Shown one piece after another: positions 1 to 64,000 of a DNA stretch of 64,000 nt (position 1 is the stretch's first letter; every line of letters starts with the position of its first letter). The DNA is from Cloeon dipterum (lineage: Eukaryota; Arthropoda; Insecta; Ephemeroptera; Baetidae). Made by a program: the position numbers and the translations under genes. Location: positions 6,076,001 to 6,140,000 of the forward strand of contig NC_088786.1 of NCBI RefSeq assembly GCF_949628265.1, read 5' to 3'. The notes below the pieces were generated by a model. That model saw only the letters and a program-made list of their open reading frames with translations. It was not told the origin of the DNA and did not search any database.

Positions 1-479
1 GCCTTAAAGAGCAATTTAAATTGCATGGGCTTATGTCATCGCTGCGTGTGACTCGATTGAGCACACGCGGTGTGAAATGATAGATAGTGTTTTCCGGTTC
101 GGAGTTCAAGTGACTGGATTGTATTGTGATTTATCCTCGATAGAATATGCGGGCTCTCATGTGTGTTGTTTTTTTTTTTTTGCAAGCTTGCATCAACACA
201 AAGCAATGCAGTGATCCCGATATCTAATACACAAATGTGATTAAGCGAAAAATCCGGGCCTCCTAGAGAATTTCGCAATCGGCAAAAATTTTCCTTGTGC
301 GAATCCGCGAAATTGGTATTCCGAGTGAGCGTGTGTCCGTCGAGGCAGCGGTGACAGCAGCTGCATTATTTTGAATTCGGCCCAAGAGCAGTCAAAGTCA
401 ATGTCACCGAGCGGCAAACGACGGGTCCGTGTCGGACGCCGCCGTCGGCCCGAATTCGGCACCTGGCCTCCGTACTCAC

Positions 480-534
480 TTTCTTTTTCGTGGTCGTAGC
501 CGACGACAACAAAGTAATCAGCCAGCCGTGACAT
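480..534 (-). CDS. Sbf: First coding exon of Sbf (MTMR5/MTMR13-like pseudophosphatase/DENN protein), partial
   Basis: The exon encodes 18 residues starting MSRLADYFVVVGYDHEKE and ends at a good splice donor (GTGAGT, just below 480). This start closely matches the N-terminal end of the uDENN domain of SET-binding factor / myotubularin-related 5 and 13 proteins as I remember them (M-x-RLADYF..VGYDHEK). Those are large DENN-PH-GRAM-pseudophosphatase proteins acting with Rab GTPases and phosphoinositides in endosomal traffic. The rest of the gene lies beyond position 1, so 1-479 is read as its first intron. The ATG at 532-534 is preceded by a GC-richer stretch to about 650, probably the 5' UTR and promoter. 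The call rests on one short but distinctive exon. Confidence 0.72.
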
Positions 535-2957
535 GGCGAGCCGCTGGACTGAAATTTGTTCACGAAACAAGAGCCGAGTCCGACATCCAGGCTGCCATGT
601 TCATTCACGCGCAACTGGTCGCGCAGCCAGCGCCACCAGGGTGTATAATGAGGAGATAACGAAGCTAATTAAATTAAGGGGATATAACTGATCAAATTAT
701 CGTCCTTATGTTAACTCTATGATTTAATAATGGAATAATTTAGATTTTATTTATTTGGTCGGTGAAATGATGCAGTATTTTATCAAGTACCTCTTGAACT
801 ATCTGTCTCTATTCCTAACAACTCAACCACACCTATTGCAAAACTTACGACTGGTTGTCATTGGCTCCACCAGCTGTGGGATTTACGTCAAAATAAAACC
901 GCCTGCGCCTGCCATGAAGATTACGGAGAATGGAGAGAGCTGAAAGCTGAAATGCCAGGAAAAATGATTATTGACATGACCGCGTAAAATGCTAGAAATA
1001 ATGTTTTGATGCCAAACCTAATATACTAATATAGTCATTCAGCGTGTAATATCACGAAAGAATTCGTCATTTTTATCCTCAAAATAAACCAAAATAGGCA
1101 GTGTGTAGTCATGCTTTTATCTTTATCCTCTGGTCTGATTATCTTACAATTAAATGATGCAATAGCCTAGCATATCTAATTGGTCCCAGAGCTATACGCT
1201 GTTTACAAGTAAAAAAAGAGTGAAAATAAAATAATATGTATGTTAAAAATATATAACATACAAGTGATAAAGCGATTAAAGCGTCGTCACATCGTGCTGC
1301 TTTGCTTGCGTGTGCATGACAGTCATGTTCTTAATTAATTTGTCTGACAATCTGATTTTAAATGTTATCCACACATATATACAGGTACTTTACAGTACCT
1401 TCTCAAATGACGAAGCATTAAACTAAATCACATTTATTTCAAGCAACAAAATGAAACTAAGTACTGACATTCAATTAAAAATTGCATTAATGAGATTCTC
1501 TTATGATTAAAAAATTTAAAAATCGCTCAATTATGGGATTACGAAACAGAACGATTTATATCTTGAAAACTGTTGCTTCCATGATTGCATGGCTGAACCA
1601 AATTTGGTTTTCAGCACGTGAAAATTAGTTAAAATCCAACGCTATATGCAGTTAATGATTGATTTTAAATCGTATTGCACGAAAGTCTGAAATTAATGAT
1701 GACGCCATCTACTGGCGTCTACTTTGAATACTAATAATTTCGGCGCTTCACTGATTCTCCGCCAATTTGAATAATTATGCATAATAACTCACAATCAGGC
1801 AAAATTCAAAAACTCATGCAAGCGGGCCAAAAGTGATACATCCATACAATTTCCGGGTCATCAATTTTCATAATTGTATGCAATTTTTGTTGCGCTTACG
1901 CTTTATTATTATTAGGATTATTTTGTGCAGTTTCACACCTCCTCCTTCAGATTTTCCTTCCTTGTGGTTAGCTGTGTCTGGATTGGTTGCTTTAAATATG
2001 TACTTTACTTTGAATTTTTCTAGTTCCTCCCCTTTGGGCGCTGCTTCTTTTACTATTTAGACTTTAGACTTATTTCCCTCGCGACCCTCGCGTTCGCGCC
2101 TGCAAAGCAATCTACAAGACAAGTGCATTGCACGCACGAACACGTGTGGAATAGCTGAACAGTCAACCGTCTAGATACCGGCTACTGGCTGTTAAGGAAT
2201 TCTTCATCTTTTATTGATATCCAGAACGTTGGCAGGTGCACAGTGCCCCATACAAAGCTGCCGAGGGTTTTTCTCTTTGCAGGTCGGTATGTATGTATGT
2301 ATGTATAGAAATGATTGTTCACGTACATAATTGCTTTATCTCAAATGTTGCCGTGATTAAGTCAGTAATTTTTCAATTAGATACATATTACGTATTACGT
2401 ATCATGCTAAAATCACGGAAACCTGCATGCATGGGATATATATTATCATATTTCGGGTTTCGGGTCTAGCCGTGCCTCCGCCACATTGAAATTCTTGGTA
2501 TATATGCATTTCCTATCCAAACGCCTACAAAATTACAACAATTGGACATGCATGACCTCTAGAACTTTTCCTCTTCCATATTTTTATGCATGTGTATCTA
2601 TTCATACATATAAGATTTATTTAACATTATTGTTGTATATTACATACGTATGTATTTCCGTTACTTCATCGATTATGTACCTATCGCCTCTTGTTTTGTT
2701 GAAAAGTCGAGAAAATGAGCACAAAAAATGGGCTTTGTTTGTCTTCATTGTTGTGTCATCTTCATTAGAACGACGCTTTTTTGCATGATTTTTCACTAGT
2801 AAATCAATTCCGATTTGTTTTTAAAAGGGTTTAACTTTAATTAACTTAACAGCAGTTCATTTTTTCCTTGTTTCTAGTGAGGATCGAACGCGATTATTTA
2901 TCCCTGCTTAGACTGGGAAAGATAAAATAGTGTTGGATCAGCGATCGGAATTAATTA
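535..2957. other. Head-to-head intergenic region between Sbf and the RING-cyclophilin gene
   Basis: No convincing coding exon is seen on either strand. The left part (535-650) is GC-richer and probably contains the Sbf 5' UTR and promoter. A (GTAT)n run lies at about 2286-2306. A splice-acceptor-like TTTCTAG at 2871-2877 suggests that the coding start at 2958 sits in a second exon, with a 5' UTR exon further left. A foldback repeat lies at about 1540-1720 (separate entry). Confidence 0.5.
1540..1720. repeat. Foldback repeat family copy 1 (GCTGAAnACCAAAnT / CGCCATCTAnTGGCG type)
   Basis: The stretch carries an inverted repeat around GCTGAACCAAATTTGGTTTTCAGC (about 1591-1615) and, near 1700, the motif GACGCCATCTACTGGCGTC, itself almost palindromic. 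Both motifs recur in the longer copy at 39650-40015, and the first recurs at 10510-10720. No ORF is present. It looks like a small non-autonomous foldback or MITE-like element. Confidence 0.5.
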
Positions 2958-5900
2958 ATGAAAATGGAGGTATGTATTTATTCACATCGATTATGAATTT
3001 CAATTTGTTAGACAGTATCTACGTTTCAGTCATCCTTTAAACATTTTAAACTAATTTTATCATTCAGCCTAGTCGGCCTAATATGTATGTAAAGCTTCCA
3101 ATTTTATCCATGAAGGAATTTAGATTATTACCTGTTGAGATGTAAAATACATGATTATGTATAGTAGTAATAGCAATTATTACAAAAATCACAGTGTTTT
3201 GGTTCACCTTCATTTATAACTTTTTTGATCGCAAAGAATTCTCCTTTCATGACAAATGTTTATTTTTTAATATCTTCTAAGTTTTTATTTGTATTGAGAG
3301 AAAATCCCTGAAAAAAATGAAGTTAACTAGTTCAGGGGGTGCCCATGCCCTGTAATTGTTTAAGAGGCACAGGAAATGAAAATGCTGAAGCAGTTCCCCA
3401 AGTAGTGTTTTCCTCAATCCTGTCATACACAACAATGAAAAATTTATTGTGTTGCCACCATCATTTTTCGCTTCTTTGAACTCGTCGACCTATTATATTT
3501 TACCCCCGCCAGCATTTTTACTGACCCTCTTCTGATTCTTTTGTATTGGCCACTTAAGAAGATCCCCTGTGGACCGCTGGTGCTTGAACAGCTCAACAAA
3601 TTTAAGGCGTCTTCGCCCAGTTCTCGCGCGGCGAAGCGGTTCTTTCGAGAGTTGTTCGGTGGGATTTGTTGGTTTCTATCGAATTCCAGTATTTGAATTT
3701 TGTTCAGTGCTTAAAGTAGTGACTGAAGGTAAAAGTTTTATATCTTTACGCCTCTTCTCTGGTCAGGTATAAAAGGAAATTTCCCTTCCAATATCTAAAA
3801 TTCCCTCGGCATTTTTACCATGCTTGTATTTGATTACTTAACACTACTTCTTCTAGCTGCATTTCAATCATATTTTCGCCAAAGCATCTCATTTGATCAG
3901 GCAAGGCAGGGTAAACGAAGTGGGCGAAAAAGGTTTCTGTTGAAAAATCATATTATCCCATTCATGCAGTAGGGAAAGGTTTGCCCGGATATAGGTATCA
4001 CCAGGGGGCGGGTTAACAGTCAGAAGTCAATATGGCGTCTAAGTGAAGGAGACCAATCAAAAGCGTTATAAAGAGGCGTGCAGACTTAATAATTTTATTC
4101 CCGCATAATTTTTTTACATCTTTGCTAGCCTGATTTGCCATTTAATGATTGATTTGTCAATTACCAGGGTAATCAGCTGGTACTAAAGAAATATCAACAA
4201 AAATATTAAAATATTCGATATGCTGAAGGTATTTTCATGAAAAATTGTCCAGAAGCACAACTTTCCCGCTGTACTAAACCATGCAGACAGGGTTCCGAAT
4301 TTTCCCCACCCGGATAAAACCCACCCGGGTTTTATTGGGTTTAACCAGGCTAAAAAACCCAATAAAACCCACTATTTTACCCAAGGCTCCAATATTTTTA
4401 GTATCAAAAATAAAAAAATGCTGGAAAATAAAAAAAAATTGTTTTTTGGCTGTTTTTTTAACGCTGAAAAGGTAGTGCTGCATTTTTGCACATTGGAAAA
4501 TTGGCGAGTCCCGGGCCATGAGGATTAAATTTCTTCGTCTCTTGAAAAAAAGCAGTGAATAGCATATTTTAAAAAACCCAGAAAAACCCAAAAAACCCCA
4601 AAAAAACCCATATTACCCCCCAATAAAACCCAGGTGGGTCGGGCAAAATGTAAAAAACCCGGGTTTTTCGGAACCCTGCATGCAGACACCATATCTGCGC
4701 GTCAAGTGAATCCTGCCCCCAATGATAGAAACATATCCTGCTTATATTTTGGAGTTTTCTACCAATTTATAAATAAAAACTAAAATTTAAAATTTTCAGG
4801 AGCAAGCTTTGGTTGACGCTGAAGTTTTCAAGTGTGATTTTTGTCACCTGCACTACAACCTCTATAAGCGTCGAGCAAAACTGTTAACCTGTAACCACAG
4901 TTTCTGCCTCAAATGTCTTCAAGGCCTGCAGACCTCCAGAGAAATCGTTTGTCCATCTTGTCAGTACATAACGAACGTCGGGCCTACAGGTACAGATATT
5001 ATTTTAAATTATAAAAACAAAAAATGCTCTGCCAGCCCAGAGAATTCCTTTGGTGTATTGGTTTAGCAATTATCTAGGGAATGATTGAAAAAACGGCCTT
5101 TTTAGGAACATGCCTTGGTGATGCCACAAAATATCTGGTTTTAAATTTTAGTTTCAGTGCAATCCTGTCGAAATAACCGCAAATTTGCTGGATAAATTTT
5201 ATGCCATTTATCTGGAAACGGAAAATAGGGCTGAAATCTGGAGAAACGGGTAATTTAGTCGTTCATAAAAATGAGAATAACTCAAGTTTTAATTTTTCTA
5301 TTATTATATATCATTTACTGAATACCATTATTTTAAATTTTTCATATTTAAGTAATTTGATTATATTTAAAATTACGAGCGAAAGTTTATTTATTTCAAT
5401 GATTTTAAACTCTTGATTTTTGTTACTTTACATGTGAACACGTTTAAACTTTTGTTATTGTAATTAAAAAATTTAATTCAACAATAGAACTTGTATCACA
5501 AATTTTCCCTGGTTAGATAAATCTCTTAACGGGACTGATGATCCATCTAAATCCAAAGCAGTGTCCCTTAATGATGGAATTAAAATCAACTCTTGTTTCC
5601 AAGCTGGCCTGTAGCATGTGCCATACAGAGTAACTTTTTAAAATAGGGACGCTACAAGTTGGTATCACTGAGGAGTGGTGCCGCGAGTCAATGTAAACAG
5701 TGGGAGAGCTATGGAGGGGAGGAAAATGCAGCTGGTTAGCTAGTGGTTTGCGATATCCCAGGAAATTCGCATTATTTTTTGATTACGTGTGACCGACACC
5801 GTCAACAAACTGTGATTTTCCTCTTCCCACCGCACTTAATTCATAAACAGAGGTACTAAAATAATTAAAATTCCAATAAAACGGGCCTGATTCAAGGGAT

Positions 5901-8900
5901 TAGAAAATAAAAATAAAATCAATCGTTATCTCAGCTTGGCCTGGAAGCGTGTTTTCAATCGTTTCTTCTAGATTGTTTGATAATTCGAGCAGCGCACAGA
6001 TTCAAATATAACTGCGGCCTTTTAGAATTGCTAATTGCGCCGTTCAAAGGTTGCGATTGCGCTGCTTGACGGAAATTTTTGGGTCATCGCGTGGTACTTT
6101 CACCTGTGGAGTTCCATTAGTAATATTTTAGTTAGGATTGAGAAATTGTCTTGTTTTGCAGGCGTTGTTTCACTAAGGGACAACGGCTTCATTCTTCCGA
6201 GATTAAAGGATGTACCAAAGGAAGAGATTTTAGCCAGCGACAAAGACCTAGATTCTTTTATAGACATGAGCGACTTCAACGTAACTCGTCTCTCCAATGG
6301 TTCCTCTTCTAATAATATGATCGTTCAAAGGTTTGCTTCACTAATTTATTTTTTTTAAATCTTACTCCGTTTAAAACAAATCAAAATATTTCATCGTTAT
6401 TTATACTTATTTATTCCTTTTTGTTATTTTAGAAGAATGTCTTAGACTCTGATTTTAAAACTATTTTCACCTTGCAGGCCAAACATGAAAAGGCCCATGT
6501 GGTTCTGTCGGTCGTGCAACAAACCTGCACACACAAATTGCATCGAGTCGCATGACCTGTGCCAGTATGAGGTCAGGGTGAGGGAGATGGAGGAAGAGCT
6601 GACCAAGATTCAGCGCTTGGTGTGCGGCCGCGCCTCTAAGGCAATGCACGTCTCGGACCAGCTACACATGCTCACCGTGGCCATGGAGGATGCTTGGGAG
6701 GCGCTAAAAATTAACCTAACTCAAATGCAGAAGGAGTACAAAGACCAATTAAAGTCTATTAGGTGGGTAGAAATTTTAAATCATATGGTTTTTAAATAGC
6801 TAGTGTTTGGTCTAATAGAAAGGATACAATAAATTAAAAACGTTTTTTCTCTTAACAGGTGAAAGAAAATGCACGACGTCAATTTATTAAAATATAACTC
6901 AATTTTTAGACCATTTTACCCTGATCTAAATTTTGAGATTGTAGCGGTTCCCGCTTATTTAGCGTTACTACAAGATCAAGTTAAAAATGCTGAAACCGAA
7001 GATATATCCCTCCAGTAAAAGTGAAGAACGCTTTGGGTTGTTTCAAACCCTAGAAATAGATACAAAAATGACAATAATTAAATTTTCCTACTTATTCAAA
7101 AATTTTAATATTCCATAAATTAAGTCTGAAATGATCTCAACAGCGAATCAAAAGCACATCTGGAAATGACAATTGGACAAAAGGACAAATGGGGCATCGA
7201 GGAGGCGCGTGCGGGCAACCCAGCCTTGCTGCAGGACAAGATAAACCGCTTGCAAGAGCACGGCGAGACCCTGGAGTACAAGTCTCGTATTTTCGAAGAC
7301 GCGAAAGCGCAGTGGACTGTATTCACTAACTGCACGGCGCAAATTAAGCTGAAGGAAATGAGTACAGCATTCCCACTGGGCAATTTTGACATCAATTTGG
7401 ACCTGCACGAGCAGAACGCCAGCCCCGAGTGCCTTTGCATGATGTACTCAATTTATAAATATGTGGAAAACCGACTGCAGACCAAGAGAATGGACAGCAT
7501 GCTCGGCGATGTTAATGCTTTTGGATCCAACACTGTTAAAGATATAGCGGTTAATCATCATAGTGCAGCTCCTGTAGTAAGAGTAAGATTCCTATCTTAT
7601 ATGAAAACTTATCATTTAGGTCCAGGGTTGCATTAGGTTACCACTTGGGTTTTCAAACCTATAATTTTTACCAATATCTTGCGCAAGAAAAGAATTTTAT
7701 GACTTTTTCCCCCGCGCAAATCTAAAATTTGTGGTAATTTCCTCCACTGTGCAGATAATTCCATTAAAATTGTTGTTTTCTGCCTCATTTTTTCCTAATA
7801 TTTGACAATTTTTCAAACCAAAGTCGTTAGCTAGTATTAGAAAATGATTGGTATCTAAGATGCAAACATTGCCTGCAAGAAACTGTTAAAAATTTAAACA
7901 AACTCACTGCATTTTAAACTCGTTTTGGAACTCTGATTTGGTCTAAGAATTTTAGACAGCTTTATCAATTAAGTTATGGAATTTAATATCAGCTAAATTT
8001 TTTTGGTTCTTAACTGTAAAATGGGATGAGCAGTTGAAGAATATTATTTCCGAGTAAAAGATTTAAAAAAATGTTTTCAATCAGACTCAAGAACTTCATA
8101 TTTGCTGGTTTGGCTTTTAAACAGTGAATTTATATTATTATAAATTTTTTGATTTATCTGAATTTTCTTCCAGGAACGTAACAACAACGAGAATGGTTAC
8201 CAACTTCAAGTAGTGGACAGCAAACCTAAAGCAACGATAGCTCAGATAGTGGCAACAACAGCAGCTGCGGCTCCAGCCCAGCCGCCACCGAAAGCAGTTG
8301 CCTCTATTCCCAAGCCTCTGGCCAAGACAAAGTATGCAGCAACTGTCTTCTGTTTTTTTGATCTATCGCACAATAATGAGGATATCGGAAGGGTTATCAT
8401 GGAGGTAAGTCAAATCAAATCCTAGTAGTAACATGTTTGTTTTATTTTACCTTAGTAATCTGGATGAAATCATAATTTGGACTGCATTCGCAATCTTTGA
8501 AGTAAGGGATTTTAAATTTTCTTCATTCATATCAACAAGTTAGTTGCAAATAACATTTTTTTACAGTTAGACTTATTTAGAGTTGTACTTATCAACGTCA
8601 TATTTATAAAATTTGCTGCACAATTTCACAACTGTTGGTTGATAAATTAGTCAAAGCTCTTATTGCTGCTTTTAAATTATTTTTTTCGTTTTGAATTTTT
8701 TACTTGATATATTATTTGTGTTATTTGAAACTTTTAAATATTAAATCCCTTCAATTTTTTATGATAATTGACTAGCAGGAATTTCAGTAATATGCATAGT
8801 TATGGATACTTATATAAATTAAAATGATCCAATTGAGCACTTAACTGGTTCAAAATCCAGGGTTCCTAATTTGTCCTCACAGTTTTGAAGTGATAGTCCA

Positions 8901-10198
8901 CTTCATAACTGGAACAAGTCCATTTTTAAATTTCGTTATTTTTTCAACTCCAAATCTCAGGTTCCAATTATCAGAATTGCAAGAACTTCCCATAGTTGGA
9001 CTCATCTTGACCTCTGACCAGATGAAGGGGAAGGGTTTAGGGTTGCTGACCCTCCACTCTAAATTGCTATACTTCACCCCCCTCTCCCCTAGTAAAATTA
9101 AAACATTAAATAACTCTGGAATTCTGTTTGATTTTGAATTTAATTAGGAAATATAATACATACTTGAATTTTGAAAAGAGGAATGGGAGTTTTAGATACT
9201 CTCCAAATATTTTTTAAGCCCAGAAGAAGCTTGCTAAAAAAATTAATCGGTAGCTATGAGGTTGAAACGGGACAGGGGGTAGTGGATTCTAACGTTTTTT
9301 TTTTTTGCAATTCTGATGGTTCTAACCTGGGGTTAAAGACTAGCAAAGAAACCAAAATATTTCAAAAATTTAACTATATATTTTATACTTCATTAATTAT
9401 TTTTAAACTGGAAACTTGTGATATAGCAAATAAACAAATCTTTTAAATAATAGTGTCCCAAAATTTGCATTTTTCCTTTTTTTTTCGCTAAAAAACCAAT
9501 ACTACATTTTACGCATTGCAAAATTGGCAACCCCAGGGGTATGAAGAGTGAGTTTTTTTTATAAATAATGCAGTGATTTAGCTATTCTGGAAAACCTTAT
9601 TAAATCCCAGGTAGGTCAGGAATGAAGTTAAAAAGTTTTTTTTTCGAAACTCTGCTGCGACAAAATTTTCTGCATTCACTGATCTTAAAATCCTGTCTAA
9701 AAATAGTTTTTCTTAATGATTTTTTGCCTTTGTCTGCAGGTGTATTTCAGCAAAGCACCGATAATGGCTCGCAATTTTATTGAGCTGTGCACAGGCGTCC
9801 ACGGTATTACTTACAAGTTCACGGACCTGTGGCAGGTGCCGGACAACGACCATGTGGTGGGCGGCAATTTGCGCGACGGCGACAAGATATCAATTTACGA
9901 CCGCAAGGTGTTCAACGGAGATGCATCGCCGCTGCACGACGGCGTTGGCATGCTGCGGATGCGCGGCCATGGCACCACGGCCAAAGGCGAGGCGGTCGTT
10001 GGCTCGCAGTTTATGATTTGGATGAAGCAAAAGATTTTCAAGAACTACGCGCGCACCCTGGTCTTTGGCAAGGTGATTAACGGCATGGAGGTGCTGCAGA
10101 AGGTGCCCACCATGGTGAACAAGAAGGAGGGCCAAATCACCAAACGCATCGTGCCGTGCCGCATCATGGACTGCGGCACCTGCGACGGCCCTCGATGA
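2958..10198 (+). CDS. RING - B-box-like - coiled coil - degenerate cyclophilin protein (TRIM-Cyp-like), 7 coding exons, 592 aa
   Basis: Coding exons about 2958-2969, 4800-4989, 6162-6330, 6478-6762, 7144-7576, 8174-8404 and 9740-10198 join in frame (1779 nt). Residues 16-58 form a C3HC4 RING (C16, C19, C35, H37, C40, C43, C55, C58). Residues 134-152 carry a C-x2-C-x4-H-x2-C-x3-H-x2-C cluster like the second half of a B-box. About 153-300 is charged and heptad-rich, likely coiled coil. An Ala/Pro-rich linker follows, then a cyclophilin fold at about 417-592 (NFIELCTG, GSQFMI and LVFGKV blocks). The cyclophilin catalytic Arg/Gln region is replaced (FTDLW... and HVVGGN where FHR... and QGGDF stand), and the ligand-pocket Trp is missing, so proline isomerase activity is doubtful. 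A RING with a coiled coil suggests an E3 ligase whose cyclophilin-like end binds a target. This role is inferred. An AATAAA at 10356-10361 follows the stop. Confidence 0.85.
4288..4678. mobile_element. Non-autonomous hAT-type MITE, 391 bp, with 8-bp target duplication
   Basis: The element starts CAGGGTTCCG and ends CGGAACCCTG, perfect 10-bp terminal inverted repeats with imperfect similarity further inward (an ACCCGGG/ATAAAACCCA-rich subterminal region on both sides). It is flanked by an exact 8-bp direct repeat CATGCAGA at 4280-4287 and 4679-4686. CAGGG ends and an 8-bp duplication are hallmarks of hAT transposition. There is no transposase ORF, so it needs a helper in trans. It lies in intron 2 of the RING-cyclophilin gene. 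Confidence 0.85.
8940..9150. repeat. Dispersed repeat with CCAAATCTCnnGTTC motif
   Basis: Intronic stretch beginning CTCCAAATCTCAGGTTC and continuing into a purine-rich then C-rich block. The same opening motif with related downstream text occurs near 56880, 62795 and 63818, and inverted near 63910. It is probably a fragment of one dispersed repeat family. No coding content is convincing. Confidence 0.45.
9440..9655. mobile_element. Decayed relative of the 4288-4678 hAT-type MITE
   Basis: This intronic segment aligns by eye with the right half of the element at 4288-4678. Shared features are a block with ...TACATTTT..GCA..TTGGCAA/TTGGAAAATTGGC, a later GCAGTGA..TAGC, a CCCAGGTRGGTC block, and a terminal ...TTTTTCGAAACTCTGC corresponding to TTTTTCGGAACCCTGC. 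Its left end is not recognisable, so it is a truncated, older copy. Confidence 0.5.
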
Positions 10199-10355
10199 TT
10201 TAACAAAATTAATTACCTAGATAAAATAATTGCAACGAAGGCGAGGGATAAAATTAGAATTTAAATCTGCTGTCCCAAAAACTAATATTGAGTGTTTCCA
10301 GGAAAATTTTGAAGAGAAATTAAATATTTTAATACTGAAGTTTATTAGATATGTC

Positions 10356-10361
10356 AATAAA
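10356..10361 (+). promoter_or_regulatory. Polyadenylation signal of the RING-cyclophilin gene
   Basis: AATAAA lies about 155 bases after the stop codon at 10198, the first canonical signal downstream. Confidence 0.5.
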
Positions 10362-10509
10362 CTGGTACTGATCTTGGGAGTTAAAATTTGTAATAATTGA
10401 TACTCTTTTATATCATTAATGACTAAAATCTTAATATTAAATTAATATTTCCTCCCATTGAGCATTCAAGCATTTCTGAATGGCAAAAAAATATAATCAG
10501 CTTGTCCAC

Positions 10510-10720
10510 TTAAAAACCGACAGCGCCACCGTTAATTTTGAATTTTCAAGTGCTACGATATCAGATTTAATTTAAAATATTTATTTTGACGTGCTGAAAA
10601 CCAAAATCGGTTCAGTCAATCCCCCTACAATTAAATCAACAAAAAGTCGAAGTTTCTTTAAACGGCTGAACTGGTTCTGGTTTTCTGCGCATTAAATAAA
10701 TTATTATCTAACCTTTAATG
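10510..10720. repeat. Foldback repeat family copy 2
   Basis: Contains the stem GCTGAAAACCAAAATCGGTT near 10592-10611 and its complement GCTGAACTGGTTCTGGTTTT near 10663-10682, with an AGCGCCACCGTTAATTTT end like the CGCCACCGTATAATTT end of the 39650-40015 copy. It sits between the convergent 3' ends of the RING-cyclophilin and serine-protease genes. Otherwise 10200-11364 holds nothing I can identify. Confidence 0.5.
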
Positions 10721-11364
10721 CACTTTCAATCTGTAGTATCTGTGCCTGAAAATTGATAACCCCGCATGTAAGCGACTTTAAAATAATTTTCCTGCTTTGC
10801 CCAAATTTACACTGAATGACAAGTGAATTAGCTGATTTTTAAGACCTAACAGGCCTCTCAAAATTATTTCCTGTACACACTCAACAAATTAAATCAGTCA
10901 AAAATGGATATTTGCATTTAAAATGACCGTCAACAATTAGATCATTTGATATTAGTATATATCGTCGGAAAACCAGGTTGAACACATTGGCAGAATATTA
11001 TTGATCTTAAAACAGACTCAAGAAAGTGCCTTTTATACGAATTGTCGAATGCTAATGTTAAATAAAAAAATCATAACCGAGCAAAATGAACAAGATTCTT
11101 CCAATAACTACTGAGATCACACAATTTTCAAGTCTTATTGACTGCTTCCCAAATAATAATTGTATGAAAGTAAATGCTGTCATATCATATTGTGTATAAA
11201 TATTTACCCCCAAAACAGAGATGATAATCTCTTGAGGCTATCAACTTTTGTAATGCGATTAAAATGTAACAGCTTATTTTGTTTATTAAGTGGCTCTTGT
11301 AGTTAATTACAGCATGATCATAATAAAATAAATTTCGATTTCTTTCCAAGTATCCTTGGTGTTT

Positions 11365-14300
11365 TTATCTGTAGCAGTAGGCTGAATCCTGCGTCGAAGC
11401 CGCGATCCAGCCGATGAATTTGGACACGGCTGTGTAAAGCCCTGGATAATTCGGCAGTCCACAGCCGATACCGTTCGACACAATACCTGTAATATATAAT
11501 GTTTATCTGTTAAAAAGATAATATTGTCAAATCTTTACCAACGAGAGTATATCTGCGAGATCTGGGATGCACCAGTTGTAATGGCCCACCGCTGTCGCCC
11601 TGAAAGTAAATTGAATTAATATGTATTTGCCAAACCGCATTACGAATTGTTGGCAATAGGCCAAGAATTTTTCAAGGCAACACGGTTAAGTTTTCAAGGA
11701 TAATATACGCTCAAAATATATTGTATAATGCAGTATGTACATCTTACATCCCTGCTGTTGTGTCTTACAATTAACCAATCCACACAATTTCATCGAAGAG
11801 AATTCTATGAGAAACTTCAGAATCAAAACATGGCCGGTATGGAATGGAAGCGTTTTGTCTCTCAACAGACTAAAAAATTAGAAAGAAAATTTTTAATTGT
11901 AGATTGCCATTTTAAAAAATCGAGATCAAGCGAATCATTCAATTGATTCATTTTTAGAAATTTAGAAAAGTTTCTCAAACAGTCCTGATTTAATTTTATT
12001 CATTATTTCACATTGTTGAGAAGAATTGTTCCTAGATTCCACAGTAAATTAAAAGATTCAAATACATCCAGAATGTGCTTACACACGGCAACAATGCTCA
12101 AAGAAAACTTCAGGTTGATTCTTAAATTCTTTTGAATATTGGCGCCATTTTGTTTAAATGCTAAGATAAATTTCGTAATTTTCATTGAAAAGGGAAAGAA
12201 TCGGATAGTGAATATGAAAAACACTTTAATTTATTCTTGAGCGAGGGTATAATAGTGGAGGAAGGCAGAAGGCGGGGGTATAATATAAGGAGAGTAAAGG
12301 CTTTACTCTCCTTAGTATAATATGCATATTATATTATGTAATGGTCTTATATAAATGCTGGAAATAGTTGTGCGCCGTTGGCGTTTAATAAAATAAATAT
12401 TCTATTCTATTATGTGTATGGTCTTCACAGAAACTCGAACAGAATGCAATTAATGCAGGAGGTCAGAAACTCGAATTCCGACAACGAAAATGGAACACAC
12501 AAGAACGCAAGAGGAATCGTTTTCGCTTTTTCGGCTATTCATTAATTCCAGCGACTTGCACAGACCTGCATGGGATGTGTGTTTGGATATGACGTCAATG
12601 CAGAGCCCACACGCACGCACAAAAATGTTTATAGATATATTATGTACTTCAAATAAATAGATTCCGGTTTGCGTCTGATGTCTGTCTGGACTTGACTGAG
12701 TGGTCTTGGTTTGGGGAATAGCATGATCGTGCTTACATAAATACTTAAAAAATTCTTATCGCCATATTGCTACCATTATTGCTACATCCATTATGTTCGT
12801 TGTTCCTCAACATCAATCCAACCAACCTAATACTGGTACGTATGATATATCTACGTTACAAAGTTATAATTTAGATAATATATATTTAAGTTATTTAATG
12901 ATACATACACATATACACATTATATGTATATGTGTGTAATACATTTTTTTAATTCGATTTCATGTAATGTCTTAAAATCACTAATATATAATTTAATCCT
13001 AGTAGGACATTCGCATGACATGACGAGATTCGTCTATTATAGAATGATTTGAAATTTCTGAAGTCATTATCTTGGAAATATCAGATTTTCTTCGTTGTCA
13101 AAACAGCCGCGCGTAACTTTTGAATCGGCAGCTACACCGATTTGTACCGAATTTCATATTAAACCAATTAAATTCAGTGATAGTAGGTCGATCAATTTAT
13201 TAATCAAGTCTATATTTACATCAATCTCGCCATAAATATTTTATTACATTCCTGCATGCCCGTAAACTCTTGGAAAATATTCCGCATTCCATTCGCTCCT
13301 TTGACAGCTAAAAATTTTTAAAATTCGCTTTCTGTGGAAATTTCCAACCTTTTCAGCATTCTGCTCTAGTTAAATTATTCTATTTTTTGTTGTTAAAGCT
13401 TCAAAGACATGGGCAAAAAAGTAGAGCAGCCTGCGCAGCACTTAGTGCGCTTCAACTTAAACATTTTTGCGGACATCAGACTAATTTGCGAAACAACGAG
13501 GCCAAATGAGCGCAACTTGGTCGTTGTTTTCGATAAAGACGACAAGTTGCCGAAAAGTCCAGCCTCGAGGAGAGAAGCAAGTCAGAGAAGAGCCAGTCCT
13601 GATGAGTAAGATTTTGTCGACTATTTTTTTGGACCCAGGTTTATTTGCGCGTTATTTGAAAATTCACTGCATGAAAAGGCACAACAGAACTAATAAATTT
13701 ATTCATTTTCAAGGTTGAGATTAATTATTTTACGTAATTTCCACGAAGCGAGAATGACAAAAATATTGCAGGTCAATCGCCCTGATTTGCTTAAAAATAT
13801 TTCATTTTTTGTTCATGATCCAATCTTCTCAGAGCGGAAACGCAACCTGTGCATAGAAAACAAGGAGTTGTATGTTCTTCGCCAGCTGCAGTTTCGACGC
13901 AGCGAGAATCAGGAGATGGAAAGCGTAATGGCAAAAAATCAGCTAGGTAAATACAATTTTACGCAATTTAAAAGGACCTATAAATCAGATATTTCCTGGA
14001 AAATAGAGATAATAAAATCTTGTATTGTAATTTGCGATTCCATATTATATTTTCCAGCTCCCTAATGACTCCTTTAAAAAAGCTTTTCGCTTGAAATTTT
14101 GTTTCTAGATTCTTCAATGATTAAAAGATTCAAAATACACCAGAATGCGCTTTACACATTCCAACTTATGCTCAGAGATTCGCTTAACGAATTCTCTTGG
14201 ATTTTTGAAGAACTTCTTTTGGTTGTGTCATAAATTTGGTCGAATTTTGGTGCCGTTGTTTATATATATATTTACAATTATGATATTAAGTCGTACTCCT

Positions 14301-17300
14301 GTTTTAGGACTTCATCAAAGGGAAGAGGTGGGGTGTTGTGCGACATTACCAAAGAGTTTGAAATCGCTGATACAGATATTCCCTGTCAAGATCAGCCCAG
14401 CCCAACAAAGGCGCCACCTGCGAGGTATTGCCATGCTCATTTGTAAATAATTTTGCATTGTAATTTGTAATGGGAATAGAATCGGATCGTAATTCAAGTA
14501 TTATGTTATTGAAAACCTTAAATTTATTCATTAGCGAGGTTAGTGGAGGGGAAGGGGCAGGGGGTATAGAAACTGGATCAGAAAACAGAATGCAGGAGGT
14601 CTCGAATTCGAATTTAAATTATTTCATTTTTTGTTTATGATCCAATCATTCTCAGAGCGGAATCGCAACCTGTGCGTAGAAAACAAGGAGTTGGAAGTTC
14701 TTCAACAGCTGCAGTTTCGACGCAGCGAGACTCAGGAGATGGAAAGCGGAATGGCAAAAAACCAGCTAGGTAAATACAATTTTACGCAATATAAATCAGA
14801 TATTTACTGGAAAAAGATAAAAAAATCTTGTATTTTAATTTTCAATTCCATTTAATATTTTCCAGCTCCCTAAATTTGTTTGATTCCTTTAAAAAAGCTT
14901 TCGCTAGAAATTTTTACAACTATGATATATAAGTCGTACTCCTGTTTTAGGACTTCATCGGAGGGAAGAGGTGGGGTGTTGTGCGACATTACCAAAGAGT
15001 TTGAAATCACTGAAACAGATACTCCCTGTCAAGATCAGCCCAGCCCAACAAAGGCGTCACCTGCGAGGTATTGCCATTCTCATTTCTCTTGTACATTATT
15101 TTTAAAGCGTTTATGAATATAACTTATTGCATCCAAAATTTTTTGAGAATTGTGTCAAGGCTGTCGTAAAAATTTTTCAAGAGATATAATATATTCAAAT
15201 AAGTTTGTACGCCTTGAAATGCAGCTTTCTTATCTGGAAATATTTATTTTTCTAGTTGGTCAATTATTTTAATGCGAAATATTTTTGCACTCGATCTGTT
15301 TTTAGAGAGCCCTTGGCTGAGGTTCTACAATACAATGATGGCGAGGAAGAAAAAACTGAGACTCCCAGCCTGACTGAATCTAATGTCAATGATGATCAAA
15401 CTTTTCAAACCCAACCAGTTGCAGCTAAACGGACTCTTCTAGCTGACCAAAGCAGCAGCCAAAACGACCTTGGGTGTGTAAATTATTTTTCTCTACTTTA
15501 TTTTTAATATTTTGTATTGACATTGTATACAAATCCTTGAAGCTAATTCTCTCTACTCGTTTCTGCTTCATTCCAAAGCCCTAATTGATTAGCAAGCAAT
15601 TCTTTTTAATAAAATAATTAAATTGTTGCATCCAATTTTTTAAAGAAATAATGGTGTCAAGGCTATCGCGTAAATTTTCAGGAGTGATTTAAATTTAAAT
15701 AAGTTTGTATGCCCTGAAATGCAGCCTCCTGATCTGTAAATTTTTTTTTCTAGTTGGTCAATATTTGTAATACAAATATATTTTTGCACTCAAGTTTCTA
15801 TAGAGATCCCTTGGCTGAGCTACTGCGATGCATGGATGACATGGAAACTGAGACTCCCAGCCTGACAGAATCTAATGTCAACGACGATACAACTTTTCAA
15901 ACCCCACAAGTTGTGTCTAAACAGACTCGACTAGCTGGCCAAAGCAGCAGCCAAAACCACCTTGGGTGTGTAAATTATTTTTCTCTACTTTATTTTTAAT
16001 TTTTTGTATCAAAAACTGTGTCAAGGCTGTCGCGTAAATTTTCCATGTGGTCTAAATTTAAATAAGTTTTAGTACTCCTTGAAATGCAGCCTCCTGATCT
16101 GTAAATTTTGTTTCTAGTTGGTAAATATTTGTAATACAAATATATTTTTGCACTCAAGTTTCTATAGAGATCCCTTGGCTGAGCTGCGATGCATGGATGA
16201 CATGGAAACTGAGACTCCCAGCCTGACTGAATCTAATGTCAACGACGATACAACTTTTCAAACCCCACAAGTTGTGTCTAAACAGACTCGACTAGCTGGC
16301 CAAAGCAGCAGCCAAAACCACCTTGGGTGAGAATAAATGATTTTTTATTCTTCTACTTTTTTAATTTTTTTTGTATTGAGATTCAATTCATATCCTCAAA
16401 GCTAATTCTCTCTACTCGTTTCTGCTTCATTCCGAAGCCCTATTTCATTATCAAGCTTTCCTTTTTAATATTTTCAATAAAATAATTAGCTTTGAGGAGG
16501 AGGAAAGGACCTCGTTGGGATTTTTCTTGACATATCTTGGCTGCCAGTCCTCGGACAGAGATAAAAAGTATTTTCTTTTTAAGAAATCATTCCTTGAATG
16601 AATGAATTTTCTGCTTTAATTGCATTTTCCTTCTGTTTAAATGATGGTTAAAATGTTAAAAGAAAATATTTTAACTCAATAAATAAAAATCAGGACATTA
16701 TTGATATTTATTTTTTAAATTGAATATTAATTACATTAATTATATATACCGTCAATATTCACTTTTTGTCAAACAAAGATTATTTTACCATGCAGCAGCA
16801 TTAACTTTGTGCATTGTTAATTGCAGACTGAAAAACCCAGGGCTGATGTGTTACATGAACGCGTCCCTGCAGGCTTTGGCGGCTGCTGAGCCTTTCCGCA
16901 GCTACCTGATTGAGGCTAATATTACCCGCGAGGAGAGCAAGGAGGTGTACAACATCGCATTAGTCATTGAGAATATTCCGGCTGCCAAGCCTGTTAAGGA
17001 GAAACGTGTCAAACCAGAGTATTTGTGGACCATGAATCGGACACAATTCAACCTGCATAATGACGTGCAGCAAGACGCGCATGAGTATATAACTCGATTG
17101 ATTACACTGCTAGATGATGAGCTGCAGAAATTCCGAGACAAAAACCTGAGTGAGGACCTGTTCTACTCAACCTGCCTCATGCTACCCTCTTTCTGCGAAG
17201 GGTAAAATGTTTCTTCTTTTAATAGCTGCAATATTAAGACCCACTAAAGCAAATTTTTTACATTCAAATCAATTTCTGAGGGGTAAATAATTTTGCGTTG

Positions 17301-20300
17301 CGCCAAAGCAACGTGTGTTTTACTTGCACGTCACCAATCATTTTGTGATCGTAAAAATTATGGTGAAATTAAATCAGCATTTTCACCCTAGATTAATACC
17401 TCACGTTTTTTCCAGTCCAACTTAGAATTTTTAAAGGAAGCTTATAACTGCTATACAAATTGGGGAAAATATTTTTTTCAGAAACCTTTGTGCAGTCCCG
17501 CAATTATGAAAAAGGAAATTATAATTTCAGCGCGTGCAAGAGAAACGTAACACCGATCGCCAGCAAAGTGAAGCAGGTGATTTTGATGCTGGATATCCCA
17601 GAAGCGCAGAACGATGAGAATGATCAATCTATAACAGTGCAGGACTTGATCGACGAAAGCCTAAAGACAAAAATTGAGAACCGTTGCTGCAGCTTGTCCG
17701 TCACTGTTTTCTCTATTTTCACCCAGCTACCTAAGTATTTACCATATAAATTATTTATAGAGATAAATAATAGATGTTCCTGTAGAGTGTTGATCGTCTG
17801 CCTGAAAAGATACACCACCGCAGAGAAGAAGATAGATCGCTACATCACGGCCTCGTCTGATTTGGTGCTCTCTGAGTTTCGCTGTGACGAAGGGTATTGT
17901 TTAAATCCTTAGTTGCCAGTGTTAAGCGGTTTAATATTTTTATATCTTGATTAGGAAGATCAAGGAGTTCACATCGAACAAACACAGCAGGGAGAAATCA
18001 ACCCGCTTGGTATGTCTGAAATTCAATTCTTTTTTTATTAAAGATCGTTTATTAAATCAGCACATTTTAAATTTGAGAGGAATTTTGAAAGCCCTCTTAA
18101 TGTTTAAAAATTTTATATCATAATTATGCGATAGCCACAAGTGGCTTTGGGCCTCCGGACAGGCGCTTTGCGCCAGCCCTTCAGGCTACTGTCCGTTGAG
18201 GCGACGAAACTTGCGTAAAGACTAAACATAAGTGACGGCGCCGGCGAAACCGTGAAAAACCCGCGGCCTTAAGCAGGTCAGTGACAGGCAAGGGTAAAAG
18301 ATCTTTGTCAAGTATCGCCAAATGTGCTCGAAAGTCATGTAAAATCATTAAAAACCGGCCTGGGAGCGAATCTCAGGTCGGGTTACCCTGGAAAAGGTCG
18401 TCCTCTCAAGTAAAATTCCGATAAAAAACCTGTCCGATTAGGGGTCGTGATCGTCGATCCATCGAGTGGCCGAATTTTAATAAAAACAGTTTGAATTTAT
18501 GCCCTGGACCAGAGATATGGCCGCCGGAAGTTGGGAGATGTCGAAAAAACGCTAACTTTATAACTGCTGTGTAAAATCAATGGCTTGATCAAAGTTGAAA
18601 AAGTCTCACAAAGTGTTCTTTATTTTTTGATGCCTTAGCTGAGATGGCTAGACCCAGAAAAAATCCGTTTCACGATGAAAAATGTTTTAGAAAATTTTCG
18701 GCAAAAAAAAATTGGATAAATGGTCAAATTTTGAAAAACCGCAAAATTTTTGCCTTTTCAAGAGATCTAAATTGATAATTTCAAAATTTTTCGTATCTAA
18801 ATTTCATGGTCGGGAGGTTCGAATTTTAAAAACTTATTGATTCCTCTCGTCAAATCCAATCAATTTGTACCAAATTAATGGAAAATTTCTGATGGTTCTG
18901 GCAGCTTTTCATTACTTTAAATAACTAAAAAAACCTCTTCGAAATAATATTCTCAAAGGGATGAGATGATGAAAACAATCGCTGTTCCAGGGCCACCTCA
19001 AAAAAAAGTACAAGCTGGTGGGGATTGTGAACCACATTGGGACCTCAGTGAAAAGTGGTAAGGTTAATATCAGACCCATATTCACCATCAATAATAATTG
19101 TTTTAAACCTCTTAGGTCACTACAAAGCTGGAGTTTTCAACGCGGGTGAAGGAGCTTGGTATGAGGTTAATGACGAGAAAGTAACTTTGACCGACATGTC
19201 CTCAATGATTTGTAATTCGGCCAAATCGTGCTATCTACTGGTCTACGTGGTTGTGGAAGGCGTTGGAGAGCGCGTCAGGTCCCTCACTATCAACTCAGGT
19301 GGATCGTCGGAGGAGAAATCAAGTGTCTGATATTTGTTTCAATTCCAGTTACCACCCAGAATATGACTATAGCAATTGCAATTGCATTACAATATATATA
19401 ATTTCAAATTGATTTTTGTTGTTTCCATAATTAATCTTTTCTCACCTGTTACACTTCTACTCACGATTTTAGTTATTTCAAAACACAAACGTTAGTTTTA
19501 AAAATAGATCTTATAATATTTTCATAATTTTGTAAGTAAAAAAACCTATATCCAAAAATTTGTAATTATAGTAAAAACTAGAGGTCTCAGCCAGCCGCGC
19601 GGTGCCGCACCAGCCAGCACATTTTGGTCACAAGTGCAGCCGCTAGCCATCGTGAATCTGGCTAAGCTGCACCAGCCATGCTAAAGGGTCATAAATTTTT
19701 AAGTGCAGGGAAAAATGTCTTCCATACCTTCGGGCCGTTAAGCATTATCAAACTTCACGTTTGAAATATTGTCGCGAGTGTTAATAGCTAGACACCGTGT
19801 CAAAAATTTGGTTAAGCCAGCCGTCGCCTTAATTCTCGAGGCTGATTGTGAGACCTCCAGTAAAAAACGCAATAAATTTCCGTCATCTGCAACCCCTGAA
19901 ACGAGACTAACCTGGCATGAGTCCCTGCCGCCCTGGACCAAGAGCCCTGCGCAGAAGAGTGTGGCGTGCATGGCGCTGGGTGGGTATTTGGACTTGAGTG
20001 CGCACTCCTGCTGAGACAGAATTGGAATCGTCGTCTGCTTCAGTGAGCACTGCAGCGGGCCGCTCGAGTTTTGCGTGCCCCAGCCGGACACCACGGCCCA
20101 GTTGTTTTCGTAAGATGAGCCTTTTTCATTTCAATAATTCAATTAATTCAATATTCTGAATTTGAACAGCCGGTTTAAACCAGGCAATTTTTGTTTTTAT
20201 CAGTAGTTCATTGGAATTTATAGCTATTATTAGGTTATGTATTTACTGCAGAAGCGCTGTTAAGATTTTATCTATATTTTTAAATTGTAAAATGCAAGGT

Positions 20301-22443
20301 GGAAATGTTTTTTATGCTTGAAATTATTTTATTTTGGCTAAAATCCAGTTAGAACCAGCTTGGTTGAAATTACTTTTGTTAAAAATCCGGCATCTTAATT
20401 AGGAAAACTGCTTGAAATATAAATTTTCACCTGGTGGTGGAAGGCAAATGGGTCGGATGACGCGGTTGAACGAGATTCTCATGCTCAGCCGCAGCAGCAT
20501 GATGTCGGCGAAAAAGTCGGTGTGGCGGAACGACGGGTGTTTCAGCACTTTGTCCACGGAGAAGATGCCTGTCACTTTGTCCTGCAGGCAACGGTCGTGC
20601 TCGCCCAAGATTACTTTCAAGTCTTCAACTGTCATGCTGAAACAGTTTGAAATTATTTTGCCCAAATTAAAAGAAAAAATTCTACATGGTCTGCAATTTA
20701 ATTGTTGGTATGTTCTCATGATGGTATAACTAAGTTTGTTAAATTAAACTAAAGCTATTTTTTCCAAAAAATTATCAGATAGAAATCTTTCATCGTTCAA
20801 AACAATGAGAATTACTCGAGCTCTAATCACGCTAGAACGTTGAACGTTATGCCAAAAAGGATGACAAATTAGACAGCTTACAACTTTTTAATTAAACCAA
20901 AAATTTTGGAATGTAATGTTGCGCCAAAAGTGTGTGTAACATGGCTAAAAATCTTCTAGATCTCGTTCTATTTTTGTGAGTTACAGAGGGTCAAAGACTG
21001 CAAAATGGGATTTTAAATTCAGGTGAATAGCGAAAAAGATCAAAACTGCACGATGTGTTTATTTAGATCAGCGGAACAGGCTTCGTTTCCCTGCTTAGGT
21101 GAGACAAGACCATCAGATCATATAAGGGCGTCAGGGTAGCCCTCTCAGAGCGTTAGAAATTATTCCATTCTTATGTTTGGCTACTTAACGGACTTCTGTA
21201 TTGTTATGCTTATTGTTAGCAAGATTTGCTTGTTGTTGGAACATGCCAATTTGAGACTTCAAAATGTGACAAGTGCTAGTTTTTTACCCTTTGCAAGTCA
21301 TCAGGAACAATATCATGGGCACATCAAATTCAAAAAAGCAAAATTTCACTCGTTTTAAGAGCATGATTTTGTTTTAAAAATAAAGAAATGCGCCTTTCAT
21401 TAAAATCAATAAATCTCTAATAAAAATTCTACTGGAAATGCTGCTTACTAAATTTATTATCAAGGTAAATTTCTTGAGTGCAATTAAGAAATCGAATTTG
21501 AGGCCTACTTTTGGTCGTGGCAGTGGGCCGCGCTGAGGATGTACTTGTCGGAGATGATGGAGCCGCCGCAGAAGGGTGCGTAGTTGCGTTTCTGCGAAAC
21601 CAAAATCGCCATCCAGGGCAGCGAGTGCGGCACGGCCTCCACGCCGCCCACCACTCGCCCGTCGTCCAACCCGGTCGAAAAGCCCTGCAGCCGAGGCACC
21701 CTTTGCGTACCAGTTGCCACACTCGCCAATCCACACACTAAAATACATATCAAATACTATAATAAAATTAAATGGTTTTTATTTGAAATTAAAATTCGTC
21801 ATCGCTTTTAAAATGTATCGCACACTCGCAGATCCCCCTTAAGAGTTGAGAATAAATTAATTTTTAAACACTAAATATTCTGCCACTTAATTCAATTAAA
21901 ATTCTTCAGTGGTCACATGGGAATTCAATAAAAGCCAAATAAATTATTTTTTACCAAGACAGAAGGGCCTTACGAATCCAATGAGTTAAGACAATAAATT
22001 TAAATGGAAGCGTTTGCCAAAACAGTTAAAAAAAAATTAAAAAAAAATCAATTTTACGTTCTTTAATTTTTATAAAATTTGCCAAAATTTAATAAACAAA
22101 AAGAAAACTTACCACAATCAGGATCATTTTGAGAGATGGCTGGAGGGAAGAAGTTCTGGAAATTCTGGAAATTCTGCGGCTGCTGCTGCCCTTGAGGTGG
22201 AGCATTGAATCCATTTTGCAGGAAGGGCGGGAAAAATAGGTTTGCCTTCGGAAACGATTTTTCTGCAGGTGCAGGATTTGAGTCGAAGAAGTACTCGATT
22301 TGGTTCTTATTGTTAGAAATATCAACTTCGTCTTGCGGAATCTATCAATGCAAAATTTGTATATTTGTATTTTAAATGAAAATAAGTATTCTTACAAAAG
22401 CATTGGCTGCTCTGAGGAGAATCACGACGAGTAGGATTTCCAT
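11365..22443 (-). CDS. Secreted trypsin-like serine protease (S1A), 7 exons, 367 aa, with an 8.3-kb intron hosting another gene
   Basis: Exons in order on the minus strand are 22443-22396, 22341-22113, 21737-21509, 20636-20431, 20120-19912, 11599-11539 and 11486-11365. All phases match (1104 nt). Residues 1-15 are a signal peptide ([15 protein letters not shown]). About 17-92 is a Pro/Gln/Phe-rich pro-region with a repeated QNF triplet and no clip domain. A Cys-bearing link (DCVCG) leads to the activation site DGR-VVGG (cleavage after R120). The triad is H164 (SAAHC), D213 (ADIMLL) and S310 (GDSGGP). D304, six residues before the Ser, predicts trypsin-type cleavage after Arg/Lys. The usual SWG before the pocket is SNG here. 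The DSCQ exon and GDSGGP exon are separated by 19911-11600, which contains the whole USP gene. An antisense AATAAA (11282-11287) lies downstream. The family includes digestive and immune-cascade enzymes; the substrate is unknown. Confidence 0.88.
12000..12280 (+). repeat. Relic of the USP intron cassette upstream of the gene
   Basis: This stretch resembles USP intron text at about 14100-14230 and 14460-14570. Shared pieces include TTAAAAGATTCAAA, CAGAATGYGCTT, AATCGGAT and the ending GCGAGG...AGTGGAGG. No exon is preserved. It looks like an extra, decayed unit of the same tandem duplication that enlarged the USP gene. Confidence 0.45.
12287..12333. repeat. Two adjoining near-perfect palindromes
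   Basis: AAGGAGAGTAAAG (12287-12299) and CTTTACTCTCCTT (12301-12313) are perfect complements around a single G. They are followed at once by the perfect palindrome TATAATATGCATATTATA (12316-12333). A TAATAAAATAAATATTCTATTC tail lies near 12388-12410 and resembles the 3' tail of a non-LTR retroelement. Between there and 13408 no gene is seen. Confidence 0.6.
13409..19330 (+). CDS. Ubiquitin-specific protease (peptidase C19), possibly USP37/26-like, nested in the serine-protease intron
   Basis: Exons: 13409-13605, 13833-13946, 14308-14424, 14656-14769, 14951-15067, 15306-15473, 15804-15965, 16168-16326, (16490-16567, optional), 16827-17201, 17531-17734, 17786-17893, 17955-18009, 18991-19057, 19116-19330. 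Without the optional exon they give 723 aa in frame. The start is the ATG in AAAGACATGG. The N-terminal 65 residues could be part of a PH-like domain. A disordered linker (about 66-382) is built of repeated exons. The catalytic domain follows: Cys box [12 protein letters not shown] (C391), QQDAHEY box, [12 protein letters not shown], and His box KSGHYKAG (H654) with WYEVND (D672). The enzyme should cleave ubiquitin from substrates. The zinc-ribbon CxxC pairs usual in the fingers are largely lost. The USP37/26 link is a guess from the DAHEY and His-box style. One intron is only 51 nt (17735-17785). Confidence 0.85.
13833..15067 (+). repeat. Tandem duplication of a two-exon cassette inside the USP gene
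   Basis: Exons 13833-13946 and 14308-14424 (114 and 117 nt) are repeated as 14656-14769 and 14951-15067 with identical lengths and similar introns. All are phase 2-2, so each pair adds 77 residues without a frameshift. The peptides are polar ([23 protein letters not shown]). The intron copies also share CAGAATG and TTTAGGACTTCATC boundaries. Confidence 0.85.
15306..16326 (+). repeat. Triplicated exon (168, 162, 159 nt) inside the USP gene
   Basis: Exons 15306-15473, 15804-15965 and 16168-16326 share the core [14 protein letters not shown] followed by a TFQT segment and an end in SSSQN-x-LG. All start and end in phase 2. Copies two and three are almost identical, differing mainly by one 3-base deletion near the start, so that duplication is recent. 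The flanking introns are duplicated too. Two more copies lie outside the gene at 31921-32339. Confidence 0.88.
16490..16567 (+). CDS. Optional 78-nt USP exon, possibly alternatively spliced
   Basis: The acceptor TAATTAG before 16490 and donor GTATTT at 16568 enclose 78 nt, open in the required phase 2-2 and encoding [12 protein letters not shown] then [13 protein letters not shown]. Including it changes the residue before LKNPG from Gly to Lys. USPs usually have Gly there, which favours skipping, but the exon is GC-richer than the introns around it. Transcript data would decide. Confidence 0.45.
18110..18960. mobile_element. Unidentified insertion-like sequence in a USP intron
   Basis: This 981-nt intron (18010-18990) differs from its neighbours. 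From about 18120 to 18540 it is GC-rich with compact hairpins: GCCAC-AA-GTGGC, GGCGC-TTT-GCGCC nested inside CGGACAG...CTGTCCG. It then grades into AT-rich text containing GATTCCTCTCGTC, a motif shared with repeats near 55260, 60855 and 61460. No ORF spans it. It is probably a degenerate or SINE-like element, but I cannot name it. Confidence 0.4.
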
Positions 22444-23166
22444 TCTCGGCTCTCGATATTGAATGAAATTTCTCTCTAAAAGCGATTTTCACGGATTGAC
22501 TGGGATTGCGTGACACCCGCACAATGAGGGCGCGCGCCATCATTTCGGCGCCGATTTTTAGAAGTGACACACGGATAATTACCTCATTCCGCGCCTATTT
22601 TCTCTTTTTATACATATGCTTCTTTTTGATTACATTTTTTGTTTGAATCAGTTTGAAAGAGTGGGGCGAACACTAAAGAATTTTTTTACAAAATCCCCTT
22701 TGTAAATTTTACGCAATTTTTAAAATTTACCTGAATAAATCTTCCAAGTTTTCTCTACAGAGTTTTTAAAATCGTTTTTTTTTCACAGTAAGGTTTACAT
22801 CGCGGCAGTGTATTTAAAGAATTTATGGATCCACCCGCAAAAAAATTAAAACTAATAAAGCCCATTGAAATGATTGACGTAAGTTAAAAAAAAATTGTTG
22901 CCCCACTTTAACAGCCGGCTGTGCAAAAGCACACACGCTGATCAAAATGGACCAACTGCAGAATAACATTGCATGTTGAAGTGTTTTATTTCTTTTTAGC
23001 AGCTCTCGGAACCGTGACTTATTTTTTTCTCTGATGGTAATTTAAATTAATGAAAAACCTTTGACTCACACACAAAAAATCAATTTATTTCCATACACGT
23101 TTACAACCTGTTTAATTTCTCATTAAACACTATTTATCCCTCTCTCTACACAACAAACAATTTGAT
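22444..23166. other. Intergenic region between the serine protease and lectin copy A
   Basis: This holds the presumed serine-protease 5' UTR and promoter (just above 22443) and the 3' end of lectin copy A, with an antisense AATAAA (plus-strand TTTATT at 23084-23089). From about 22757 rightwards the sequence recurs almost unchanged from about 32523, which marks one edge of the tandem duplication unit. Confidence 0.6.
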
Positions 23167-26100
23167 TTAAGATAGTCCAAATGAATGTTCTGGATAAAAA
23201 TCGATAGTTTGTGAAATACGCAGATTAGGAGAATATTTGCAAGAATTTTTGGTAAACGTGAAAGATATTTTGTCCGCATCGTACTTCACAATGACGCATT
23301 CCTTAGACGGGTCCATGCTCGGTTCTCCTTTTGCCCAAGGAATGTAGGAGTTGTTCAAAAAGGGATCTTCAGGAATCTGGCACCATCTGTTCGATTTTGG
23401 GCAGCCGAAGGACACAGCATTGACATGAAAAGTTCCGTTCATAATGTTGTTTGCTGTATTGGACGCAGTTTTAATTGAAAATAAGAATAGTTAAAGCAAA
23501 TGTGCAAAACCTTTCATGAGTTTTAGAAAGCATTCCATTTTTTCTTGAGTCTCCAGTGTAAGCATTACCGTGCGATACTCTACAGAGGATGCTTGAGTCC
23601 ATTTAGCGGCCGCATAGTAGGGGTACTAGAAGCTACATTTCGGATCAATTGTCCAAGCATCCATAGGGGAAATACATACTGCCACGATACACACGTCAAA
23701 TATTTTATTGCAGCCATAAATAAATTTGCAACTTGCCCTATAAAAAGCTGGAAATTTTTGGAAAAATCAAAATGGCATTGGCAGACATTCAGAGATTAAA
23801 TATATGATTACTATGATGGGACAAGACAGTTTAATTTAAACAATGGTTATGATTTTTATGCTTAGGAGAGAAACGCATGGGACTAAAAAAACGTATAGCA
23901 GGGAGGTTGAAGCTTCTTATTATACATGTTTATGAATAATTCAAACGTAAAAAATACTACACCAGTTTTCTTTGCTTTTCTATTCTGCTCTATCTGTAAA
24001 CATGGAAATGTTGTATAAAATACTTTTAGCACAAAGTTTTAAATAAAAGTAATTGCTATTTTTCACACGTCCACATCAGATTCAATGCTGCTACTTTGTG
24101 TTTTAGCATAAACTTATTGGTGGTTTAAAACATAATTTAATTTCCCCATGCTGTGTCGGACAGGGGCGGTTTTATGGAGGTTTGAAGGTCACCTTTTGCA
24201 CCCCCGAAAATCGATGGAACCGAATATTTAAAAAACCACGCAATCGATAGCTCGTCTCTTCGAGACAAATCGAAGCAGACCCAATACGCGGCCCATTTGA
24301 GACCCATAGTGGTCCCGCAATAAATTTTTTAAAAATTGCTGTTTACTAGAAAAAAGCGGTTTCCGAAAGGGATGAAAAACTATGGGTGTAATTTAAAAAA
24401 TTGACATAATGGGCCCTCTGTGCAGTTTAATTACGCGTCTTTTGACAATTATTATATTTTGTATAATTACATTGTTGAAATTTTTATTTAAAAATTTCAG
24501 TAAAAATATAGATTACTTTTAGAGTACAATATTCGATGCATCCATGTTTGCCTTTTGATCTAAGTAAAATTATACAAATTTAAAAAAATGCTTAAGTTTA
24601 ACGGGTTGCTACTAGCAAAATGGAGCAAATATTTCATGTTGACAATTAATTTACAAATAGATTAGATAGATTATGAAATGAACCAAAAAATCAAACCTGC
24701 TCAATAAATCCCATAGGAGAACACAGCGACTCTGTGCAACTCAGCGGGTTCATTCGCTTAAAACATCAGAACGAGATTATTAGAAATTAAATTTTAAGTT
24801 ACAATCTTTACTGAACACATAGCTCTGGCCATGACTGCAGGGTCTTCAAATTCAAAAGTCAGAGACTCTGTCTGCACATTTGCCTTCACTGTAACAAATT
24901 GCTTCTTAGGGTTGGTTCTTTTGTTGATAATCTGCAATGAGGTTTGATCAACGACTTCTCCCGACCCGTTCAGCGCACACCATGTGGAAAAATCAGTGCA
25001 GTTGCTCGGCCTCGCGCTTGTCCAGAAAGGCACGTCACCAATATTTCTTTCTGCTCATTTTCAGTAATATTATTTTTTTTAATGGTTAAGTTTACTGATC
25101 ATTTCGCGGGCCAAACACTTGGCCTCGTCCAAAGATGAAACACTTCCAGCGCTCATGTGTTTCGTGCAGCAAAATAATTGAGTCGTATTTTGGTTGAACT
25201 TTAAAAAATAAAAATAAGAAATATTTTTAAAATTCAGCTGTTTAGTTAATACTCTAGGAGCTCTTGAAAAAATGTACTGCTTTCCACACGCTTCTAAGAG
25301 TTCACCGTCATCTGGCTCTGCAAAAAATATTTAATAAATAGTAGAATAAATTTAAAACTCAAATACTGTATCCGAATTTATCAGCTTTCTAGAATTGAAT
25401 TGGTCATGCCATTATTAAGAACAAAATAATTTAACAATCCACACCTCATCTCCGCAAAAAGTGTTTGGGCAATTAGACTCGCAATAATTATCATTTTTCT
25501 AATTGTAATAACGAATTAAATTAATTCCTAACAACATAAATAGCAGACAGACCACATTATTGCATGATTGATTTTTAGAGCAATTTGTCCAGCATCTGTC
25601 CATATGGCAGTTTTTCGGTAGAACACATACAAAATTATTTCGATTTTGGCAGGTTTCCTGCGTTATCTGACTAGAACTGTTTTTTCTTTTAAAAAGATAA
25701 ATATTATTCTAAAAGTACAATAAATTTTACTTGTAAAAAACTAGGCAGGTAACTTGTTTGCTTGTGTTTTGTGTTTCAACATCAGCCATCCATATTTTCA
25801 CTTCCGGAAAATCTAAACAAGTGACGCTTGGGTTGTTCGTATGACTACAGAGTATCAGAATTGTTACCAACTGCGACGAATCCCATAAGCGATTCATCTA
25901 TTCCAAAATTTAAACCATGAAGGGCGCAAAACTTCTCAGCTTCGAACCTCCGCACCTTCACTCATTTTTACACATACTATTAAGATTATCTTAGAATTTA
26001 CCTGAACAAATGAAGGGAAATAAATCAAAGGCAAATTCGAGAGCTGGTCTAATTCTAGGGATTTAACTAAAACCAGTTTCATAATTATGTGATTTAAAGT

Positions 26101-26599
26101 TGGTAAAATATTTTAATCAAACTCTTGACTTTGCAGGATGCAGTTACTCTTCTTTCCTTAAAAGTTCTCTTAAATTGAAAAATATTAAAAATCACATGAT
26201 ATGTACTTCTTTCGTGCAGTTAATTGTTTTCTGAAACGGTGAAAACACTCTTTCGAAGTACTTTGCCTTTTGTGAAGTTGAATCGGAGATAGCAGCAAAT
26301 GCACTGTGACAGTTTGCAATACAATTAAATGGAGTGTCTGCATGCCGCCACGTAAATTCTTGCACTGTATAAATTTGCATTAAATCTTTCCATTTCAATT
26401 TGTTTTCAAATTCATACTGTCAACTAACTCTTTCATTAGACACGTAAAATCAACACTCGCCGTGAGCTACGCATGAAAATTATTTTAAATCGAGTTAGGT
26501 CAAATTAAACTACATAATTTAATCTGTATAATATATATTATTTACCTTTAAATCAATTGAGAAGATCAAGAAGAGGCTTATTATCACGTTTTTAACCAT
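23167..26599 (-). CDS. Secreted double C-type lectin-like protein, tandem copy A
   Basis: Exon 26599-26546 encodes a signal peptide (MVKNVIISLFLIFSIDLK). Next come Cys-rich N-terminal exons (26466-26418, 26364-26196, about 26066-26002, about 25960-25860 and others down to 25440) that I can only partly join. Two lectin-like domains follow. The first uses 25317-25253, 25198-25096 (CCTKHM...EAKCLAREM), 25050-24812 (PFWTSARPSNCTDFSTWC) and 24756-24697. The second uses 23625-23511 (LTLETQEKMECFLKL) and 23453-23167 (SNRWC, YIPWAKGEPS, KECVIVKYD), ending at TAA. The order ETQE..CF, WC, W..GEP, ECV, C matches insect C-type lectins, which bind sugars or other ligands outside the cell. The GEPS motif sits where calcium-binding EPN/QPD occurs, so sugar binding is uncertain. 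Near 25840-25870 the frames do not join cleanly (in-frame TAG in one reading). Confidence 0.72.
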
Positions 26600-27925
26600 C
26601 GTGATTCGTGATGTTTCTATCTACGTTTGCTGAAAACTAACCATATATTTTGTCAAGGCAGGAAATGTCTAATGTTCGTCATCAGTGCCACTGCATCGCG
26701 TAATTTTTGACGTCAGCCACAGCCCTCAGCAAATATTATTTCCAAAATTTACAAAAGTCTGCTTTCCTTGTGTATTATTCCGTCGAAACTCCTTTCGCAA
26801 ATTCGCATTCTAGCGGGCAATTTCGCAATAATGTGTTTTTAATTTTAGGGAAACTAGATTTTATTTATAAATTTTAGAATAAATAAATGATGCTTTGCAA
26901 TTTCAAACTATTGCGTTGCAACAACATTTAATTACAATAATTCCACCATGTTCCACGTTTTTATAGAGTTTTTTTTCGTTTTTTCCCATTCGTCTCACGC
27001 GGATAACTGACATGCACTCCCGAAATAAACACACTTTCACTCCTGTCTCTGCAAATGTCTGGTGCTAATAATGAGGATAGCAAAAAGGCATGTCAATAAC
27101 ATTTGCTCCCCAGACAGCATTTCCAACCATCTCACTACTGAAAAATGAAATTTTGCGTTACGCTGGTATTTTATTTCACTTCTGAATTGTTTTAAATAAA
27201 ACCTTTCAATTTTGAGAGCTGATTGAATTGGTAGTTTGGAGTGAGATTATCTATTTTTCCTATTTCATTTTTGGTAAGCGATTGATAGGATGAGGGGATG
27301 AACACCTCAAGACGAGTCTATTGATGTGAAGTTTTCGCAATAATTATATTATTTAATTATAATTCAGGCATTTATTACTATTTTAAAATAACCCTAATCA
27401 ATTTTCTTTGTCTTACTCAGTAGAATTTTTTTAGAATCGATTTTTTTCTCATATAGCTTAACAGCGAGTGGCAGTTTAAAGATGGATCCACCCGATCCAC
27501 CGCAAAACTAATTAAAATTAATGGATTCTAGAGGCTACGTTTAAAAATGCTGTAAAAATGATATCACCATATTTAATCTGTGATTTTTACAACATAAAAT
27601 AATTGACGTTAAGTTGAAAATAAAAATGAATTTGGTGCCCAAATTTTACTGCTGACTGCGTAAAAGCGCACGTAGATAAATAGGGATCAACTGCAGCATA
27701 ATATCACATGCTGCGGTTTTTTATTCCTTCTTAGCTGCTTTTTAAAACTGTTGCATATGCTTTATTTTAGCTCCATTTTAATTATAGTGATACAAATTAA
27801 TATGAAACCGTTGACTCACATACAATTATATTTAATTCAGTTTCACACAGAAGAAGAACAATTAATTTGTTTAATTTCTCATTAAACACTTTTAGTCCCT
27901 CCCTCTTAATAGTAAACAATTTGAT
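26600..27925. other. Spacer between lectin copies A and B with a relic of acyltransferase-gene flank
   Basis: At about 26985-27060, 27110-27180 and 27285-27330 the text closely follows 37420-37485, 37830-37900 and 38040-38080, which flank the last exon of the NRF-6-like gene. Shared pieces are TGACATGCACTCCCGAAATA, CAGACAGCATTT and CCTCAAGACGAGTCTATTG. The exon itself is missing. From about 27480 the repeat-unit edge seen at 22790 and 32560 resumes (GATGGATCCACCCG-type text). Confidence 0.6.
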
Positions 27926-31356
<3,431 letters not shown>

Positions 31357-31920
31357 CGTGATACGTGATGCTTCTATCTGCGTTTGCTGAAAACTAAACA
31401 AATGAATCGCCTATGCAGGAACTGAATAATGTTCGTCATCAGCGCCACTGCATCACGTATTTTTTGGTTCTGATTTGTATTCTTAGTTGAGAAGGACACG
31501 GGAGTAAATAAGTTTATAGCAGGGAAATTGAATCTTCTTATGTACCTGTTAACATTTCAAACGTAATTATTACCAGTTTTCTGAACGCCCCTACTAAACT
31601 CAAACTGTAAGCAAGGATATGATAGAAAAAATGTTAATTTTGCATAAAGAGTAAAAAGCAACTATATTTTACACTTGAAATTCAGATTCAATGCTGCTTT
31701 TAATTTTAAATTTCATTAAAAATCTAGATTGATAATGCTAGCAGTAAAAAGTATATCACTTTTAGATGGCATCATATATATTCATACCTTTTAATGAAAG
31801 AAAAGTAAACAATTTTTTTAATTTATAAAGTAGAGCAAACTGTATTGGATATTTCGTGTTAAAGGTTGATTCACAAATAGATTTGAAATATGAAATAAAC
31901 CAAAAAATGTAACCTCCTCT

Positions 31921-32465
31921 GCGTCTAAACAGACTCCTCCGGCTGACCAAAGCAGCAGTCGAAAACACCTTGGGTGTGTAAATTATTTTTTTCTCTACTT
32001 GATTTTTAATTTTTTGTGTCAAAAACTGTGTTGTCAAAGCTGTCGCGTAAATTTTCCAAGTGGCCTAAATTTAAATAATTTATTACTCCTTGAAATGCAG
32101 CCTCCTGATCTGTAAATTTTTTTCTGGTTGGTCAATATTTGTAATACAAATTATATTTTTGCACTCAAGTTTCTTTAGAGATCCCTTGGCTGAGCTGCGA
32201 TGCATGGATGACATGGAAACTGAGACTCCCAGCCTGACTGAATCTAGTGTCAACGATGATAAAACCTTTCAAACCCCACCAGTTGCGTCTAAACAGACTC
32301 TTCCGGCTGACCAAAGCAGCAGTCGAAAACACCTTGGGTGTGTAAATTATTTATTTCTCTACTTCATTTTTAATTTTTTGTATCAAAAACTGTGTCAAGG
32401 CTTTCGCGTAAATTTTCCATGTGGTCTAGATTTAAATAAGTTAGTACTCCTTGAAATGCAGCCTC
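31921..32465 (+). pseudogene. Orphan copies of the triplicated USP exon
   Basis: 31921-31972 is the 3' part, and 32179-32339 a complete copy, of the USP exon seen at 15306, 15804 and 16168. Splice sites (AG before, GTGTGTA after) and intron text are kept. The full copy keeps the TETPSLTES core. There is no USP catalytic sequence nearby and the surroundings are the lectin cluster, so these exons are stranded. They are most like the second and third exons of the USP array. Confidence 0.85.
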
Positions 32466-32466
32466 C

Positions 32467-32521
32467 TGAAATAAACAAAAAGAAAACTTACCACAATCAG
32501 GATCATTTTGAGAGATGGCTT
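32467..32521 (-). pseudogene. Fragment of serine-protease exon 2 and its donor
   Basis: The stretch AATAAACAAAAAGAAAACTT onward matches 22091-22142 base for base: the splice donor and the last 30 or so coding bases of serine-protease exon 2. It ends abruptly at ...GAGATGGCTT, then jumps to sequence equal to 22757 onward. It is a junction product, not a gene. Confidence 0.88.
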
Positions 32522-32932
32522 AAGAGTTTTTAAAATCGTTTTTTTTTTCACAGTAAGGTTTACATCGCGGCAGTGTATTTAAAGAATTTATGGATCCACC
32601 AGCAAAAAATTTAAAACTAATGGAGCCCATTGAAATGATTGACGTAAGTTAAAAAAAAATTTGTTGCCCCACTTTAACTGCCGGCTGTGCAAAAGCACAC
32701 ACGTTGATCAAAATGGACCAACTGCAGAATAACATTGCATGTTGAGGAGTTTTATTTCTTTTTAGCAGCTCTCGGAACCGTGACTATTTTTTTTCTCTGA
32801 TGGTAATTTAAATTAATGAAAAACCTTTGAATCACATACAAAAAATAAATTTATTTCCATACAAGTTTACAACCCGTTTAATTTCTCATTAAACACTATT
32901 TATCCCTCTCTCTACACAACAAACAATTTGAT

Positions 32933-35900
32933 TTAAGATAGTCCAAATGAATGTTCTGGATAAAAATCGATAGTTTGTGAAATACGCAGATTAGGAGCAT
33001 CTTTGCAAGAATTTTTGGTAAACGTGAAAGATATTTTGTCCGCATCGTACTTCACAATGACGCATTCCTTTGACGGGTCCATGCTCGGTTCGCCTTTTGC
33101 CCAAGGAATGTAGGAGTTGTTCAGAAAGGGATCTTCAGGAATCTGGCACCATCTGTTCGATTTTGGGCAGCCGAAGGACACAGCATTGACATTAAAAGTT
33201 CCGGTCATAATGTTGTTTGCTGTATTGGACGCACAGTTTTAATTGAAAATAAGAATAGTTAAAGCAAATTTGCAGAACCTTTCATAAGTTTTAGAAAGCA
33301 TTCCATTTTTTCTTGAGTCTCCAGTGTAAGCATTACCGTGCGATACTCTACAGAGGATGCTTGAGTCCATTTAGCGGCCGCATAGTAGGGGTACTAGAAG
33401 CTACATTTCGGATCAATTGTCCAAGCATCCATAGGGGAAATACATACTGCCACGATACACACGTCAAATATTTTATTGCAGCCATAAATAAATTTGCAAC
33501 TTGCCCTATAAAAAGCTGGAAATTTTTGGAAAAATCAAAATGGCGTTGGCAGACATTCAGAGATTAAATATATGATTACTATGATGGGACAAGCCAGTTT
33601 AATCTAAACAATGGGTGTGATTTGTATGCTTAGGTGAGAAACGCATGGGACTAAAAAAACTTATAGAAGGAGATTGAAGCTTCTTATTATACACGTTTAT
33701 GAATAATCAAACGTAAAAAATACTACACCAGTTTTCTTTGCTTTTCTATTCTGCTCAATCTGTAAACATGGAAATGTTGTAAAAAATACATTTAGCACAA
33801 AGTTTAAAATAAGTAATTGCTATTTTTCACTCTTCCACATCAGATTCAATGCTGCTACTTTGTGTTTTAGCCTAGACGTATTGGTGGTTTAAAACATAAT
33901 TTAATTCCCCCGTGCTGTGCCGATTTTTTTCGAGTTAACACAATCCGCAGGCAGCGTCAGCTGCCCACCCCAATGTAAGTCAAAGGCTATATATAACCCC
34001 TTTTTGCTGGCAATCGGATAGGGTGGTTTTTATGGAGGTTTGAAGGTCACCTTTTGCACCTCCGAAAATCGATGGAACCGAATATTTAAAAAACCACGCA
34101 ATCGATAGCTCGTCTCTTCAAGACAAATCGAAGCAGATCCAATACGCGGCCCATTTGAGCCCATAGGGATCCCGCTATAAATTTTTTAAAAATTGCTGTT
34201 TACTAAAAAAAACAGTTTCCGAAAGGGATGAAAAACTATGGGTATAATTTAAAAAATTGACATAATGGGCCCTCTGTGCAGTTTAATTTCGCGTCTTTTG
34301 ACAATTTTTCTATTTTGTATAATTTAACTGTTGAAAATTTTATTTAAAAATTTCAGTAAAAAATATCGATTACTTTTAGAGTAAAATATTCGATGCATCC
34401 ATGTTTACCTTTTGATCTAAGTAAAAATATACAAATTTTAAAAAAATGCTTAAGTTTAACGGGTTTTGTTACTAGCAAAATGGAGCAAATATTTCATGTT
34501 GACAATTAATTTACAAATAGATTAGATAGATTATGAAATGAACCAAAAAATCAAACCTGCTCATTAAATCCCATAGGAAAACACAGCGACTCGGTGCAAC
34601 TCAGCGGGTTCATTCGCTTAAAACATTAGAACGAGATGATTAGAAAATAAATTTTAAGTTACATTTACTGAAAACAGTGGCCAAGACTGCGGGGTCTTCG
34701 AATTCAAAAGTCAGAGACTCTGTCTGCACAATCGCCTTCACTGTAACAAATTGCTTCTTAGGGTTAGTTCTTTTGTTGATAATCTGCAATGAGGTTTGGT
34801 CAACGACTTCTCCCGACCCGTCCAGAGCACACCACGTGGAAAAATCAGAGCAGTTGCTCGGCCTCGCGCTTGTCCAGAAAGGCACGTCACCAATATTTCT
34901 TTCTGCTCATTGTCAGTAAATTTATGAAAACCAGATAATTTTTAAAGTGTAAAGTTTACTGATCATTTCGCGGGCCAAACACTTGGCCTCGTCCAAAGAA
35001 GAAACACTTCCAGCGCTCATGTATTTCGTGCAGCAAAATGAAACAGTTGAGTTTTGGTTGAACTATTTGTTCAAAATTGTAGTTATTTTTAAAATTCATT
35101 TGTTTTGTTTATACTCTAGGTGCTCTTGAAAAAATGTACTGCTTTCCACACGCTTCTATGAGTTCACCGTCATCTGGTTCTAAAAAATATATATTAATTG
35201 GTGGAATAAATTTGAAGCTCAAATATACTGTATCCAAATTTATCAGCTTTCTAGAATTAATTTAGGCATGTCATTTTAAGAACAAATAATTAACAAATTG
35301 CAATCCACACCTCTTCCCCGCAAAATGTGTTTGGGCAATTAGACTCGCAGCTATCAACTCGTTGCTAAATTAATCAAAAATAATAATAATTAATTTTAAA
35401 CAACTTAAATAACAAAGAGACCATTTATTTCATTGCATGCCTCCATAGAGCATTTTGTCGAGCACCTGTCCATATGACAGTTTTTCGGTAACACACACAC
35501 AAAATTATTGTTGTTTAGGCAGTTTTCCTGGGTCACTCCACTTGAACTCTTTTTCCTTTAAAAACCCCCGTTAAATTTGAAAAAAAAAAACATTAAATTT
35601 TACTTGTCAAAAACTTGGCAGGTAACTTGTTTGCTCGTGTTTTGTGTTTCAACATCAGCCATCCATATTTTCATTTCCGGAAAACCTACACAAGGGACGC
35701 TTGGGTTGCTCGTGTGGCCACAGAGTATCAGAATTGTTACCAACTGTGACGAATCCCATGAGCGACTCATCTATTCCAAAATTTAATCCATGACGGGAGC
35801 AAAATTTCTCAGCTTCGAACCTCCGCATCTTCGCTCGTTTTTAATCGTACTGTTAAAATTATCTTAGAATTTACCTGAGCAAATGAAGGGAAATAAATCA

Positions 35901-36456
35901 AACGCAAATCCGAGAGCTGGATTAATTCGAGGGATTTAACTAAAACCAGTTTCACAATGAAATGATTTAAAATTAAAAAAAAAATATTAATCAAACTCTT
36001 GACTTTGCAGGATGCAGTTACTATTCGTTCCTAAAAAAATCTTTTAAATCGAAAAAATATTAAAACCACATGATAAGCACTTCTTTCATGCAGTTGATTG
36101 TTTTCTGAAACGGTGAAAACACTCTTTCCAAGTACTCTGCGTTTCGTGAAGTGGGATCTGTGGCTGCAGCATTTGAATTTTGACACTTGGCAATGCAGTT
36201 GTATGGAGTGTCTGCGTACCGCCACATGAAATCTTGCACTTATGATTTTCTCTAATCAATTAAATTTGAAATGAAGTTTCAAAATATTATACTGCTAACA
36301 GATTCTTGTACTCGGCACATTTCATCTTGAACGATCGCCATTATCTACGGATGAGATAAATGTTAAAAAATAAATACAAATTTGAAATAACAAATATATT
36401 ACCTTGGAATTAATTACGAAGGGCAAAAAGAAGTTAATTTTCACGTTTCTAAACAT
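32933..36456 (-). CDS. Secreted double C-type lectin-like protein, tandem copy C (likely frameshifted)
   Basis: Signal-peptide exon 36456-36403 (MFRNVKINFFLPFVINSK), Cys-rich exons, first lectin domain (PFWTSARPSNC at about 34890-34850), small exon near 34560-34625, and second domain with final exon 33219-32933. The second-domain exons are nearly identical to copy A, pointing to a recent A/C duplication or gene conversion. In the PFWTS exon the end reads AVLATVFS where A and B have AVMARAMCS/AVLARAMCS. A 5-base deletion just before the donor (near 34675) removes a conserved Cys and shifts the splice phase. Copy C is therefore probably a recent pseudogene or makes a truncated protein, unless another donor is used. 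Confidence 0.65.
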
Positions 36457-36459
36457 CGT

Positions 36460-37490
36460 GTGGTGTTCCTGTGTGCGTTGGCTGAAAACTAAAGAATCGT
36501 TCGCTTATTTAGGCAGGAAGTTTTAAACGCCATCAACGGAACCCGTGATAGATGTTTGCTGTTTCCTATCTGATCTCACAACGTTTTCGTTTCAATTTAC
36601 ACACGGGTCACAATATAAATTCAAAATGTTTGGTGAAAATTGGAAGAGTAAAAAATCTAGATACAATTAAAAACCCGTTAAAGCTGACCGTAGCAAACAG
36701 TTTTTAGCTGGCAATAAAATTCATCATGTTAAAAATAAGATAAATGAGGTCAGGCAACACATAAAATATCAAATGAGATCTCATTTTAAAGGGGTGCAAG
36801 TGTAAAATCATTGCGATTATGCTATATGATCGGAAAAGTTATAGGATTTAGTACAGCATATATAAGTAGCTCCCTTTTTATCTACTTTAATATGTATATA
36901 TTTAGGTAATAAGATTAAGTGTATCTTACAAAGAAAAGTTTAAATTTTGGCTTCTTTAAGCGAAATAAACTGCAATTTCTCAAAACAATTTGCATTCTTA
37001 CAGCCAATTCCAATATAAATTAGTGTTTTTTTTTTCAGGAAGGATTTTGGAATATGAAAAAATGAAGCAGTCGTACGTTTAAAAAGATTTATTTTTATTT
37101 TGCAAGTTCTAACAAAAGCGTGTTGCAACAACATATTATTGTACAAAAAAGATGTCTTTTTATTTTATAAAAAACACAAAATGTTTGCACACAACTATCT
37201 AGTCAAAGAAATATAAATTATGTAGTTTAATCTTTCACTCGGTGCTTTATTTGTGTTGAGCAAAAATTATTTACAAATTATGCGCAGAGCTAATCCATCT
37301 TTCCATAAGAAGCAGTCTTCCAATGAGTTAAGTCACACCGGCAATAATTACAATAATTCCACAAGCTCCGTGTGATCCAGAACACGTTTTTTGAGTTTTA
37401 TTTCTCATCTCCTATATTCGTGTCGCGCGATAATTGACATGCACTCCCGAAATATACACACACTTTCACTCCCTGTCTCTGCACCCATTT
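36460..37490. other. Spacer between lectin copy C and the acyltransferase gene
   Basis: AT-rich, with no exon recognised on either strand. Its right part (about 37420-37485) is the likely source of the relic between lectin copies A and B. It probably holds the copy C promoter and the acyltransferase 3' flank. Confidence 0.5.
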
Positions 37491-37497
37491 TATTCTT

Positions 37498-40400
37498 TCA
37501 GTGGGTCTCGGTGCAGGTGCACGGCATGGCGTTCGTCGGCTTGGGCGTCTTTTCGCGGATGGGCAGAAGAAGAGAGAGAAGACGCGTGACCGGCGCCTCC
37601 ACCACGATGGACAGCACGATACCCGCGAAAAACGACGTCAAGACGAAACCGAAAATTAGTTGAATCTGCAATGAAATTAAATCATAGAAAGAAACTAAAA
37701 AATAAAACTGTAAAACTACTTTGAAACTAAAAACATCAATATTTTCATTTTTTTGTATATAGATGTATATCGTCCCGCTTAATTTCGAGTTCTAAAAATC
37801 AGAATGCCACAAAAATATTTGGTTCGTAGACAGCATTTTCAACCATCTCACGACTGAAAAATTAGATTTTGCGACCCGCTGGAATTTTATTTAACTTTGA
37901 AGATTAAAAATAAATCTTTCAATTTAAAGGGCTGATTGAAAATAATTCCTAATGAGTTGACCTCGATTGAAGCTATTTTCGTGGGGTGGTTAAGCCTGCT
38001 TTGAAAGTTTGTCTTATTTCATTTATAGATAGCAATTGAAAGGAAAGGGAATGAATACCTCAAGACGAGTCTATTGGTGAGCAGATTTTTATACAATTCT
38101 GACGCTTTTAGAAGGCGTTGACGAAATTTGCAAGAATCGAAATAAAAGTAGGAAAAATTCTCCAAAATGATGGGAAACAATAACATGCATTTTTTTACTC
38201 TACTTTGCTCTTTGCTTTGGGAAAATTGTTCCTTAATATAGGAAAATTATGGTGTCGCCATCTGTTGGTGTCAGGGCTTTCGCAATTGGTGGCAAGGTTA
38301 AGCTCACTTCAAAATCAACTTATATAAAATTGCTTAAACTCACTAAGAAATCAAATTTATATATCTTTTCCGATTTATTTTAATTATTTGAAAATTTAAA
38401 ATAAATTTGCGTATTGATTTTTGAGACGCAATTAAATCTCAGAGTTAAATTAGATTTTTTTTAATATTCACAACGCCAATTTTCATTTTATTTCGGGTAG
38501 AAAAAAATAATTTAAAGCAGATTTGCGTTTTACATCATCATTATTATAGTGTTTCATGTTTCATCAATAGCAATTATTTTCTTTTTTAATAAAAAAATAT
38601 CTTTAGCGAAATTTTAAAGAAAAAAATAACTTAATTTATTGTACTGACAGTCTGACCTTGTTTGTTTCAAACAATGAGATCAAAGAAAAAGTTGCGGATG
38701 CATGGCTTGAAAGTCCTTTTAAATTTTTGCAAGATTAAAAATTTAAAAAAATGGCCTTTTTGGTTTAAATGATTTTCTACCAAATTTCGCCATGCATAGT
38801 TAAAAAAAAGCCGAAATCAAATCATTGCTAAAATACTTTATTTTCTATTAAAAAAAAAACAGTTTTAAATTTGACTCACGACAAGGTCCCTGTTCATGAT
38901 GAGGGGCGCGTCCATGTTGAAGTAGACCCACTGGATGATGCCGGCGTGGACGAGGTAGGCGCAGTAGGTGGCCCTGCTGAAGGGGACGAGCATTTTGGCC
39001 GAGAGGATGCGTGCCACCCAGCCGCCGTGTCCGGCGGTGCAGGCGACCAGGATCCAGGCGACGGTGGCCGCCCAGAGGGTGTGCGACAGGGCGACGTAGG
39101 CGGCAGAGGCGGCCGTGCCGAGCAGCCGGCCGTAGAGCGCGTGCACCAGGCCGAAGTTGGTGCTGAGGGCCAGCGTCCAGCCGACGCACACCACGGTGCG
39201 GCTCATCTTCACCGCGCCGTTCGTCTCGCTGAGGAACCAGCCGACGCCCATGCCCACCAGGTACGGCCCGAAACGCGTCCACGGCTTGTCGTACAGGTCG
39301 TCGAACACCTCGAACGGCTGCTCGATGCTCGGCTGGTGCTTCAGACTGTAGCTGATCGTCCCCGTCACGGCCCACGACGCCAGCAGCAGCACCCCCGCCA
39401 GCGAAACCGCCACACGTGGACGTCTAAAAAATTAAAATACCATTATATTTTGATTAGAAATAATAATTAATTTTTTTTAATCTTAATAATATCAAAATCA
39501 TAAATCAACGAGGGTCATGAAGTCAAGAAATTGCTAAATTGTTTAGAGAAATTGAAAAAAAAATTATAAAAGCAGTAGCTTGGTTCTGAAAGAAATTAGG
39601 AAAAGATATAATATTAATACACACAAGTTGTATATAAGCCCTTAGTGTTCGAAACCGCCAACAGTTGGCGCCACCGTATAATTTCGATATTTAAGGAATT
39701 TACACTGCAATTTCATACTAAGTCCTTAAACTGTGCATTCTTAACTTAATATGCTTTCTTTTGAAGTACTGAAAGCCAAAATCGCAGTTAAGCCAATCGC
39801 CGTAGTATCATGAAAATCTATTTTTTGAAATAGAAAATCTTTTCCGACGTTTCTACGGCAAATGGCTGGACTGATTTTGGTTTCCAGCAAGTCTAAAGCA
39901 TTAATTCTAAAAGCAGAATGCACAGCAGCAGGATTTGAGTATGAAATCGCAGCAGAAATTGCTTTGAAATTAAATTTATTAAGTATACGGTGGCGCCATC
40001 TATTGACGGCTTTAATCAGTTAGGGCATGTGCAAATGGTGTATTAAAAAGTATTTACAATCTTTATTTAAAAATTTACGCGAATCGTGTGACTTTAAATT
40101 TGAGCCAAATTCAACGACATTAAAATTAACTGGCCAGAAAAATTAACATTCAGTAAAAATTTATGATTAGCTTTGAAATCTTGACTTTCCTCTGGCTTAA
40201 TATTTTCGCTATGGAGACGCAGATTAATTTTATGAATCAGGAATAGTACACAAGCAATATTTGGTTTAAAAAAAAATTCTAGAATATCCCAAAACAAAAT
40301 TAATATATAACTTACACTTTAAATCTAACAAATTTCAAATTTCATAAAAATTTATAAAATTAAACCGACCTAAAAATGATATACATTTTGAGCAGTTTTA

Positions 40401-43400
40401 ATTTTGCTTAAAATTTGATTTTTTTACAAAAATGCACTACTTATAAAATCGCTAATTATTAAAAATCCTCCTTGCATTAATTATGATCAGTTATCTCTCA
40501 ATCATTTTATTCAGCTTTTAATGTTAGAATCAAAATTGTAAAATGTTTGTCTTGGAAAAAAAAATATACCAAACAGATATTATAAAAATTGGGGATACAT
40601 ACCTTAAATAGATGAAGAGAAGAGCAGTGCCAACAACGTAGAATTGGGTGTCTGCCGCCAAATACCAACTCCAGATCATGCACTAGAATTGTAAATTTTA
40701 ATATGCAATAATTCACTCCTTTGCACCTGGTGCCAGAATTTTTGTAAAATCTGTAATCAGTTATAAACATTGACATGGTCTATTGAGAATGATATATTTG
40801 TCAAAAATACTTGATTTTATCATGTTTTCTTTAGATATTTCTTTCCAAATATTAAACAAATTATCAATGCCAATGTAATCAACATCAAATTCATAATGAC
40901 TAAATTAAAGTACAAAATTCAACCAATTTTAACCATCAAAATAATAAAACGAAAATTAAAATGTGTTAATGTGATTTAAATTTGTTCAATTAATCCAATA
41001 TAAGCAAGCGAGTTTTCTTTTTTATTAATTTTCCATTAATCTACAATAATGACGAACTAAAGAAGGCAAAAAAGCTAAATAAAACTAAAATATTACAAAC
41101 TTTCTATTCATTGAGAAATATACTTCAAATTTCATAAAAAAATTATGCATCAAGTACTTTAAATCGTTTTAATATTAAATCCCTTAAACGAATTAAATAA
41201 ATAACAAAAAAATTACCATTTGCTGGACTGGGAAGAGGGTGTTGATGTAGAGGAAATTCCTCCACCAGACCTTGGGACAGGTGAGGTGGTCCCAGGTCGG
41301 AGGGTCGAAAACGGAGTTGCTCGCCTGCCACTGCGTCGAGAAGGAAATTAGCGCCAGGGCCACGACGTACGGCGGCGTCAGCCTGCTCGCAATTAATTCG
41401 AAAGTGAAATTCTAACGTCTTCTCAATAAAAAAGCAGCACTGACCTAATGAATCTGTAGACGAAATAACAGACGTAGGTGTAGACGCTGCGGCCGACGCT
41501 TTCGGTGCACGGCTTCTTGGTGTCGCGCGACCTCAGGAACACGTAGGCGATCAGGGTACCACTGCAAATTAGCGTCGTGATACATTTCGCAATTTTTCGC
41601 GTCTTGCCGGACCATTTACCTAATGAAAAAGAAAGTGTCCACCGAGAAGTTGCCGTTGCTGATCGACTGAAACAAAAAATCCTTCTCGACGAGCGTGCGG
41701 AACGCTTGGTTATCTGAAACATTTTATTTGCACTTTCAAACTTCATGTATTTTGACTAGCTTAATTATAAACATTCTAATTATTTTTCCCATTTAATACA
41801 ATTCTTGTTAAATGCTTAAAGATTGAAATGATTTATTGATTAATATTTGAAATATGAACCTTTAATTAAATCATTTTGAATTAAAATAATTACAAAACTT
41901 TATTTTGCGTTTTCCCTATAATATTTTAAATTTTAGAATTATTTTAATTTTATTTATTTCAGGATAAATAAATTGAGATAATTTTTTTTATCTGTTTATA
42001 TAAATAAATGTTATCCATGAAGATAATTTCAGTACCAAAAATGTACATAATAGATTATAATTTGAATGTTAAGCTTATTAAAATATACCTTTTACCTAAT
42101 TTACACATTTACAGAATTAAAAGCAAATAACATATTTGATAACATTTTTTACCGTGTTCTACGTATACTGACCTGAAAATCTGAAGGTGTAGAGACATGT
42201 ATGGCAAGCGATGACCCAGGTGAGCGAAAAGACGCGGAATCCGTGCACCGTGGTGAGCGAGCCTTCGCTCTTTTCCTTCACAGAGAAAAAGCGCCGCACG
42301 TTTTGTTTGAGCGAAAATGCAGTCAGAACTTCCAGGGCCCGACCTGATTTTCCAATTGTTAAAATTATAAAAAAGGAAATATTTTATTTTCAAACAACTC
42401 CGTTTTAGATAAAAACAATTAATATTGATCTATAAATAAAACAAATTATTTATATTTACTCTGGGTGATGAAATTTTTGAGCAGGCTTTTTTTCTTGCTG
42501 TTGCATTTTAGTTCTTCGGCTGAAATTTCGATGGGCGCAGGGCCTTGTGCCGTGTAACCTAGCGTGTTGGCATTGCACTCGCCTTTTTCAGACAAATTAA
42601 ATGATTTGCTTAGAGAAATGTTTTGTGTTTGCTTACCTTTTTTGCACTTCTCGTCCGGCCTGAACGGCTCAACGCGTGTTTTGGACCTGCTCACTTGGTA
42701 CAGGTCAATTGCCGTTCCGATCACGGTCAATGTCAATATCGCCAGGCACAAAACACTAGAGGATGCGAAAGTTTAATTTTGCGCAAAGATATAAAAAAAA
42801 CTGATGGAAATATTTTCTTAAAATTGTATGAAAATATTTAACCTTTTAGGAAGATTATGACGATTGTTAAACAAAATTGCAATTTACATTGTTTTTATAT
42901 AATTAAAAATGGAAAAATGGCAGCAACTAAATTAAGAAAATTTCATCCAGAAAATTATTTCATTAAGCCACAGAGAGCGATAGATAGATTTCTGCAAGAC
43001 CTAATTTAAAATTTAAATTGAGAAAAGGGTCTGGAGAAAGGCGCAAATTAATTTGACATAATTCTTGTGAAAACAGCAAAAATTTTAAAATTTGAATTTT
43101 GAATAGCCAATTATTTGATGATATTAAAAAATGATTACATTTGTTAAAAAAATTTAAATTTGAATATTAATTTTTATCTAGCATGCAATTTTTAATTTAT
43201 CTTGAATTACTTACAAGAAGATAATGAATCCAGGGTCACCGAAAAGCGTATAGTCGCCAGGGAGACTCCTCACCCTGGGGACCTGGATGTCCCTGGTGAG
43301 TCCCTGCCTCGGGGCGGTGTGTGAGATCATGAGTTGCGTCAGCTGCTTGACTTGGCTCAGGGCTCCGCACTCGGCCGGCAGACACAGACCCAATGAAACC

Positions 43401-46400
43401 TTTCTCGGCTATTCCCAAAATAAAAATTAAAAAAATTATCGTGTTAATTGGGAAGATAGGGTTATACAAAAGGGTAGAAAATTGACAAAAAGACGCAGTT
43501 TAGTTTTTTTTTCTGGAAATAACTGCCCCTCTTTGAGAATTTTGGAATGAAGATGTGTGTTAAAAGTTAAAAGAGGAAAATCCACTATTTTAAAATCGTT
43601 GTGCGCCTGTGCGGTGTTAAGAAATATTATAACTCCAACAGGAGAAATTTAAACCCTTTTTCCGATTTAATTTAGACTGCGAATTTAATAAATGACAAAA
43701 TTTCAATTTCATAATACACACAGAGCTTATTTTTTATTTGACTTTAAACAGGATTCAATTTTATTTAATCAATAAAGCGTGGAGAAATTGCGTTCACAGA
43801 CGTATAGAGGTCATGAAGGATAATATTCAAATTACTTTCATAATCTCACTCTACAAACAAGACAAAAATTGAATAAAAAAATTAATGTTTTGAAAAGATT
43901 TGTTCCCCCTGAGTTTTTAATTTAAACGACTGGATAAACGGACACACTGTACAAACCGCGTGGGGTTCAAGGAGAGAGAAATCATATTCATTAGATGAAT
44001 TAAGTCGTTGCTGTGACGAGAGAGAAATTGTGATATTTTTCGTGCGTAATCGAAAGGAATGTCCGAAAAGTGGGACGCACGTTTTGTTTCTCAAGCCTCT
44101 ATCTAGTGATATAATTCACGCTCTTGAGTATGTAACATCATAATTCCGGGCTGTCCACATACACGAAAAGGCAGCTTCCTCGAGTATATGTAATAAATAT
44201 TTCGAAAAGAGGAGGACTGATCGCAGGCAAAAGTGAGTTTTGAGTTAAACTGCCCGTGACCACGTGTGCTGATGCAACGAAGAAGAAACTCACTCTGGGA
44301 GTCAGCTCTTGCGTCAAATTGACCAAAAGGGTGGCGATTCGGAAGACGGTTCGCGGCGCCGACGTTTCGGTTTTATCCCGGTTGATCAGCTCGCATTCGA
44401 GACGAGAGCCCAGCCAGTACTCGCTGCCGAACATGAAGCGAGAGTTGCTCCGCCCCGTCGAGTCATACACTGAAACAAAATTTAATACAAATTATAATTT
44501 CTGTAAATTAATTTAAGAATAAATCAACTATTTGTAGATTCTCCTTAGTGCAAATAAAAGGCATCAGTTTTGCTAAAAACGAATAGTTATTAACCAATTT
44601 CACTGGTAAAAAAGGAACTAATTATTCAAAATGAAAAAATCAATATTTCGGGGGGGAAAACTAGTAAAATTGTGTGTTGAATCAAAACCCAGTACTTATA
44701 TTTTGTCCAGAATAATGTTCATTAACATTTTAGATTAAATTAAATATATTTTAGAAATTGTAATTTGATTTTTTCTGATTGTGACAATTTTTAAACCCAC
44801 CTAATTTACTCAGAGCATTAATCGAGAGTCGTAATTTACATAATGGTCTTTAAAAAGCATTCTTTCACAATTTAAATTGCTACTATAGAGTGTCTGTTCG
44901 CATCAATTCTGCGTTTTTTTTCATTTGATTGGTAGCCGAAAAAACTCCAAAAATCCCATTTTTATCACGTGTTTGCTATGATTTTGTCCGGGTTTGAATT
45001 TTTATTTTTTTGCAATGAATTGAAATGGTATATATTTATTTTAATCAAAAAGTTATTTAAAGTTCCCGTGGATTAGGGGGTTTTATTTGCCCTTAAGAGA
45101 TAATAAAATCTTTGATTGACCTGACAAGATGAATCAAAACCAAGAAGCCTGTGAAATTTGCCGGTATGTACAGTAATTTTATCGTTAAATCCTTTTTTAT
45201 TGTTGCTTTGCACATTATAAATTCAAACTATTAAATATTTTTTTATAATTTCAAAATAACGCTTAGCTGAAGCCATAAAATTATCTAAACATCAGCTTCC
45301 CAGTCTAATTTAAATTAATTTGGGAAAAACTGTCAATAAAAGCAAAAGCGATAAACCTCCTGAAAGGTTAAAAACACGCTCAAAATATGTTGTTCAAAGT
45401 AATTAAAAAAATGGTCAAATGTCTGTTAATATTTTGATTAAATCAAAAAGTCGTTTTAAATCTTTAACCATTAAAAAGCAATAATTCTGAAATTTCTGAT
45501 TATACTAATTTATATTTATTATTTTGGTGCAGAAAAATCAAGCACATTCCCTAGCCTTTTTAATTAAAAAAGCGAGTGTTAAGTTTGAATGAGAATATGT
45601 TCCTGCGTTCTGGAGCGAAACTTATGGGCTCTTGACTTAGATAATTGTTAATTTTTCGCCACACCGGATATCCAATTATCCACCGGTAGTAAAAGCGCCG
45701 CGTTGGGCGTGCGTATACGCTATTAAATTTTTAACGACACAGGACAAAGTGAAAGATTAAAGATCTAGTTATTTAAGTAATGAATATTTTTTGCCAGACA
45801 AGAATCAACTTTTTCGTGACTCCTTCCTTGACCTACAAACACCACACCTGTTAAAAACTAACAATATATCAGATTTTGACATTATTTTGAAAATGTGACG
45901 GACGTAGGTTACAAAATCCTTCTAGAAATTTCGGTGAAAACAGGTTTAGCTTTGCTAATAGATTCTTCAGGAAAAAAGTAATTAACACCTTAGGTTAATC
46001 TGATATAAATCGATGATGTTTGTCAGATAAATTCTTGTAAATGGAGCACAATGTGAGATATCCATCCAAAGGCGGAAAAGAAGCGCGCCTTGTGTCAGTG
46101 AGAGGAACGAACCGTGACATGCTACAATTTCTGGCCTATTTTTACCCATATAATTAGATAGTTGCATCACTCCAATTTTAAAGCCTACAAAATCGTGTCC
46201 TTGAACACGTGGGACCTTGGCTTTGAATCGAATCCTCCGAAATTGCGTCTCTCGCTCAGAGAAATTCAGACACACACACACTTTCTCCGCCGTGTGCATG
46301 ATTAATTCCTCTCGAGTCACAAAGTTCGTACGCCGCGATCACCCTTCAGATAAAAAAACAGCAGGGCCTTTTTCTATTCATCAGCCACACGATTTCTAAA

Positions 46401-49400
46401 AGCTTTTTCGCTTTTGTATTATTTGCATGCCAATTTCTAATTCGAATGTAAGCCAGGAAAAACTATAATTTAATAATTTACTGAAGCTTTTTCAAATAAA
46501 AACTGTGTAAACGGAAAAGTGTGATATATTTTCCCCCTTTTATTCAAGAGTGAGAGTATGCCTAGAAAAAAACCCTCTAATAATCAATAAAATATGGGAA
46601 AATGAAACGTTTGGAGGATGGGATTAGAAATATTTTAACAAATGTATTACTAAAAATCCTCATCTGCTCTAAATATTTTTTAATTATTTCAGTACTTGCC
46701 GTACAATCTTGTAAATAAATTGAAGAGATTTTAAATTCAATTGGAACTTAATTTAAGTAGTGAAATCATTTTTTGTCTGGAATTATTCAAGTCTTCCTTT
46801 TTTTTTAAATTTTTAAAAGGACTACATAATATGCTACAGGCGTTCTTCACTGGCATTTTAATTATAACAGAAAAAGTAAGTCTGGAAATCATGCAGCCAA
46901 GTCGGCACGCAGCTTTTCTTACTGGTGCGTTTCGAATCTAATTGACCCGCAATGCGTTTATAGTTTTCCAAAAACAACAGACAGGTGAGAGTTTAGCAAT
47001 TTCTTAGAAAAGATTACACAGTTAGTACAAGTGGTTAATTTCTTTGTAAATTGCCATATATATTTATTTTTTAGCATATAAAACTGCTTTAATATTGTTG
47101 TTAAATCACTTACATTAATTTTAATATTTTATTTTAAATATTTTTAAAGCCATTTTAACATTGCAAAAATTCGATATACTATAACAACTTTAAATTTATT
47201 AATTGAAATGAAAATTTAAATTAATACATAATTTTGTTTAGGCACAATCTAATTACAAAATTCAATTAAATTTATTTTTGCTAGAGATATTATAGCTAAT
47301 AGTTAAATGGAAATGTAATGAGAATTTTCCGAATTTTAAGCATGTAGACTTCAATTGCAATCCCGAAACTTCCTATTTATCCGGTGGTGTTGAAATCGAT
47401 CATCATCAGTTCCGATTCCGCCTCGCCCTTGGCAATTTTGCGCAACAAACCGGCGGAATGAGAAGAGGTAGCGGAACCGCAGCCGTTGCGCAACTCGCAG
47501 GCAATTTTGGACAATGCGTGCATCCACCTCATTTTCAAGAGGTGAGCGGAGCAGCCAACAGCCAAATATGAAAGTAAAAATCTCGCACACGGGCAGGTAC
47601 CCGGCGCGAAAAGGCATATATATTTTTTTCCTCGCGTAACTTAAACGCACTCTGCTCTCACATGGTGATGGAAAGTGGAGGCGCGCATTTTTTCGTCGAC
47701 ATTCTTTTCAAGGCAAAGGCGTTTCCTACTTTAAAAATTGCACTAATAAAATGCTGCGTTAGATATTCAGATGAGCCAACGAAGAATGACACGTCAATTT
47801 TCTCCTCGTTCATTTCATTGAGTAATAAATAATTGTTAAATTAATTGCGATTAATCATAGTTGTTTTTAGGCCATGGATATAGGTGAGATGTTTGCGTTA
47901 TAACTTATAACTGTGTCATCACCGTCAGTTTCTTGGTTTTTAAAAATGATTTAACTCCACTTTAAAGCAAAAATGCCCCCACATAAATTATTTATGAGGC
48001 AAGAGGAAAAACCACGCGAAAAAGTGATTGCTTTCTAAGTTGCATGTCCTGACAGGCTGCTGCATGTCGTTTTTTAATGCATGAAAACAGATTTAACACA
48101 ATTTCAATCCGATTTTGTAGAGTAAATCGAAATCAGACGGGAAAACTTGTTGAACTATTTTAATTTTTACATTAGAAAATCGAAACATTTAATAATTGGT
48201 TTATTGTTTGTTCAAAATGCTTAAAAATAATTTGTTTTTTTGTCAATTATAAATTTTTCAATGCTTTCTAATTTTTGACAGACAGTCATCATTTTCGGAC
48301 CTGACGCGATTGATGAAAAAAATGCGTAGACCATCTTTAGTATATATGCTGGTGATATAAAAATTATTTTAAACAAAATAACAGTAATAGGAATGCATTT
48401 GATCATTCATCCCCTTAACAAATCCAAACATTCATGAAACTGGAATCTATTTTTGGGAGTTTTGGCAGCGGAGACTTCAATGATCGGAAGGTATTTTTTT
48501 ATTTAGGGACTTTCCCACAAGAAAACCTGCTCAAACTGTACAATTTTGAATCACATAATTTGTTTCAACTTTACTTCAATAATTTTCTTAAAATATAAGA
48601 CGAGAAAAAAAGAAATCAAGCAAAAAATATATTTAAAAAATTGGCAAAATATTAAAAAAATAACTGGTTTGATTATATTAATTTTAAACAGATGAATAAT
48701 GTAGATTGCAACATAAAATTGCAGATAAAATCGATCAAAAACTCATTTTGCAGTCAAATTTCGCAAAAAACCGTCATCTGTATTTTCTTTTCTGTAATGA
48801 AAATCCGTCAAATGCTCAACAAAGGACGAACAAACATATGTATATATCCAGAATCAATGAATGGGGTGCCATTATCGCCATTAAAGCGACAGTAGGTCGG
48901 TCGGTATTGCAAATTGGCATTTAAAAAGCTGAAAAGAAGCCGTGGAGTCACGCTGACAGAGCATATCTATTCCGTTTTGTTCCGCGTGAGAACATCGTGG
49001 TTATTGCTTTCCTCTCGTTTGTCATTCATTCTCGATTGCCAGACCAGACGTGTCTGCCGCGGCAGCGCGTCTCCGATGCACCGTCAGCATCCACAATGAT
49101 AATTTTTTCATTGATTTTATTTTAAATTACGTGTGAAATGGAAAGTGAAATGAGATTGACAGCTGTAATTTTTGTGTTACGAAATTTTCTACGCTGTTCT
49201 GTTAGGATTAAGTACAGAGTAAAACAGGTTTTTGAACACAAGCGGGACATTTTAACGTGAAAAATCCGGCGTTTTCATTCATTATTCGTCTCAAAGGTTG
49301 TGTTTAAAGTTGGCACATAATTTCATCATCAAACATACCATATGCTCCGGCAAGCTTATGAATTGTCTCAATTAAAATTTTGCCCGCAAAATTATGGTCT

Positions 49401-52400
49401 GTTATGTGAACGCTTTTACGAGAGCAAAATTATAATTAAAAATAAGCTTAGGGCTATAATTTAAAAACGTGTGTGTTGCGATTTGCATCATGGCGTGACT
49501 GAAATAAACAGTGAAAGAAATTCTGATCTTTGTTTTTCCCATTGTTTCCTGGATTTTATGCCAATATTATTTTTTAATTGAAAAGGAGAAAAATTAGGAC
49601 TGTTCTTTATGTCTCATTGTCATTTTAATTATCCTCAAATTTTCAGTTCCTATAATTTATTAATAATAAAAAATACAAAAATTAAATCGATTCTGCAGCG
49701 AGTGCAGCCTTCGCTAGTTCGCATTAACGATCACCTCGTGAAAAGCTGTCATCAGGCTGACTTCTTAAATTTTTTTTGTGTACCACCACCGTGGGTTCGT
49801 TTGGTAAAAGCAGCAGCACGCAATATCCGTCGTCGTGGACCTGTTGCTGCCCCGGGCATTCATAAATACGTAACACTGGCCGAGAGCTCCACTTTCCATC
49901 TCTATGCGCTGTAAGATTACCGAATGAATTTTTATGATGAAGCCGGGCAGACGTCCTTTCTTCTTTAATTTTTTTCTGCGTGTTGATTATAACTCGGTTT
50001 TTCGGCCTCCTTGATTAGACGATGGAAGCACAAAAGGATTTATTAACTCAGGCTCTGCTTTTAGGCGCAAAGGAAAGTTTTGGAGCGCGTGTGCGGACCA
50101 GTTGGCCGCCACCAGAATCTCTCTTTTTATTATATAATGTCGGATATATGTGGTTTTTGCTTCTACAGCAGTTTTTCACCGTTAGAGAATCAGATGTTTG
50201 CTTTAATTTCTCCGGATGAAAAGAAGACTTTTGCAGCTGACAGAAATTTGCACAACTTTAAAGAGACTCAAAGTGGAAGAGAGTTACCAGATGCCTTCGA
50301 ATTTGGAAAAGAACAAGAATTTATAAGATAGCAACTTGCCAAAGGAATTGTTCCCGTAATTTATGGTTCGCTAAATCAACGCCTCCCCATAATTTTAAAT
50401 TTTTAAAAAAATTCAAGCTGCTAAAATTTCTCGAAACTGTGGTCGGATTTCAATCAACTTGACATATTTTAAATCTGCTCAGTGAGAGGAATCGAATGAT
50501 CTTCTATTTTTGCCCAAAATTTCCAACATAAAAATGTTCTGGAAAAATCGCAAGCGTTTATCTTGTTCGCTTTTTCATAAAATCAAAATTTAATTTGATT
50601 ATTTTAAATATTTTAGAAAAACGTGATGGGTCATTTTTAAAACGTTATTTTTCCAGGAAATTAGGGAGAGAGAATTTTACCCTGCATTTACAGCCATAGA
50701 AAGTGTCCAAAATTCGAGATTTGAACGTCCGCATGATTCGAAAACTTTGAAGGACGAAAATTTTCCCTCTGATATTCAAACTCTGTTGGATGGCAGCAGG
50801 AATTTTTCCACGAGACAAAATAAATATAATAAAATTATAATTTAGGCCAGGTCAGTTATCTTTCAATTTCGGAAATAAGGAAATATGTAATTATCCAGAA
50901 CCATTATGCTCAATAGTATAATTTTTTACAGATAAAAAATTATGAAATAATTCCTAGGTCTTTTCTTGGTACAAAATTTTGATTTTGCATCATGCAATTT
51001 CTATGAAATCTCCATCTTAAGTCGGCGAAAGAGAGTTTATAGAGCTAATTATGCCACTAATGATATATTCGTGAGCGAGCACTGCGTGTTTTTTTTTCTC
51101 TAGTTTTAATAGCAGGCTTGGACTTTTTGCTCAAATATGTACAAGCCTTGCCGGGAGCAGGTGGTGTGTTCGTTTTGTTTGGCAACGTTTCGCCATAGGA
51201 AATTGTGTCCGCTAGACGGGCGCAGAGGCCAAGGTTGCGATTTGAAATCTGCGAATATCTGAATGGCGGTCATTGGCAATGTTTATTTACCCACCAATTA
51301 ATCTAGTTTTTAGTTTTTTAACTACGCTTTCCAGGTGGTATAAAATTTTTCTTTAAATTGGCTACGAATAAAATTGAAATGAATTGTTCGTTCTTTAAAA
51401 TCAACGTTTTCGGAAATTACACATTGTAAAATACAATTTTGAACCCTATCATTTCATAAACGGTAAGCAGATTATTGCAATTCTGACGATTAGAGCCTGA
51501 AATTTAGCGGTCAACAGTTTTAAAAATTCAAAACACCAGTTTTTTAAATATAGAATGGCCATTGGTTCAAAAATTTCGATAAACACCTATATTTTCAGAA
51601 AATGGCACGTAATAACCTTTGACCTTGATCAATTGCCTTAAATTTCCAATGCACAAAACTTATTTTTTAAATTGGTCCACTGGGAGAAGAGATATTGGAT
51701 ATTGCTCTCAGAACTGGATTAAATTGGTACTTTTCTGTTCTAATAATAAAATTGCACTAGCCAAAATAATTAGGTCCTGCATTCGCAGAAATTCCGCAGG
51801 CATTTTTTTGTTCACGCTCGCGCAGATTTGTTGCTTCATTTGACAGAAGTCGACCAGAGGAAATCACTTCTGCGAAGCATGCGTCATGCAATAATAACAA
51901 ACTGCGTTCTACTCGCGGTGAAAGAAAAGTCTAGTTAGAACATTCAAAGATGATAAACGCGTTTGCTTTTCGATTAGCACGAGAAGCACACAGGGACGAA
52001 GAGAGAAAATTTATATTTTGACGCCTCCGACGCGCCTCAAAACGGACGGAACAAGTTCTCGCCTATAGAAATCAATTCTGTTCCAACTAGAAATCTGGAC
52101 ATTATGTGAAAAATCCATGCGAAAAAACTTGTTTGGGCAGCATTAACATTTAATATCTGCTTCCCGGGCGCATGACCGCGTGCAAAAGTGAAATGCTTCT
52201 CGCACTTGCAATTAATTTGCTCGTAAAGGATGACGTATGACCGAAACGCTTGAATTTTGTTCTGTAAGTTTTTTGTTTGACATCAACATGTTAATTTTCT
52301 TATTTTTTGTTTTAATTAAATGTTCTAAAATCTTTTCATTAATAATATATATTTTCCAAACTGTCATATTTGAGAAGGAAAAATTGTTCAATGAATTGTG

Positions 52401-54061
52401 ATTTTTGTAGCATATTTAATAATAAATTATCATGGTTTTCGGTGCAACTAAAACTGCTAAATTAATTTAGAAGAAACTTCTTACCACCCAATCGAGGCCT
52501 GTGTGGTTCATTTTAGTAATACGAGGAAGATTTTTAAATTAATAAATGATAAATAAAGCGAAATTAACCTTTGCACTGACGCTTGCAATTCCATCTCATA
52601 GTCTATTGTTAACCAGCACGCCGACACGTGAATATTTCTCTTGCTTCTGTTCCTGAACAGTATCCTGATTTGGGCGTTGTTTTCTTTTTTCTGAAGGCCA
52701 ATTGCGTTTTTGCAATAAAGATCAAAGATAAATATCCAGAATCAGCTTTTATCACGGGACACAGATTTTGTATAATTGCTTGGTCAATAAAATGTCATAA
52801 TTAAAATTAAAATTTTTATAAAAAAAATCACTTCCACTCGAGCCGTGGGAAGAAACGTAATTAAAAAAATAGTCTAAACATCCTTTCTTTTTCCCCAATT
52901 GGTGCTGACCGTTCGACCCAAACGATATAGATTTTTAGAAAGCCAAATAAATTAGCCTCGTCCGAGTGATATCTTTTACGAATTTCACCGTCTGGTTTCG
53001 CAACGCACATGTCACTAAAAGTCTCCTGTCATTCGAATTTGTTTCAAAATTGAATGAAATCGAAAGTGTCGATGAAAAGGGCTTTTTCTTGCATTAGAAC
53101 TAAAATTTTCGTGAGGCGCGACACGAGCAAGTCACGTCGTTATTCACTTTTAATTTTTATTAGCGAGGCGCATGCGATTTTCGAGAGCGAGTGTTGAAAT
53201 TATCAGAGTATGAACAACAATGAAACCGGCGTTTTCACGAAAGCAATCTGAATGAATTTCTGATAAGAATTCATTTTATCAAAATTTAAATAATTTTTTC
53301 AATTTCAGCAAGATTTACATGAAAAAATTCAATAAAATTTTATTTGTAAATAGGCAGGGAATTTCTTTGAAAGAAAACTTTCGCAAGAAACGTAAGAAAC
53401 CTGCGGAACTAACACAAGATGCCTGCGTTCTTACCAAAATGATGGTCCTTATTTGGTTTGTTTTTAAAATTTTAAATTTAACTGTTAAAAATAGACTTAA
53501 AACCAATATATTAAATACTCGTATTTTAAATCTGGTTAAAAAAAGGCTGGAAATTTTGATGATTGTCAGTATATTTGTTTATAATGATAGATTTTTCAAA
53601 TCAGACATTACTAACTTTGAAAGGATATCAAATTTCAAAGAGCTCTCGGATGGAAGAGATTGGCTGTTTAATCTTTTCCTCTCTAAACCTCACTGTTCGT
53701 AAATCAGTGCAGGATAACTATTCAACAATTTAAATGTCATAAAATTTTAAATTAAAATTCTCTCATTTGATTTTTTTTAATATTTCAAACCTGCTTCGCA
53801 CTTGTCAACAGTTTGCAATGTAATCATTATTGAGAAAAAAAATTGAAACTGACTTTTCTCAGCCCAGGGTTGAGCAGCGTTGAGGGCGAGGGCGAGTCTG
53901 CGCATTTGCCTGAGGCAGTCGGGGGCCACGGGGCCGACGTCGGGCCAGGCGAGCGGCGCCGCGGGATCCCACACGTGCAGCAGGGCGCCGAGGTCGGCGC
54001 CGGCGAGCGTCGTTAACGACGCCGCCACAACTAAAGACAACAACACCGGCGGCGCCAACAT
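37498..54061 (-). CDS. NRF-6-like (nose resistant to fluoxetine) multi-pass membrane acyltransferase, 12 exons, 719 aa
   Basis: Exons: 54061-53854, 44469-44294, 43408-43215, 42755-42637, 42582-42460, 42343-42173, 41713-41620, 41561-41445, 41382-41217, 40682-40603, 39423-38880, 37665-37498. They sum to 2160 nt in frame. Residues 1-22 are a signal peptide. An extracellular NRF domain follows with paired Cys (DCLRQM, EKMYDSTGRS, YWLGSRLEC, GLCLPAECG). From about 274 the acyltransferase-3 domain begins (LEVLTAFSLKQN, TTVHGFRVFSLTWVIACHT). It then shows NFSVDTFFFISGTL, CPKVWWRNFLYINTLFP, MIWSWYLAADTQFY, a long helical exon and a C-terminal VEAPVTRLL. The family is thought to move acyl groups across or onto membrane substrates; in worms it affects lipid and drug transport. 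The substrate is unknown. His in VIACHT fits the likely catalytic site. AATAAA follows the stop almost at once (37489-37494). Confidence 0.92.
38250..38300. repeat. Short match to the CGCCATCTnTTGG repeat motif
   Basis: GTGTCGCCATCTGTTGGTGTC near 38260 resembles the ends of the foldback family at 39650-40015. It lies in the last intron of the acyltransferase gene; no second arm is evident. Confidence 0.35.
39650..40015. repeat. Foldback repeat family copy 3, complete-looking
   Basis: The left end GTTGGCGCCACCGTAT (about 39664-39679) and right end ATACGGTGGCGCCATC (about 39988-40003) are inverted repeats. Inside, GAAAGCCAAAATCGCAGTTAAGCC (39768 onward) pairs with GGCTGGACTGATTTTGGTTTCCAGC (to about 39890). 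This is about 350 bp with no ORF, in an acyltransferase intron. It is the best-preserved copy in the window. Confidence 0.7.
44470..53853 (-). other. First intron (9.4 kb) of the NRF-6-like gene
   Basis: Splice phase 1 joins GAG AAA A to TG TAT GAC across this span, so it is an intron. It contains no recognised gene. A GC-richer block at 47350-47650 (separate entry) and an open stretch at 50140-50331 that I do not recognise stand out. The rest is AT-rich. Confidence 0.75.
47377..47565 (-). other. GC-richer island with short overlapping open frames
   Basis: Two frames are open on the minus strand across about 47350-47650. One reads a 62-residue peptide with CELRNGC (a C-x5-C ring spacing), then SAGLLRKIAKG, and ends in NTTG just before the stop. 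Ring plus helix plus terminal Gly is a layout used by some amidated peptide hormones. However, no signal peptide, dibasic sites or clear splice sites are visible, and the second open frame competes. It may equally be an enhancer or a non-coding exon. Confidence 0.2.
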
Positions 54062-55139
54062 GTTCGCAGCAGCGCGTCCGGACCGAAACTGACAATGAGC
54101 AGCAGCCGCGGACGAGAGATGCTTTCACTCTCTCTCCGCGCCCGAAAACATACGTTGAGGAAAATAAGCGCAAGTGGTCCTTCGCCTCTTAGCGCGTACG
54201 TGTGTGAGTGTGTGTATGTGTGTGCATATATTACGGGCTGCGGTGACTGACGCGTGCAGTAAAATCTGCTTCCTTGAGTGATTTTTTCGTTTAATCGAGC
54301 ATCTCGCTGCAATTACCAACGAATTAAGATATAAAATCAGGGTTTGCGCATTGGTACCAATTTTGAAAGCTAATTTTAAGGTTGAAATATTTTCACTCTT
54401 CCTTCTGCTCACAAGGAAGTATCTTGAATGAAGAAATTTTCACCAAACTACTAATTTTAAGTGTCGAATTGTTAGGCAAATTGGGCTCTTTTATATTTAT
54501 AACGATTTTGATTTTTTTTCGCAAAATATTGAAGAATAACTTTTTGTTCTTAATTTACAATTAAATCGTTTATTAAACACAATCGTGTACAACTTACGTT
54601 ATTAATACGTTATCATTATTTGTTTAAATTAATAGAATTTGTAGACTTACTTGCTTGTGTCAAACTAGTCAGGTCACAGCTTAGAAAGTAAAAAAAACTT
54701 CATATTTTTACCACACGCTTTTCAAACTAATTTTATTAGAATGTTTTTATGTATAGCTTTGTTTGATTTAATTAATATTTTTATGCTCGCATTCCACAAT
54801 CATATTTAATATTTACATTTAAAAATAATTGAGCCAACAGAAATATTTAATAAAAGTAAAAAATAATTATATAACGATTATATGTAATTAATTATATCAA
54901 ACATAGTTGAAAATAAATTCAAAATGATGACCGGGCATGAGTTGGAATATTAAAAGGTATATGAGAAAGGACGCCACGCTGTGGAAAAAATAAAGTCATT
55001 TCGGACTCTGTTCAGAATAAGAGACAAAATATGAACCTATATCTAGATTGTAAATAATGGTGATAAAACTAAAACTTGTTAACATCCTTGTTGCCAATGC
55101 ATGGTTCAGTTGACTCCAAAATTGACGTACGGTGTACAT

Positions 55140-55290
55140 TTTTGAGAAAAGTGCGGCTGCAAAGTTAGCATTATGTTTTTCAAATGGTGATGACTGCCTC
55201 CTTATTTGAAATCATATTTTATTTCACAACAAAGATTGACGCTGTTGGATAGGTCTTGACGAGAGGAATCGAAATCTGCCAAGAAAATGT
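55140..55290. repeat. Dispersed repeat, inverted relative to 60835-60985
   Basis: Reading 60835-60985 in reverse complement gives the same succession of blocks: GCTGCAAAGTTAGCAT / CTGCAAAGTTAGCATG, TTTTATTTCACAACAAAG and GACGAGAGGAATCRAAATCT. The two copies are about 5.7 kb apart in opposite orientation. The GACGAGAGGAATC core also appears near 61460 and, reversed, near 18840. Confidence 0.7.
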
Positions 55291-56869
55291 GATCAAGCGC
55301 TGTATACATTTTGGAGAAAAACTGAATTTTTACTGTAGCAAGGTCTTTTTTACTTATTGAAAATTGCAGAACAAATTGTTAGTCGATCAACTCTGCTATT
55401 GCATCCAACAATTCAAATAATTTTCAATTGTCGCCGCAGGTATCAATGCACTTTAAATTTCAGATTTTGACCAATGTGTCGATAAATTAAACTGATTGTC
55501 AATGGTTTTATCCGTTTTATCTCTTGATTTCGACTCCCCTCGTCGTGACCTATCGATTTTTAGGTAAATATTCCTTCTGATAAAATAAGTCCTTGTTTTC
55601 AATTAAGAAAACAGTGCTCAACGCTTGATGGTTAAGAAAAACACTCCTTTCCAATAATGACGCATTTAGGTATTCATAATTTCGTCACAAAATCAGGGTC
55701 ATTTTTGCATGTATTTATCAGAAAATTTTACCATACCATTTGAAAATGACTAGAACAAATAGACGCGTGGGCAATAGGTGAGCTGTTTGCCTAGGCCGAG
55801 TGCATGCTAATGTGAAAAAACGGCAAAAAGTGCGACTTTTGCTCACTTTCTTGCTCCCTTTAAGGAAAATAGAAACAGCCTTGAGTGTGTCGGAACATGA
55901 ACCGATCCTTTGTCACACCCAATATTTGCGGACGCGCTGGCAATTTGCGTTTCTTCCGAAGACAAATAGAATGTATTAGCGGCAAACCACGGATTATTAA
56001 TTATTAGATATATTGTGTCGTTAAGCACACACAGCGCACGGGGAACAATGGCACTCGTTCATTTTTTATTTTTCGTAGAGCAAGTGGCTCCCTGTTGATT
56101 TTTGCGGGCAGAGAAAGCTAGCTTGGCTCGGCAAATAAATATATATAAGCACGCCGATTTTGGTCATCCCATAACTGATGCCGGCGGCGCGCTGCTCTCT
56201 CACGTGCGTGGAGAGCTCCTTATCGCCAAGCGTGCCTCTTTGACCGCAAAAATAATAAACTATAAGCCGCTACTCTTACTGCCGATTGCTCGCTGATTTT
56301 CATTTCCGCCTTCCTAGGATTGTTTATTTAAGGCTGTGAAATTTTAAGTGTGTATATTTAAAAAAAAATAAATTGTTAAATTTTAATTCGCCCAATACTC
56401 CAAATTAAATTTTGTTTGAAAGAGTAAAATTTAAAAATTGAATTTATTTTTCTTCAATAGAACAAAATAATTTAAATATTTAAATTCATTTTTTCATTAC
56501 TCTTTTGGAGAATTTTGAGAATGCAATATAATAACTCACTTTTGAGTTAGTTTCGCAATTTAAAAGTACAAGTATGCGTTAACTACTTTCATGATGTTTT
56601 TAACTTCTTTTTATGATGTTTGATAAAATGAACATCAATATTTAGGTAGTTGGTCTAAGCCAAAGGTCTCAAATGGTTTGTTTTCGAAAATGTTTTTGTG
56701 GTTTAGAAAACTAGCACCATCATTTAAAAATCCAAGATCCGCCTCCTCAAACGTGGTGGGTGTGACGGAGTGTGATCTTGAGTGAACATTTCAAATGGAT
56801 ATTTAGCTTCGTTTTCAGAAAATTCAATTTTTAATTTCGAAAAATACTAGATTTTCAATTTTTACAAAT

Positions 56870-57010
56870 GTTGTGACCTCCAAATCTCGAGTTCTAACCG
56901 TCAGAAATGGAAAAACTGAATACCGTTCGACTTGGCTTGACTTTCCCTGGTGAGCTGAATGGTTTTTGGGGCACTCACCCTCAACCCTAAACCCCTAACG
57001 GTCTTTATTT
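56870..57010. repeat. Dispersed CCAAATCTC repeat copy
   Basis: ACCTCCAAATCTCGAGTTCT opens a block with ACCGTTCGACTTGGCTTGAC and C-rich text (ACCCTCAACCC). It parallels 8940-9150 and the arms of the foldback at 62573-63648 (ACCGTTAGACTCGTCTTGAC, ACCAACCCCCAACCCCC). Confidence 0.55.
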
Positions 57011-58799
57011 CATCCCCAGAGTAAAAAATATGAATATTTTAATCCGTTCCCGATATTTGATCCCTTTATTATATCTAGAAATTGAAATTTTGACACTTTG
57101 CTGCTCCGTTTTGTAAATAGTTTAAAACATTTTTGAATGGTTAAAAACTGATCACGAAGGTTGTTCTAGACAGAGAGCAAACATGCACGATTTGCTGTTA
57201 CGTTTCATACATACGCTAAATCGAGATTTAATCGTTAATCAGTGACGCTGGCTACTTCACTAGTCAGTCACCCAATTAGCGCTTGTTCGCAGGAGAAAAC
57301 GCTTTCGCATGCAGCTGTAGCGGTGATCGGTCCCTTTGAGATAAAAAAGTTATTGCAGAGATGCAAAACGTATTCTTTCTTTCACTTTACTGTTAGCTGC
57401 TGCTTTAGTTGCTGCTGCGTGACTCTGATTTTTATCTAATTGTGTCATATTTCACGCTACGAATTCGAATTGAATGCGCATTTTCTGCTTCGCGCCTCTC
57501 TTGCTTTAACCTCCTTGTTGCCAGATAAACTCTGATAAATATCCGCTCAAAATTCGAGAGTGCATAAAATGCAGTTGAGAAATAAAACCAAAAACCATTT
57601 CACACCTTTCCTGAATGAAAGCAAACAGGAAATGTGTAAAAGTAGTGGGATGAAATGAAATATTTTAGCACTTTTTTAATTTTTGTTGCTGCTAACTGTC
57701 CTTAAAAATTTCAACCCTCGGTTTGCTATGTAAAATTGAATTTTTTGAAATTTTGACTATTTTACATCGTTTAAAACTGTTTTTGTCGGTATTTTTTAAA
57801 TTCATTTTATCATGAAAATACCCTACTTCAAAGTTTTATTTTGGTTTAAAATTAATATTTTAAGCAGGTATTCCCCACAAGGAAATACAATCTTAATAAA
57901 GAGGTAACTGTTTCATAGAATTTCCTAATTTAATTGAAGATTAATCTCAATACTTCAGAAAGCACACGCAAGACGTGAAAGATGGGAGGTGGTGCAGCGA
58001 AAGTTCCTAAAAGTATATATTATATGCATTGATCTTAAGCTTTTAGTGCAGCACGACGAGATGCCGAAAACCTTGCTTTGCTTGCTAGACTTGAACTAAT
58101 TCAAGCTACTGCCTATTATTAAATTAGAAAATTTAATATTATATTAATTATGTTAATTATTACTTTAACTATGCTCAATAGACTGATTTTATTTCCGACT
58201 TCCGTATAAGGTATTTCGTTTCATAACAAATTTACTTGATATTAAAATAGTGGTCAAATGATTTTAATCCCACTAAATATTAAAAAAATGACAGTAATAT
58301 CATTTGTTCTCTTTATATTTTATTACAAAATTTTACAGCCACCAGTATTTTTTAGTAACTTAATTTTAAAATCGTTGTTCTGAAAATGAATTAAAAGGAT
58401 TTTTTATATTGACCGACCATTTAGCAATGAGGTGTGAAAACTAATTGCCCGCAGCCAAGAACACATACATGATTGCTTCACTTTGACAACATCTTTGAAT
58501 GGGTTTTGGGTTAGAGCGACTAATTGTAAGAGGACTAATCTGCTGTCTCACTCTGTTGGACAAGCACGCCTTTCACACCATCAGGATAATATCAGGCATT
58601 CAGGGCCGTCAGCCGAAGTAATTATTTTTTTTTCGTCTGAGAAATCCATTAAAGATGTCGTGCAAACTGAAATCATTAAATCATGACCTACCTCCACAAC
58701 ACAATAAAAGGAAACGTGGAAAGATTTTTTTCATAGATTTTTCCTGGTTAATAGGATTTTTCAGGAACATTTAAGTGGAAATGTACTAAACAATTATTC

Positions 58800-59130
58800 A
58801 GACAAACTGTGAGGTAGGTTCTGCTCGAGTCGTCTCCTTGCTGATCTCTCGCTGCCTTCACTCCAGACTCCGCATTCTCAGACTCGGCCGCGCCCCTCGT
58901 GGGTCGTAGCTCAGTGGTGTCTCGTCCTTGTCGCGAAAATTGTGGACTCCTTCATGTCTTCCCTTAATTACTCTAAGCTGTCTTGCCATTCTCTACTACT
59001 GACCTAATACTAAGGGGGATCGCCGAAGCATAAAAAACGCACGGATTTAAACACGTCTCGTCTTTATTGTTGCCTTGAACATTGCCTAACAATAAGCCGC
59101 TCTCGAACAGGATACTCGCACACGACAGTC
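58800..59130 (-). mobile_element. GC-richer block, possible solo LTR or retroelement fragment
   Basis: The block stands out from AT-rich surroundings. On the minus strand it contains GGCAACAATAAAGACGAGAC (a poly-A signal context like an LTR R region) and further on CACTGAGCTACGACCCACGA. On the plus strand the latter reads GTAGCTCAGTGG, a tRNA A-box match, but no B-box follows. I could not find terminal repeats or a target duplication, so the class is open. Confidence 0.3.
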
Positions 59131-60255
59131 GCTGTCAGGGTTGCAAAAAACCAACATTTTAAAAAAATGCAGTACAGTAGTAAAATTATTTTTTTTACCA
59201 GTTTCTTGCAGGTAATGTTTTCACCTTATTTTTCCATAATCTACTAATTTGGAGCTTATATAACCTCGACTTGAAAAATTGTCAGAGATAAATTTTTGGA
59301 GAAATTGAGGCACCAAAAAGGCAATTGAAAAGAAAATATTTGCAGTGGAGGAATTTTGAGCACTTCCGACCGAAATTTTAGATCCCACTGGCGGATTTCC
59401 CTTGACACCATAGTCACCCTCTTATCCTTACAACATAATCCCATTTGCAAGCTCTGTCGGCAGCAAATTTGTGTCTTGTCAGTCGAAGTAAAACATACAT
59501 TATGGTAATTCATGATTAAATTTAATTAATTGTAAATTTTGTATTCAGATAAAACACGCCAGTAAAGAATCATGAGTTTTTTATTTTAATGTTTTTCTGG
59601 ATTATTGCGCAATAAAAGTAGAGTTTTTAAATAAAACATTCGATTACGGAGATCGTATATTTATGAGACAAATGTTTTAAACAGCCTCTGTTGTTCTGCA
59701 ATTTTGTTTGAAATAAAACTAACTAAAATTATCTTTTCTTGAGCTTATCTAAAATCCTGTGCAGAGAAAAATTATATGGTGAGGACTATAAAACCTATTA
59801 GATTTTTAAAATCTGATTTTTTTTGAAGCAAAAGAAATGCCAGATTGAGAAGAAAATGGAGAAACCAAAGCCACAATTCAGTCCAGACGTTTATAGGACA
59901 CTATTATCAAAATCAGAATTTAAGCTGGCAAAAATGCAGACAAAATTGTCAAGCATCATGGAAACCTTGTAAAAACTCGAGCCAACATTTGAGATTCATT
60001 TTAAAAATCAGAAATAGGTTATTTTCATAATAAAACAGCCAGGTGTACTTCAAAATTACGTTCCACAAATTTGTATTTGGAACATCTTGATCATCAGCGC
60101 TAAAATTACTTTCACAACATCAACACACGCAAGAGATATAGAGAAAGAAACCAAGCACAGGCAAACACAGACTTTTACATATATTTCGAGTTGTTCTTCT
60201 TTGGTCCCGATTTTAAAACGAGCGCGATTTGAAAAGAAACAAACTTTGTCATCGA

Positions 60256-60570
60256 TCAGTGTATTTTTCTTTTGTGGTTGCCGGAGAAGAGGAAGTGGAA
60301 GTAGAAGACGGCCCAGCAGTAGGTGACCCCGAGGGCGCAGTAGGTGGACGTCAGCAGCAGTGGCAGGAAGGGCAGCGCGGCGCCGAACAGGGCGCCGTGC
60401 AGCGCGTGCTGGTAGAGGAACAGCGGCGCCAGGCCCAGCGTGTACACGCTCTCGAAACGGTTCAGCAGCGGCAGTCGCAAAATCGAGCCCTTCTGCAGGT
60501 TGAACATCTGGTGCAGCTGCACGAACGCATACACAGCGTGGCACAACACCAGCAAACCCTTCAGCGGGAT
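60256..60570 (-). CDS. Last exon of a multi-pass ER membrane protein, probably ALG6/ALG8-type glucosyltransferase
   Basis: The exon begins at acceptor TTTTCCAG in phase 0, encodes 104 residues and ends with TGA. It contains three to four hydrophobic segments (KGLLVLCHAVYAFVQLHQM, ESVYTLGLAPLFLYQHAL, PFLPLLLTSTYCALGVTYCW). The last resembles my memory of the C-terminal part of ALG8, the ER enzyme adding the second glucose to lipid-linked oligosaccharide for N-glycosylation. The C-terminus KRKIH fits a KxKxx ER-retrieval signal, supporting an ER membrane protein. No upstream exons are visible between 60571 and 64000, so they lie beyond the window or this exon is orphaned. The exon is GC-rich against AT-rich flanks. 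Confidence 0.6.
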   Translation of the reverse strand: MPLKGLLVLCHAVYAFVQLHQMFNLQKGSILRLPLLNRFESVYTLGLAPLFLYQHALHGALFGAALPFLPLLLTSTYCALGVTYCWAVFYFHFLFSGNHKRKIH

Positions 60571-60834
60571 CTGGAAAATTCAATTCAAGGAAACTTGGAT
60601 CAAAATCGGAAAGGAGATGGGAAAAGAGTGGTTAAAACTTATATTATAATTTATTTGAAATTAGTTTGCGTATTAAAGTGGATAAGAACAGGGTGACAAT
60701 TGAAAGTTATTTAAATTATTGGATACATTAAGCAGCTTGGTCGATAAACAATTGTAAGTACAATTATTTGCAATAATAAAAAAGGGACATTGCCAAGTAA
60801 ATTTTTTTTTTTAAATTAACAGCGATTGACCAAT

Positions 60835-60985
60835 ACTTTTTTGGCAGATTTTGATTCCTCTCGTCGAGATCTGTCTAACAGCATATGAAATCTTCTAGGG
60901 AAACTCTTTGTTGTGAAATAAAATGAGTTTTCAATTAGGGAGACGGTCCTCGCCATTTAAAAAGCATGCTAACTTTGCAGATTTA
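60835..60985. repeat. Dispersed repeat, inverted partner of 55140-55290
   Basis: Contains GATTCCTCTCGTCGAGATCT, TTTGTTGTGAAATAAAATGA and AAGCATGCTAACTTTGCAG, the reverse complements in order of blocks at 55140-55290. By eye about four-fifths identical. Confidence 0.7.
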
Positions 60986-62124
60986 ATTTAATTTAATTAT
61001 TTATTTTAAATTGAATGTGCTACCACGGTGCCTTTTGGCTCTAGGGATAAGTTTATGCATTTGGCTACAGGCTACTAGGATTTCTCTGAGTATTGCAGTT
61101 TTTTGAAGTGAAATTATTAAATAAATAAATGCCTCAAACGAGAGAAAAACACGCCTTAACCCCTTCAGGTGAAATGAAAGGTAAAGACGAGCCCGGAGGT
61201 GTGCCGTTTTTGCAGGTCTAATGATTACAGCCCAAGATCTGGTGTCCAAAATATTTACAGAAATCCAAAAATTTGTGCTTTTTCATCTTCTAAAGAAATC
61301 TGAAGATAAAAACTTCTCTGAAAATGTCACACTATATAGTTATATGTTTACTCGTGCCTTTTGGAACTTGGAGTGCTTTCCAGCTTCGTTAAAACCAAAA
61401 GCCACTTAAAAGCCACGAAAAGCTCCTAAATTATTTTTTAATCGTGTCCAAATCATTGGGCTTGACGAGAGGAATCTAAAGCACGCCTTACATTGAAATT
61501 GGCAACCACGGAAAATGAAATATATTGCGTTATTTTTATTTCATTTTAGTAAAAATGATCTGGAAAATCCCGCTAAAATGAAAATTTTACTATTTTATTT
61601 GCAAATTCTCTACTTCCAGACTAATAACTGGTTTGATATTCGTTGATTTCGCTCCTAATTGAGAGTTTAAAGAAATGAACTCCTTCAGAAACTGCACTGG
61701 TCAATATGTGTTCATCAATTTTAATGAGTTATCAAAAATTGTGATAACGAAAGCCGTAAAAATGTAAAGGATGAGCTAAATTGATTGTTTTCGAACAAAT
61801 TACCTATGGGTCTTTTGGGCTTATTCTTTCTGGACAACTTACACACTCCCTATTTTTCGCTGATATTAACGGCACTCAAAGTGAATTTGAGCTTTCACCG
61901 ATTTTTAGAAAGTGTTTTAAGTAAAGATATAAAATAATTTTTCACGAATTCCATTTCTGGGTAGCAGAGAGTAAATTCTATTAATAATTTGTTTGCCTTT
62001 TTAATTTTAAAGTGGTACATTAAATAAATTGCTTAAGCAAACGCTACAAATACAAGAAACTTAAATAAAACTGAGGCTCTTTACACACACCTAAATTTAA
62101 TCATCAGCAAATCGTCCTGGTGGC

Positions 62125-62235
62125 GTAAAAATCGCGCATGTGTTCTTGGTGTACCCGTAAAAAGCGCGCACGTGTTCTTGGTGTAACCGTAAAAAGCGCG
62201 CATGTATTCTTGGTGTACCCGTAAAAGTTGCGCAT
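62125..62235. repeat. 32-bp tandem repeat, about 3.5 copies
   Basis: Units start at 62125, 62157, 62189 and 62221 (partial), each of the form GTAAAAAGCGCGCAYGTRTT followed by CTTGGTGTAMCC. Only a few substitutions separate them. The unit length is not a multiple of three, so the open frame crossing it does not code a regular peptide repeat. Confidence 0.93.
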
Positions 62236-62572
62236 AGCTCCAAATCTCAATTTTACAGGAGAGAGAAAAAACTGTTTCCCCACTACAATGCATGGAGCAC
62301 ATCGAAGCTGTTGCTGTATTTGAATGCTGTTATTAGATGCAAAAATGGTGGCTTACAATTTTTATCGAAAATTCACGAAGCAAAGCCCAAGTTCCCACTT
62401 TTCAAATAGGCTTTCTTCCGAGACCTGCATGTTTTAATAAGAAATTTCATGATTTTTCTTCAAACCTAGTGCCTAATTATATACTTTCCAACATTAGCTT
62501 GTACTTTAATCATGAGCGATTAATTTTTAGTTTTCGGAGATTTTGCATTTCAAAAAAACATGACATTTTTTA

Positions 62573-63648
62573 GGTCAAATGTCGTTGTCATTAAAATAGA
62601 TTTTTTAATCTGAACTCAAATTTGAGAATGAATATGTCGACATTTTTAATTTTTTTCATATCCATTTTGTAGAGCACAAAAATTTAAGTTAAAAACGAAA
62701 AAATTTAGAATGGCATTTTGTATCATTTTTTTTTTATTAAAAAATGAGAACTTCGAAAAAACTTGTTTTTCGAGGTTAGTAAAAAACGATGATCGACCAA
62801 ATCTCGACTTCTAATCATCCGAATTTCAAAAACCACATACCGTTAGACTCGTCTTGACATCCCTAAGTGCAATAAAGTGGTATGATTCCCACCAACCCCC
62901 AACCCCCATTTAACCCCCTTAATAACGTGAAATTTAGCATTTTTTCGGCCTTTAAACACCTTAGCACAACGTTGACGAGTAATTGTCTTCTTCAAACCAA
63001 TTTAGTTACTTAGTTCACTTCAATACGAGTCAAACGATACTTAATTTTTGAAAATAGGACCACTACAACCTGATATTTGGGTGGCACAAAGTTTTTTATT
63101 AAGACGCGGATGCATTAAAATGCTCGATGAGCACCAAATCTCGAACTAAACACAAAAAGGTGGTCCTATTTACAAAAATTAAGTACCGTTTGACTCGTAT
63201 TGAAGTGAACTAAGTAACTAAATTGATTTGAAGAAGACAATTACAAGTCAACGTCGTGCTAAGGTGTTGAAACGGACGAATAATGCTAAATTTCAGGTAA
63301 TTAAGGGGTTAAAAGGGGGTTGGGGGTTGGTGGGTACTATACCCCTTTAGTGCACTTGGGGACGTTAAAACAAGTCTAACGGTATTCGTTTTTTTTTCAA
63401 AATCGGATGATTGCAAGTCGAGATTTCATCGATCATCGATTTTTAGCAACCTCAGAAAACAAGATTTTTCGAAATTTTCATTTTTTATTAAAAAAATGAG
63501 GAAAAACGCCATTCCAAATTTTGTCGTTTGCAGCTTAATTTTTTGTGCTCTACAAAATGGCTATGAAAAAAATAAAAAATTTCAATATATTCATTTTCAA
63601 ATTTGAGTTTAAAATCCAAAAGTTAATTTTTATGACCTGATCTTTGAC
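62573..63648. mobile_element. Large foldback element, two ~490-bp arms around a ~93-bp loop
   Basis: Left arm 62573-63065 and right arm 63159-63648 are reverse complements at roughly 85-90 percent identity by eye. Paired landmarks include CATTTTGTAGAGCACAAAAA / TTTTTTGTGCTCTACAAAATGG, CACCAACCCCCAACCCCC / GGGGGTTGGGGGTTGGTGG, CACCTTAGCACAACGTTGAC / its complement, and TTCACTTCAATACGAGTCAA / its complement. The loop is about 63066-63158. No transposase frame is present. A transcript would fold into a long hairpin. Confidence 0.92.
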
Positions 63649-63814
63649 CTACCACTTTGAGGTAAACATAAAAGCTGTTAGCCATGTTGAAACGAGTTAA
63701 ACGTTTATTAAATTTTTGTTATAGTACACCCCTGAGCAAAAAGCTTTGAAGTATGCTCAAATAATTCCCAGATTGTGACCTTTGAACATCCGCGTTGAGT
63801 TTTCGGATTGATTA

Positions 63815-63925
63815 TACCCCCAAATCTCAGGTTCGAACCAACAGAATTAAAAAATAACCACCGCTAAATTCCAACAGTGGTTAGTTTTTTCAATTCTAAT
63901 GGTTAAAACCCGAGATTTGGAGTTG
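63815..63925. repeat. Hairpin built from two CCAAATCTC repeat units
   Basis: CCCAAATCTCAGGTTCGAAC followed by CAGAATTAAAAAATAACCAC pairs with GTGGTTAGTTTTTTCAATTC and ...ACCCGAGATTTGG. The loop is about 15 bases (CGCTAAATTCCAACA). The repeat family thus occurs as facing pairs. Confidence 0.8.
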
Positions 63926-64000
63926 CAAAACTATCTCAGTTTTGTCATCATGCGCGTATGTATGTGGGCATTCTGCAAGAAGTAGTTTTCCTTTCTTTGT

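Follow-up and report, generated by a model that had tools for sequence, protein, structure and literature searches.

The window analysed here, a 64,000-nucleotide stretch of the Cloeon dipterum genome covering C1:6076001-6140000, contains seven predicted exons on the forward strand between positions 2958 and 10198. All exon borders follow the GT-AG rule, and the exons join into a single reading frame of 594 codons plus a stop codon. The features of the locus are as follows:

2958..2969, + strand: exon 1, coding part (MKME), with a putative start codon, a GT donor and a frame compatible with exon 2
4800..4989, + strand: exon 2, RING ligands C16, C19, C35, H37, C40, C43, C55 and C58, from Pfam on the exon and TRIM RINGs as top PDB matches
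6162..6330, + strand: exon 3, post-RING stretch and a linker without Cys or His, from frame and splice sites, with PDB alignments to TRIM RINGs that reach residues 79-85
6478..6762, + strand: exon 4, degenerate B-box-like cluster C134, C137, H142, C145, H149, C152 followed by a predicted helix, from ligand spacing and an AlphaFold2 model
7144..7582, + strand: exon 5, from frame and splice sites (AlphaFold2 mean pLDDT 36.8)
8174..8404, + strand: exon 6, Ala/Pro-rich linker and the first cyclophilin strands (to GRVIME), from frame, splice sites and Pfam Pro_isomerase
8405..9739, + strand: intron 6, in phase 0 and at the position of a CypA intron, with the same site and phase in the presumed CypA gene of this genome (L040)
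9740..10198, + strand: exon 7, remainder of the putative pseudo-cyclophilin and the stop codon, from Pfam Pro_isomerase over exons 6-7 and the comparison of active-site residues
10356..10361, + strand: AATAAA, a candidate poly-A signal 3' of the stop codon

The first-pass annotation had joined the seven exons in frame, and the GT-AG borders and uninterrupted 594-codon frame bear this out, with splicing predicted from the sequence. The RING and cyclophilin exons thus appear to belong to one gene. Exon 1, which contributes 12 coding bases and only four residues, is the least certain piece of the model, and the open frame of exon 2 offers no methionine upstream of the RING. The GC content of exons 2-7 ranges from 41 to 56%, compared with 35% across the 64-kb window. 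Six tandem copies of the telomere repeat TTAGG were looked for and gave 0 exact matches, a result without weight for or against the insect-type label of the first-pass annotation. The AATAAA hexamer at 10356 is little proof of a transcript end, because introns 1, 2, 4 and 6 contain it as well.

The N-terminal C3HC4 RING named in the first-pass annotation was confirmed by profile and pattern searches. Exon 2 alone, extended by three residues from the intron edge, matches the Pfam models zf-RING_5 (E 2.7e-7) and zf-C3HC4 (E 5.1e-6) above the cut-off, and both models score slightly below it in the whole-protein scan. The RING ligand pattern occurs once in the protein (at C16) and in none of 5000 shuffled sequences. 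Searched against the PDB, residues 1-95 retrieved eight distinct sequences at E<=0.001, all of them TRIMs (TRIM56, TRIM32, TRIM2, TRIM23 and TRIM3). These alignments extend beyond the RING to residues 79-85, so that the RING and the post-RING stretch are common to these proteins and the window protein. With the shorter query of residues 1-68 and an E-value limit of 1, the top six of 71 matches were TRIMs, with other RING ligases mixed in thereafter (among the best 60 of the 71). Unlike the window protein, TRIM32, TRIM56, TRIM2, TRIM23 and TRIM3 contain full B-boxes and other C-terminal domains.

Downstream of the RING, exon 4 encodes a Cys/His cluster with the spacing C134-X2-C137-X4-H142-X2-C145-X3-H149-X2-C152. 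According to the accessible text of PMC5533445, a B-box comprises eight ligands in the arrangement C-X2-H-X7-9-C-X2-[CDHE]-X4-C-X2-C-X3-6-H-X2-4-[CH]. Set against this consensus as given there, the cluster lines up with type-2 ligands three to eight, one cysteine being replaced by histidine, and the first ligand pair is missing, the stretch from C58 to C134 being free of further Cys and His. A six-ligand half pattern, looser than that of PMC5533445, matched the protein once (at C134) and was found in 2 of 5000 shuffles. The Pfam B-box model PF00643 gave no match to the window protein at E<=1, and the window locus was absent from the 11 matches listed in a B-box profile search of the genome. 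The B-box-like cluster of the first-pass annotation therefore stands as regards six ligand positions in register, but as a degenerate half that the Pfam B-box model does not recognise; judged by its spacing, it could be half a B-box able to hold one zinc. Because the window protein lacks the strict eight-ligand pattern, we term it TRIM-like rather than a TRIM.

The AlphaFold2 model of exon 4 alone consists of one 72-residue helix (residues 22-93 of the modelled piece) behind the cluster, with a mean pLDDT of 59-87 in its earlier part and of 89-97 in the final 33 residues. The model of exon 5 is uninformative at its mean pLDDT of 36.8. Heptad periodicity was not significant, with values reached by 94 of 2000 shuffles for residues 152-218, by 1470 of 2000 for residues 219-290 and by 280 of 2000 for residues 152-290. 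Pfam coiled-coil matches in the window protein were sub-threshold only. A phmmer search of residues 124-346 against the PDB yielded three matches at E<=10 (best 0.73), none of them meaningful, and when the exon 4 model was used as query for a fold search, seven matches came up at E<=10 and none at E<=0.001; a TRIM28 B-box among the fold matches, at E 7.9, was not taken as evidence. The coiled coil proposed in the first-pass annotation is thus retained in part: the model supports a long helix after the cluster, but neither heptad periodicity nor the exon 5 model bears out a coiled coil, and pairing of the helix would be a further, predicted step.

The C-terminal region matches Pfam Pro_isomerase at residues 427-579 (E 1.8e-16, 61.2 bits, cut-off 21.7), an assignment based on sequence profiles. 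This match spans exons 6 and 7 and agrees with the earlier description of a diverged, intron-split cyclophilin end. In an NCBIfam scan the best matches were bacterial PPIase models, far under the cut-off. The domain was aligned with ten other cyclophilin domains of the same genome, among which we take L040 to be CypA, L035 to be CypB and L043 to be PPIL2, judging by their sequences. Thirty-one columns are invariant among these ten domains, and the window domain retains 14 of them, five being glycines. For most of the comparison domains, tblastn fragments were assembled visually, so that individual sites close to a join may be wrong. The available text of Davis et al. (2010; PMC2911226) names R55, F60, M61, Q63, A101, F113, W121, L122 and H126 as active-site residues. 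At these nine positions the window domain carries Q, D, H, V, R, M, F, K and T, in that order, and so retains none of them. All nine are present in CypA, CypB, L037, L038 and L039, and the remaining domains keep 7 of 9 (L034), 5 of 7 readable (L041), 8 of 9 (L042), 7 of 8 readable (L043) and 8 of 8 readable (L044). Since all nine residues differ, the window cyclophilin is probably a catalytically dead reader. With the framework retained and the pocket altered, isomerase activity, cyclosporin binding and capture of a capsid loop in the manner of CypA are all unlikely, as judged from the aligned residues. Davis et al. term R55 invariant and report it absent from PPIL4. Given a further remark of theirs, the domain may keep a residual peptide-binding groove. 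In the assays described in the same text, the PPIL2 cyclophilin showed no isomerase activity or cyclosporin binding (PMC2911226).

Intron 6 splits the cyclophilin domain after GRVIME in phase 0, and the CypA gene is split after GRIIME, also in phase 0 and at the same place. A Pro_isomerase profile search of the genome (190 Mb, 10 contigs) produced at least 28 matches, which were grouped into the window gene and 14 other loci. The intron site is readable at 13 of these 14 (L045 being unreadable there): CypA has the intron, and 12 loci lack it (L001, L034-L039, L041-L044 and L046), among which L001 is not independent, being a retrocopy of L035. A second CypA intron, near HTGPG/ILSMAN, is absent from the window gene. 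Under a uniform chance model, which ignores splice-site preferences, one of two CypA introns would be matched with a probability of about 0.4%. Furthermore, CypA is the top match to the window domain among the ten cyclophilin domains of the genome, both in BLAST (76.3 bits, next 60.5; 33% identity) and in phmmer (62.4, next 43.1). A PDB search with the cyclophilin ranked CypB (60.6 bits) and PPIE (55.7) ahead of chains labelled cyclophilin A (best 52.0, about 46 for human-type chains), and in a cyclophilin tree the window branch is very long and unplaced. The case for a CypA origin accordingly rests on the intron and the within-genome scores, because the PDB ranking favours CypB and PPIE and the tree leaves the branch unplaced. 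As the intron is shared with CypA in both site and phase, capture of intron-bearing CypA DNA is suggested, and with moderate confidence we consider the window cyclophilin to derive from such DNA and not from a retrocopy. The CypA-type intron also lends support to the origin independent of primate TRIMCyp put forward in the first-pass annotation.

The domain layout has a published counterpart in the fruit fly. According to the accessible text of Sardiello et al. (2008; PMC2533329), CG5071 combines a tripartite motif (RING, B-box and coiled coil) with a cyclophilin and was deemed a case of convergence with the owl-monkey TRIM5-CypA. The portion available of PMC3166285 counts four fly TRIMs with CG5071 excluded and mentions it in the legend of a figure on fly RING proteins that lack human orthologues. 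In the literature found, CG5071 figures in a pair of family surveys and in a list of antennal genes. No account of the active site or introns of CG5071 was found in the literature searched, most subscription papers and supplements lying outside its reach. CG5071 and the window gene share the same reported layout, a likeness by published description and not by sequence comparison. As regards CG5071-type features, the window protein contains the RING and the cyclophilin, keeps half of the B-box, and has one modelled helix in place of the coiled coil. Because CG5071 was reported as a tripartite motif plus cyclophilin in 2008, the earliest report in the literature found, the layout is not new, and the window gene is a diverged example of it. 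The suggestion of an undescribed module is not supported, given the accessible account of Sardiello et al.

Taken as a whole, the locus is best read as one gene of the CG5071 layout that encodes a TRIM-like RING ligase with a dimerising helix, a one-zinc half B-box and a pseudo-cyclophilin reader of CypA-DNA origin, a reading to which we assign a probability of about 0.7. The RING head would act as a ubiquitin ligase, and the helix behind the degenerate, putatively zinc-binding B-box would mediate dimerisation. The C-terminal pseudo-cyclophilin would serve as the target reader, binding a folded partner through some surface outside the usual proline groove. Most likely, intron-bearing CypA genomic DNA would have been joined to a TRIM-type gene, with isomerase activity lost afterwards. 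The full evolutionary sequence, in which intron-bearing CypA DNA was taken up by a TRIM-type gene and the cyclophilin became, on a ligase with a one-zinc B-box, a substrate reader devoid of catalysis, is a more tentative proposition that we place a little below even odds. If true, a TRIM-cyclophilin fusion would also have arisen by a genetic route distinct from the retroposition that gave rise to the primate restriction factors, and the protein would contain a reader module in which the cyclophilin framework was preserved and the isomerase pocket discarded. Such a discarded pocket would make HIV-style capsid capture less likely and would indicate another binding surface. Should CG5071 be an orthologue, this reading could be tested in a genetic model. 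Specialist attention is best directed at the apparently dead pocket and the intron shared with CypA.

The first-pass annotation had likened the gene to TRIM5-cyclophilin fusions, and the comparison holds for the domain order. Primate TRIM5-CypA (TRIMCyp) and the window protein also have in common a TRIM-type RING and a C-terminal CypA-class domain. The groove of primate TRIMCyp is intact and its retroposed CypA is intronless, whereas the window cyclophilin is interrupted at the CypA intron site and its groove is altered. The primate cyclophilin arrived via CypA retrotransposition, as stated in the accessible text of PMC3137616. A true TRIMCyp analogue, acting as a restriction factor that traps viral or retroelement capsids with its cyclophilin, would fit the shared domain order and the CypA-class origin of the domain, and TRIM-cyclophilin combinations have been described repeatedly. 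The available passages of PMC3137616 report zebrafish ftr52, a RanBD plus CypA protein long taken for a pseudogene because its RING region contains a stop; PMC6677749 reportedly describes combinations in rodents. However, the loss of all nine named residues from the groove weakens the capsid-capture analogy, and no second copy of the window gene occurs among the genome matches listed. The whole protein is the only copy among these matches, and all six large exons match at the window locus only; three further matches listed, with E-values of 3e-8 to 0.002, cover the cyclophilin part only. A viral-contig scan with exon 7 gave 33 pattern matches with none confirmed, and a bacterial and archaeal scan with the whole protein gave ten matches with none confirmed. 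We regard a capsid-catching restriction factor as unlikely.

Two adjacent genes, with a RING/coiled-coil gene that stops near 7636 and a cyclophilin gene of its own whose start lies between 7637 and 8339, would account for the unspliced reading of exon 5, which runs to a stop at 7636. Exon 6, however, contains no methionine before the first cyclophilin strand, and the cyclophilin half therefore requires an upstream exon, for which a small first exon within intron 5 may provide. Exons 5 and 6 are moreover in phase, intron 5, which lies between the helix-side exons and the cyclophilin exons, contains no AATAAA and a single ATTAAA, and the accessible text of PMC2533329 reports the combination as a single gene in the fruit fly. 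A division into two genes is accordingly quite improbable, and the single-gene reading is preferred.

PPIL2 (Cyp60), like the window protein, joins an E3-type fold to a cyclophilin, and carries a U-box in place of the RING, without a TRIM helix. Despite this shared combination of a RING-type fold and a cyclophilin, orthology of the window gene to PPIL2 is scarcely credible and was rejected, because a PPIL2-like gene (L043) with its own N-terminal region occupies a separate locus at C4:10.34 Mb; in the window protein PF04564 (U-box) gave no match at E<=1 and zf-RING_UBOX a weak one below the cut-off (E 0.0033), and the L043 domain is among the lowest scorers against the window domain.

A cyclophilin retrocopy is present elsewhere in the genome of Cloeon dipterum and, judging from its sequence, is of very recent date. 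The loci concerned are as follows:

C2:28332277-28332753, L001, intronless CypB copy of L035
C5:2.75 Mb, L035, intron-bearing CypB gene and source of L001
C5:2.73 Mb, L040, CypA gene

L001 aligns with L035 in four pieces, which together cover 705 bases of L001 with a total of 2 mismatches. The copy ends in a poly-A run, adjoined by a frame that we take to be reverse-transcriptase-like from its YADD motif. Cyclophilin retrocopies such as L001 are raw material for fusions of the TRIMCyp type (TRIM5-CypA in primates). The CypA gene contains an in-frame ATG upstream of MSGLPRVFFDI, giving a presequence-like N-terminal extension, by which it perhaps encodes both cytosolic and mitochondrial forms.

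Intron 1 of the TRIM-like cyclophilin gene contains a miniature element, presumably hAT-like, with inverted ends CAGGGTTCCGAA and flanked on either side by an exact 8-base duplication, CATGCAGA:

4288-4678, miniature element, 391 bases

The element has probably been mobile in recent times, since the genome search returned at least 41 matches (this copy included) and, among the matches listed, the best other copies are 99% identical.

Several enzyme exons, identified with Pfam, lie elsewhere in the window, the first of them downstream of the TRIM-like cyclophilin gene and the second on the strand opposite to it:

16705-17202, +, ubiquitin-specific protease exon (UCH; E 7.6e-15)
19741-20743, -, trypsin-like protease exons
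60259-60579, -, ALG6/ALG8-type glycosyltransferase exon (E 1.3e-9)

A GDSGGP motif also occurs at 11510-11671 on the - strand, where a Pfam scan gave no trypsin match. A reading frame with the sequence NVNAVSFGCPKSNRWCQIPE, the first copy of which had no Pfam match at E<=0.01 when scanned, is present in three near-copies spaced about 5 kb apart:

23170-23490, -, first copy
27929-28225, -, second copy
32936-33238, -, third copy
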